From assembly GCA_903904335.1 (NCBI GenBank), contig CAIVCF010000100.1, forward strand, positions 1 through 45,205: 45,205 bases of DNA. The letters run 5' to 3'. Positions 1 to 45,205 of the stretch are shown piece after piece. Every line of letters begins with the position of its first letter. Positions within the stretch are counted from its first letter, which is position 1. Under the pieces are notes generated by a model, which made no database searches, had not been told where the DNA came from, and saw nothing but the letters and a program-made list of their open reading frames with translations. The translations under genes were made by a program, and so were the position numbers. This DNA comes from an uncultured Chitinophagaceae bacterium (GTDB lineage Bacteria; Bacteroidota; Bacteroidia; Chitinophagales; Chitinophagaceae).

Positions 1-91
1 AAAGAGCTATACATCGTAAACTTTTACCCTGTGAAAGATATTGACCAATCAATTCCCTTTCATCGATACTTAACCTTTGATATTTATTCAT
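1..91 (-). CDS. IS30-type transposase, N-terminal fragment (runs off left edge)
   Basis: Reading the minus strand from the ATG at 91-89 gives 30 codons with no stop before the window edge. The peptide begins MNKYQRLSIDERELIGQYL and continues with SQGKSLRCIAL. This matches the usual start of IS30-family transposases: a short 'RLs.eER..I' lead followed by a helix-turn-helix 'L..G.Sl..IA'. The DDE catalytic core would lie outside the window, so it cannot be judged whether the gene is intact. Only 53 bases separate its start codon from the stop of the neighbouring IS4-type transposase. That stretch contains ctgttgcattagaaacttga (116-135), which could be the IS30 end. The family call rests on 30 residues. 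Confidence 0.6.
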   Translation of the reverse strand, partial: MNKYQRLSIDERELIGQYLSQGKSLRCIAL

Positions 92-144
92 TACAACAAT
101 TTAACTTAGTTAAACTGTTGCATTAGAAACTTGAAGCTGAGATA

Positions 145-1314
145 TTAATCGAAGATATTCAATTGGTTACGATTTAGCTCTTTGAAATTTTGTTGTATTG
201 GGTTTGCAAAAAGCTCCTTAATTGGTACTTTGTCAAATACAGAAATGCTTATTACTTGTAGCATTTCATATAGGGAATTTTTCAGGTTAAATTTCTTCTT
301 AGCAATGGCTACAATGATGTAAACTGAAATGGCAATCCATATTTGAACTCTTACTGCGTTTTCGCTGGTACCCCAGAATGTTTTGATTTTTAAGTTTTGT
401 TTGATCCACTTAAAAAACAATTCAATTTTCCATCGGTGTTTGTAAAGCTTTGCAATTTCGGTTGCTTCTAAATCCAGATTGTTTGTCAGAAACACAAGTA
501 CTCGATCATGTTCAGCATCATAGTATTTTATTCGCCTGATTTTACTAGGATAGTTCTTAGAAGCGTAATGTCCCAGGACTTTTATTAATTGATCAGCAAG
601 AATACCAACAGAAAGGTTTTTCTTATTTGATTTGACACATTTAAAATGCATATTATCCTTTGCTCTAATCACAAAAAAAGCTTTAGAAGTTTGGATTCGA
701 TAGAGCCGTTCATAATCGATGTAACCCCTATCCAGTATGTAAAAGCTGTCAATCTGATAAGAAATGGTATCTAGAATATTTACTTCATGAATAGCAGCAG
801 GAGTGATTTGAATAAACTCCGGAATAGCCGATCTTAAATCGAGTTGAACATGAAGTTTTATACCTGCTTTTGTCGATCTGAAATTTGCCCATTGAAAAAG
901 AGAGAGACACATGTCAATAGTCGAAGCGTCAATTGCAAACACCGGATTATCAATGGAGAGTTCAAGATCCTTTTCACCGGCATATAATGATTGGGCTTCT
1001 TTAATTAAGACCCAAGCAAAGTCAGCGAAAATTCTCCAGTCTCTATTTTCATTGGCAGTTGATAATGTACTTTTTGCAATTGCATCACCAATGCCAATGT
1101 GATACAATTTATTCGAATTGGCTTTTAAACAAAGAATAGTATCTGACAAACTTTCTCGGTGTGTAAGTTGGCCAAAAACCATACAGAGATATTGACGCCA
1201 ACAAGTAAAATGCTTGGTTTTATAATCACCATTGTACCTTTTAACACAGGTTTTAAAACTAGTTGGTGAAATGACCGAAATAAGCTGTGAGAACAAATAA
1301 CTACCTTGATTCAT
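145..1314 (-). mobile_element. IS4-family transposase (insertion sequence)
   Basis: This is a 389-residue DDE transposase, about full length for the family. Visible features are the first catalytic Asp region (FAIDASTIDM), the second Asp in YILDRGYID, and near the C terminus the IS4 signature Y-(2)-R-(3)-E-(6)-K, seen as YKHRWKIELFFKWIK. The enzyme would excise and insert its own element by cut-and-paste. No frameshift or internal stop is present, so it may be active. Terminal inverted repeats could not be fixed with confidence: the right end should lie between 1315 and about 1440, and the left end must lie within a few tens of bases of the stop codon, beside the IS30 fragment. It lies directly upstream of the ECF sigma gene and points away from it. 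Confidence 0.9.
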
Positions 1315-1438
1315 ATAAATTGATTATCAAGGTGTTATATTAAGACAAAATCACAAACTTTTCAAATCGTGTTAGGCCCAAAAATACCTGAAACCCAATA
1401 CAGACAAGACTTTCAAAGAACTTATATTTACAACATCA

Positions 1439-1450
1439 AAACACTAGTGT
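1439..1450. repeat. Perfect 12-bp palindrome upstream of the sigma factor gene
   Basis: AACACTAGTGTT at 1439-1450 is a perfect palindrome. It lies in the 270-base gap (1315-1584) between the IS4 transposase and the sigma gene. The flanks ATCAA and TTGAT could extend the symmetry with a two-base bulge. It could be an operator for the sigma gene or part of the IS end. The remainder of the gap is AT-rich with no recognisable gene. Confidence 0.3.
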
Positions 1451-1584
1451 TGATAAATATATTTTTAAAACGTGCAGCTTATTGATTTTTTTATTTCTCT
1501 TTGTAATAATGGAATGATTCTATCGCAATTCTTGATTTTAATTAAGCAATTTTAGAAATTATTCAAAACCCTTATAACGACTGG

Positions 1585-2169
1585 ATGCTTGCTAAAGAAG
1601 AAATATTATTCTTACAAAGGGAAATTTCTATGCACAATGATCAAAATGCCTTTGGTCAGTTGTATGTTGCGTATATGCCTAATTTGATACAATTTGCTCA
1701 GTCAATACTGAAAAACAAGGAACTGGCGGAAGATGTGGTTTCAGATGTATTTATGAAAGTATGGCAAAACAGAAGTAACCTGATAAACATAGATAATTTC
1801 AAGCTCTACTTATATATCAGCACTAAAAACACCTCCTTCAACTATTTATCACGCCATTTCAGAAAAGATGTCATTTCCCTGGATGATATGAGTTTATCTA
1901 TTGGCAACATTTCTTATAATCCTGAAGAGATGCTGATTACCTCAGAGGTGATCAACAGAATCAATCTCGCAATATCGATGTTGCCGCCACGCTGTAAATT
2001 AATCTTCAAATTGGTTAAAGAAGATGGGCTAAAATATAGCGAAATAGCAAATTTGCTGAATATATCGGTTAAGACTATTGATAGTCAGATGGCTATTGCC
2101 GTAAAAAAGATAGGCAATGCCATTAACTTCGACCTGAAAAAAGAATTCAAAGCCCCTCCCAAAAAGTAA
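1585..2169 (+). CDS. ECF RNA polymerase sigma factor (sigma-70 family, FecI/RpoE-like)
   Basis: This 194-residue protein directs RNA polymerase to target promoters. The region 2 core is visible at about residues 25-90 (AEDVVSDVFMKVWQNR, then FKLYLYISTKN). Region 4 lies at about 130-180, with a helix-turn-helix around LPPRCKLIFKLVKEDGLKYSEIANLLNISVKTID broken across the loop. The length is typical of Bacteroidota ECF factors paired with FecR. The ATG at 1585 places region 2 at the usual distance from the N terminus. The next gene, 72 bases on, is its FecR-type anti-sigma factor, and a SusC with an STN domain follows. By family knowledge the three form a trans-envelope switch that turns on the adjacent uptake genes when substrate is bound. 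Confidence 0.93.
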   Translation: MLAKEEILFLQREISMHNDQNAFGQLYVAYMPNLIQFAQSILKNKELAEDVVSDVFMKVWQNRSNLINIDNFKLYLYISTKNTSFNYLSRHFRKDVISLDDMSLSIGNISYNPEEMLITSEVINRINLAISMLPPRCKLIFKLVKEDGLKYSEIANLLNISVKTIDSQMAIAVKKIGNAINFDLKKEFKAPPKK

Positions 2170-2241
2170 GTAAACAGCCACGAAAAATAATTTTCATTCC
2201 CTTTAGTAGATTCATTCAAATTCTGTGTCCTTAGCTCAATT

Positions 2242-3390
2242 ATGGAAAATAATGGAACAGATAGATTATGGGAACTAATGTCTCGCAAGCTTTCAAAAGA
2301 GATATTGGAATCCGAATTGCAAGAACTGGAGCTGCTCTTAAAGCAGCAGCCACAACAGGCGTATTCATTAGAAATAATGGAAGATTTATGGAAATCACGG
2401 CCTTCACAAGACCGTCAATATGCCGAATATAAATACCAGGAGCTTTCTTTAAGAATGCAAAAGGAAGGATTGATCCCCGAGAATCAGGAAGAAGGGCAAG
2501 AGCATATGATCAAAGGGATCGACCAAAATGAAAAAAGATATTTTCATAAGATCAACATTAAAAAGCTTATACCTTTAAGTGCCTTCGTTTTGGCTATTGC
2601 GGCTTTATTTATCTTCCTGTTTAATATCACTAATATTCAGTTACCCTCCAGTTCCCCTGCGAAAACAAGCGAGATCACTACAAAGAATGGCAGCAAAACA
2701 AATCTTGTATTACCTGACGGGACAAAAGTATGGCTCAATGCCGGCAGTAAATTATCTTATAACAGCGACATCTTCGGCATTGAATTAAGAGAGGTCTCGT
2801 TAGTGGGGGAGGCTTTTTTTGATGTAACAAAGAACCCTGAAAAGCCTTTTGTGATTCATACACAGAAAATGGACATTAAAGTTTTGGGTACGGCTTTCAA
2901 TGTAAGGTGTTATCCTAATGAGAAAAAAACAGAAACGAGTTTGATAAGGGGAAGGATAGAAGTAACCTTAAAAGACAGACCCAAAGAAAAAATATACCTG
3001 AATCCGAATGAAAAGCTGACTTTATTAAATGGGAATATTGTTCCGGCTGAACTGGCAAGCATAAAAAAGGTAAAGCACAATACTGAGTTGACAGAGCCTT
3101 TAGTAACTATTGGTCATATTACACATAAATTAACTGACAGCACCACTATCATTGAAACTTCATGGATAGAAAACAAACTTGAATTCAGGGGCGAAACTTT
3201 TGAAGATGTTGCTTTCAAAATGGAAAAATGGTATGGTGTAAAAATTAATATACAGGATGAACGCCTTAAACAGGAACATTTAACAGGGTCTTTCGAAACT
3301 GAAACTGTTGATCAGGCATTGTCAGCATTACAATACACCACCAAATTCAATTTCACTATCAATAAAAACACAATTACAATCACCAAATAA
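2242..3390 (+). CDS. FecR-family anti-sigma factor
   Basis: This 382-residue inner-membrane regulator has a cytoplasmic N-terminal part (about 1-105) that would hold the sigma factor. One membrane helix follows at about 110-130 (LIPLSAFVLAIAALFIFLF). The FecR periplasmic domain is at about 140-240 (TKNGSKTNLVLPDGTKVWLN, VGEAFFDVTKNPEKPFVIHT, VLGTAFNVRCY). A C-terminal DUF4974-like domain lies at about 310-380 (LEFRGETFEDVAFKMEKWYGV, LTGSFETETVDQALSALQ). This architecture is standard for Bacteroidota PULs. The periplasmic part is expected to contact the STN domain of the SusC encoded next. Repression of the upstream sigma factor is inferred from family and position. Confidence 0.93.
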   Translation: MENNGTDRLWELMSRKLSKEILESELQELELLLKQQPQQAYSLEIMEDLWKSRPSQDRQYAEYKYQELSLRMQKEGLIPENQEEGQEHMIKGIDQNEKRYFHKINIKKLIPLSAFVLAIAALFIFLFNITNIQLPSSSPAKTSEITTKNGSKTNLVLPDGTKVWLNAGSKLSYNSDIFGIELREVSLVGEAFFDVTKNPEKPFVIHTQKMDIKVLGTAFNVRCYPNEKKTETSLIRGRIEVTLKDRPKEKIYLNPNEKLTLLNGNIVPAELASIKKVKHNTELTEPLVTIGHITHKLTDSTTIIETSWIENKLEFRGETFEDVAFKMEKWYGVKINIQDERLKQEHLTGSFETETVDQALSALQYTTKFNFTINKNTITITK

Positions 3391-3438
3391 AACTGTGCAT
3401 GAAAAAATAACAAAACCAACTAACGATGCTAAAAAAAA

Positions 3439-3462
3439 CGGGAAATGAGCAAACATTTCCCG
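3439..3462. other. Perfect 9-bp hairpin between fecR and susC
   Basis: CGGGAAATG (3439-3447) pairs with CATTTCCCG (3454-3462) around a six-base loop. A run of eight A precedes it and no T-run follows on the + strand. As a terminator it would therefore work for minus-strand transcripts, of which none are evident here. In the + strand transcript it sits 83 bases upstream of the likely susC ATG. It could be a 5'-UTR stabilising or attenuating structure that separates susC expression from sigma/anti-sigma expression. Confidence 0.5.
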
Positions 3463-3545
3463 CCAAGGATTAATTGAAAAACTACTATGAACCCGACCAA
3501 GGAATTCAAGTTTTTCTTATTTACTTAACCTTAGATAATAAAAGT

Positions 3546-6500
3546 ATGAAAAAAACTAAACCTGAGAGTGCATTTAACAATTCGGGCATTCTTAAAGTCT
3601 TGCTGTTTATGAAACTAACCGTTGCCATACTTCTCATTTCGCTTGTACAAGTCTCCGCGAAAGGATTGGCCCAATCAAAAGTTAGCCTTAAATTAAATTC
3701 TGTAGAACTTAAAAAAGTTTTGATTCAAATTGAGAAAAAAAGCAGTTATCGTTTCCTTTATAACGATGATGCCATCTCATTAACAAATCCCAAAGTGGAT
3801 ATTAATGTAGAGAACATGCTGGTAACAGATGTTTTAAACTCAATTTTTGCCGGCACAAATCTTACTTATAAAGAATTGGGGCACAAACTGATCGTATTGT
3901 CTGCAAAAGACAACCTTATTGCTGATATCAAAATCATAGGTAGGGTATTAGGATCTAATGGCGAAGCCGTTCCCGGAGCAACAATTAGAGTGAAAGGAAC
4001 AACTGTTGTTACATCAGCCGATGTAAATGGTTATTATTCTATCGTTGCCCCTGATAATGCAACATTGGTTATTTCATCAGTTGGCTTTGATCAGAAAGAA
4101 ATCGCTATCGGCGGTAAAAAAGAAATAAATGTATCATTAAAAGAATCCGAAAAGGTGTTGGATCAGGTAGTGGTGATAGGTTATGGTACAGCTAATAAAA
4201 GAGATCTGACAGGCTCAATTGTTAAAGTATCAGGCAAAGAAGTGGCTGACAGACCCAATACAAATCCTATTGCTTCTTTACAAGGTAAAGTTGCAGGCTT
4301 GTATGTAGTGAATAATGGTGATCCCGGAGCAGCTCCAGATATTCGTATTCGTGGAACAGTAAGTATCGGGCAAGTACATCCTTTGTATGTAGTTGATGGT
4401 ATTTTCAATGATAATATAGATTACTTAAATCCAAATGATATTGAATCAATAGAAGTGTTGAAAGATCCTTCTTCATTGGCGATCTTTGGAGTGAAAGGTG
4501 CTACCGGTGTAATCGCAATAACAACTAAAAAAGCAAAAGTTGGACAAACAACAATCAACTTTAATACCTCATACGGATTTAAGAAATTAGTGGATAAAAT
4601 TAAACTGGCAAATGCTTCTCAGTTCAGCACATTGTTTGCTGAAGAAAATGCCAATAATAATGTATCTACTCCTGATTATTCTGCATTAACTGCCAATACA
4701 GATTGGATCGATGCTGTAACAAGAGTGGGTAATTTCAGTAATACGGGTTTAAGTATTTCTGGAAGTACTGAAAAAAATAAATTCAATTTTGGAGCAAGTT
4801 ATATTTCTGATCAGGGAATTGTGAAAAATCAGGAATTGTCTAAAATCATTCTTTCTTTGAGTGATGAATTCAAGGTTAGCAAAGGCATTAAGTTGGGTGT
4901 TAATTTTAATACTGCCAGAACGCATAATCCTTATGATGCAACATGGGTATTAAACTCCGCCAGACAAGTAATGCCTCAAGTGTCTGCTTTACCTCAAACA
5001 TTTACAGTTGCTGATCCATACACAGGCGTTGTAGGGCCAAAAAGTATTTATTCCGGCTTAGATGTTGCGCTACAATCTTCAGGTGTTGTAAATCCATTAC
5101 TGCAATTACAAAACGAATGGGATAGAACAATCGATTATAATAACAGATATGTAGGAAGTGTGTATACTGATATCAATTTCTTGAAATATTTCAATTTCAG
5201 AGCAACATGGTATGGTGATGTAAGTACACAGGATAAACGTAAATATGTTCCATTGTACTATGCATTTAATCCGATGAATAACACTCCGTATTTATCTTCT
5301 TCACAAACTTCGTTTACAGAAAATGTGAATGACTGGAAGAAATTCCAACAAGATTATCTGCTTACTTTCAAAAGGGTTTTGGGTGATCATAGTATAACTG
5401 CATTAGGTGGTTTTACAACTTATTATAGCGGTAGTTTTTACAGACAAGTTTCTGTTAAACAGGGAACCGATGCTGCAAGCTTACCCATTCCTAATGATCC
5501 AAGATTCTGGTATGTAAGTTCAGGTCCTTGGGGTGTAGTAGATCCTACAGGTACCAACTCTTCACAAAGTGAATACTCCACAGTATCTGCTTTCGGCCGT
5601 ATTTTATATAATTACAAAAGCAAATATTATTTGAATGCTTCTTTACGTAATGATGCATCTTCTCAAATCCCGGTTCAAAACCGCAACCAGTTGTTTTGGG
5701 CATTAGGCGCTGCTTGGGAAATCACTAAAGAAGATTTCATGAAAGATCAAAAAGCATTTGATTATCTGAAATTAAAAGCTTCAACAGGTGTATTGGGAAA
5801 CCAAACAGCATCGATGTTAGACGGAACTCCGCTTCCTTATCCGTCTTATCCTAATTTGAATACAGGGGTCAATGCTGTATTCGGAACAAATCTTTTTGCT
5901 GCTGCTCAACAGTCATATATTGCCAACCCTAATTTGAAATGGGAAAATGTAAATGCTTCTGAGATCGGAATTGAGGGTAATGCATTCAATAACCGTTTGC
6001 ATTTTGAGTTTAACTATTACAGTAAAATAACCAACAATTTGATGACTTATGTTGACAGATCAGCGATCGGTTTACAGAATGAATTGATCAATGGTGGCAG
6101 TTTAAAGAACTGGGGTGAAGAACTTTCCGCAACATGGAACCAAAAAATAAATAAAGACTTTTCATTATCATTTGGCGGTAACATCACTTTCATGAAGAAC
6201 CAAGTGGTTAGTTTGGCAAGCGATCTTCCAAATGGGTTCTTGAGCAGACAATTCATGAACAATGGTAGTGCTGAAAGTAGAACAATGGTTGGTCAGCCAA
6301 TCGGTTCTTTCTTTGGATACACAGTAGCCGGTTTATATCAATCTTATGCTGATATCTTAGGATCACCTGTTGCTTCTTCAATAGGATCATACAGACCCGG
6401 AGATTTTAAATTCAAAGACATTGCCGGTCCCGGTGGTACAGGCCCTGATGGACAAATTACCGCCGATGACAGATCTGTTATTGGTAATCCAACACCCAAG

Positions 6501-6980
6501 TTTATGTACGGAGGTACAATCAACCTTACATACAAGAGATTTGCCTTAGGTATTGATGTTGGTGGTGTTTATGGTAACAGCATTTTCAGAACATGGGGAT
6601 CTCTGGAATCTCCTTTCCAAAGAGTAAACTATGCTGCATTTAAAATGAACAGATGGCATGGTGCAGGAACTTCAAATTGGGAACCGATTATCAGTCAGGG
6701 AGACAGAATCAATTATAATGGATCTACCTATAATATTGAAGATGGTAGTTATTTCAGAATTAGAAATGTACAATTAGGTTACACACTTGATCCAAAGCTG
6801 TTGGCGAAGTGTAAAATAACAAATCTGAGATTATTTGCCAACATTCAGAACCTAAAGACATGGAAAAACAATAATGGCTATAGCCCTGAATATGGTGGTG
6901 ATGCTACTGCATTCGGATATGATAATGGAGGTGGTGCCATTCCAATGGTTACAACTTTCGGTCTGAACGTAACATTTTAA
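3546..6980 (+). CDS. SusC/RagA-family TonB-linked outer-membrane porin with STN domain
   Basis: This is the outer-membrane importer for oligosaccharides captured by SusD, energised through TonB. The ATG at 3546 (MKKTKPE) is preferred over the in-frame TTG at 3474; it gives 1144 residues and puts the hydrophobic signal segment (LLFMKLTVAILLISLVQVSA) about 18 residues in. Next come an STN (secretin/TonB N-terminal) domain at about 35-105, a carboxypeptidase-regulatory-like fold at about 130-200 (VLGSNGEAVPGATIRVKGT), a TonB-box/plug region beginning VVVIGYGTANKRDLTGSI, and a long beta-barrel ending in aromatic TTFGLNVTF. The STN domain is the part expected to signal to FecR. The susD gene follows after 11 bases. 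Confidence 0.96.
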   Translation: MKKTKPESAFNNSGILKVLLFMKLTVAILLISLVQVSAKGLAQSKVSLKLNSVELKKVLIQIEKKSSYRFLYNDDAISLTNPKVDINVENMLVTDVLNSIFAGTNLTYKELGHKLIVLSAKDNLIADIKIIGRVLGSNGEAVPGATIRVKGTTVVTSADVNGYYSIVAPDNATLVISSVGFDQKEIAIGGKKEINVSLKESEKVLDQVVVIGYGTANKRDLTGSIVKVSGKEVADRPNTNPIASLQGKVAGLYVVNNGDPGAAPDIRIRGTVSIGQVHPLYVVDGIFNDNIDYLNPNDIESIEVLKDPSSLAIFGVKGATGVIAITTKKAKVGQTTINFNTSYGFKKLVDKIKLANASQFSTLFAEENANNNVSTPDYSALTANTDWIDAVTRVGNFSNTGLSISGSTEKNKFNFGASYISDQGIVKNQELSKIILSLSDEFKVSKGIKLGVNFNTARTHNPYDATWVLNSARQVMPQVSALPQTFTVADPYTGVVGPKSIYSGLDVALQSSGVVNPLLQLQNEWDRTIDYNNRYVGSVYTDINFLKYFNFRATWYGDVSTQDKRKYVPLYYAFNPMNNTPYLSSSQTSFTENVNDWKKFQQDYLLTFKRVLGDHSITALGGFTTYYSGSFYRQVSVKQGTDAASLPIPNDPRFWYVSSGPWGVVDPTGTNSSQSEYSTVSAFGRILYNYKSKYYLNASLRNDASSQIPVQNRNQLFWALGAAWEITKEDFMKDQKAFDYLKLKASTGVLGNQTASMLDGTPLPYPSYPNLNTGVNAVFGTNLFAAAQQSYIANPNLKWENVNASEIGIEGNAFNNRLHFEFNYYSKITNNLMTYVDRSAIGLQNELINGGSLKNWGEELSATWNQKINKDFSLSFGGNITFMKNQVVSLASDLPNGFLSRQFMNNGSAESRTMVGQPIGSFFGYTVAGLYQSYADILGSPVASSIGSYRPGDFKFKDIAGPGGTGPDGQITADDRSVIGNPTPKFMYGGTINLTYKRFALGIDVGGVYGNSIFRTWGSLESPFQRVNYAAFKMNRWHGAGTSNWEPIISQGDRINYNGSTYNIEDGSYFRIRNVQLGYTLDPKLLAKCKITNLRLFANIQNLKTWKNNNGYSPEYGGDATAFGYDNGGGAIPMVTTFGLNVTF

Positions 6981-6991
6981 TAATATTCTAA

Positions 6992-8587
6992 ATGAACCAT
7001 TATATGAAAAAAAATATTAAAATAATCGGGGGCCTGCTTTTATCGGCTACCTTATTTCTAACAATTTCAGGCTGCAGTAAATTTCTTGACAGACAGCCAT
7101 TAACTGCAACACTTAATGACTTAAATCAAGGGGCATTAGAATCTCAAAGTTTAGGCTTATACAATGCGTTAAGAAATGGCGCGAATTCCAGCTTGCCTTG
7201 GTTGGATTTTAACAGTATCAGAGATGATGATGCTCAAAAAGGAAGCAGCACTACAGATGGTGCAGAAATCAATACTGAGTTTGAAACATTTCAATATACC
7301 AAAGATGATTGGGCAACCGATTGGTATTGGAGCGATCATTACAATATGCTTAATCTATGTAATAAAGAATTGCATTGGGCAGATTCATTAAAAGTAACTG
7401 ATCCTGCATCTTTAAGAAATATAGGCGAAGCGCATTTCTTTAGAGCGTATGCATTTTTCGATTTGGTAAAAGCGTATGGCCAGGTTCCATTGATTAACTT
7501 TTATTATACAAATGCTGCAGATGGTATTAAACCAAAAGCATCCATTGCAGCTTTATATGCTCAAATTGATAATGATTTAGATTCAGCGTCAAAATTATTA
7601 CCATTAAATTGGGTAGTAGGAGGAACAAACAGATATCCCGGAAGATTAACCAGCGGTGCTGCCAATACTTTGTGGGCTCAAACTTATTTGTTCAGAGGAC
7701 AATGGGCTAAGGTAGTTGCACTTTGTAATACAGTGATCAGCTCAGGACAATATACATTGGATCCAAGCTTCACAGATATTTGGAAAGATGGATTGAATGG
7801 AGCCGGTAAAAACGGACCTGAATCAATCTTTGAAATGCAGGCTACTTGCGGCGCCAACGGAACGAATGATAATGGAGCCGACGGTTGGGGTACTTCTCAG
7901 AATGTAAGACAAGGTGGTGCCACTGTTGCATGGAATTTAGGTTGGGGATGGAATGTTCCAACAAAAGTGCTGCAAAATGCTTGGGATTCTACAGATCCAA
8001 GAAAATCAATGACCATCTTATATTCAGGCCAATCTGATGGCGGACCTTCAACTGGAGGTTATGGTGCAACACTTCCTCCTTATGCTCCGGGATCAGGACT
8101 TGACCAGCCTTATTGGAATAAAAAAGTGTACTCTGATCCTGCAATGCGCCAATACACCGGAAAAATAAATAGTAATGGCGGTGCAGATTGGATCAATCAC
8201 AGAATTTTACGTTATGCTGATGTGATTTTAATGTTGGCAGAAGCTTCTAATGAATTAGGTGATGGTGCAACAGCTGCTAAAAACTTAGAATTAGTAAGGA
8301 ATAGGGCAAGTGGTAATTTAGGTGCAGGTCGTACAATTTTACCTACTATTGCTTTTGTTAGCCAAGCTCAAATGAGAACTGCAATCAAGAATGAAAGAAG
8401 ATGGGAATTTGCAATGGAAGGTTACCGATTCTATGATTTAGTAAGATGGACACCTGCAACTGATGGTATTGATGCACCTAATGCATTGGGTGGATTAGGA
8501 TATACACCTAAAAATGCTTTGTATCCAATACCTCAACCAGCCATCAACTTATCTGGAGGAGTATTAGTACAAAATCCCAATTACTAA
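6992..8587 (+). CDS. SusD/RagB-family nutrient-binding outer-membrane lipoprotein
   Basis: This surface lipoprotein of about 527-531 residues sits over the SusC barrel as a lid and binds glycan. Starts at 6992 or 7004 are both possible; the second (MKKNIKIIGG) fits a signal peptide better. The lipobox is ISGC, with the acylated Cys at residue 24 from the 7004 start. SusD hallmarks include GEAHFFRAYAFFDLVKAYGQ in the TPR-like region, RYADVILMLAEASNELG, and the C-terminal ERRWEFAMEGYRFYDLVRW. Directly downstream of susC, it forms the binding/import pair of the locus. Which glycan it binds cannot be read from its sequence. Confidence 0.96.
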   Translation: MNHYMKKNIKIIGGLLLSATLFLTISGCSKFLDRQPLTATLNDLNQGALESQSLGLYNALRNGANSSLPWLDFNSIRDDDAQKGSSTTDGAEINTEFETFQYTKDDWATDWYWSDHYNMLNLCNKELHWADSLKVTDPASLRNIGEAHFFRAYAFFDLVKAYGQVPLINFYYTNAADGIKPKASIAALYAQIDNDLDSASKLLPLNWVVGGTNRYPGRLTSGAANTLWAQTYLFRGQWAKVVALCNTVISSGQYTLDPSFTDIWKDGLNGAGKNGPESIFEMQATCGANGTNDNGADGWGTSQNVRQGGATVAWNLGWGWNVPTKVLQNAWDSTDPRKSMTILYSGQSDGGPSTGGYGATLPPYAPGSGLDQPYWNKKVYSDPAMRQYTGKINSNGGADWINHRILRYADVILMLAEASNELGDGATAAKNLELVRNRASGNLGAGRTILPTIAFVSQAQMRTAIKNERRWEFAMEGYRFYDLVRWTPATDGIDAPNALGGLGYTPKNALYPIPQPAINLSGGVLVQNPNY

Positions 8588-8597
8588 AATAAAATAT

Positions 8598-8627
8598 TCT
8601 TTGCCCGTTTCTGATAGCGGGCAAAGA
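8598..8627 (+). terminator. Intergenic 10-bp hairpin between susD and the LamG lipoprotein gene
   Basis: TCTTTGCCCG (8598-8607) pairs perfectly with CGGGCAAAGA (8618-8627) around a ten-base loop. Only three T follow before A-rich sequence, so it is a weak intrinsic terminator at best. It probably lowers transcription into, or protects mRNA upstream of, the lipoprotein gene, giving more susCD than lamG message. That role is inference. Confidence 0.55.
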
Positions 8628-8661
8628 TTTAAAAATTTATTTTCACAATAAAAAAAATATC

Positions 8662-9507
8662 ATGAATATCTATAACTCACTTAAATCAGTCCTTACCTTA
8701 TTGGTTTTGGGCATGATAATAACCAGTTGCCAAAAGCTTGACAGGCCTGCATTAGGTAACTATCCGCAAGATGCTAATGTTCCCGGCGGACCTTTAAAAT
8801 TTTATGCTGCATTTGATGGCACTACTTCAAATCCATTAATGAACGCAGTGGATAGTATCAGAGCCGATTTTCCTGCCAGTAACCCTTTAACTTCAATAAC
8901 GGGGATTTCCGGGCATGCAGTTCAGGGCGATGGTACTAAGCATATCCAATATGCTAACGCCAATGATTTTATTGCAACGGCCAGCAGTTTTTCACTTTCT
9001 TTCTGGGAAAAACGAAATGGCTCACCTAAGGCTAATTCAGCCTTCTTCTGTCATTTTGCATCATCTAATGGATACTGGACCGGTGGATCTGCAATGTTTG
9101 GATTATTTGATTGGGCATCTGTAAATACACCGGATTCTGCTGCATTAAAAGTGGATTGTATTGATGTTAATGGTAATGATAATTGGTTCCAATGGATTGG
9201 TAGTACAGCAGTAAAAGGTATTCAGGATAATAACTGGCATCATCTTGTTTTTATTTATGATGCTACTACATCTGTAATGACCTTGTATGTAGATGGTAAA
9301 GCAAATCCAAATACACAAGCATGGACCGGTCACGGAGCTATTAATATGGATGCAAGTAAGATCACAGGATTTGATGTTGGTGGATGTAGAAACACTCCTA
9401 ACATGGGTTGGGGACAAGATTGGGATGGTGGTTTAGATCAATTTAGATTATACAGTAAAGCTCTTTCTGCAGCTGAAGTTGCAGCCTTATATACCGGAAA
9501 GCAATAA
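8662..9507 (+). CDS. LamG/concanavalin-A-like surface lipoprotein (probable glycan-binding protein)
   Basis: This 281-residue lipoprotein has a signal peptide ending in the lipobox TSC (Cys23). From about residue 45 it has a single jelly-roll domain of the LamG/concanavalin-A type: LKFYAAFDGT, SFSLSFWEKRNG, NNWHHLVFIYDATTSVMTLYVDGK and a closing GLDQFRLYSKALSAAEVAALY. These are the regular landmarks of LamG_3-type domains. It stands where SusE/SusF-like surface glycan-binding proteins usually stand, right after susD, so a substrate-binding role is likely. No catalytic residues are recognised. The gene is followed by a strong terminator, so it probably closes the susCD transcript. Confidence 0.85.
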   Translation: MNIYNSLKSVLTLLVLGMIITSCQKLDRPALGNYPQDANVPGGPLKFYAAFDGTTSNPLMNAVDSIRADFPASNPLTSITGISGHAVQGDGTKHIQYANANDFIATASSFSLSFWEKRNGSPKANSAFFCHFASSNGYWTGGSAMFGLFDWASVNTPDSAALKVDCIDVNGNDNWFQWIGSTAVKGIQDNNWHHLVFIYDATTSVMTLYVDGKANPNTQAWTGHGAINMDASKITGFDVGGCRNTPNMGWGQDWDGGLDQFRLYSKALSAAEVAALYTGKQ

Positions 9508-9550
9508 CTTTTATTAGTGGGCTTTATAGACGTTTAGTGTTAAGTAAAAG

Positions 9551-9586
9551 AGGGCTGAACAATTTTTCAGCCCTTCTTTTCTTTTA
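9551..9586 (+). terminator. Rho-independent terminator after the susCD-lamG unit
   Basis: AGGGCTGAA (9551-9559) pairs with TTCAGCCCT (9566-9574), a 9-bp stem with a six-base loop, followed by the T-rich tail tcttttctttt. It separates the SusCD/LamG unit from the cytochrome-led operon, which must then have its own promoter in 9587-9631 or depend on readthrough. No clear TAnnTTTG element could be fixed there. Confidence 0.85.
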
Positions 9587-9631
9587 TAATGAGTTGGGTC
9601 TTACCATATTTCTTGCATTCAACTGCTGATT

Positions 9632-10858
9632 ATGTTTACAATAGTTCATTGCCGGCGATCTTTACAGATTCTATGTGCCATTTTCCTTTGCACATTTTTA
9701 TTTATCACATGCATTGACCGGGAATCAAAGAAAGTTAATTCCGGAATAAAATATGAGCAATATGCAGGCTCTTCCGCTTGTATCAATTGCCATAAAGACA
9801 TTTACAATTCGCATATACAAACTGCACATTATCTCACTTCTCAAAAAGCAAACGAAAAAAATATTAAAGGAAGTTTTAAAGATGGAGAAAACAGATTCTA
9901 TTTTAACGCTGCTACCTTTGTTGCTGAAGAAAAAAGAGGCGATCAATTATTTCAGGTAGAATATGTAAATGGTGAAGAAAAGAAATCTGAACCCTTTGAT
10001 ATTACAGTTGGTTCGGGAAAACGCGGACAAACTTATTTATATTGGGATCAAAATAAATTATTTCAATTACCTATCTCATATTTTACATCTGTTAATCAAT
10101 GGTCGAATAGCCCCGGGTTTTCAAATAGAATCATTTTCAAGCGACCCATCACTTCGCGGTGTTTGGAATGCCACAGCACTTATTTTGAAAAGACATCAAA
10201 AGAAGGCATAGAGCCGGAAGATTTTTCTAAAAAAAATATTATTTATGGAGTTGATTGTGAAAGATGTCATGGACCAGCAGCGCAACATGTAGATTTTCAT
10301 CAAAAGAATCCCAATGAAAAAAAAGGGCAGTTCATAATTAATCTCAATTCATTTACAAGAAAGCAAAAATTAGAATCGTGCAGGGTATGTCACGGCGGAA
10401 AAATCCCTAAAACAAAACCATCCTTCAGTTTTCAGGCCGGTGATAATTTGTCAGATTATTTTGCAATTGACACGATTGCCAAAGATGTTGCTGATATTGA
10501 TGTTCACGGAAATCAATATGGAATGATGATTGCCAGTAAGTGTTTTAAAATGAGTGAAATGACTTGTGGGTCTTGTCATAGTCCGCATGAAAATGAAACA
10601 GGAAAGATCACAACTTTTTCGCAGCGTTGCATGAATTGTCATAATGAAGAGCATAACAATTTTTGTAAAGCAAAAGAGAAGGTTGGAAAAAAAATAGTTA
10701 AAAATTGTATTGATTGTCACATGCCCGAATTGCCATCAAAGTCAGTGATGGTATTATTGCAGGGAGAAAGTACACCAACATTTGCATCTATGAGAGCTCA
10801 TTTCATTTCTGTGTATCCTGATGAAACAAAAAAAATCTTGGCAGCCAATAAAAAGTAG
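9632..10858 (+). CDS. Seven-haem c-type cytochrome lipoprotein
   Basis: This 408-residue exported protein has seven CxxCH haem-attachment motifs, starting at residues 50 (CINCH), 177 (CLECH), 209 (CERCH), 250 (CRVCH), 312 (CGSCH), 333 (CMNCH) and 359 (CIDCH). The N terminus is a hydrophobic signal with FITC as a probable lipobox (Cys27). About 120 residues without haem motifs separate the first and second haems. The overall look resembles cytochrome c554-like multihaem proteins found beside ASPIC/FG-GAP proteins in environmental Bacteroidota. It would carry electrons in the periplasm or at a membrane surface; partner and substrate are unknown. It is the first gene after the terminator and lies 50 bases upstream of the FG-GAP/ASPIC gene. 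Its presence in a glucan-hydrolase operon is unusual. Confidence 0.9.
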   Translation: MFTIVHCRRSLQILCAIFLCTFLFITCIDRESKKVNSGIKYEQYAGSSACINCHKDIYNSHIQTAHYLTSQKANEKNIKGSFKDGENRFYFNAATFVAEEKRGDQLFQVEYVNGEEKKSEPFDITVGSGKRGQTYLYWDQNKLFQLPISYFTSVNQWSNSPGFSNRIIFKRPITSRCLECHSTYFEKTSKEGIEPEDFSKKNIIYGVDCERCHGPAAQHVDFHQKNPNEKKGQFIINLNSFTRKQKLESCRVCHGGKIPKTKPSFSFQAGDNLSDYFAIDTIAKDVADIDVHGNQYGMMIASKCFKMSEMTCGSCHSPHENETGKITTFSQRCMNCHNEEHNNFCKAKEKVGKKIVKNCIDCHMPELPSKSVMVLLQGESTPTFASMRAHFISVYPDETKKILAANKK

Positions 10859-10908
10859 TTATGTCATCATTCATAAAAATATTCTTGTTAAATGTTTAAT
10901 GTTTTCGT

Positions 10909-13900
10909 ATGTATAAGATGAAAGTTTATTTTTCCTGTTTATTATTTTTGTTTTTTATATCCTGTCATCAATCAGATAAAGTATTTACAAGTTTACCTGC
11001 TTCAACCACTAATATCAAATTCGAAAATAATTTAGAGAAGAGAGAAGGCTTTGGAATTTTATATTATCTCTATTATTATAACGGAGGGGGTGTTTCAGTT
11101 GGTGATATCAATAATGACGGATTACCCGATATTTATTTTACCGCTAACAGCAAAGGGCATAATAAACTGTATTTGAATAAAGGAAATTATCAGTTTGAAG
11201 ATATCACTGATAAAGCAGGCGTGGCGGGCAGTTCAGACTGGTGTACCGGTTCAACGATGGTGGATATAAATGGAGATGGTTTATTGGATATTTATGTTTC
11301 ATCGGTTAATAATTCCTATGGACTTACGGGGCATAACGAATTATTTATTAATAATGGAGACGGAACTTTTACAGAAAGTTCTGCTAAATACGGATTAGAT
11401 TTTTCTGGTTATACCGTACAGACTGTTTTCTTTGATTATGATCATGATGGAGATATGGATTGTTTTATTTTAAATGAATCTCAACAGCCCAATCAAAATA
11501 TTGTAGACACAAGCCATCGTAGAAGTTTCGATAAAAATGCAGGCGATTATTTATTCAGGAATGATGTTAGCACAACAGGGAAATTCACTGATGTTTCTAA
11601 ATTGGCAGGAATCAATCAAAGTAATTTGGGATATGGGTTAGGGTTATCTGTTGCTGATCTGAATAATGATGGCTGGGATGATATTTATATCGGAAACGAT
11701 TTTCATGAAAACGATTATTATTATATCAATAATGGTGATGGAACTTTTACTGAAAGTGGTGCCAAGCATTTTAATCATTATTCACGCTTCAGCATGGGCA
11801 ACGATATTGCTGATTTTAATAACGACGGACAATTGGATGTACTTACTGTAGATATGCTTCCTCCTGATGAAAAAACTTTAAAGACTTACGGAAGTGATGA
11901 GCATAGCGATATTTATAATTATAAAATAACGCATAACGGCTATCAACCACAATTCTCAAGAAATTGTTTGCAAAGAAATAATGGTAACGGCAAAACCTTT
12001 AGTGATATAGGTTTGATAGCGGGAGTATCTGCAACAGATTGGAGCTGGAGTCCTTTGATGGCCGACTTTGATAACGATGGTAATAAAGATATTTTTATTT
12101 CAAGCGGAATTGTAAAGCGACCTGTTGATCTCGATTATGTTCGCTTTGTTTCGAGTTTAGCGGCACAAATAAACAGGAACGCATCTACTAAATGGGATGA
12201 AGCAACATTAGAAAAAATGCCGGAAGGAAGTTCTTATTGTTTTATGTTTAAAGGAGATGGTGATGGTGTGTTTCACGACATAGGAAAAGATTGGGGCTTG
12301 ATGGACAAAAAAGGATTTTACAATGGTGCTGCTTATGCCGATTTGAATAATGATGGCAATTTAGATCTTATCGTGAATTCATTGAATTCAAAAGCCGTCA
12401 TCTATAAAAACAATACACAAAACAAAAATCATCTTACCATCAATTTTAAAGGAGATGGGTTTAATAAATTCGGAATTGGTGCTAAAGCTTATGTGTTTAC
12501 AAAAAATAAAATGCAGTACGAAGAATTAATGCTTACTAGAGGTTTTCAGTCTTCAGTAGAACCACGATTACATTTCGGATTAGATACAATAAAATCAATC
12601 GACAGTATTTTAATTGTTTGGCCTGATCAAAAATATCAGGTACTCAAAAATGTTCCTATCAATAAACAATTATCAGTTGTTCAAAAAGATGCTGCCAATA
12701 AATTTGACTATAACAATTTCTTTCCTCCAAAAAAAGAATCACTTGTTAATATCACAGATCAAATTAAGTGCGATTGGAAACATGAAGAAAATGATTTCAA
12801 TGATTTTAATAGACAATATTTGATTCCTCATAAAGAAAGCACACGGGGGCCCAAGATCGCCGTTGGGGATGTAAATAAAGATGGCTTGGAAGATTTTTAT
12901 GTTTGCGGTGCAAAAGGACAACCAGGTGCATTAATGATCCAACAACCGAATGGGAATTTTGTAAGATCAGACACTGCTTTATTCAATCGATTCAGGATTT
13001 GCGAAGATGTGGATGCTGTTTTCTTTGATGCCAATGGTGACGGCTTTCCTGACCTCTGGGTAGTAGCTGGTGGAAATGAGATGCCCTCCAGTGGAATATC
13101 CAATGCAGATAGACTTTATTTGAACGATGGCAAAGGTCATTTTACTTATTCGGCAAAAGCGTTTCAACAAGAATTCTGGAATAAATCATGTATCGCTGTT
13201 GCAGATATCGATCACGATGGGGATTTAGATGTTTTTATCGGACATTTTACTGATCAACAGAAATATGGGTTGCCCCGTAATTCTTATTTATACATTAATG
13301 ATGGAAAAGGGAAATTCGATATTGCAGATATCAAAACGATGAACCTCATGCAGCTTGGCATGGTAACATCTGCATCATTCACTGATCTGAATAATGATGG
13401 TTGGCCTGATCTGGTTGTAACCGGCGAATGGATGGGCGTAAAAATCTTTATGAATCATCAAGGAAAATTTGTTGAAACAGAAATTCCAAATTCAACAGGA
13501 TTATGGCAAGGATTGTTTGTTACAGATATTAATGGTGATGGGTATCCTGATATACTTGCCGGCAACTGGGGACATAATTCTAAATTATGGGCTGGTAAAA
13601 ACGGTCCTTTAAAATTGTATGTAAAAGATTTTGACAACAACGCAACTTTAGAACAGATCATGTGCTATACAATCGATGGAAAAGAATATACTTTCTTGCC
13701 AAAAGATGAATTAGAACAATCATTGCCCGTATTAAAGAAAGCATATCTGAGTTATGGTGAAGTGGCCGGAAAAACTGTTCAGTATATGTTCTATGATCTC
13801 TTTAAAGATTATGTTGAATTAAAAGCTGAAACATTAGGCTCTGCCTGTTTTATAAATGACGGCAAAGGAAATTTTAAAAAGCAAGACTTACCATTTAATC

Positions 13901-14190
13901 AACAGTTATCGCCGATATTTTCTTTTCAAAAAATTCCGGGCACAAACAACTTTATTACGGGCGGAAACTTTTTGGATGTTGTTCCTTATGAAGGTTATTA
14001 TGATGCAGCAGCAGTAACTTCATTTGAAATCAATACATCAAAAAATAGTATCAGCATGGGCAATGATAAAGTGATTGATACAAAAGGGCAGGCAAGAGAC
14101 TTGAAATGGATTCATTCAGCAAAGTATGGTAATGTATTAATGGTTGCCAAGAATAATGACAGGATTGAATTTTACGGAATTTCAAAATAG
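10909..14190 (+). CDS. FG-GAP/VCBS repeat and ASPIC/UnbV domain lipoprotein
   Basis: This large lipoprotein (1093 residues) has a lipobox FISC near residue 19. It carries about twelve calcium-binding DxNxDGxxD repeats, such as GDINNDGLPDIYF, ADLNNDGWDDIYIG, GDVNKDGLEDFYV and TDINGDGYPDILAG. These form two probable beta-propellers. Between them, at about 510-590, is an ASPIC/UnbV domain (NHLTINFKGDGFNKFGIGAK, then LMLTRGFQSSVEPRLHFGLD). Such proteins are often encoded beside SusCD pairs and multihaem cytochromes in Bacteroidota, but their biochemical role is not settled. Surface binding or scaffolding is plausible. Its stop codon is 13 bases from the first GH144 start, so the two are co-transcribed. 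Confidence 0.9.
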   Translation: MYKMKVYFSCLLFLFFISCHQSDKVFTSLPASTTNIKFENNLEKREGFGILYYLYYYNGGGVSVGDINNDGLPDIYFTANSKGHNKLYLNKGNYQFEDITDKAGVAGSSDWCTGSTMVDINGDGLLDIYVSSVNNSYGLTGHNELFINNGDGTFTESSAKYGLDFSGYTVQTVFFDYDHDGDMDCFILNESQQPNQNIVDTSHRRSFDKNAGDYLFRNDVSTTGKFTDVSKLAGINQSNLGYGLGLSVADLNNDGWDDIYIGNDFHENDYYYINNGDGTFTESGAKHFNHYSRFSMGNDIADFNNDGQLDVLTVDMLPPDEKTLKTYGSDEHSDIYNYKITHNGYQPQFSRNCLQRNNGNGKTFSDIGLIAGVSATDWSWSPLMADFDNDGNKDIFISSGIVKRPVDLDYVRFVSSLAAQINRNASTKWDEATLEKMPEGSSYCFMFKGDGDGVFHDIGKDWGLMDKKGFYNGAAYADLNNDGNLDLIVNSLNSKAVIYKNNTQNKNHLTINFKGDGFNKFGIGAKAYVFTKNKMQYEELMLTRGFQSSVEPRLHFGLDTIKSIDSILIVWPDQKYQVLKNVPINKQLSVVQKDAANKFDYNNFFPPKKESLVNITDQIKCDWKHEENDFNDFNRQYLIPHKESTRGPKIAVGDVNKDGLEDFYVCGAKGQPGALMIQQPNGNFVRSDTALFNRFRICEDVDAVFFDANGDGFPDLWVVAGGNEMPSSGISNADRLYLNDGKGHFTYSAKAFQQEFWNKSCIAVADIDHDGDLDVFIGHFTDQQKYGLPRNSYLYINDGKGKFDIADIKTMNLMQLGMVTSASFTDLNNDGWPDLVVTGEWMGVKIFMNHQGKFVETEIPNSTGLWQGLFVTDINGDGYPDILAGNWGHNSKLWAGKNGPLKLYVKDFDNNATLEQIMCYTIDGKEYTFLPKDELEQSLPVLKKAYLSYGEVAGKTVQYMFYDLFKDYVELKAETLGSACFINDGKGNFKKQDLPFNQQLSPIFSFQKIPGTNNFITGGNFLDVVPYEGYYDAAAVTSFEINTSKNSISMGNDKVIDTKGQARDLKWIHSAKYGNVLMVAKNNDRIEFYGISK

Positions 14191-14203
14191 GATAATTTTT
14201 TTG

Positions 14204-15886
14204 ATGAAAACGATCGTTTGTTGTCTTGCATTTTTAATGATGGTATCTGCAGGTTGTAAAAAATCTTCAGATGCTTCGCAGCCGATTGTGACGCCAGCTA
14301 ATTTTAGTTTGATGACTTATAGTGTTGATGCTGTATCTGTGCCAACAAATGCGTATAATGTTGGCATAAGTCCAGTTATAAAATTTCAGTTTTCTGCAGC
14401 AATCAGTCGGCAAACCGTTTCATCCAATATTGCATTGAACGACGGTGTTTCCGGCGCAACTATTGCCTGTGCTGTTTCTTATCAAAACGGAGATAGTGTT
14501 GTGATACTGCAACCATCATCATCATTATTGTACTTGAACAGATACACTGCATCAGTGGCAACGTCGTTGAAATCCAGTGCCGGCGGGTCTCTTATCGGAG
14601 GAACTAATTTTACATTTTTTACAAAGATTGATTCAACTGATAAGTTCACTCAAATATCAGACAGCGCATTATTAGATTTAGTTCAAAAGCAAACATTTAA
14701 ATATTTCTGGGATTTTGGTCATCCGGTTTGCGGCATGGCGTTAGAAAGAAATAACGGCGATAATAATGTGGTTACTTCCGGTGGCAGTGGTTTTGGAATC
14801 ATGGCAATGATTGTTGCTGCCAACAGAGGATTCATTTCAAGAACAGATGCAGTTACAAGATTAAATACCATCACCAATTTTTTAACTACAAAATGTACGC
14901 GTTGGCATGGTGCTTTTTCGCATTGGATAAATGGCAGCACCGGCGCAACTGTTCCTTTCGGAAATAATAATGGCGCTGATATTGTGGAGACATCTTATTT
15001 ATTGCAGGGATTATTAACTGCACGACAATATTTCAACAGTAATACCGATGTAAACGAAATAAAATTACGCGATAGCATCAATTCAATTTGGAATGTTGTT
15101 GAATGGAATTGGTTTACACAAAACGGCGCAACAAAATCTATCTATTGGCAATACAACCCATCATATACTGCTACATCTGATATTTGGAGCATTGCTGTTT
15201 CAGGATGGAATGAAGCATTGATCACTTATGTGTTGGCCGCATCTTCAACAACACATGCCATCACAAAAGATGTATATGATATTGGTTGGGCAAATAATGG
15301 AAATATTAAAAATGGTTCAAACTATTACGGAGTAGCACTTCCACTGGGGCAAGCTTATGGCGGTCCTTTATTCTTTGCGCATTATTCTTTTTTAGGGATC
15401 AACCCAAATGGATTAAGTGATGCTTATGCAAATTATCAAACACAAAATATTGCTCATTCAACGATCAACTATAATTATTGTACTACTAATCCAAAATCAT
15501 TTTTTGGATATAGCAGTGCATGCTGGGGATTAACGGCCAGTGATATTTCAGGAGGATATACCGCAAGCTCACCAACAAACGATGTAAGTGTGATTGCACC
15601 AACAGCTGCATTGTCTTCCATGCCATATACACCAACTCAATCAATGAATGCATTGCGTTTTTTTTATTACAAACTCGGCGATAAGGTCTGGAAAGATTAT
15701 GGCTTCATTGATGCATTCAGTTTAAACAGTTTGTGGTTTGCAGGTTCATATCTTGCCATTGATCAGGGACCGATCATTTGTATGATCGAAAATTATCGAT
15801 CAAAACTTTTATGGAATTTATTTACAAGTTGTCCTGAAATTAAAGCAGGAATGAAAAATTTAGGATTCACAGCACCATATTTATAA
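14204..15886 (+). CDS. GH144 endo-beta-1,2-glucanase-type lipoprotein with N-terminal Ig-like domain (paralogue 1)
   Basis: The start is placed at the ATG at 14204, giving MKTIVCCLAFLMM and lipobox SAGC (Cys18). An upstream in-frame ATG at 14144 lies inside the preceding gene. Residues about 30-140 form a bacterial Ig-like (Big_5) domain. From about 155 comes the glucoamylase-like (alpha/alpha)6 domain of GH144: QKQTFKYFWDFGHPV, SGGSGFGIMAMIVA, GADIVETSYLLQGLLTARQY, SGWNEALITYVLAAS. Compared with the two downstream paralogues, the loop before GADxVE reads FGNNNGAD instead of FGR.DDGAD. It therefore lacks two acidic residues and is one residue shorter. Asp259, Glu262 and Glu337 are retained. 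As a lipoprotein it may act at the cell surface. Activity and linkage are inferred from family. Confidence 0.88.
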   Translation: MKTIVCCLAFLMMVSAGCKKSSDASQPIVTPANFSLMTYSVDAVSVPTNAYNVGISPVIKFQFSAAISRQTVSSNIALNDGVSGATIACAVSYQNGDSVVILQPSSSLLYLNRYTASVATSLKSSAGGSLIGGTNFTFFTKIDSTDKFTQISDSALLDLVQKQTFKYFWDFGHPVCGMALERNNGDNNVVTSGGSGFGIMAMIVAANRGFISRTDAVTRLNTITNFLTTKCTRWHGAFSHWINGSTGATVPFGNNNGADIVETSYLLQGLLTARQYFNSNTDVNEIKLRDSINSIWNVVEWNWFTQNGATKSIYWQYNPSYTATSDIWSIAVSGWNEALITYVLAASSTTHAITKDVYDIGWANNGNIKNGSNYYGVALPLGQAYGGPLFFAHYSFLGINPNGLSDAYANYQTQNIAHSTINYNYCTTNPKSFFGYSSACWGLTASDISGGYTASSPTNDVSVIAPTAALSSMPYTPTQSMNALRFFYYKLGDKVWKDYGFIDAFSLNSLWFAGSYLAIDQGPIICMIENYRSKLLWNLFTSCPEIKAGMKNLGFTAPYL

Positions 15887-15898
15887 AAATTTAAGTTT

Positions 15899-17368
15899 AT
15901 GAACATCAATAATATCAAACAAAAATTATTTTTTTTACTCATTTTTATTTCAGTTGGATTGGCCGATGCTAATTGTTCAAAAAGCAATAACGATAGCACT
16001 ACGCCAGTAACTCCTATAGCGCCTGTTATACCTCCTGCACTTGTAAACAATGTTGATTTTTGGTATACATCCAACGATCAATCAGTGCTTTTACAAAAAC
16101 AATCTGGTATTCTTTCTTTTGGTACTGTTACGAACAGTAATCCGTTTATTGATGTTGATTCCACACAAACCTTTCAAGCGATTGATGGTTTTGGTTTTAC
16201 ATTAACCGGAGGAAGTGCTTATGTGATCAATCAATTAAGCAGCTCTGATAAAACAAATTTGTTGCAGGAATTATTTGGGACATCTTCAATATCAATTGGC
16301 ATCAGTTATTTGCGAATAAGCATTGGTGCATCTGATCTGAATGCATCTGTTTTTAGTTATGATGATATGCCAAGTGGACAAACTGATCCTACTCTTGCCA
16401 ATTTTAGTTTGAATAATGATATGACTGATCTGATTCCATTATTGAAACAAATCATTGCTATCAATCCCAACATAAAAATCTTAGGATCACCCTGGTCACC
16501 GCCGGTTTGGATGAAAGACAATAACAGTTCGATTGGCGGAGGTTTGCAAACACAATATTATAATGTGTATGCACAATATTTTGTAAAATATATTCAGGCG
16601 ATGAAGGCACAGGGCATAGTCATTGATGCTATCACTCCACAAAATGAACCATTGAATCCCGGTAATAATCCAAGTATGGTATTATCGGCAGTTCAAGAAA
16701 CCAATTTCATTAAAAATAGCCTTGGACCTGCATTTCAGGCGGCATCCATCACAACAAAAATAATTGTGTACGATCATAACTGCGATCAACCGACTTATCC
16801 AACAACCATTTTAAGCGATGCAACTGCTGCTGCTTTTGTTAATGGTTCCGCCTTTCATTTGTATGCAGGAGATATCAGTGCATTATCAACTGTTCATAAT
16901 TTATATCCTGACAAGCAAGTATATTTTACAGAACAATACACTGCATCATCAGGAAATTTTGGCGGCGATTTGATGTGGCATGTAAAAAATGTGATTATCG
17001 GTTCAATGCGTAACTGGAGTCGCAATGCATTGGAATGGAATTTAGCTAACGATCCAAGTTTTGGCCCGCATACGGTTGGTGGTTGTACAACTTGCAAAGG
17101 TGCATTGACGATTGGTTCCGGCATTACAAGAAATGTTGGATATTATATAGTTGCACATGCTTCGAAATTTGTTCCTGCAGGATCTGTTAGAATCTACAGT
17201 AATATTTCGGGCAATTTAAACAATGTTGCATTCTTGACACCATCAGGCCAAAAAGTTTTGATAGTGGAAAATGATGGAGCCAGTGCAGCATCATTTAATA
17301 TTCGAATGAATGGTAAATGGGTAGCAACAGCATTAACAGGCGGTGGCATTGGAACTTATATCTGGTAA
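15899..17368 (+). CDS. GH30-family glycoside hydrolase (probable beta-1,6-glucanase or related, lipoprotein)
   Basis: This 489-residue protein has a hydrophobic signal and a possible lipobox ending in Cys26 (ADANC; Asn before Cys is unusual). The (beta/alpha)8 domain shows GH30 landmarks: FQAIDGFGFTLTGGSAY, LRISIGASD, ILGSPWSPPVWMKDN, the acid/base Glu250 in TPQNEP and the nucleophile Glu345 in VYFTEQY. A small beta-domain closes the C terminus (VAFLTPSGQKVLIVENDG). The profile fits GH30 subfamily 3, whose characterised members cut beta-1,6-glucan, but subfamily cannot be proven by eye. It lies 12 bases after GH144 paralogue 1, in the same operon. With GH144 partners it suggests that the substrate has both beta-1,2 and beta-1,6 linkages, or that the locus serves two glucans. 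Confidence 0.9.
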   Translation: MNINNIKQKLFFLLIFISVGLADANCSKSNNDSTTPVTPIAPVIPPALVNNVDFWYTSNDQSVLLQKQSGILSFGTVTNSNPFIDVDSTQTFQAIDGFGFTLTGGSAYVINQLSSSDKTNLLQELFGTSSISIGISYLRISIGASDLNASVFSYDDMPSGQTDPTLANFSLNNDMTDLIPLLKQIIAINPNIKILGSPWSPPVWMKDNNSSIGGGLQTQYYNVYAQYFVKYIQAMKAQGIVIDAITPQNEPLNPGNNPSMVLSAVQETNFIKNSLGPAFQAASITTKIIVYDHNCDQPTYPTTILSDATAAAFVNGSAFHLYAGDISALSTVHNLYPDKQVYFTEQYTASSGNFGGDLMWHVKNVIIGSMRNWSRNALEWNLANDPSFGPHTVGGCTTCKGALTIGSGITRNVGYYIVAHASKFVPAGSVRIYSNISGNLNNVAFLTPSGQKVLIVENDGASAASFNIRMNGKWVATALTGGGIGTYIW

Positions 17369-17401
17369 TAGCATAAATGTTTTGTTTGAAAAAATTAACT
17401 C

Positions 17402-18721
17402 ATGGTCAGAATAAAAAAAATATTTCTCTCAATTATTTCAATTCTGTTTTTATCTGCAATAACGATTGCACAAAATAAAATCAGCATTCAGAAAAATTTA
17501 TCAGACGATCAATTATTGGATCTTATTCAAAAACAAACTTTCAAATATTTCTGGGACTTTGCACATCCAGTGAGCGGTATGGCAAGAGAAAGAAGCAACG
17601 CGACTTTTGGATATGGAGATGAGGTTGTAACCACCGGTGGCAGCGGTTTTGGTGTGATGAGTATTATTGTTGCAACTGAAAGAAAATGGATCAAAAGAGA
17701 TACCGCTGCCAAGCATTTATTGAAGATGATCAGATTTTTAGAGAAAGCAAATTCCTATCATGGCGCATTCCCGCATTGGATGAATGGAGCAACAGGAAAA
17801 ACAATTCCTTTCGGCAGAAAAGATGATGGAGCCGATTTGGTTGAAACATCATATTTATTTGAAGGATTATTATGTGTACGACAATATTTTAATGCGGATA
17901 ATAAAATTGAAACTGAATTAAGAAACAGAATCGGTTGGATGTGGAGTGAGATAGAATGGAATTGGTTTACAAAAGGTGAAGACGTTTTGTATTGGCATTG
18001 GAGCCCCAACAATGGATGGGCCATGAATTTTCCGGTGCATGGATTTAATGAGTGTTTAATTATGTACGTGTTGGCGGCATCGGCAGAACGTTATCCTGTT
18101 AATGCTTCAGTATATCATAAAGGTTGGGCACAAGGTAACTTTTTTAAGAATGGAAAAACGTTTTACGGATATAAACTACCATTAGGTTTCGATTATGGCG
18201 GACCCTTATTTTTTTCGCATTATTCTTTCCTTGGATTAAACCCGAAAGGCTTGAAAGATGAGTATGCAGATTATTGGTTGCAGAATAAAAATCACTCTTT
18301 AATTAATTATTCTTATTGCGTTGATAATCCAAAAAAGTTTATAGGGTATGGAGAAAATTGTTGGGGATTAACTGCAAGCGACACTTATAATGGTTACGAT
18401 GCTCATTCGCCAACAAATGATCATGGAACTATTTCTCCAACAGCTGCCATCTCTGCAATGCCCTACACACCGGAGCTTTCCATGAAAGCACTAAAACATT
18501 TTTATTACGATATGGGGGATAAAGTTTGGGGCGAATATGGTTTTATTGATGCATTCAATGAAACAAAGAACTGGTATGCTAAATCATATCTGGCAATTGA
18601 TCAGGGACCTGAAATTGTAATGATAGAAAATTATAGAACCGGATTAATGTGGAAATTATTCATGAGTTGCCCTGAAATAAAAAAAGGGTTGAACAAATTA
18701 GGATTCGAATATTCAAAATAA
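17402..18721 (+). CDS. GH144 endo-beta-1,2-glucanase-type hydrolase (paralogue 2)
   Basis: This 439-residue enzyme has a cleavable signal peptide (hydrophobic to about residue 23, TIAQ) and no lipobox, so it is probably periplasmic. It is a single GH144 domain: QKQTFKYFWDFAHPVSGMAR, TGGSGFGVMSIIVATERKWI, PFGRKDDGADLVETSYLFEG, HGFNECLIMYVLAAS, AIDQGPEIVMIENYRTGL. Asp141, Asp145, Glu148 and Glu217 have the same spacing (4, 3 and 69) as the key acidic residues I recall for the Chitinophaga GH144 enzyme CpSGL (135, 139, 142, 211). All expected acidic residues are present, so this is the best candidate in the locus for an ordinary endo-beta-1,2-glucanase. It lies 33 bases after the GH30 gene and 6 bases before paralogue 3. 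Confidence 0.9.
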   Translation: MVRIKKIFLSIISILFLSAITIAQNKISIQKNLSDDQLLDLIQKQTFKYFWDFAHPVSGMARERSNATFGYGDEVVTTGGSGFGVMSIIVATERKWIKRDTAAKHLLKMIRFLEKANSYHGAFPHWMNGATGKTIPFGRKDDGADLVETSYLFEGLLCVRQYFNADNKIETELRNRIGWMWSEIEWNWFTKGEDVLYWHWSPNNGWAMNFPVHGFNECLIMYVLAASAERYPVNASVYHKGWAQGNFFKNGKTFYGYKLPLGFDYGGPLFFSHYSFLGLNPKGLKDEYADYWLQNKNHSLINYSYCVDNPKKFIGYGENCWGLTASDTYNGYDAHSPTNDHGTISPTAAISAMPYTPELSMKALKHFYYDMGDKVWGEYGFIDAFNETKNWYAKSYLAIDQGPEIVMIENYRTGLMWKLFMSCPEIKKGLNKLGFEYSK

Positions 18722-18727
18722 ATAACG

Positions 18728-20140
18728 ATGCTTCGCCGCCTTTTTATTTTTATTATTGCTTGTTTTTTTTCGATGAATTTGTTTGCGCAACATTCAGCAC
18801 AAAAAAATTCTATTGCATCTGTTGGTATTATTAAAAATATTTCTGATTCTGCCTTGCTTGATATTATTCAAAAACAAACATTCCGATATTTCTGGCATTA
18901 CGCACATCCGGTAAGTGGATTGGCAAGAGAGAGAAGCAATACGGTTAAAGCAGAATATTATTGGGATTATATCAATGAAGCTGATGATGAACCTAATTTG
19001 AGTAAGCACACATTTGGCGAAGAAGCTTGTGCGATCGGTGGTTCAGGCTTTGGTATCATGAGTGCCATTGTTGCAGTGGAAAGAAAATGGATCGATAGAG
19101 ATACAGCCATCAAACGTTTAATTAAGATCGTCGATTTTTTAATTAAGGCAGATTGTTATCATGGCATCTATCCGCATTTTATGAATGGTGCAACCGGTAA
19201 AACCATTCCATTCGGAAGATTGGATGATGGCGCGGATATTGTTGAAACATCTTACTTAATGATGGGTTTACTCTCAGCACGCCAATATTTTAATCACCAT
19301 AATATTCAGGAAAAATATTTCAGAAAACGGGTGCAGCAAATTTGGGATGCTGCTGATTGGAATTGGCATAGCAAAGGTGATAATAAATTACTGTATTGGC
19401 ATTGGAGCCCGAGTAATGATTTTAATATGAACTTTCCTGTGTATGGTTATGATGAAGCATTGATTACTTATATCGTTGCAGCATCATCGCCATATCATTC
19501 TATTTCAAAAGAGTTGTATGAAAATTCTTGGGTGAAAAGTTCAAGCTGGAAGAATGGAAAAAAATATTACGGATTCGAATTGCCGCTCGGCAATTTTGAA
19601 AAAGGGGGGCCTTTATTTTTTGAGCAATATACTTATATGGGAATTGATCCCAATGGTTTGAAAGATGATCATGGAATTGCTTATGCATTACAGGCGAAAA
19701 ATCACACATTGATTAATCGGGCCTATTGTATTGAGAATCCAAATCACTTTAAAGGCTATGGAGAAAATTGTTGGGGATTAACGGCCGGCGACAGTTATAA
19801 AGGTTATGTGGCACATTGCCCTGAAGTTGATAAAAGTGTTATCCAGCCTACAGCAGCGCTCTCTTCATTTCCTTACACACCCGAATATTCAATGAAAGCA
19901 TTGAAACATTTTTATTATGATCTTGGTAATAAAATTTGGAGTGAATATGGTTTTGTAGATGGATTCAGTGAAACAAAGAATTGGTATGCAAAATCACATT
20001 TGGCAATTGATCAGGGGCCAATCATTGTGATGATTGAAAATTACCGAACAGGTTTGTTGTGGAAACTATTTATGAGTTGTGATGAAATAAAAAATGGGTT
20101 AAAAAAATTAGGATTTGAAAATTCATATATCAAGAAATAG
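18728..20140 (+). CDS. GH144-family hydrolase (paralogue 3, with loop insertion)
   Basis: This 470-residue protein has a signal peptide ending near NLFAQ. It is clearly paralogous to the previous gene along its whole length: QKQTFRYFWHYAHPVSGLAR, DDGADIVETSYLMMGLLSAR, GENCWGLTAGDSYKGY, AIDQGPIIVMIENYRTGLLW. It differs in three ways. There is an insertion of about 25 residues after ARERS (about 71-99, rich in acidic and aromatic residues). The conserved EWNW becomes DWNW. The GxNE motif becomes GYDE. The acidic residues Asp166, Asp170, Glu173 and Glu243 are kept, so it is probably active. The loop suggests different product length or subsite architecture from its neighbour. Tandem duplication followed by divergence is the simplest origin. 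Confidence 0.9.
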   Translation: MLRRLFIFIIACFFSMNLFAQHSAQKNSIASVGIIKNISDSALLDIIQKQTFRYFWHYAHPVSGLARERSNTVKAEYYWDYINEADDEPNLSKHTFGEEACAIGGSGFGIMSAIVAVERKWIDRDTAIKRLIKIVDFLIKADCYHGIYPHFMNGATGKTIPFGRLDDGADIVETSYLMMGLLSARQYFNHHNIQEKYFRKRVQQIWDAADWNWHSKGDNKLLYWHWSPSNDFNMNFPVYGYDEALITYIVAASSPYHSISKELYENSWVKSSSWKNGKKYYGFELPLGNFEKGGPLFFEQYTYMGIDPNGLKDDHGIAYALQAKNHTLINRAYCIENPNHFKGYGENCWGLTAGDSYKGYVAHCPEVDKSVIQPTAALSSFPYTPEYSMKALKHFYYDLGNKIWSEYGFVDGFSETKNWYAKSHLAIDQGPIIVMIENYRTGLLWKLFMSCDEIKNGLKKLGFENSYIKK

Positions 20141-20147
20141 ATTTTAA

Positions 20148-21878
20148 ATGAAAAGAGTATCATTAATTGCTTTGTTTTTTTTATTGACTGTTGCAACAAA
20201 TGCACAACAAAAAACATATTGCAACCCCATCAATATCGATTATGGATATACACCCATTCCGAATTTCAGTGAATGGGGTAAACACAGAGCCACAGCGGAT
20301 CCTGTGATCGTTAATTATAAAGGAGATTATTATTTATTCTCTACCAATCAATGGGGTTATTGGTGGAGTCATGATATGCTGAATTGGAATTTTGTTTCAA
20401 AAAAATTCCTGCGTCCATGGAATGAAGGTTATGATGAGTTATGTGCACCTGCTGTTGGGATTGTTGGAGATACAATGATCGTATTTGGTTCTACTTACAC
20501 AAGTAAGTTTACGCTTTGGATGAGTACCAATCCTAAAGCAAATGAATGGAAACCATTAGTTGATAGTTTTGAGATCGGTGGATGGGATCCTGCATTTTTT
20601 ACTGACGATGATGGCAGATTATACATGTACAATGGAAGTAGTAATAATTTTCCTGTATATGGTATCGAATTGAACAGAACTACTTTTAAGCCGATCGGAA
20701 CAAGAAAAGAAATTTATTTATTGCAGGATTGGCGTTATGGATGGCAGCGTTTTGGTGAACATATGGACAATACTTTTTTAAATCCATTTATTGAAGGATC
20801 ATGGATGACAAAACATAATGGCAAATATTATTTTCAATATGGAGCCCCGGGAACAGAGATGAGTGGATATGCCGATGGTGTGATTGTTATGAATAAACCT
20901 TTAACGGATGAATTCAAAGCTCAATCAGATCCTTTATCATTCAAGCCAGGTGGTTTTGCAAGAGGTGCAGGCCATGGTGCAACGTTTACTGATAATCAAA
21001 ATAATTATTGGCATGTAAGCACCATCGGCATCTGTGTTAAAAATAATTTCGAAAGAAGAATCGGTATTTGGCCGGCAGGGTTTGATAAAGATGATGTAAT
21101 GTTTTGTAATACTTCGTTTGGTGATTATCCTCATTATCTGCCATCAACAAAACAATCGGGTGAGTTCACTGGATGGATGTTGTTGAATTATAACAAACCT
21201 GTTACTGTTTCATCAACATTGGGGAATTATAATGCGAACAATGCGGTTGATGAAAGTATTAAAACCTATTGGAGCGCTGCAACAGGCGACAAAGGCGAAT
21301 GGATCCAATCAGATTTGGGAGCTGTTTCAACAGTAAATGCAATTCAAATCAATTATGCTGATCAAGATGCAGAATTTTTAGGAAAACAAATCAATACGTA
21401 TCATCAATACAAACTTTATTCTTCAGTCGATGGAAAGAATTGGAATCTATTGGTCGATAAAAGCAATAATAAAACAGATGTGCCACATGAATACATTGAG
21501 TTGGAGAAATCAGTGCCCGCAAGATTTATTAAACTGGAAAACATTCATATGCCAACCGGAAAATTTGCTATTAGCGGGTTGCGTGTATTTGGAAATGGCA
21601 ATGGCTCAAAACCAAATCCTGTAAAAAATTTCATGGTATTGCGTACAGAAAGGGATAAACGCAGCGGATGGATAAGATGGGCACCGGCAAACGATGCTTA
21701 TGCTTATAACATTTATTATGGCACTGCGCCGGATAAATTATATAGTTGCATCATGGTGTATAATGCCAATGAATATTGGTTTGCCGGGATGGATAAAAAC
21801 ATGCCGTATTATTTCAGTATTGAAGCCATTAACGAAAATGGCGTTTCAGAAAAAACAAAAACAATCAAATCAGAATAA
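20148..21878 (+). CDS. GH43-type five-bladed-propeller hydrolase with discoidin (F5/8 C) and FN3-like domains
   Basis: This 576-residue protein has a signal peptide cleaved near ATNAQ. Residues about 25-340 form a five-bladed propeller with a GH43-like acidic triad: Asp51 in ATADPVIVNYKGDYYLFST, Asp147 in GGWDPAFFTDDDG and Glu216 in NPFIEGSWMTKHNGKYY. At about 345-480 there is a discoidin/F5-8 type C carbohydrate-binding domain (VDESIKTYWSAATGDKGEWI, FIKLENIHMPTGKFAISGLR). A short FN3-like module ends the protein (GWIRWAPANDAYAYNIYYGT). GH43 enzymes usually act on arabinan or xylan, so the substrate here is open; a side-chain-removing or glucan-specific role is possible. It lies 7 bases after the GH144 gene and 14 before GH3. 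Confidence 0.85.
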   Translation: MKRVSLIALFFLLTVATNAQQKTYCNPINIDYGYTPIPNFSEWGKHRATADPVIVNYKGDYYLFSTNQWGYWWSHDMLNWNFVSKKFLRPWNEGYDELCAPAVGIVGDTMIVFGSTYTSKFTLWMSTNPKANEWKPLVDSFEIGGWDPAFFTDDDGRLYMYNGSSNNFPVYGIELNRTTFKPIGTRKEIYLLQDWRYGWQRFGEHMDNTFLNPFIEGSWMTKHNGKYYFQYGAPGTEMSGYADGVIVMNKPLTDEFKAQSDPLSFKPGGFARGAGHGATFTDNQNNYWHVSTIGICVKNNFERRIGIWPAGFDKDDVMFCNTSFGDYPHYLPSTKQSGEFTGWMLLNYNKPVTVSSTLGNYNANNAVDESIKTYWSAATGDKGEWIQSDLGAVSTVNAIQINYADQDAEFLGKQINTYHQYKLYSSVDGKNWNLLVDKSNNKTDVPHEYIELEKSVPARFIKLENIHMPTGKFAISGLRVFGNGNGSKPNPVKNFMVLRTERDKRSGWIRWAPANDAYAYNIYYGTAPDKLYSCIMVYNANEYWFAGMDKNMPYYFSIEAINENGVSEKTKTIKSE

Positions 21879-21892
21879 TAAAACGAGTAGTT

Positions 21893-24178
21893 ATGAAATT
21901 TTTGAAACACATCATTGCATTTATAACAATTGTAGTTGTTGTGAATGCAGAAGCACAAACAACAAATGCTAAGATGAATGCATTTGTAAATAATCTGTTG
22001 AGTAAAATGACATTGGACGAAAAACTGGGTCAATTGAACTTACCGGGTGCAGGTGATATCACAACCGGGCAAGCATCTAATTCAGATATAGGCTTAAAAA
22101 TTCGTGAAGGAAAAGTTGGTGGATTGTTCAATATAAAATCCATAGAAAAAATAAAAGCAGTACAAAAAGTAGCCATCGAAGAAAGTCGTTTAAAGATCCC
22201 TTTGATTTTTGGAATGGATGTGATCCACGGTTATCAAACAGAGTTTCCGATTCCGTTAGCGTTATCATGCAGTTGGGATATGAAATTAATTGAGAAGACT
22301 GCACGCATTGCTGCAACAGAAGCAAGTGCTGATGGAATTTGCTGGACATTTTCTCCTATGGTTGATATTGCCCGTGATCCACGCTGGGGGCGCATTGCAG
22401 AAGGAAGCGGTGAGGATGCTTATCTCGGTTCTCAAATTGCAAAAGCAATGGTGCATGGTTATCAGGGAGATGATCTGTCAAAAAATAATACCATCATGGC
22501 ATGTGTAAAACATTATGCGATGTATGGTGCTGCCGAAGCGGGGAGGGATTATAATACAACCGACATGAGTCGATCAAGAATGTATAATGAATACCTACCG
22601 CCTTATAAAGCAGCAGTAGAAGCAGGGGCAGGAAGTATCATGAGTTCATTTAATGAAGTAGATGGTATTCCGGCAACTGCCAATAAATTTTTATTGACTG
22701 ATGTATTACGTGATCAATGGAAATTTAAAGGATTTGTAGTAACAGATTATACAGGCATTAATGAAATGGTGAATCATGGATTAGGCGATCTGCAAAAAGT
22801 TTCATCATTAGCATTGAAAGCCGGTGTTGATATGGACATGGTTGGCGAAGGATTTTTGACAACTTTAAAAGAATCTTTGAAGGAAGGAAAAATAACCATT
22901 GAGCAAATTAATAATGCATGTCGTTTAATATTGGAAGCAAAATACAAATTAGGGTTGTTTGATGATCCTTATAAATATTGTGATGAACATAGAGCGGCAA
23001 CAGAAATTTTTACAGAAGCCAATTTAAAATTTGCACGTGAAGCGGCTGCAAAGAGTTTTGTATTACTTAAAAATAAAGATCAACTTCTTCCGCTGAAAAA
23101 GAACACCACCGTGGCTTTGGTAGGACCATTGGCCAACAGCAAAGAAAATATGTTGGGTACATGGGCTGTTGCAGCTGATTTTACAAAACCTCTTTCTTTA
23201 TTTTCAGCCATGAAAAATAAAGTGGCAAACAATGTTTCTGTATTGTATGCAAAAGGTGCAAATATTTCGGAGGACAGTGCTTTTGAAGCAAGAGTAAGTG
23301 TTTTTGGAAAACCTTTTGACAGAGATAACCGATCTACAGATATTTTAATCAAAGAAGCATTGGATGTTGCTGAAAAAGCAGATGTTATTGTTGCTGCTAT
23401 GGGTGAAACAGCAGAAATGACCGGAGAATCTTCCAGTCGCTCTGATATCAGTTTGCCTCAATCACAAAAAGACCTGTTAAAGGCATTGATTAAAACAGGA
23501 AAGCCGATTGTATTGGTTTTATTTACAGGAAGACCATTAGCAATTAAATGGGAACAGGAAAATATTCCCGCTATCATCAATGTATGGCATGGCGGAACTG
23601 AAGCAGGAAATGCGATTGCTGATGTATTGTATGGAGATGTAAATCCTTCAGGTAAATTATCAACTACATGGCCGCAAAATGTTGGGCAGATACCGATCTA
23701 CTACAACCATAAAAATACAGGCCGTCCTTTGGAGGAAGGAAAGTGGTTTGAAAAATTCCGTTCTAATTATTTAGATGTATCAAATGATCCTTTGTATGCT
23801 TTCGGTTATGGATTAAGCTATACTTCATTTTCTTACAGTGATATTTCATTGAGTAAATCAACCATTAAGTCCAATGAAAAATTAGATATAAAAGTTACTG
23901 TAACAAATACCGGGAATTATGATGGAGCCGAAACAGTGCAATTGTATATCCGTGATATGGTGGCAAGTATCACCCGCCCTGTAAAAGAATTAAAAGGGTT
24001 TGAAAAAATATTTTTAAAGAAAGGCGAAAGCAAAGAAGTCCATTTTACATTAACTGCCGCGGGTCTTAAATTTTATAACAATGATTTGAAATTTGTTTTC
24101 GAGCCCGGTACTTTTAAAGTATTTGTTGGAGGAAGTTCAGATAATACAAAAGAAAAAAGTTTTGAGTTGATTAAATAA
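21893..24178 (+). CDS. bglX: GH3 beta-glucosidase, BglX-like
   Basis: This 761-residue enzyme has a signal peptide (cleavage near NAEAQ) and is probably periplasmic. The N-terminal (beta/alpha)8 domain shows PLIFGMDVIHGYQTEFPIP, DPRWGRIAEGSGED and VKHYAMYGAAEAGRDY. The nucleophile is Asp285 in GFVVTDYTG. The alpha/beta sandwich follows (LLPLKKNTTVALVGPLA, then WHGGTEAGNAIADVLYGDVN), and an FnIII-like domain at the C terminus (VTVTNTGNYDGAETVQLYIR). The BglX type hydrolyses short beta-glucosides from the non-reducing end. In this operon it would turn sophorose-like or gentiobiose-like products into glucose. It is the last gene of the PUL and is followed by a strong bidirectional terminator. 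The symbol reflects family likeness only. Confidence 0.92.
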   Translation: MKFLKHIIAFITIVVVVNAEAQTTNAKMNAFVNNLLSKMTLDEKLGQLNLPGAGDITTGQASNSDIGLKIREGKVGGLFNIKSIEKIKAVQKVAIEESRLKIPLIFGMDVIHGYQTEFPIPLALSCSWDMKLIEKTARIAATEASADGICWTFSPMVDIARDPRWGRIAEGSGEDAYLGSQIAKAMVHGYQGDDLSKNNTIMACVKHYAMYGAAEAGRDYNTTDMSRSRMYNEYLPPYKAAVEAGAGSIMSSFNEVDGIPATANKFLLTDVLRDQWKFKGFVVTDYTGINEMVNHGLGDLQKVSSLALKAGVDMDMVGEGFLTTLKESLKEGKITIEQINNACRLILEAKYKLGLFDDPYKYCDEHRAATEIFTEANLKFAREAAAKSFVLLKNKDQLLPLKKNTTVALVGPLANSKENMLGTWAVAADFTKPLSLFSAMKNKVANNVSVLYAKGANISEDSAFEARVSVFGKPFDRDNRSTDILIKEALDVAEKADVIVAAMGETAEMTGESSSRSDISLPQSQKDLLKALIKTGKPIVLVLFTGRPLAIKWEQENIPAIINVWHGGTEAGNAIADVLYGDVNPSGKLSTTWPQNVGQIPIYYNHKNTGRPLEEGKWFEKFRSNYLDVSNDPLYAFGYGLSYTSFSYSDISLSKSTIKSNEKLDIKVTVTNTGNYDGAETVQLYIRDMVASITRPVKELKGFEKIFLKKGESKEVHFTLTAAGLKFYNNDLKFVFEPGTFKVFVGGSSDNTKEKSFELIK

Positions 24179-24255
24179 TTCGAATGAACGATATAAATAG
24201 CTTGATATAGTCAATACTGAAATTAGCAAGAAGCTGATCGTTTTGAAAACAAATA

Positions 24256-24287
24256 AAAAACAGCTCCATGAAAATGGAGCTGTTTTT
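24256..24287. terminator. Bidirectional terminator between the PUL and tRNA-Leu
   Basis: CAGCTCCAT (24261-24269) pairs with ATGGAGCTG (24274-24282) around a GAAA tetraloop. A5 lies upstream and T5 downstream, so the stem can extend to 14 bp and work on both strands. It would stop the + strand PUL operon and the minus-strand tRNA-Leu/argS transcript, which converge here. Confidence 0.92.
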
Positions 24288-24301
24288 ATGTTAAGATAAC
24301 A

Positions 24302-24388
24302 TGGTGCCCGGGACGGGATTCGAACCTGCACACCCTTTCGAGTACCACCACCTCAAAGTGGCTTGTCTACCAATTTCAACACCCGGGC
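24302..24388 (-). tRNA. tRNA-Leu (anticodon GAG), CCA encoded
   Basis: Read on the minus strand, the 7-bp acceptor stem GCCCGGG/CCCGGGC is followed by a Leu-type D arm (TGTTGAAATTGGTAGACA). The anticodon stem CCACT/GGTGG has the loop TTGAGGT, so the anticodon is GAG with G37, reading CUC/CUU. A long class II variable arm follows, then the T arm GCAGGTTCGAATCCCGTC (one boundary base may differ), discriminator A and an encoded CCA. The length with CCA is 87. It lies 62 bases downstream of argS on the same strand and may share its transcript. Confidence 0.95.
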
Positions 24389-24450
24389 ATTCACGAAACA
24401 CAAATGTAATTTCCAATTTTTAATTTATTGATTTTTATTTCTGATTGTTA

Positions 24451-26229
24451 TTACATTCTTTCAGGAACTTTTATTCCCAATAAACTCATTCCTTTTTTTA
24501 TAACAGATGCAGTGAGTTGGGCAGATTGTAAACGCAACTGTTTTTTTTCCTCAGATTCTGCATTGGTAATGGAATGCTCGCTGTAAAATGAGTTGAATGT
24601 TTTTGCCAAATTAAAAATATAGATCGCCAATTTCGAAGGATCATGGTCTGTCGCTGCTTCTTCAATGATGGAAGGAAATATTTCTAATTGAATGATGAGT
24701 TCTTTTTCTAAAGGAAACAAACTCTCAAACCCCGACTTTAAACTCCCGACTTCTCCGATCTTTCTTAAAATACTTTTAATCCTGGCATGTGTATATTGAA
24801 TGAACGGACCGGTGAAACCGTGAAAGTCAATGCTCTCTTCTGGATTAAAGACCATTTTCTTTTTAGGGTCCACACGCAAAAGAAAAAATTTCAAAGCACC
24901 CAAGCCGATCGTATTGTAGAGTTCTTTCAATTCATCTCCGGTAAAATCTTTTACTTTACCCAACTCTTCAGTTTTTTGTTGAGAGATATTGATCATCTCA
25001 GCAACAAGATCATCTGCATCAACAACAGTCCCTTCACGGCTTTTCATTTTGCCGGTGGGTAATTCGACCATGCCATAACTTAAATGATAGATCTGATCTG
25101 CAGAAGCCAATCCTAATTTTTCGCAGATCAGTTTCAATACTTTAAAATGATAATTCTGTTCATCGCCCACTACATAAATACTTTGATTGGCATTGAATTC
25201 ATTTTGTTTTTGTTCTGCCAAACCAATGTCTTGTGTAATATAAACGGATGTACCGTCTTTGCGCATCACCACTTTTTCATCCAAACCATCTGCTGTTAGA
25301 TCAATCCATACACTACCATCATCTTTTTTAAAGAACACATTTTTTTTCAAACCCTTTTCCACAATGCTTTTGCCCAACAAATAAGTATTGCTTTCAAAAT
25401 AAGTTTTATCAAAATCGCTGCCGATGGTTTTATAAGTGGCATCAAAACCGGCATATACCCAACTGTTCATCCTGTTCCATAATGCAATCACATCGGGCTT
25501 TCCGGCTTCCCAATCGAGCAACATTTGTTGTGTTGCTTTCATGATGGGAGCTTGTTTTTCAGCACCTTCCTGCGTTAAGCCTGTAGCTTTCAGCTTTTCT
25601 ATTTGCTTTTTATATTCATCATTGAACTTCACATAATAATCACCTACAAAATGATCACCTTTTGTATTTGTACTTTCCGGAGTTGCGCCATTTGCAAACA
25701 ATTGCCAAGCGATCATACTTTTACAAATATGTATGCCGCGATCATTTACGATGCATGTCTTCACAACATCATAACCGGTAGCATCCAATATTTCGGCAAT
25801 GCTCCATCCTAAAAAATTATTTCTTAAATGACCTAAGTGCAAAGGCTTGTTCGTGTTCGGGGATGAGTACTCTACCATCACTCTCTCACCATTCTTTTCT
25901 TTTACACCGTAAGAAATATTTGTATGTTGATTTTGTAAAAAGTCAATCCAGTGATTATAGGTAATACTTAAATTCAAAAAACCTTTGATCACGTTAAAGG
26001 ATGAAAATAATTCGGCATGTTTATTTTTCAGGTAACTGCCCAATTCATTTCCCAACACATCGGGCGATTTTTTTAATTGTTTCACAAATGCGAAAAGCAC
26101 AACGGTATAATCACCTTCGAATTCAGGTTTGGTGGCATTTACCAAAATATCTTTTTCTACAATATCAACAGCATACAATTGAGTAATGGCTTTTGCCGTA
26201 ACTTTTTTTATTTGTTCAACAACACTCAT
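24451..26229 (-). CDS. argS: Arginyl-tRNA synthetase
   Basis: This class I aminoacyl-tRNA synthetase charges tRNA-Arg in the cytoplasm. About 592 residues are read from MSVVEQIKK; an in-frame ATG 12 bases upstream is also possible. An N-terminal additional domain precedes the HIGH-type signature in SSPNTNKPLHLGHLRNN. The KMSK-like signature is GKMKSREGT. The C-terminal anticodon-binding helical domain contains FIQYTHARIKSILRK and ends LLGIKVPERM, the normal ArgS terminus. The length is standard. The gene is divergent from the GtrA-like gene, with about 60 bases between them. A sequence reading TAGATTTG on the minus strand (26252-26259) fits the Bacteroidota TAnnTTTG promoter element and lies just upstream. 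Confidence 0.97.
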   Translation of the reverse strand: MSVVEQIKKVTAKAITQLYAVDIVEKDILVNATKPEFEGDYTVVLFAFVKQLKKSPDVLGNELGSYLKNKHAELFSSFNVIKGFLNLSITYNHWIDFLQNQHTNISYGVKEKNGERVMVEYSSPNTNKPLHLGHLRNNFLGWSIAEILDATGYDVVKTCIVNDRGIHICKSMIAWQLFANGATPESTNTKGDHFVGDYYVKFNDEYKKQIEKLKATGLTQEGAEKQAPIMKATQQMLLDWEAGKPDVIALWNRMNSWVYAGFDATYKTIGSDFDKTYFESNTYLLGKSIVEKGLKKNVFFKKDDGSVWIDLTADGLDEKVVMRKDGTSVYITQDIGLAEQKQNEFNANQSIYVVGDEQNYHFKVLKLICEKLGLASADQIYHLSYGMVELPTGKMKSREGTVVDADDLVAEMINISQQKTEELGKVKDFTGDELKELYNTIGLGALKFFLLRVDPKKKMVFNPEESIDFHGFTGPFIQYTHARIKSILRKIGEVGSLKSGFESLFPLEKELIIQLEIFPSIIEEAATDHDPSKLAIYIFNLAKTFNSFYSEHSITNAESEEKKQLRLQSAQLTASVIKKGMSLLGIKVPERM

Positions 26230-26251
26230 TATTATTAACATTTTCAGGCTG

Positions 26252-26259
26252 CAAATCTA
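26252..26259 (-). promoter_or_regulatory. Candidate Bacteroidota -7 promoter element for argS
   Basis: The minus strand reads TAGATTTG, matching the Bacteroidota TAnnTTTG consensus, 22 bases before the argS ATG. No convincing upstream TTTG element is found at the usual spacing, so the call is weak. Confidence 0.3.
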
Positions 26260-26289
26260 ATTGATTATATCCTACCTTCGCCGCCATTT

Positions 26290-26817
26290 ATGTTACTCAT
26301 TCACGAACATATCAGAAAGCTGATTCTAAGTGTGATTGATTTTTTTTATCCTCTGTTTAAAAGATTAATGCCCTTACAGACTTTTCGTTATGCCGCCTGT
26401 GGCGGAGCCAACGTGCTTTTTGGTATTCTGCTTTATTTTATTGGCTATAATTTTATTTTTCATAAGGAAGTGGTGAATCTGGGTTACATACCTTTTTACG
26501 GGAACCTTGCATTAAAACCATTTATAGCGGCAGATTATTTATTTGCGATCTGGATCAACTTTGCCATAGGTTTTTATTTGAACCGTTATGTTGTTTTTAC
26601 GGAATCTGATCTAAAAAAACATGTTCAGCTATTCCGTTACCTCTTAGTTGTTATAATGAATATGATATTGAACTATTATTTATTGCGATTATTTATACAG
26701 GTTTTGAATTTGTATCCAACACCTTCTAAAATTATAACAACAGGTTTGCTGATCGGACTAAGTTACCTTTCTCAAAAGCATTATACCTTTAAAACATCCG
26801 AACCTAAGAACAATTAG
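26290..26817 (+). CDS. GtrA-like family membrane protein
   Basis: This 175-residue protein has four hydrophobic segments. After a short N-terminal amphipathic stretch there is TFRYAACGGANVLFGILLYF, then a region around FIAADYLFAIWINFAIGFYL, then FRYLLVVIMNMILNYYLLRL, and finally IITTGLLIGLSYLSQKHYTF. The opening 'fRYa..Gg.n...g..ly' and the closing 'sy..qk.ytF' are typical of GtrA-like (PF04138) proteins, which are linked to moving lipid-linked sugars across the inner membrane. No glycosyltransferase lies next to it, so its pathway here is unknown. It is divergent from argS and probably monocistronic. Confidence 0.85.
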   Translation: MLLIHEHIRKLILSVIDFFYPLFKRLMPLQTFRYAACGGANVLFGILLYFIGYNFIFHKEVVNLGYIPFYGNLALKPFIAADYLFAIWINFAIGFYLNRYVVFTESDLKKHVQLFRYLLVVIMNMILNYYLLRLFIQVLNLYPTPSKIITTGLLIGLSYLSQKHYTFKTSEPKNN

Positions 26818-26921
26818 ATTCAGGCAGTAATTGTTGTATCAGTCTGTATTACCGTCATTAGATCAAAATTAAACCTTCAAAGTCTGACAATTTTGCACTT
26901 TGTCCACTCATGGCATAATCG

Positions 26922-26950
26922 TTGACAATTATCAGTGACTTCATTATAAG
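26922..26950 (+). promoter_or_regulatory. Probable dnaK promoter with classic -35/-10 hexamers
   Basis: TTGACA (26922-26927), exactly 17 bases, then TATAAG (26945-26950), 30 bases before the dnaK ATG. This looks like a general sigma-70 promoter of the proteobacterial type rather than the usual Bacteroidota TTTG/TAnnTTTG form. The string TGACAATT occurs at the -35 and again 39 bases upstream (26885-26892). Confidence 0.5.
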
Positions 26951-26979
26951 ATGAGGTCTTAAAATTAAAAATTTATAAT

Positions 26980-28884
26980 ATGGGAAAGATAATAGGGATC
27001 GACTTGGGAACAACGAACAGTTGTGTTTCCGTAATGGAAGGCAATGAACCGGTGGTTATTGCAAATGATGAAGGTCGTCGTACAACCCCCTCTGTTGTGG
27101 GTTTTTTGAAGAATGGAGAACGTAAAGTGGGTGATCCTGCTAAGCGTCAGGCCATCACCAATCCGCATAATACTATTTCCAGTGTGAAACGTTTTATGGG
27201 TCGCCGTTATGATGAAGTGACAGAAGAAATCAGCCATTGGGGTTATAAAGTGGTAAAAGGTGACAATAATACCGTTCGTGTTGACATTGACGGTCGTCAA
27301 TATACGCCGCAGGAAATCTCTGCCATGATTCTTCAGAAAATGAAGAAAACTGCAGAAGATTATTTGGGTCAGGAAGTAACAGAAGCGGTTATTACTGTTC
27401 CTGCTTATTTTAATGATGCACAGCGTCAGGCAACAAAAGAAGCCGGAGAAATTGCAGGATTGACTGTTCGTCGTATCGTGAACGAACCAACTGCTGCTGC
27501 TTTAGCTTATGGATTAGACAAAAAGAAACATGATGAAAAGATCGCCGTATTCGATTTGGGTGGCGGTACATTCGATATTTCTATTTTGGAATTAGGGGAT
27601 GGTGTATTTGAGGTAAAATCAACCAATGGTGATACCCATTTAGGTGGCGATGATTTTGATAAAGTGATCATGGACTGGTTAGCTGATGAATTCAAAGCTG
27701 ATGAAGCGATCGATCTTCGTAAAGATCCAATGGCATTGCAGCGTTTAAAAGAAGCCGCAGAAAAAGCAAAAGTTGAATTGAGTTCTTCATCAGAAACAGA
27801 AATCAATCTGCCTTATGTGACTGCTGTTGATGGTGTACCTAAACACTTGGTGAAGAAATTAACAAGATCAAAATTCGAAGCATTAAGCGATAAATTATTT
27901 GAACGTTGTTTGAAACCTTGTGAAGCTGCATTGAAAGATGCAGGTTATTCAACGTCACAAATTGATGAAGTGATCTTGGTAGGTGGTTCAACACGTATTC
28001 CTAAAGTTCAGGAAATAGTTGAAAAATTCTTTGGTAAAAAACCAAACAGAAGTGTAAACCCGGATGAAGTTGTTGCCATTGGTGCAGCAATTCAGGGCGC
28101 AGTATTGACCGGTGAAGTGAAAGATGTATTGTTGTTGGATGTAACGCCATTAACATTAGGTATTGAAACAATGGGTGGTGTGTTAACCCCGATGATTCCT
28201 GCTAATACAACTATCCCAACCAAGAAAATGGAAATATTTTCAACGGCAAGCGATAATCAACCCGGTGTACAGATTCATGTATTGCAGGGTGAAAGACCAT
28301 TAGCCAATCAGAATAAGAGTTTGGGTATGTTTAATTTGGATGGTATTCCTCCATCACCACGCGGTGTTCCTCAAATTGAAGTGACATTTGATATTGATGC
28401 GAATGGTTTATTGCATGTGAGTGCAAAAGATAAAGGCACAGGCAAAGAACAAAAGATCCATATTGAAGCAGGTAGCGGTTTAAGCAAGGAGGAAGTTGAA
28501 AAGATGAAGGCTGAGGCAAAAGCACATGAAGCAGAAGATAAAGCGGCAAAAGAAAAAATTGAAAAATTGAATCAGGCCGATAGTTTGATCTTCCAGACAG
28601 AAAAACAATTGAAAGAATTTGGAGATAAGGTTCCTGCTGATAAAAAGGGACCGATCGAAACTGCATTGGCTAAATTAAAAGAAGCGCATAAATCTCAGGA
28701 TATTGCAGCTATTGATACGGCGATGACTGAAATGAATACAGCATGGACTGCAGCGAGTGAAGAAATTTACAAAGCTCAGGCCGCCGGAGCAGAACAACAA
28801 CCTCATGCTGATGCAAATGCACAACAAGGTGAAGGGGCAAAGAATGATACAGTTGAGGATGCGCAATTTGAAGAAGTGAAGTAA
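26980..28884 (+). CDS. dnaK: Chaperone protein DnaK (Hsp70)
   Basis: This is a 634-residue ATP-dependent chaperone, full length. The nucleotide-binding domain has [17 protein letters not shown] at the start, phosphate-2 loop [18 protein letters not shown] and adenosine motif [17 protein letters not shown]. The substrate-binding domain starts at about 385 after the linker [15 protein letters not shown]. The helical lid is followed by a Gln/Ala-rich tail and an acidic end ([12 protein letters not shown]), standard for DnaK. No dnaJ or grpE is seen beside it. A well-formed -35/-10 pair lies upstream and a hairpin terminator downstream, so it is probably transcribed alone. No CIRCE repeat is visible. 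Confidence 0.98.
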
Positions 28885-28906
28885 ATAGTTTATAAATTGA
28901 TTTGTG

Positions 28907-28934
28907 AGCCCTTGCAGAAATGTGAGGGCTTTTT
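28907..28934. terminator. dnaK terminator
   Basis: AGCCCTTGCA (28907-28916) and TGTGAGGGCT (28921-28930) form a 10-bp stem with two G-T pairs and a four-base loop, followed by T5. It lies 22 bases after the dnaK stop and between convergent genes, so it may also end the minus-strand small gene. Confidence 0.85.
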
Positions 28935-28940
28935 GATTAG

Positions 28941-29270
28941 TTACTCAAACACAAAATACAATCCGATCATCACCAATGTTACACCAATAAAAGTAAGTCC
29001 GTATAAAATTAGATCATACCATTGCGGGAATACCTGCGTTAAAGTCAATACACAACTGATAAATCCCAGAAATCCACCTAAGCCCATCAAAACAAATCCC
29101 TTGAATTGTTTTTGAGTATTGCGTTGTTTATTGAATTCTTGTAAATGTTCCAGAATGGAATTTTCGTCAAATCCTTTTTGCAGTAATTCAGCCTCGATTG
29201 CTTGTGGCGTTAGATCGGCAGAAATCCAAGCCCTGATATTTGCAGCAATAAGTGCAGGATTATTTGGCAT
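28941..29270 (-). CDS. Small two-helix membrane protein of unknown function
   Basis: This is a 109-residue protein. The first 60 residues are soluble and helical (LTPQAIEAELLQKGFDENSI, EHLQEFNKQRNTQKQF). Two membrane helices follow, FVLMGLGGFLGFISCVLTL and LILYGLTFIGVTLVMIGLYF. The N-terminal part, with 'aI...Ll.kGfde..i', resembles short helical motifs in other Bacteroidota membrane proteins, but no family with a known role is recognised. It converges on dnaK with a shared terminator region. The composition matches the surroundings and the frame is open over its whole length, so it is likely a real gene. Confidence 0.7.
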   Translation of the reverse strand: MPNNPALIAANIRAWISADLTPQAIEAELLQKGFDENSILEHLQEFNKQRNTQKQFKGFVLMGLGGFLGFISCVLTLTQVFPQWYDLILYGLTFIGVTLVMIGLYFVFE

Positions 29271-29336
29271 AGCAATAATTTAGTCGTTAGGTTTTATAGG
29301 TTACTCGTCAAATATTATTTGAAAATAGAAAAAATT

Positions 29337-29462
29337 ATGGAAAAAAGGAATTATGATGTCTTTGTTTTGAAATTAAAAGCAATGAATAAAAGCCAGAACA
29401 CAAGATTATTTTCGTTGAAACTGTCTGAAACAAAAAAAAGTGATCTTGAGAAAATGAATTAA
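29337..29462 (+). CDS. Possible 41-residue peptide gene in the 29271-29694 gap
   Basis: An ATG at 29337 opens 41 codons ending TAA at 29462. The peptide is Lys/Leu/Ser-rich, starts MEKRNYDVFVLKLKAMNK and ends FSLKLSETKKSDLEKMN. The 'lKLs..kk..l.k.n' pattern faintly recalls leader segments of Bacteroidota ribosomal peptide precursors, but no Cys/Ser/Thr-rich core follows and no maturation enzyme is nearby. It may be chance. The rest of this 424-base gap is AT-rich, with no RNA gene or other structure recognised. Confidence 0.25.
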   Translation: MEKRNYDVFVLKLKAMNKSQNTRLFSLKLSETKKSDLEKMN

Positions 29463-29694
29463 TTAAACAAGTTTATTTATTTAATTATCAAACAGTTACG
29501 AACTTATTTTTTCACTTCGAGCAAAGCCTTAACAATTTTATAGCTGATTTTTATGATAAAAGTCATATCTTTATACTGTCATTTTAAGGTAGAAGACACA
29601 CTTCACATAGTTCATGTAAGCTTACCCTCTGGGTTGTGATTGATTTACTTATTACGATTTCCTTGCCGGAAAAATTTTTATTAGAAGAACAAAA

Positions 29695-29916
29695 ATGGAG
29701 ACAATTATGAACAGTAATGTAAAGACTTCTATTGTACAAATAGAAGCAGAAGAATTGAAACAGTTAGTAACTGAGGTAAAAGAAACCGTGGCTACAGATG
29801 TTGATGTAAAAGATCAGGGTCAAACACAAAATTTTGGTGTAGCTGATCTTTGGAAAATTCAAAGACAAATGAAACCTGCCTTACGGTTGAAATTAACCAA
29901 CAGGTGGGGTATGTAA
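29695..29916 (+). CDS. Small hypothetical protein with C-terminal ADLWKIQRQ motif
   Basis: This is a 73-residue soluble protein. The first half is acidic and helical (QIEAEELKQLVTEVKETVAT). The second half is basic and starts with FGVADLWKIQRQMK, ending in LTNRWGM. I loosely remember many short Bacteroidota proteins that end in an 'aDLWnIqrq' motif with a basic tail and have no known function; this is unverified. A good terminator follows within 30 bases, supporting a real monocistronic gene. Upstream, TATCTTTA at about 29571 is a near match to the Bacteroidota -7 element, with a long 5' leader. Confidence 0.65.
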   Translation: METIMNSNVKTSIVQIEAEELKQLVTEVKETVATDVDVKDQGQTQNFGVADLWKIQRQMKPALRLKLTNRWGM

Positions 29917-29942
29917 TACCTCAAAACTATTTATGGAAAAAG

Positions 29943-29968
29943 ATCCCTGCACTATTGCGGGGATTTTT
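29943..29968 (+). terminator. Terminator after the 73-residue protein gene
   Basis: ATCCCTGCA (29943-29951) pairs with TGCGGGGAT (29956-29964) around CTAT, with one G-T pair, followed by a T-run. It lies 27 bases after the stop codon. Confidence 0.85.
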
Positions 29969-30085
29969 ATTTAGTGAAAAGAATTAACCACAGATTATTT
30001 TTATAGGTTTTCAAAATAGTTTCACCGATTTTTAACCTAAAATGGTAAAGCATATTTTAAATTGAGCATTCAAAAAACCCTAAAC

Positions 30086-30574
30086 ATGATCAAATTGCAA
30101 AGAAAAAAAATGTTAGTAATTGCTGCTGTAACAGCTGTTACAACGCTGATGATAGTATCCTTTAAGCCGGATGATCAGCAAGAACCTAAAAAGTTAAAGA
30201 ACATCAAAGTGTTTCCTGCTACTGCAACTTACAATGAAGTAGATCACGCGATGGATGAGTTTAAAGTTGAGTTAGGAGTAAAATGTAATTATTGCCATGC
30301 ACCTTCAAAAGCAGATCCTAAAAAGATGGATATGGCAAGTGATGAAAATCCTAAAAAAGATATTGCAAGGGATATGATGCGTATGACTGATGAGTTGAAT
30401 AAAAAATATATCAGCCTTATTCCTCATGCAGATACAGTAAAAGTACAAGCGGTTACATGTAATACCTGCCATCGTGGTGTTGCCAAACCTAATGCACCAT
30501 TACCTGTACAGCAAAAATGGCCCGGCCCTCCACCCGCAGCTGGAACGCCTCCGCCTCCTAAACAAGGCAAATAA
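30086..30574 (+). CDS. Dihaem c-type cytochrome (reaction-centre cytochrome-like domain)
   Basis: This protein is 162 residues from the ATG at 30086; an in-frame TTG at 30062 would add eight. The N terminus is a signal or anchor (KKMLVIAAVTAVTTLMIVSF). Two haem sites follow: CNYCH at 67-71 and CNTCH at 125-129. Between them is a helical segment with KKDIARDMMRMTDELNKKYI, typical of the small Bacteroidota cytochromes matched by the photosynthetic reaction-centre cytochrome domain model (CytoC_RC). It does not imply photosynthesis. The tail is Pro-rich. It probably shuttles electrons in the periplasm. An inverted repeat lies 22 bases after the stop. Confidence 0.85.
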   Translation: MIKLQRKKMLVIAAVTAVTTLMIVSFKPDDQQEPKKLKNIKVFPATATYNEVDHAMDEFKVELGVKCNYCHAPSKADPKKMDMASDENPKKDIARDMMRMTDELNKKYISLIPHADTVKVQAVTCNTCHRGVAKPNAPLPVQQKWPGPPPAAGTPPPPKQGK

Positions 30575-30595
30575 GAAAAAAGCACTTTTCATTTT

Positions 30596-30658
30596 TCGGT
30601 TGAATAAGCCTGTTATGTTTGATTTTTGTAAATCGAATGAATAGCTTTATTCAACCGA
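30596..30658. repeat. Nested inverted repeat downstream of the dihaem cytochrome gene
   Basis: TCGGTTGAATAA (30596-30607) pairs perfectly over 12 bp with TTATTCAACCGA (30647-30658), 39 bases apart. Inside the loop, GATTT (30621-30625) pairs with AAATC (30630-30634), with weaker pairs extending it. The transcript could fold into two stacked hairpins. No strong T-run follows, so it is not a standard terminator. It lies between the cytochrome gene and the 4-alpha-glucanotransferase gene. Confidence 0.45.
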
Positions 30659-30785
30659 TTTATTTATCCGAATATTTAATCTCCTGAGAATCCGTGGATT
30701 ATTCTAATTTTTTTTATACCAAATGTACTAATGTGTTCTAAATACACATTAATTTACTTATTTTAGCACTCTTAAAACTTGCCAC

Positions 30786-33700
30786 TTGACTAACGATAAA
30801 ATAACTGCTAAAGATCTGCAGCCTGAGATACTATCTACTAAACCTCAGGCAGAGAAAAAAAGTAATGCTGCAAAAAAATCTCAGTTAAATATTCCTGCTT
30901 CAGCTGAAAATAATAAACTCGCAAAAAAGAATAATTCAGTAATATCAAAGAAAACAACATCTAAAACTGCAAAAAAGGATGAAGTTGTAAAATCCCCTGT
31001 TTTACCAGAAGTAAAGTTTGTTCCTAAAAAACAAACTGCTGAGAAAATTCAAACCAAAAAAGAAACTGTTGCAACAGTTGTAAATAATAAAAAATTAAAT
31101 ACAGATAAAGTGTCTCTCAAAATAACATTTCAATTAAAGTTCCGAACCGAATATGGTCAGAACTTATTTGTTTCAGGCAATCATCCCTTACTGGGAAACG
31201 GTGACACAAGTAAAGCCCTGCCTTTAAAATATTTCAATGAAGAATTGTGGACGCTGGCACTTGAATTTGAAGAGCGAGATATTGTGGATGCTGACATCAC
31301 CTACAATTATATTTTACGAAATGCGGATGGTTCATTCAGTTATGATTGGGGAACAGATAAAACTTTTAATCTTTCTGCCATCAACGCAAAAGAACTGTTG
31401 ATGCTTGATGCATGGAATTATGCCGGTTATTTTGAAAATGCTTTTTATACGGTGCCTTTTAAAAAGGTGTTACTTCAATCGAATTACACAGAAAACAAAA
31501 TTGCTGAACCAAAAACAGTAACACATATTTTTAAAATAAAAGCACCGTTACTCACAAAAGGTCAGACTGTTTTTATTTCAGGAACCGCAAAGGCATTGAA
31601 TGATTGGGATAAAGAAAAAATGGTTTTGATGAGCAGGGCAGCAGGAGATGATTTCTTTGAAGCAAAGATTGATCTGACAAATGAAACTTTCCCGATCGCG
31701 TATAAATATGGTGTGTATGATACTGCGAAAAAGAAAATTGTTCGTTTCGAAAACGGAAGTAACCGTGTATTCTATGATTCCGTAGCTGTAAATAAGCTGA
31801 CTATATTAAATGACGGCTTTGTGCTATTGCCCAACAATACCTGGAAAGGAACTGGGGTTGCAATTCCTGTATTCAGTTTAAGAAGCGAAAGAAGTTTTGG
31901 AGTTGGTGAATTCACCGATTTGAAATTATTAGTGGACTGGGCAAAGAAAACAGGATTGAAATTGGTACAGATATTGCCCATTAATGATACCACTGCAACG
32001 CATAGCTGGACTGATTCTTACCCTTATGCAGCGATCTCTGCTTTTGCCCTTCATCCGATTTATCTTGATCTCAGTAAAGTAGTGAATAATGAAAATAAAA
32101 AGTTATTAACTGCTTTGGAAGAAGAAAGAAAAAGATTGAATGCATTGGATGCAGTTGATTATGAAACAGTGTTAAATGCGAAAATAAAATTCATCAAACA
32201 AATCTATACTTCGCAAAAGGACGGCATATTTGTAAGCGATGAATACAAAGAATATTTTGAAAAAAATAAACATTGTTTAGTTCCATATTCTGTTTTCTGT
32301 TACCTGCGTGATGAATATGGCACAGCAGATTTTAATCAATGGCCCGCTTTCAAAAATTTTAAGAGGGAAGATATTGATGAACTTACTTCTCCCACAGCTG
32401 ATTCATTCGATGATATTGCCATCAATTATTTTATTCAATATCATTTACATCTGCAATTAAAAGAGGCGACTGAATATGCACATGCAAACGGAATTGTTGT
32501 AAAGGGCGATATCGCCATAGGTATTTATCGTTATGGTGCAGATGCTTGGCAGCAAAACAGTTTGTTCAATATGAATGTTCAGGCAGGTGCCCCGCCTGAT
32601 GGCTTTGCAGTGAAAGGACAGAACTGGGGTTTCCCAACATACAATTGGCAAAAAATGCGGGAAGATGGTTTTGCCTGGTGGAAAAATCGCTTTGAACAAA
32701 TGAGTTATTATTTTGATGCATTTCGCATCGATCATATTTTAGGCTTCTTCCGCATCTGGAGTATTCCAATGCATGCAGTGGAAGGTATCATGGGATATTT
32801 TGTTCCTGCCATTCCTTTACATTTGAATGAATTGAACAGCCGTGGCATCACTTTCGATTATAACCGTTATACAAAACCTTTTATTACTGATGCTGTATTG
32901 TGGGAAATTTTCGGTTACGACCAGGATTATGTGAAAGACATTTTCTTAAACTATGATGGCTTTGGAAATTATACATTGAAACCTGAATTTGCCACACAAA
33001 AGCAAGTGGAAACTTATACATCAACTTTAGCAGATGATGATTTCACCAAAAAAATAAAACAAGGATTATTCGACCTTATCAGTAATGTTATTTTATTTGA
33101 GGCAGAAGGTTCACAAGGACAGCAATATCATTTCCGGTTTTCAATGAACAGTACTTCCTCATTCAGAAACTTAGATGGTAATACACAAAACCAGTTGAAT
33201 GAATTGTATGTGAACTATTTCTTCCGTCGTCAGGACGATTTCTGGATGAAGGAAGCCTTACAAAAATTACCGGCATTGAAACGTGTAACTAATATGCTGG
33301 TTTGCGGCGAGGATTTGGGATTAGTTCCCGCATGTGTCCCTGATGTGATGCGCCAATTGGGATTATTGAGCCTCGAAATCCAGCGTATGCCGAAGGATCC
33401 AAAGAAAGAATTTTTCCATCCCAATGATGCACCCTATTTAAGTGTGATCACTCCTTCTACGCATGACATGAGCACTATTCGTGGTTGGTGGGAAGAAGAC
33501 AAGAACAGTATTCAAAAATTTTATAATCACGAATTAGGTCAATGGGGCGATGCACCTTTTTATTGTGAAGGATGGATTAATAAATTAATCGTGATGCAGC
33601 ATTTGTATTCTCCTGCCATGTGGAGTATTTTTCAATTACAGGATTTGTTAGGTATTGATGAAAAGATCCGTCGTGTGAATCCAAATGATGAACGCATTAA

Positions 33701-33821
33701 TATACCGGCCGATCCAAAACATTACTGGCGTTACCGAATGCATCTTACTTTAGAAAGCTTATTAACGCAAAAAGCATTTAATGAAGAATTGGCAGGTATG
33801 GTGCAGTCAAGCGGAAGATGA
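30786..33821 (+). CDS. malQ: 4-alpha-glucanotransferase (GH77, MalQ) with two starch-binding modules and Lys-rich N-terminal extension
   Basis: This enzyme transfers alpha-1,4-glucan segments between maltooligosaccharides and glycogen in the cytoplasm. It has 1011 residues if the TTG at 30786 is the start; no ATG occurs before about residue 200, and the first CBM begins near 115. Residues 1-110 are low-complexity and rich in Lys, Thr and Ala. Two CBM20-like domains follow (LKITFQLKFRTEYGQNLFVS and THIFKIKAPLLTKGQTVFIS). The GH77 domain starts near 350. Catalytic residues are Asp649 in FRIDHILGF, Glu842 in CGEDLG and Asp894 in STHDM. Bacteroidota MalQ usually has the two CBMs; the Lys-rich extension is unusual. 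The gene is followed by a strong terminator. Confidence 0.94.
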   Translation: MTNDKITAKDLQPEILSTKPQAEKKSNAAKKSQLNIPASAENNKLAKKNNSVISKKTTSKTAKKDEVVKSPVLPEVKFVPKKQTAEKIQTKKETVATVVNNKKLNTDKVSLKITFQLKFRTEYGQNLFVSGNHPLLGNGDTSKALPLKYFNEELWTLALEFEERDIVDADITYNYILRNADGSFSYDWGTDKTFNLSAINAKELLMLDAWNYAGYFENAFYTVPFKKVLLQSNYTENKIAEPKTVTHIFKIKAPLLTKGQTVFISGTAKALNDWDKEKMVLMSRAAGDDFFEAKIDLTNETFPIAYKYGVYDTAKKKIVRFENGSNRVFYDSVAVNKLTILNDGFVLLPNNTWKGTGVAIPVFSLRSERSFGVGEFTDLKLLVDWAKKTGLKLVQILPINDTTATHSWTDSYPYAAISAFALHPIYLDLSKVVNNENKKLLTALEEERKRLNALDAVDYETVLNAKIKFIKQIYTSQKDGIFVSDEYKEYFEKNKHCLVPYSVFCYLRDEYGTADFNQWPAFKNFKREDIDELTSPTADSFDDIAINYFIQYHLHLQLKEATEYAHANGIVVKGDIAIGIYRYGADAWQQNSLFNMNVQAGAPPDGFAVKGQNWGFPTYNWQKMREDGFAWWKNRFEQMSYYFDAFRIDHILGFFRIWSIPMHAVEGIMGYFVPAIPLHLNELNSRGITFDYNRYTKPFITDAVLWEIFGYDQDYVKDIFLNYDGFGNYTLKPEFATQKQVETYTSTLADDDFTKKIKQGLFDLISNVILFEAEGSQGQQYHFRFSMNSTSSFRNLDGNTQNQLNELYVNYFFRRQDDFWMKEALQKLPALKRVTNMLVCGEDLGLVPACVPDVMRQLGLLSLEIQRMPKDPKKEFFHPNDAPYLSVITPSTHDMSTIRGWWEEDKNSIQKFYNHELGQWGDAPFYCEGWINKLIVMQHLYSPAMWSIFQLQDLLGIDEKIRRVNPNDERINIPADPKHYWRYRMHLTLESLLTQKAFNEELAGMVQSSGR

Positions 33822-33845
33822 TTTCTTAGTAAGTAAAAATAAATT

Positions 33846-33882
33846 AAGCCGGTTACAAATTTGTAATTGGCTTTTCTTTTTT
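33846..33882 (+). terminator. malQ terminator
   Basis: AAGCC (33846-33850) to GGCTT (33869-33873) folds into a long stem through GG/TT wobble pairs and TTACAAA/TTTGTAA, followed by the T-rich tail ttctttttt. Confidence 0.85.
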
Positions 33883-33941
33883 AGTACTGTTATCTTTGAT
33901 AAATATTTTAAAACATAGTCTATTATTTTTAAGAACGATAC

Positions 33942-34955
33942 ATGAATATCCATTATAAAAAATACGAACTCCCTTTTCAATATCCTTTTTCCATTTCAGG
34001 TGGAAGAACAAAAACACATCAGCCAACATTGATGGTAGCATTGCAGTTGGGCAATTATACCGGATTTGGAGAAGCTCCTGCTATTGCTTATTATAATATT
34101 ACTGTGGAAGACATGATCGCTGATATTGAAAAGAAAAAAACATTCATTGAAAAATTTGCGTTTACTGATCCGGAACGTTATTGGCATTATTTGCATCATT
34201 TATTTCCCAACAATCCATTTTTAGTTTGTGCATTAGACATGGCAGGCTGGGATCTGTTCGGTAAGATGGAAAAGAAATTATTGTATCAACTATGGCAAAC
34301 AAAATGGGAAAACACTCCTGTAACAGATTATACCATCGGTATCGATTCGATTGAAAAGATGGTTGAAAAAATGAAAGCGAAACCATGGCCGATCTATAAA
34401 ATAAAGTTAGGAACGGATGAAGATATTGCCATCGTAAAAGCATTACGGGAACATACCGATGCTGTTTTACGAATAGATGCAAATGCAGGCTGGTCGCTTG
34501 ATGAAGCCATCCACAAGATCATTCAATTAAAAGAATTAGGTGTAGAATACATCGAGCAACCTTTGGCAAAAGACAGTTGGGATGATATGAAAATATTGTA
34601 TCAAAAATCTGTATTGCCATTATTTGCAGATGAAAGTTGCGTGGCAGAAAGAGATGTTGAAAAATGTGTCGGGCATTTTCATGGTATCAATATCAAACTC
34701 ACCAAATGCAGTGGTATCACGCCTGCACTGCGTATGATCAAAAAAGCAAGAGAGTTGAATTTGCAAGTGATGATGGGCAGCATGAATGAAAGTAGTATTG
34801 GCTCTGCAGCTATTGCTAATTTTTTACCGCAAATAGATCATGTGGATATGGATGGTCCTTTGTTGCAAACAGAAGATTTGGCAACAGGTATCTCTTTTGA
34901 TTTCGGTAAAGTTGCAATAAAAGGAAAAGCAGGGTTGGGGATTGAAGTGATGTAA
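33942..34955 (+). CDS. Dipeptide epimerase (L-Ala-D/L-Glu epimerase type, enolase superfamily)
   Basis: This 337-residue enzyme of the muconate-lactonising subgroup epimerises dipeptides, usually L-Ala-D-Glu from murein peptides, so that peptidases can cut them. An N-terminal capping domain is followed by a barrel with the expected residues: the KxK pair in IYKIKLGTDED, metal ligands Asp in RIDANAGW, Glu in EYIEQPL and Asp in LFADESC, and the second base Lys in NIKLTKCSG. MMGSMNESSIGSAA is another subgroup marker. A role in peptidoglycan recycling is inferred; related Bacteroidota enzymes use varied dipeptides. It converges with the VWA gene with only 3 bases between the stop codons. Confidence 0.92.
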   Translation: MNIHYKKYELPFQYPFSISGGRTKTHQPTLMVALQLGNYTGFGEAPAIAYYNITVEDMIADIEKKKTFIEKFAFTDPERYWHYLHHLFPNNPFLVCALDMAGWDLFGKMEKKLLYQLWQTKWENTPVTDYTIGIDSIEKMVEKMKAKPWPIYKIKLGTDEDIAIVKALREHTDAVLRIDANAGWSLDEAIHKIIQLKELGVEYIEQPLAKDSWDDMKILYQKSVLPLFADESCVAERDVEKCVGHFHGINIKLTKCSGITPALRMIKKARELNLQVMMGSMNESSIGSAAIANFLPQIDHVDMDGPLLQTEDLATGISFDFGKVAIKGKAGLGIEVM

Positions 34956-34958
34956 TAA

Positions 34959-36704
34959 TTATTTTCTTTTCTTCTTGGTATAATTATAAACCTTATCTGC
35001 TTTCTGTAACAATGAAATAAATTCCTGTTGTTTTGTGCTGTTTGGATCTGCAGAAGCTGTTGCGATCTGTATTACATCTTCGTAACTGAATTTTGCATAC
35101 TTCGATTGCTTTAATAAACTTCCGAACATGGTTACAGCTGTTGCAAAACGAATGGCAGGAGGCGTTGATAAAAATTCCTTCGGATAAAAAGGCTGATCGA
35201 ATTTCTGCGTCAATATTTTTTCATCATTCGGTAAATGATATTGTAAAGTAAGATTGGCTAAGTTTGCAGCAGAATCAATATTACTCTGCGGTATAATTTC
35301 AAAAACAGCCATCGTGTTATGGCCGCTGCCCACTTCTCCGCCATCTAATACACTGCTACTGTCGGTTATTGCATCTTTTCTGTTATCAAAACCGATCAAC
35401 CGGTAATCTTTTACAATATTTTTATTGAAACGCACATTCACAAACGCATCATTGGCAACAGCATAAATTGTTTTAGTGAATTCGGTCACCAATACTTTTT
35501 CAGCTTCATTGATATTGTCGAGATAGGCGAAGTTGCCGTTACCTTTTTTGGATAATATTTCCAATTTACTGTCTTTATAATTTCCCATGCCTACACCGAT
35601 GCAGGTGAGATAAATTCCGCTTTGCCTTTCAAATGAGATCAGATCTTCTAATTCCAATTCGGTTGTTTGTCCCACATTAAAATCACCATCTGTTGCCAAA
35701 ATGATCCTGTTGTTCCCGTTGCGGATGAATGATCTTCTTGCAACAGCATAAGCAGTTCTGATAGCGCCTTCACCCGGCGTATCACCATCGGCGTATAATG
35801 AATCGATGATATTATTTATTCTTTCTTTTTCAGCACCGCTTGCTGAAGCTAAACGAATTGCAACACCGCCACCATAGGTCACAATTGCAATGGTATCTTT
35901 TGCTCTCAAATTTTCAACCAATAATTTAAAGGCAGATTGTAATAACGGTAAACGATTGGGTCTTTCCATCGAGCCTGAAACATCGATCAGGAAAACAAGA
36001 TTACTTGACGGAATGGTATCCAGATTTATTTTCGGTGCAGTAAGGTTGATGAAAAATAATTTGTTCTCCGGATTCCACGGACAGGAGCTCAGTATTGAAT
36101 TGCAAGTAAAATTCTTAGAAGCATTAGTGTTCTTATTTGTGCGGAGGTCAAAATAATTCAACATTTCTTCAATTCTCACCGCATCAGGCGGAACATTCAT
36201 TTCATTACTCAAAAATCTACGCACATTGCTATAAGAGGCCCGATCAACACTCAATGAAAATCCTGTTTCCGGATATTTGTTTGCATCAATAAAAGCATTC
36301 TCTGTAAGGCTGCTGTAACTTTCACCCAAAACAGAAGAGAGCAGATTATCTTCTTTTTGAAGATTGATCGTTTTTGAAGATAATTTTGTTTTCGCAGGAG
36401 CGATCTTTGAAGGAAGCACTTTCATGATCAGTGTTTGGTATTGCTCTGTTTCAACAGCTTTGCGCAAAACTTCATATCCGTCATACATTAAAATGATCGT
36501 ATCAATGGCTCGTGAAGTAGGGATACCAAAAAGACCAGAACCGCCGCTGGAGAATGGATAATTGCCTTTTGATTGTAGATTGATCTTCACATTCGGCATT
36601 AATCTGCCTTTGTCATCTTTTACTTCGCCTCGTAAATAATACTGACAAAAAGAAGAGGAACACATTGTAATGCTGAAGACGGCAATAAGCAAACAAGGTT
36701 TCAT
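34959..36704 (-). CDS. Exported von Willebrand factor A-domain protein (YfbK-like)
   Basis: This 581-residue protein has an N-terminal signal peptide (MKPCLLIAVFSITMCSSSF) followed by a carboxypeptidase-regulatory-like beta domain at about 25-90. The vWF_A N-terminal region characteristic of YfbK proteins is at about 125-200 (NKYPETGFSLSVDRASYSNV, MLNYFDLR). The VWA domain at about 230-410 has an intact MIDAS metal site, DVSGSM. The C-terminal part resembles DUF3520. VWA domains bind proteins through a metal ion; no partner is evident, since no MoxR-type ATPase lies next to it. The protein ends in a very basic tail (YNYTKKKRK). It is the last gene of the minus-strand run that includes hpt. 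Confidence 0.9.
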   Translation of the reverse strand: MKPCLLIAVFSITMCSSSFCQYYLRGEVKDDKGRLMPNVKINLQSKGNYPFSSGGSGLFGIPTSRAIDTIILMYDGYEVLRKAVETEQYQTLIMKVLPSKIAPAKTKLSSKTINLQKEDNLLSSVLGESYSSLTENAFIDANKYPETGFSLSVDRASYSNVRRFLSNEMNVPPDAVRIEEMLNYFDLRTNKNTNASKNFTCNSILSSCPWNPENKLFFINLTAPKINLDTIPSSNLVFLIDVSGSMERPNRLPLLQSAFKLLVENLRAKDTIAIVTYGGGVAIRLASASGAEKERINNIIDSLYADGDTPGEGAIRTAYAVARRSFIRNGNNRIILATDGDFNVGQTTELELEDLISFERQSGIYLTCIGVGMGNYKDSKLEILSKKGNGNFAYLDNINEAEKVLVTEFTKTIYAVANDAFVNVRFNKNIVKDYRLIGFDNRKDAITDSSSVLDGGEVGSGHNTMAVFEIIPQSNIDSAANLANLTLQYHLPNDEKILTQKFDQPFYPKEFLSTPPAIRFATAVTMFGSLLKQSKYAKFSYEDVIQIATASADPNSTKQQEFISLLQKADKVYNYTKKKRK

Positions 36705-36779
36705 GGCAGGTATAAGGGTTACACCCTAAATATAATAATAAGGAACAAATTTATATGAGTGTGGCTGTAGAATTTGTGA

Positions 36780-37319
36780 TTAATCTACATGCAGTTGATA
36801 AATTTCAGGGATATTTCTTCCAAATCCGTCATAATCCAAGCCATAACCCACCACAAATTTATTAGGGATGGAAAAGCAACAATAATCAATGGTCACTTCA
36901 TATTCAGTTGCATCTGGTTTGTGTAATAGCACAGCAACTTTTAAAGAAGCAGGCTGTTGGTTATAGATCTGAGGAAGAAAAGTATGCATGGTTTTTCCTG
37001 TATCAATGATATCTTCCAATATCACTAAATGTCTTCCGGTAATATCTGCATCCAGTCCGATAGAAGTGATCACATGACCCGTTGATCTTGTGCCTTTATA
37101 AGAAGCCAATTTAATAAAACAGATTTCTGCTTCAATAGTCAGTGCTTTAAAAAGATCGGATGCAAAAATGAAAGAACCGTTAAGCACTGCAATAAACAAA
37201 GGTTTCTTGCCGGCATAATCTTTATCCAATTGTGCCGCCAATTCTTTTACTTTATGTTGAAGAGTTGCTTCAGAAATAAACGGAACAAATTTTTTATCGA
37301 GTACCTGAATAACTGACAT
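36780..37319 (-). CDS. hpt: Hypoxanthine phosphoribosyltransferase
   Basis: This 179-residue purine salvage enzyme joins hypoxanthine or guanine to PRPP, giving IMP or GMP. The PRPP-binding signature is visible as LVILEDIIDTGKTM, and the flexible-loop region as IKLASYKGTRSTG. The C-terminal base-binding segment is KFVVGYGLDYDGFGRNIPEI, matching the Hpt pattern. Length and ends are normal for the family. It lies between the LysM glucosaminidase gene (34 bases upstream) and the VWA gene, on the same strand, so it may be co-transcribed with the envelope genes without functional linkage. Confidence 0.95.
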   Translation of the reverse strand: MSVIQVLDKKFVPFISEATLQHKVKELAAQLDKDYAGKKPLFIAVLNGSFIFASDLFKALTIEAEICFIKLASYKGTRSTGHVITSIGLDADITGRHLVILEDIIDTGKTMHTFLPQIYNQQPASLKVAVLLHKPDATEYEVTIDYCCFSIPNKFVVGYGLDYDGFGRNIPEIYQLHVD

Positions 37320-37353
37320 AGCTTGAAATTAAAATGAGTTGGAAGTTACAGGA

Positions 37354-38421
37354 TTATTTTGCATTCTCTGATGCAACTGTTTTAGGAGTGACGGGTGCTG
37401 GTCCGCGTAAATAAACTTTTTCTCCGGCAAGAACCATCATATTGGGTTTGATATTATTATACAGCATCACGGCATCCATGCGCACGCCTTCTTTTTGGCA
37501 AATGCGGTGCAATGTTTCTCCCGGCTCAGCTATATGAAAATCAACAGCACCTTTTTTCATTTTCATTTCTAAAAAAAGTAAAGTATCTGTTGGTAAAATA
37601 TCCATTTCTTCAATCTCATTAAAAGCTAATAATCTGCTGAGTATGATATCGTACTGATTGGCCAATGCTAATAAGGATGTTCCCTCTTTAGCAAAAACAA
37701 CTTTTGAATGATTGATGGTAAAAACACCCTCTGGATAAACAGAAGACTTTGTTTTTGAATCAATATCTACTTTTTGATTTGTAGGCTTTGTAATTATTTC
37801 AACTTCCTCTTTTTCTGTAACAGTGGTGGTAATTGTTTTATTTTTTGCAGGAACAGCTGCGTTCATGGAAACAGATTCCTGTTGTGCAGCAGCAGGAGAA
37901 CTATTTTGTTTCTGCAATACCAATAAAGTGTATTGATTAAGGTTATAATCATTGATCACCTTTAACAATCGCTGCGGATATTCTTTTTCTGTAGCATAAC
38001 CGTCTTTCTTTAAACCATAAGCCCAACCTTCCACATCGGTAATCTCTAATTTGAAGAGATCAGTGTAATACTGGCGGTTCTTTAAAAAATCAGAATGATC
38101 CCTGAAAGAAGCTGCTGCATCAGGATAACTGCGGAAACATTCGTGCTTCTCATCATCATCATGATAAACTTTATCGCCGGTCCATTCTGTTTTGCATTTA
38201 ATGCCGAAATGATTGTTGGACTGAACACAGAGATCACTTTCACCAAACTTCGATTCCAATATTCCCTGTGCCAATGTAATGGCCGCAGGAACACCACTGC
38301 GCTGCATTTCAGCCATGGCAATGTCTTTATATTTGGCAATATATGCTTCGCCTTTTTCTTTTTGAGAAAAAGCGGTTGCGTAAAAACAAATAACTGTCAA
38401 AATTAAAATGGTCCGCTGCAT
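37354..38421 (-). CDS. Exported N-acetylglucosaminidase (GH73) with LysM domains
   Basis: This 355-residue peptidoglycan hydrolase has a signal peptide to about residue 19. The GH73/Flg_J-like domain spans about 25-165; Glu56 in ITLAQGILESKFGESDL is the likely catalytic acid, and NNHFGIKCKTEWTG and FRSYPDAAASFRDHSDFL are family marks. A low-complexity linker (about 175-235) leads to two LysM-type modules: one around VVFAKEGTSLLALANQYDII, and one around HIAEPGETLHRICQKEGVRM that ends MVLAGEKVYLRG. Its ATG overlaps the stop codon of the O-methyltransferase by one base, showing translational coupling. It probably cleaves murein glycan strands during growth or division. Confidence 0.92.
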   Translation of the reverse strand: MQRTILILTVICFYATAFSQKEKGEAYIAKYKDIAMAEMQRSGVPAAITLAQGILESKFGESDLCVQSNNHFGIKCKTEWTGDKVYHDDDEKHECFRSYPDAAASFRDHSDFLKNRQYYTDLFKLEITDVEGWAYGLKKDGYATEKEYPQRLLKVINDYNLNQYTLLVLQKQNSSPAAAQQESVSMNAAVPAKNKTITTTVTEKEEVEIITKPTNQKVDIDSKTKSSVYPEGVFTINHSKVVFAKEGTSLLALANQYDIILSRLLAFNEIEEMDILPTDTLLFLEMKMKKGAVDFHIAEPGETLHRICQKEGVRMDAVMLYNNIKPNMMVLAGEKVYLRGPAPVTPKTVASENAK

Positions 38422-39062
38422 TAATCTTTCTTTTTTATCAATAATAATCCGTCTCTAACGGTTAACATTACCTGTTCTGTTCTTATATCATTAGCCACAT
38501 GTTCGTTAAAAGCCTGAATGGACAATGCATTTTTTCCTTTTATAGGATCTTCCAAAACCTGACCATGAAACAATACATTGTCTGCAATTATCCATCCACC
38601 TTTTTTCAATTTCGGAACAACCAATTCATAATAATCTGTGTATCCCGTTTTATCCGCATCTATAAAAACCAGATCCCATTCAAATTTAAAAGTCGGTATA
38701 ATATCCAATGCATTTCCGATGTGCAAATGTATCTGCTTCGCGTATTTGGAAGTGCTAAAATTTTTTTTTGCCGTTGCTGCGTCTTCTTCTCTTAATTCCA
38801 AAGTATGCAATTCGCCATCCGGTAATAGTCCTGCTGCCAGACACAATGCACTGTAACCCGTGAATGTTCCTATTTCTAAAACGTATGTAGGACGCAAAAT
38901 AGTGCTCAGGAAGGATAATAATTTTCCCTGCACGCTGCTGCTGAGCATGTGTGCATGTGGATGAGAGGTTAAAGTATGGTGATGGATCTCCTGCAGAAAA
39001 GCATCATCCGGCGTAGTAAATTGCTCTGCATATTTTTCAACGAGGGGATTGATCAATTCCAT
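38421..39062 (-). CDS. Class I SAM-dependent O-methyltransferase
   Basis: This 213-residue methyltransferase is of the caffeoyl-CoA / catechol O-methyltransferase type (Methyltransf_3). The SAM-binding motif I is VLEIGTFTGYSALCLA; further marks are LHTLELREEDA, WDLVFIDADKTGYTDYYELV and GWIIADNVLFHGQV. The metal-binding Asp residues are present. The natural substrate cannot be told from sequence. The gene begins a minus-strand set (O-methyltransferase, glucosaminidase, hpt, VWA) and overlaps the next gene by a single base. Confidence 0.93.
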   Translation of the reverse strand: MELINPLVEKYAEQFTTPDDAFLQEIHHHTLTSHPHAHMLSSSVQGKLLSFLSTILRPTYVLEIGTFTGYSALCLAAGLLPDGELHTLELREEDAATAKKNFSTSKYAKQIHLHIGNALDIIPTFKFEWDLVFIDADKTGYTDYYELVVPKLKKGGWIIADNVLFHGQVLEDPIKGKNALSIQAFNEHVANDIRTEQVMLTVRDGLLLIKKKD

Positions 39063-39113
39063 CAGGCGAAAATAAGAAAATTAGGGTTGCTTTTGAAACA
39101 GCCAGCAAATCCG

Positions 39114-39248
39114 TCAGGATTGCAAATACGGAGTAACAGCTTTTGGTGCCATGAAAACGGAACTATAAAGTAGTCCGTCGCATAAAGCTTTGGAGTAAAA
39201 GTGTGCGACGTAATAATAGCCGCCATGGAATACTTCAGTTAACTCCAT
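39114..39248 (-). other. 44-codon aromatic-rich ORF, possible dispersed repeat element
   Basis: On the minus strand an ATG at 39248 opens 44 codons, starting MELTEVFHGGYYYVAHFYSK and ending SSVFMAPKAVTPYLQS. A TGA follows, after which the frame continues for ten more codons (RICWLFQKQP) to a TAA. The composition (many Tyr, Phe, His) is unlike its neighbours. The DNA contains a 7-bp inverted repeat, CGTCGCA (39176-39182) and TGCGACG (39204-39210). I have a vague memory of near-identical short ORFs in other Chitinophagaceae intergenic regions, which would point to a repeated element rather than a protein gene. It fills most of the gap between the O-methyltransferase and E2 genes. Confidence 0.35.
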
Positions 39249-39253
39249 AAAAA

Positions 39254-39276
39254 AACTCCCAAATAATTTGAGAGTT
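39254..39276 (-). terminator. Terminator of the E2 gene
   Basis: AACTC-C-CAAAT (39254-39264) pairs with ATTTG-A-GAGTT (39266-39276) with one mismatch. On the minus strand it is followed by a run of T, 24 bases after the stop of the E2 gene. It separates E2 from the short ORF at 39114-39248. Confidence 0.75.
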
Positions 39277-39299
39277 TTCAATTTTATTTTTGATGGAGA

Positions 39300-40922
39300 T
39301 TAATCAACATACTGTTCTTTCACCACTAATTTCAATTCTCTGTTCACATCCCATTTTTCAAATTCTTTGGCAACATCGGTTAAGAAACTTGCACCCACAC
39401 TGCCATCAATGATACGGTGATCGTAACTTAATGATAAGAACATCATGTGGCGGATACCAATAAAATCGCCTTTATCTGTTTCAATAACAACAGCACGTTT
39501 TTTAATGGCACCTACTGCAAGAATGGCAACTTGCGGTTGATTGATGATAGGAGTGCCCATCAAAGATCCAAATGTACCAACGTTGGTAAATGTGAATGTG
39601 CCGCCCTGAATATCTTCGGGTCTTAATTTGTTGTTGCGTGCATTATCGGCCAATGTGTTCACTGTTTTTGTTAATCCCACCAGACTTAAATTCTCTGCAT
39701 TCTTAATAACAGGAACAATTAAATTTTTATTCGGCAATGCAGTGGCCATTCCGATATTGTAATAATTCTTGATTAAAATATTATCACCTTCCACTGAACT
39801 GTTGATGATGGGATAACGTTTCATCACTTTGATCAAACATTCAATGAACATCGGTGTGAATGTGATCTTAGTGCCCTGACGTTTTTCAAAATCATGTTTA
39901 ATATGATTTCTCCACTGCACCATATTGGTAACATCTGCTTCTGCAAAACTTGTAACATGCGCACTGGTATGTTTGCTGTCGACCATGTGTTTCGCAATGA
40001 GTTTACGCATCCTGTCCATCTCAAATAATTCAACACTCGGTTTGGGTGTTTCGATTATTGGCGGTGGAGGTGGTGCTGCAATAGGTTGTTCAACTACCGG
40101 CGTAGGTGTTGCAGCAATACGAGTTTGTTCAACAACAGGCGCTGTAACATATACCGGTTGAGGTTGCTGATGTTGAACGGGCTGTTGTTCTTCTATAACA
40201 GGTGCATGAACAGGTGGCGGTATATAGACAGGTTGTGGTTGCGGTATTTCTTGCTCAATCGGAACATGAGTAGGTTGCGGCATGTAAACAGGCGGCGGTA
40301 TGGGTGCTACTCTTTCCGGCTGCGGACTTGTATATGTTTGATAAACAGGCGGCGTTGTATAAATAGGTTGTTGCGGAGCCGGAATAAATGCAGGCGCTTT
40401 ACCCGATTTTTTATCGGCTATATATTGCAACACATCTCTTTTAGAAACGCGTCCATCTGCACCGGTACCTGGAATTCTTTCCAATTCACTTAAACTGATG
40501 CCTTCACTATTGGCAATATTTAAAACCAATGGTGAAAAGAAACGGTTATTTCCAACGCTTGCTCTTGGTGCTTGTTGTTGTGGTGTATAAGGAATTTGTT
40601 CTTCCGCTCTTGGTTGAACAGGCGGTGCTGTATATACTTGTTGTTGCGGTGTTGTATGAACAGGTGCTGTTGCAACTCCTGATGCAAGTTCCACTCTTGC
40701 AATTACTGCACCAACAGGAACCACATCATTTACACGGTATAATAATTCTGTGATAACACCGGCAACAGTCGAGGGAACTTCACTGTCAACTTTATCGGTA
40801 GCAATATCTAAAACAGTTTCGTCTAAAGCAACGCGATCGCCAACATTTTTATGCCAACGTAAGATCGTGGCTTCCATTATGCTTTCACCCAATTTGGGCA
40901 TTATCAATTCAGCTATTGCCAT
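39300..40922 (-). CDS. 2-oxo-acid dehydrogenase complex E2, dihydrolipoyl acyltransferase
   Basis: This 540-residue core subunit passes acyl groups from lipoyl-lysine to CoA. The lipoyl domain is at 1-80 with Lys44 in DIATDKVDSEV as the lipoylation site. A first Pro/Gln-rich linker spans about 85-125. The E3-binding domain is at about 128-170 (FFSPLVLNIANSEGISLSEL, GADGRVSKRDVLQYI). A very long second linker (about 172-295) is rich in Pro, Gln, Val and Tyr. The catalytic domain ends with His502 and Asp506 in SYDHRIIDGS. The substrate (2-oxoglutarate, pyruvate or branched-chain) cannot be decided, because no E1 or E3 genes are adjacent. A palindrome lies 25 bases upstream of the start. Confidence 0.93.
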   Translation of the reverse strand: MAIAELIMPKLGESIMEATILRWHKNVGDRVALDETVLDIATDKVDSEVPSTVAGVITELLYRVNDVVPVGAVIARVELASGVATAPVHTTPQQQVYTAPPVQPRAEEQIPYTPQQQAPRASVGNNRFFSPLVLNIANSEGISLSELERIPGTGADGRVSKRDVLQYIADKKSGKAPAFIPAPQQPIYTTPPVYQTYTSPQPERVAPIPPPVYMPQPTHVPIEQEIPQPQPVYIPPPVHAPVIEEQQPVQHQQPQPVYVTAPVVEQTRIAATPTPVVEQPIAAPPPPPIIETPKPSVELFEMDRMRKLIAKHMVDSKHTSAHVTSFAEADVTNMVQWRNHIKHDFEKRQGTKITFTPMFIECLIKVMKRYPIINSSVEGDNILIKNYYNIGMATALPNKNLIVPVIKNAENLSLVGLTKTVNTLADNARNNKLRPEDIQGGTFTFTNVGTFGSLMGTPIINQPQVAILAVGAIKKRAVVIETDKGDFIGIRHMMFLSLSYDHRIIDGSVGASFLTDVAKEFEKWDVNRELKLVVKEQYVD

Positions 40923-40946
40923 ACTAATCGTACTAGAATTTTAATG

Positions 40947-40960
40947 GGATAAAATTATCC
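40947..40960. promoter_or_regulatory. Inverted repeat upstream of the E2 gene
   Basis: GGATAA (40947-40952) and TTATCC (40955-40960) are separated by two bases, 25-38 bases before the E2 start codon (minus strand). The position fits an operator, but AT-rich DNA often yields such repeats. The rest of the 226-base gap to cinA shows only a GC-rich imperfect palindrome near 41094-41111. Confidence 0.3.
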
Positions 40961-41148
40961 ATTTATTTTAGTGCTTACTTACCCATCGCATTCACACTAT
41001 AAATGTAATACTGTTTATGATGGTTGAATTGAAAAAATTATAAAATATAAAATTCCGATTCAGTTCAAAATCAACAAGTACAGCAAATTATGGCGTGGCG
41101 GCCAAGCCTATCCATCCTCAAAAATAATTTTTAGAAGCCGAAACTTAT

Positions 41149-42405
41149 TCAACTGTTATCCACAATTAACTGACGGATCAAATTCAATGCATTGGTGGCA
41201 GTTAATTGGATATTCCTGTTTCGGTCGAAACGAAAGTTGAATTTTTTGGTGATGGTCTTGTTTTTATCAGCAACAGCAACACATACAAGGCCAACAGGTT
41301 TTTCTGTTGTGCCACCATCGGGTCCCATGATACCGCTTACAGCCACCGCATAATCCGTTTGCATGATGTGTAAAACATTTTTCACCATTTCTTTTACGGT
41401 TTCTTCACTTACGGCTCCAAATGTTTCTATTGTTTCTTTTTTAACATGCAGCAATTGTTCTTTGATGCGATTATCATAACTCACAATACTTCCTGTGAAA
41501 TAAGCAGATGATCCGGGAATAGAAGTAAGTAAATGCGCAATATAGCCACCCGTGCAGCTTTCAGCAGTGGCTATGGTTTTGTTTTTTTGTTTTAAAAGTT
41601 TGCCAACAACAGCTTCCATGGGTAAGTCTTCATCAATTACCAAAACATCTTTTACATTTTCTTTTAATAAATTGAATTGATGATCGATATGCTGATTGAG
41701 TTTTTCTTTATCCATTCCAAATGCCGTTAACCGCAAACGAACCATGCCGTAATTGGGCAGATAGGCCAATTTAATATCAACAGGTAATACTTCTTCAAAT
41801 GCTTTTATTTTTTCTGCGAGAAAAGATTCGCCCACGCCGGCAGTCAATAAAGTTCTGTGTTCAATAAATCCGGTATTGAATTTTTTTGTGATGATGGAAA
41901 GGACAGAATCAGTAATGATCCATTTCATTTCGTGCGGCACACCGGGTAATGAAATAAATATTTTCCCATCTTTTTCGAATAACATGCCGGGTGCAGTTCC
42001 TTTTTCATTTTTTAAAACGGTACACACATCGGGCACTTCAGCTTGTTTTGCGTTTCTTTCGATCATTGGACGTTGCAAAACATTTTCAAATAAATGTGTA
42101 ACAAAATCCAATGTAGGTTGGTGCATGATCAGCTTACCGCCGAAATATTGGCAGAGTAAGGGTTTAGTGATATCATCGGCAGTAGGGCCGAGGCCACCCG
42201 TTATAAAAATAATATCTGCTGATTTACTTTCTTCGTCCAATGCCTGCCAGATATCATCCCACACATCGCCCACAGCCACACGATGTTTTACAGGCACACC
42301 GATCTTATTCATTTCCTGTGCGATCCAAGCACTATTAGTATCTATCACTTGTCCGATCAATAATTCATCACCAATGGTTATGATGGATGCAAAAACTTTT
42401 TTCAT
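41149..42405 (-). CDS. cinA: CinA-family protein (molybdopterin-binding-like domain plus NMN amidohydrolase)
   Basis: This 418-residue two-domain protein has an N-terminal MoaB/MoeA-like domain at about 1-170 (ASIITIGDELLIGQVIDTNS, DIIFITGGLGPTADDITKPL). A middle region is followed by the C-terminal CinA domain at about 255-415 (KTIATAESCTGGYIAHLLTS, YDNRIKEQLLHV, YAVAVSGIMGPDGGTTEKPV). In characterised homologues the C-terminal domain deamidates nicotinamide mononucleotide for NAD recycling, while the N-terminal domain acts as a pyrophosphatase. The historic link to competence is not supported by anything nearby. It is divergent from the PBP4-type gene, with 32 bases between starts, so their promoters must overlap. 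Confidence 0.95.
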   Translation of the reverse strand: MKKVFASIITIGDELLIGQVIDTNSAWIAQEMNKIGVPVKHRVAVGDVWDDIWQALDEESKSADIIFITGGLGPTADDITKPLLCQYFGGKLIMHQPTLDFVTHLFENVLQRPMIERNAKQAEVPDVCTVLKNEKGTAPGMLFEKDGKIFISLPGVPHEMKWIITDSVLSIITKKFNTGFIEHRTLLTAGVGESFLAEKIKAFEEVLPVDIKLAYLPNYGMVRLRLTAFGMDKEKLNQHIDHQFNLLKENVKDVLVIDEDLPMEAVVGKLLKQKNKTIATAESCTGGYIAHLLTSIPGSSAYFTGSIVSYDNRIKEQLLHVKKETIETFGAVSEETVKEMVKNVLHIMQTDYAVAVSGIMGPDGGTTEKPVGLVCVAVADKNKTITKKFNFRFDRNRNIQLTATNALNLIRQLIVDNS

Positions 42406-42437
42406 AGTATTCTTCAGTATAATTTAGTGCAAAGTAA

Positions 42438-43862
42438 ATGAGAATGCATAAAACAGTCCGATTCACTATTAGTTTATTATTCTTAGTAAATATTTCTTTC
42501 GCACAATCCGTTCAACAGAAAATAGAGAATGCCGTAAAACGCTTGTTGGCAGACAGTTCTATGAAACATGCCATTCTGGGTTTGTATGTGCTGAACAGTA
42601 AAACGAATGAAATACTTTATGATCAGAATGGTGAAACAGGATTAGCACCTGCGAGTTGCCAGAAGATATTTTCAAGCATTGCTGCGATGGATCTGTTAGG
42701 ACATGATTATCGTTTTAAAACAGAATTGGGTTATGAGGGAACCATCAAAGATGGTGAGTTAAACGGCAATTTATTTTTTATTGGCTATGGTGATCCAACA
42801 TTAGGAAGTTGGCGTTTTAATGAAACAAAAGATTCAGTTGTATTAAATAAATGGATGCATGAAATTAAAAATGCGGGTATTAAAAAAATAAATGGGAATG
42901 TTTATTTAGATAATTCAAAATTTTCTTTTAATCCAATTCCGGGAGGATGGATATGGGATGATATCGGTAATTATTATGGTGCAGGGCACTGGGGACTGAA
43001 CTGGCATGAGAATCAATATGATCTTGTATTGCAGCCAGGTACAAAAGAAGGTGATATTACAAAAATACTGAAAGCTTTACCTGAAATGTATCTTGGTTTT
43101 ATTGATAACTTTATTAAAACAGGTAAAGCAGGAAGCGGCGACAACGGTTATATTTATATGTCGCCATATAATGCTTACGGTTTTACTGAAGGTACTATTC
43201 CGTTACAAGAAAATCCATTCACTATTTCAGGATCAATTTCATTACCATCTGAGAAATTATTATCACTTCTTAATAAACAATTCGATAAAAATAATTTTAA
43301 TGTTGAAGAAAAAAGATTTAAAACTACAGAGGGATTAATTGGCAACAACCTGACTATTCCAAAACCGGCAACTGTTTTTTATACGCATTATTCACCTTCG
43401 CTCGACAGCATCAATTATCATTTTCTCAAACACAGTATCAATTTATACGGCGAAGCATTGGTAAGAACAATGGCCTATGAAAAAAATGGATTCGGTCATA
43501 CAGATTCGGGTGTGAACATTGTAAGAAAGTTTTGGCAGGAGCGTGGTATTGAAAAGTCTGCTTTGCATATCATGGATGGCAGTGGTCTATCCCCGCAAAA
43601 CCGTGTTACTGCTCATGCATTGGTCACAGCATTGCAATATGCCAGAACAAGGGACTGGTTCAAGAGCTTTTATTTTGATCTGCCCGAATACAATCAGATG
43701 AAATTAAAGAGTGGCAGTATCGGCGGTGCCAGAAGTTTTGCGGGTTATCATACGGCAAAAGACGGCACGGAATATACAGTTGCCATTATTGTAAACAATT
43801 ATGATGGTTCCTCTTCGGCCATTGTTAAGAAAATGTTCCTGATACTGGATGAATTAAAATAA
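42438..43862 (+). CDS. dacB: D-alanyl-D-alanine carboxypeptidase/endopeptidase (PBP4/DacB type, peptidase S13)
   Basis: This 474-residue periplasmic penicillin-binding protein trims or cuts peptidoglycan cross-links. The signal peptide runs to about residue 22 (LVNISFAQ). Catalytic motifs are SxxK as Ser73-Cys-Gln-Lys76 in PASCQKIFSS, SxN as SIN in KHSINLYGEALVRTM, and a KTG-box variant Lys424-Ser-Gly in MKLKSGSIGGARSFAGY. A large insert between the first two motifs is normal for class C PBP4 enzymes. MDGSGLSPQNRVTAHALV is a further S13 marker. It is divergent from cinA and probably monocistronic. No strong T-tailed terminator is seen in the following 300 bases. Confidence 0.94.
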   Translation: MRMHKTVRFTISLLFLVNISFAQSVQQKIENAVKRLLADSSMKHAILGLYVLNSKTNEILYDQNGETGLAPASCQKIFSSIAAMDLLGHDYRFKTELGYEGTIKDGELNGNLFFIGYGDPTLGSWRFNETKDSVVLNKWMHEIKNAGIKKINGNVYLDNSKFSFNPIPGGWIWDDIGNYYGAGHWGLNWHENQYDLVLQPGTKEGDITKILKALPEMYLGFIDNFIKTGKAGSGDNGYIYMSPYNAYGFTEGTIPLQENPFTISGSISLPSEKLLSLLNKQFDKNNFNVEEKRFKTTEGLIGNNLTIPKPATVFYTHYSPSLDSINYHFLKHSINLYGEALVRTMAYEKNGFGHTDSGVNIVRKFWQERGIEKSALHIMDGSGLSPQNRVTAHALVTALQYARTRDWFKSFYFDLPEYNQMKLKSGSIGGARSFAGYHTAKDGTEYTVAIIVNNYDGSSSAIVKKMFLILDELK

Positions 43863-43987
43863 GAAACTTCCGCAATTAAGATAATATCTGCAGGCATATT
43901 TATCTCTGATGATACCACAATACGGATCAGATTTATAAATACCCTGCATACAAACTATATATAACCGACATCATATTTATTGCGGGA

Positions 43988-44059
43988 TATATGAGGGTCA
44001 TATACGCTTTATATAGGGAGTATCTAAGGAGTATATAGGGAGTAAGATATAAAGCGTAT
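43988..44059. promoter_or_regulatory. Dense symmetric element: palindrome, inverted repeat and 11-bp tandem repeats
   Basis: In the 301-base gap 43863-44163, TATATGA (43988-43994), GGG, TCATATA (43998-44004) forms a palindrome. It overlaps the left arm of a perfect 13-bp inverted repeat, ATACGCTTTATAT (44002-44014) and ATATAAAGCGTAT (44047-44059). The 32 bases between the arms are about three tandem 11-base units, agggagtatct, aaggagtatat and agggagtaag. An 11-base period is close to one DNA turn, as in sites for cooperatively bound regulators. It ends 104 bases before the DUF6526 gene. An operator or a structured RNA are both possible. The rest of the gap shows nothing recognisable. Confidence 0.5.
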
Positions 44060-44163
44060 GGAAGTGACAAAAGCCTGTATTTTGCATGAAGAAATGAGCT
44101 GTTTTGGCCACTAAAGATTCTATGGGTTAAAATAAATACCTTTCAAGAAATAAACTGCTTACC

Positions 44164-44592
44164 ATGAAAGAACAAAATCTTCAAAATCATTCCCGTTATG
44201 TGCCCTTGTATCATTATGTTTCCTCAACACTGATACTGGCGATATTGATCGGTTCCATTATTAATTTGTGTCATTGCACACCCGAAACATGTTATTCTGC
44301 ATCATTGATCGTAGCATTGACGGTTACACTGGGTCTTGTTTGGTACTTTGCAAGATCATTTGCATTGAAAGCACAGGATCGTGCGATCAGGGCTGAAGAA
44401 AATTTTCGTCATTTTATTCTTGCCGGTAAACCACTCGACAGTAAATTAAGAATAGGACAAATTATTGCATTAAGATTTGCTGGTGATGATGAGTTTGTTG
44501 CATTGGCAAAACGTGCGGTGGACGAAAATTTGCCCAACAAAGAAATCAAACAAGCCATTAAAAATTGGCGTGCTGATCATGATCGTGCATAA
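44164..44592 (+). CDS. DUF6526-family membrane protein
   Basis: This 142-residue protein has two membrane helices near the N terminus, STLILAILIGSIINL and SASLIVALTVTLGLVWYFA. A cytoplasmic helical tail follows, with FRHFILAGKPLDSKLRIGQI, ALRFAGDDEFVALAKRAVDE and IKQAIKNWRADHDRA. The 'LRIGQIiALRFAgDdEFv.L..ra' segment marks the DUF6526 family, widespread in Bacteroidota and Firmicutes and of unknown function. The start at 44164 gives a hydrophilic lead (MKEQNLQNHSRYVPLYHY) as in family members. A symmetric repeat element lies upstream. Its stop codon directly abuts the stop of the convergent thioesterase gene. Confidence 0.88.
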   Translation: MKEQNLQNHSRYVPLYHYVSSTLILAILIGSIINLCHCTPETCYSASLIVALTVTLGLVWYFARSFALKAQDRAIRAEENFRHFILAGKPLDSKLRIGQIIALRFAGDDEFVALAKRAVDENLPNKEIKQAIKNWRADHDRA

Positions 44593-45003
44593 CTAATTAA
44601 AATACGGTTTGATCGTATTCAATAATTGAGAAGGCATTACTGTCTTCTCTTTTGTTTTAGCATTAATGAAATACAAGACCACTCTGCCAATCGTCAATAA
44701 TTTGCCGGCTTCATTATACACTTCCTGATGAAATTCGATACGATGATCTATCGGTAATTCTTTTAACATTGTCTTTACGGTAAGCAGGTCATCATAATGA
44801 GCGGGTCGTAAAAATTTTGAATGCAATTCCACAATGGGCATTACCACACCCATCGCTTCCATGTCTTTGTATGTGAAACCTAAGCTACGTATGCTTTCGG
44901 CTCTGCCGACTTCAAAATATTGAGCGTAATTGCCGTGGTAAACCACATTCATCTGGTCTGTTTCGGCATACCTTACCCTGATCAAAGTTGTGCTTTCGAA
45001 CAT
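44593..45003 (-). CDS. Acyl-CoA thioesterase (4HBT hotdog family, YbgC-like)
   Basis: This 136-residue single hotdog-fold enzyme hydrolyses acyl-CoA thioesters. The start is the ATG at 45003; the codon before it is TTG. The family signature RVRYAETDQMNVVYHGNYAQ contains the catalytic Asp and the helix start. FEVGRAESIRSLGFTYKDME and the strand segment YDDLLTVKTMLKELPIDHRI complete the fold, which ends in VLYFINAKTKEKTVMP. The specific acyl substrate is unknown; YbgC relatives prefer short or aromatic acyl groups. It converges with the DUF6526 gene with no intergenic space. Confidence 0.92.
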   Translation of the reverse strand: MFESTTLIRVRYAETDQMNVVYHGNYAQYFEVGRAESIRSLGFTYKDMEAMGVVMPIVELHSKFLRPAHYDDLLTVKTMLKELPIDHRIEFHQEVYNEAGKLLTIGRVVLYFINAKTKEKTVMPSQLLNTIKPYFN

Positions 45004-45158
45004 CAAATAAAATTTGTGGTAAAGTTATTGCTGTTTTCTTCTTTATCCACAAAGAATGAAACAGTCAATAAAAAATATCGCATCGTGTTAACTTTAAGTG
45101 ATTTTACTTTTTATTAAGATAGAAAAAGAAATCTTTGTTACAAGTATTCTCCAATATT

Positions 45159-45205
45159 ATGCAGAAAATCCTCAAAATCATAACCGCAGTTTGTTTTTGT
45201 TGTAC
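45159..45205 (+). CDS. Start of a probable exported protein (runs off right edge)
   Basis: An ATG at 45159 opens a frame to the window end reading MQKILKIITAVCFCC. Two Lys followed by a hydrophobic stretch is the start of a signal peptide or lipoprotein signal. Only 15 full codons are visible, so no function can be given. The 155-base region between it and the divergent thioesterase gene leaves room for both promoters. Confidence 0.5.
   Translation, partial: MQKILKIITAVCFCC

Follow-up and report, generated by a model that had tools for sequence, protein, structure and literature searches.

A seven-haem c-type cytochrome lipoprotein, which we call CYT7, is a recurrent, though not universal, component of SusCD-type PULs. 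The gene lies at 9632..10858 of the window, the whole stretch of 45,205 nucleotides analyzed here (contig CAIVCF010000100.1 of assembly GCA_903904335.1, from an uncultured Chitinophagaceae bacterium). We propose, with a probability of roughly 35%, that CYT7 carries out a redox step involving, or close to, the oligosaccharides supplied by its SusC-SusD pair. In the likeliest form of this mechanism, SusC-SusD would import glucan oligosaccharides into the periplasm, where the fragments would be oxidized; CYT7, in which haem 2 is probably the site left open, would take their electrons and hand them to the respiratory chain.

Gene order of the locus

The locus groups its regulator and CAZymes with a SusC-SusD pair in a single cluster, all genes lying on the forward strand, and appears to serve beta-glucan use. 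It opens with an ECF sigma factor (1585..2169; Pfam Sigma70_r2/r4_2) and a FecR-type anti-sigma factor (2242..3390; FecR, FecR_C), followed by a SusC/RagA TonB-dependent transporter (3474..6980; TIGR04056, 723.8 bits vs. a cut-off of 368.25), a SusD glycan-binding lipoprotein (6992..8587; SusD_RagB, SusD-like_3), and a LamG-domain lipoprotein, SGBP-like by position, in which the lipobox cysteine is followed by QKLDRP (8662..9507; Laminin_G_3). CYT7 (408 aa; Cytochrome_C7, Cytochrome_C554) and an ASPIC/FG-GAP lipoprotein (10909..14190, 1093 aa; FG-GAP_3, UnbV_ASPIC) sit between SusC-SusD-LamG and six glycosidase genes, the number that the earlier note had counted. Three encode PF10091 proteins, a family we take to be GH144: a lipoprotein glucanase with a Big_5 domain (14204..15886) and two further hydrolases (17402..18721 and 18728..20140). 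The others are a GH30 (15899..17368), for which the nearest NCBIfam model is endo-1,6-beta-glucanase at 376 bits, below the cut-off of 700, a GH43 with an F5/8 type C domain (20148..21878), and a GH3 of beta-glucosidase type (21893..24178). A terminator-like hairpin with a 14-bp stem, listed on the reverse strand, lies 3' of GH3 (24256..24287). The PAP2 protein we presume to be vanadium-haloperoxidase-like.

The gaps are short, as first described, from CYT7 through GH3 (50, 13, 12, 33, 6, 7, and 14 bp) but not before CYT7, where 124 bp contain a terminator-like hairpin on the forward strand (9550..9575; 10-bp stem, T-rich tail). Twelve relatives' loci were requested, and a similar hairpin, judged by eye, stands in 7 of the 8 LamG-CYT7 gaps viewed (L002, L003, L004, L009, L010, L012, and L026; absent in L007). 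Together, these hairpins place CYT7 just past what is probably an attenuation point of the SusC-SusD-LamG transcript. Around the 13-bp gap at 14190-14204, where a strong promoter had been envisaged as counter-evidence to a single unit, we found only near-matches to the Bacteroidota promoter consensus, with one mismatch per box, a pattern that recurs about 0.5 times per 136 bp across the window. Chance or contamination as the source of the locus was rejected because many relatives preserve both the gene order and the reading frames.

Sequence and predicted fold of CYT7

CYT7 carries seven CxxCH motifs, the number first reported, at residues 50, 177, 209, 250, 312, 333, and 359. Its lipobox Cys27 is conserved in 80 of 81 aligned relatives, and it is the sole PF13435 match in its own genome. 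The AF2 model (pLDDT 87, pTM 0.82) finds OcwA (6i5b) as its top match, with a Foldseek E value of 7e-10 and a Z score of 18.2 over 305 residues at 3.6 Å, well above unrelated rows; OmhA (6qvm; Z 13.0) and MccA (4rkm; Z 10.2) follow. In the model, strands at residues 88-159 form a beta-sheet domain between haem 1 and haem 2, and according to the excerpt of PMC6703420, such a domain is common to OcwA and MccA and absent in other NrfA-family proteins. The predicted scaffold is thus OcwA/MccA/c554-like. Membership of the MtrA/DmsE group was rejected, as CYT7 scores below the curated cut-offs of TIGR03508 (MtrA/DmsE decahaem; 49.2 vs. 192.2 bits) and of NF041028 (GSU2203 family; 49.8 vs. 325 bits).

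Five non-haem residues of the beta-sheet region (Q108, G127, W157, S160, and P161) are 99-100% conserved in the 81 rows, which would exceed the needs of a plain wire and counts in favor of our proposal. In a rival reading, CYT7 would be a reductase of nitrite, hydroxylamine, peroxide, or a similar small molecule at an open haem 2, serving protection or as an electron sink and leaving the sugar untouched. OcwA acts on nitrite by reduction and on hydroxylamine by both reduction and oxidation; its active site, like that of c554 and MccA, is haem 2 (PMC6703420, in excerpt). CYT7 has only five conserved distal histidines for seven haems (ligand pairs being assigned by alignment), along with an invariant non-motif cysteine, Cys304, and a MauG-type di-haem peroxidase adjoins it in one locus (L028). 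Against this stand a histidine that 69 of the 81 rows have between haems VI and VII, a scan of the PUL proteins that found no nitrogen- or sulfur-cycle gene, and the repeated link of CYT7 to SusCD described below, which a reductase would leave unexplained; we hold such a role to be a serious but rather improbable contender.

Association with SusCD loci

Our CYT7 set holds 49 matches of at least 36% identity in 38 of 147 family genomes; rows at or below 31%, mostly ORFs of ~630-770 aa, were dropped. In searches for SusD, ASPIC, and GH30, the best 5-10 candidates per genome were scored. On this basis, CYT7 lies within 10 kb of all 26 SusDs at least 60% identical to that of the window and of none of the 51 more distant ones, the 60% limit having been chosen after viewing a natural gap between 61% and 55%.

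The link extends away from this main PUL. We compared 33 CYT7 windows of 3.6-18 kb (22 family copies away from both a close SusD and the ASPIC orthologue, the latter excluding the copy of G038, plus 11 of 12 copies from outside the family) with 39 control windows, each 17 kb long (a fortieth, L161, proved too short), drawn from some, not all, of the case genomes and from certain genomes that carry CYT7 in the main PUL alone. SusD occurs in 15/33 CYT7 windows vs. 4/39 controls (one-sided p 8e-4), and it alone of 18 families tested survives correction (8e-4 x 18 ~ 0.015). With like loci of the same genus collapsed and L099 removed, SusD is found in 11/28 vs. 4/39 (p 0.006); the heaviest counts are phylogenetically dependent. 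GH5 (6 of 33 vs. 0 of 39) and ASPIC (7 of 33 vs. 1 of 39) are also commoner in the CYT7 windows. GH30, at 6/33 vs. 1/39 (p 0.03 uncorrected) and 5/32 without L099 (p 0.06), was rejected as the single common factor, SusD being stronger. Some of these copies are direct SusC-SusD-CYT7 neighbors (three genera have 37, 41, and 89 bp between SusD and CYT7), and some accompany GH30, GH5, or GH16.

In the tree, which excludes L055 (a split ORF), L056, L057, and L062-L064, testing rejects a shared origin for the GH30-PUL placements (L032 plus four D rows; p-AU 1.2e-7) but does not reject one for the 38 type-A rows taken together (p-AU 0.35). Named strains of Chitinophaga, Pedobacter, and Flavisolibacter also carry CYT7; among cultivable relatives, Flavisolibacter longurius (L019) has it in the same slot as the window, and Chitinophaga rupis (L034) has it with a GH30 PUL.

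We weighed these data against the view that CYT7 is a free-standing redox gene near insertion-tolerant regions of PULs, with no role in glycan use. Such a gene would explain why 27 of the 87 tree rows are labeled as outside a PUL, why CYT7 switches strand in 4 of the 26 close-SusD genomes and varies in slot, and why one copy (L055) is split. The labels follow homology to the window's genes and our own reading of the loci, so a PUL with a distant SusCD can be mislabeled as outside. A gene of this kind sits poorly with the 26/26 retention in the close-SusD group, where the CYT7 proteins have diverged to 45-76% identity, and with the excess of SusD over controls elsewhere, and we find it unlikely. 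CYT7 is nonetheless accessory, because the PUL persists without it in relatives (L102, for example) and because no PUL is assigned to 21 of the second tree clade's 33 rows.

The earlier note's reading of a PUL-linked redox protein is therefore borne out for CYT7, and its worry that the genes might not be conserved with PULs in relatives falls away, as CYT7 stays by the main PUL and by SusCD loci of other lineages. As for the literature on multihaem cytochromes in PULs, among the matches listed, from a search that did not cover the term 'heptaheme', PMC12175321 has both topics and, in its excerpt, treats them apart.

Lipobox and cellular side

Surface lipoproteins carry export motifs. Three positions after the lipobox cysteine (+3), the residue is basic in 15/15 SusD rows (a recognized lipobox is missing in 13 of the 28) and in 28/28 LamG rows with a recognized lipobox, as against 2/80 CYT7 rows; in ASPIC, the SusD/LamG pattern is partly present, with a basic +3 residue in only 25% of 36 rows. 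The different residues of CYT7 hint that it faces the periplasm as an outer-membrane lipoprotein, which is probable, the lipobox argument being weak. They also speak against redox-linked surface assembly, one of the meanings suggested at first.

The same residues bear on a role like that proposed for OcwA, in which CYT7 would reduce Fe(III) or other metals on the imported glycan or exchange electrons extracellularly. Its lipoprotein nature and its top fold match, a cell-surface terminal reductase according to the excerpt of PMC6703420, would suit this, but its post-lipobox residues are unlike those of SusD and LamG, and we came across no porin-cytochrome partner while reading through loci; the odds are distinctly against it.

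Candidate oxidation partners

The proposed periplasmic oxidation calls attention to sugar dehydrogenases. Gluconate_2-dh3 subunits are encoded in 38/38 genomes with CYT7 vs. 65/109 others, and within GH30 genomes in 36/36 with CYT7 vs. 43/50 without (p 0.04), a link that is confounded with a glycan-degrading lifestyle. The window's own genome has Gluconate_2-dh3 subunits, a GMC oxidoreductase, and DUF1080 on other contigs, and its 3-keto type cluster carries a one-haem cytochrome of its own; no sugar dehydrogenase or DUF1080 Pfam match was found among the scanned proteins of the window's PUL. In L022, CYT7 is preceded by a DUF1080 gene at a distance of 117 bp, and in L029/L034 one follows it after ~0.7 kb; Gfo/Idh/MocA genes occur in several PULs. 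The enrichment of 3-keto genes near CYT7 that L022 and Gfo/Idh/MocA led us to expect is not supported by the control windows: sugar-oxidation families are found in 6/33 CYT7 windows vs. 4/39 controls (p 0.27), or 6/32 without L099. An oxidative step on the glycan, which the earlier note had raised, is possible.

That CYT7 donates electrons to a lytic polysaccharide monooxygenase acting on the glucan has a parallel in Cellvibrio japonicus, where Cbp2D, through its c-type cytochrome domain, can initiate the reduction of copper in Lpmo10B (PMC12542752, in excerpt), but LPMO_10 (PF03067) occurs in 1/147 family genomes, G101, and in 0/38 with CYT7, the window's own included, which for AA10 largely refutes a donor role that we consider scarcely credible.

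The ASPIC protein

The roughly twelve FG-GAP repeats reported for the ASPIC protein are present as twelve DxxDG-type motifs, and the UnbV_ASPIC domain lies at residues 522-588; this combination places it in the CRTAC1/ASPIC family. A PDB fold search returned many propellers, and we therefore used only CRTAC1 (9etn), which matches residues 22-604.

The earlier note had treated the cytochrome and the ASPIC protein as a unit, and this stands in part. Among the matches listed, 37 rows of at least 57% identity were used as orthologues (best 5-10 candidates per genome), and 15 of them have no CYT7 within 10 kb, 2 of the 15 being at contig ends; an obligate pair is thereby rejected. ASPIC follows SusCD without CYT7 in L101, L102, and L108, and CYT7 loci without ASPIC occur as well (L026, G084, and G119, for example). 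The two do meet elsewhere: L168 and L169 and, in another family, L113 and L116-L118 combine CYT7 with ASPIC or FG-GAP genes, and an ASPIC-like gene lies near CYT7 in an acidobacterial contig (L061). The ASPIC protein is a separate, ordinary CRTAC1-type companion of SusCD and not the obligate partner of CYT7, and the idea of a fixed pair is therefore only partly right.

Implications

PULs are modeled as systems of binding, hydrolysis, and import. The retention of CYT7 in one PUL group and beside SusCD elsewhere suggests that Bacteroidota can add a redox step, periplasmic or at the outer membrane, to their use of glycans, and CYT7 offers a defined gene with which to test this. In a wider notion, which we advance as doubtful, the heptahaem cytochrome would represent an unrecognized, dedicated class of SusCD accessory lipoproteins, coupling oligosaccharide import to periplasmic oxidation; some PULs would then work as respiratory devices, tapping glycans for electrons ahead of the entry of the sugars into the cytoplasm.

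Comparison with known systems

With Bacteroidota GH30/GH144 beta-glucan PULs, the window shares ECF/FecR, SusC, SusD, the LamG lipoprotein, and GH144-type, GH30, and GH3 enzymes; unlike them, it has an in-locus seven-haem cytochrome and an ASPIC double-propeller lipoprotein.

Electron-transfer proteins were initially placed outside the standard PUL model, to which an exception is known: porphyran degradation genes include a P450, a ferredoxin, and a ferredoxin reductase (PMC10033563, in excerpt). There, as in the window, electron-transfer proteins are encoded with glycan-degradation enzymes, and the porphyran step is oxidative; it relies, however, on a P450 monooxygenase, whereas the window encodes a c-type multihaem lipoprotein and implies no methyl-ether substrate. 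The LacABC/DUF1080 3-ketoglycoside pathway carries out periplasmic glycoside oxidation (PMC9007349, in excerpt). Candidate genes for the pathway described there lie elsewhere in the window's genome, with none found in the window's PUL.

The ASPIC protein resembles CRTAC1 in its N-terminal propeller and ASPIC domain (Z 37.1) and differs in having an extra second propeller and in being a bacterial lipoprotein encoded downstream of SusCD.

CYT7 itself shares with OcwA, OmhA, and MccA of the NrfA superfamily the predicted overall fold and the placement of the beta-sheet domain, and with OcwA the same order for seven of its nine haem motifs, haems 5 and 9 of OcwA having no CYT7 counterpart in the alignment. 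With seven haems as against nine, eleven, or eight in that group, and seven CxxCH motifs, CYT7 is not OcwA proper. Its model has strands and one helix (396-407) after haem VII in place of a C-terminal three-helix bundle, and, unlike all three, CYT7 is a Bacteroidota lipoprotein encoded in PULs.

Organization of the gene cluster

The genes of the cluster (1585-24178) lie on the + strand, in the order ECF sigma factor, FecR, SusC, SusD, LamG (a Laminin_G_3-domain lipoprotein), CYT7 (a 408-aa c-type cytochrome lipoprotein, 9632-10858), ASPIC (a 1093-aa ASPIC/FG-GAP lipoprotein, 10909-14190) and glycoside hydrolases, also +: three PF10091 (GH144-type), one GH30, one GH43 with F5/8 and one GH3. The earlier note had described a seven-haem cytochrome and an FG-GAP protein heading a tightly spaced operon; we counted seven CxxCH motifs in the former and twelve FG-GAP motifs around a central UnbV_ASPIC domain in the latter, and the gaps from CYT7 onward are indeed short (6-50 bp). 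The LamG-CYT7 gap measures 124 bp and contains a terminator-like hairpin, with a similar one seen by eye in 7/8 inspected gaps of relatives upstream of CYT7; CYT7 thus heads the hydrolase set, yet behind a probable attenuation point. In 4 of 26 genomes with a close SusD (at least 60% identical to that of the window) CYT7 lies on the opposite strand, and its own promoter is therefore expected there.

A transposase gene (145-1314, - strand; DUF4372, DDE_Tnp_1) lies immediately 5' of the sigma factor gene, and a PF02276 (CytoC_RC) match at 30062-30574 (+) marks a second c-type cytochrome family, outside the polysaccharide utilization locus (PUL). The host genome is 3.1 Mb; another genome from its genus, G024, has a CYT7 that is identical to the copy in L012, an 'uncultured Chitinophagaceae' record.

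Distribution and linkage of CYT7

Scanning named genomes turned up 63 loci with relatives, mostly from Chitinophagaceae, also from Sphingobacteriaceae and a few others, including Acidobacteriota and Planctomycetes. Among 147 family genomes, 67 have any match and 38 carry a CYT7 of at least 36% identity (49 copies). For SusD, the same survey yielded 77 matches with an E value no higher than 1e-60, spread over 69 genomes, and CYT7 lies within 10 kb of 26/26 SusD genes at 60% identity or more, versus 0/51 below 60%. CYT7 is within 10 kb of 22 of the 37 ASPIC orthologues and absent there in 15, two of which are at contig ends. One genome (G091) has the PUL, as read, without CYT7 (L102) and CYT7 on a different contig (L100).

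A sister PUL type (L015, L016, L017, L018, L020, L021, L059) has CYT7 flanked by a GH30 gene on each side or placed farther downstream. PSCyt1/PSCyt2/PSD1 (DUF1549/1553) type genes occur 3' of CYT7 in L016, L017, L018 and L020, with additional DUF1501 and DUF2231-PSCyt1 type proteins in L017 and L020. The CYT7 copy of Chitinophaga pinensis YS-16 (L055, 9974-11217) is broken into two ORFs, one holding three CxxCH motifs and the other four. A relative of CYT7, about 26-30% identical and in ORFs mostly of 630-700 aa, was listed in 23/147 family genomes (for example L094, 5851-7788, and L095, 5560-7554), never in the same genome as CYT7 and with Gluconate_2-dh3 in 1/23.

In a class-wide sample, CYT7 was found at E 1e-60 in 14/395 genomes, 11 of them outside the family. 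We read 11 of the 12 copies from these 11 genomes together with the 22 remaining family-survey copies. The arrangements include SusC-SusD-GH16-GH30-GH30-CYT7-GH5 (L112), SusC-SusD-GH30-GH5-CYT7 (L114, L115), SusC-SusD-CYT7-GH30-GH30-GH5 behind a divergent regulator (L098), SusC-SusD-CYT7 (L172, L177), SusC-SusD-unknown-GH16-CYT7 (L175), SusC-SusD-ASPIC with CYT7 convergent (L169), and SusD-ASPIC-PAP2-FG-GAP with CYT7 convergent (L113, L116, L117, L118; Pfam assignment from the L117 copies only). The last four are four genomes of one genus, with an ASPIC of about 1190 aa and an FG-GAP protein of about 517 aa.

The 33 CYT7 windows were compared with 39 control windows, whose positions followed a fixed rule and in most cases were 150 kb away from CYT7 on the same contigs. 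The CYT7 windows contained more SusD (15/33 vs 4/39, p 8e-4), GH5 (6/33 vs 0/39, p 0.007), ASPIC (7/33 vs 1/39, p 0.015) and GH30 (6/33 vs 1/39, p 0.03), with SusC at 12/33 vs 8/39 (p 0.11) and sugar-oxidation families not enriched (6/33 vs 4/39, p 0.27), all p values being one-sided and uncorrected for the 18 families tried; only SusD would survive correction. Collapsing like loci within a genus left SusD at 11/28 vs 4/39 (p 0.006).

In L119 (4656-8803) and L024 (7507-11239), from two different families, CYT7 adjoins a gene for a DUF7133 protein whose C-terminal part matches a cytochrome c type, weakly so in L119. One strand-consistent run in L123 (293-6854; G122) comprises a GH123_N protein, CYT7, a NIF3-family protein and a Gfo/Idh/MocA oxidoreductase. 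On an acidobacterial contig (L061, 1020-7125), a 568-aa CYT7 relative shares at most 7 kb with a molybdopterin oxidoreductase (PF00174) and two further proteins, one ASPIC-like and one that looks TPR-like by eye.

Phylogeny

A quick tree of 87 CYT7 rows (83 different), including long rows, contains one supported 49-row clade with all 38 copies of PUL context type A, seven of type B and four others. A second clade (33 rows, 21 labelled as without PUL) has scattered PUL placements. Type B forms a single clade; in AU tests, whose groups were named only after the loci had been seen, a single clade of all type-A rows was not rejected (p-AU 0.35) and one of the second clade's four GH30-PUL rows plus L032 was rejected (p-AU 1.2e-7).

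Predicted structure and membrane side

The AF2 model of CYT7 (53 sequences, pLDDT 87, pTM 0.82) matches OcwA (6i5b), an NrfA-superfamily multihaem cytochrome, with a Foldseek E of 7e-10 and a VIA-align Z of 18.2 over 305 residues at 3.6 A. The superfamily members OmhA (6qvm; Z 13.0) and MccA (4rkm; Z 10.2) follow, and c554 (Z 5.2) falls in the range of unrelated rows. In our reading of sequence profiles, CYT7 haems I-VII align to OcwA haems 1, 2, 3, 4, 6, 7 and 8. According to the OcwA paper (PMC6703420), haems 2 and 5 of OcwA are open, haem 2 is the active site of OcwA, c554 and MccA, and a beta-sheet domain is common to OcwA and MccA. Each of the distal His 66, 219, 292, 319 and 390 of CYT7 is missing from at most one of 81 aligned rows, Cys304 is invariant, and 69/81 rows have a His between haems VI and VII. 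Residue conservation in the beta-domain of CYT7 suggests a site, beyond a mere wire. The ASPIC model is poorer (pLDDT 70); its N-terminal half is CRTAC1-like (9etn; Z 37.1) and its C-terminal half is predicted to be another propeller.

The residues that follow the lipobox Cys are mostly xKFLDR in SusD and mostly QKxDRP in LamG. A basic residue at +3 occurs in 2/80 CYT7 rows, and these have no fixed acidic residue; in ASPIC rows (n=36) the pattern is partial (basic at +3 in 25%, acidic at +5 in 42%). Because the SusD and LamG pattern is missing from CYT7, these N-termini suggest, indirectly, that CYT7 faces the periplasm.

Possible functions

We propose that CYT7 would act as a periplasmic electron acceptor, with electrons that would come from the oxidation of imported glucan fragments. 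Four observations count for this reading: Gluconate_2-dh3 is present in 38/38 CYT7 genomes versus 65/109 other family genomes; the window's own genome encodes GMC, Gluconate_2-dh3 and DUF1080; a DUF1080 gene abuts CYT7 in L022 and lies near it in L029 and L034; and seven of the beta-glucan PUL loci contain Gfo/Idh/MocA or TIM-barrel genes. Against it, the Gluconate_2-dh3 link is confounded with a glycan lifestyle, and sugar-oxidation families lack enrichment near CYT7 over controls.

The alternatives follow in falling order of probability. That CYT7 reduces a small molecule is a tentative option, on the unlikely side; that it is a hitch-hiker in these loci is doubtful, and a role as a metal reductase is improbable. 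Electron donation to an LPMO is very hard to credit, being nearly excluded for AA10.

Comparison with known systems

Among the literature matches listed, from a coverage that takes in few subscription papers, we found no report of a PUL that contains a multihaem cytochrome. There are precedents in which redox proteins take part in the use of glycans: the P450 with ferredoxin partners in porphyran use (PMC10033563) and Cbp2D/E of Cellvibrio (PMC12542752).
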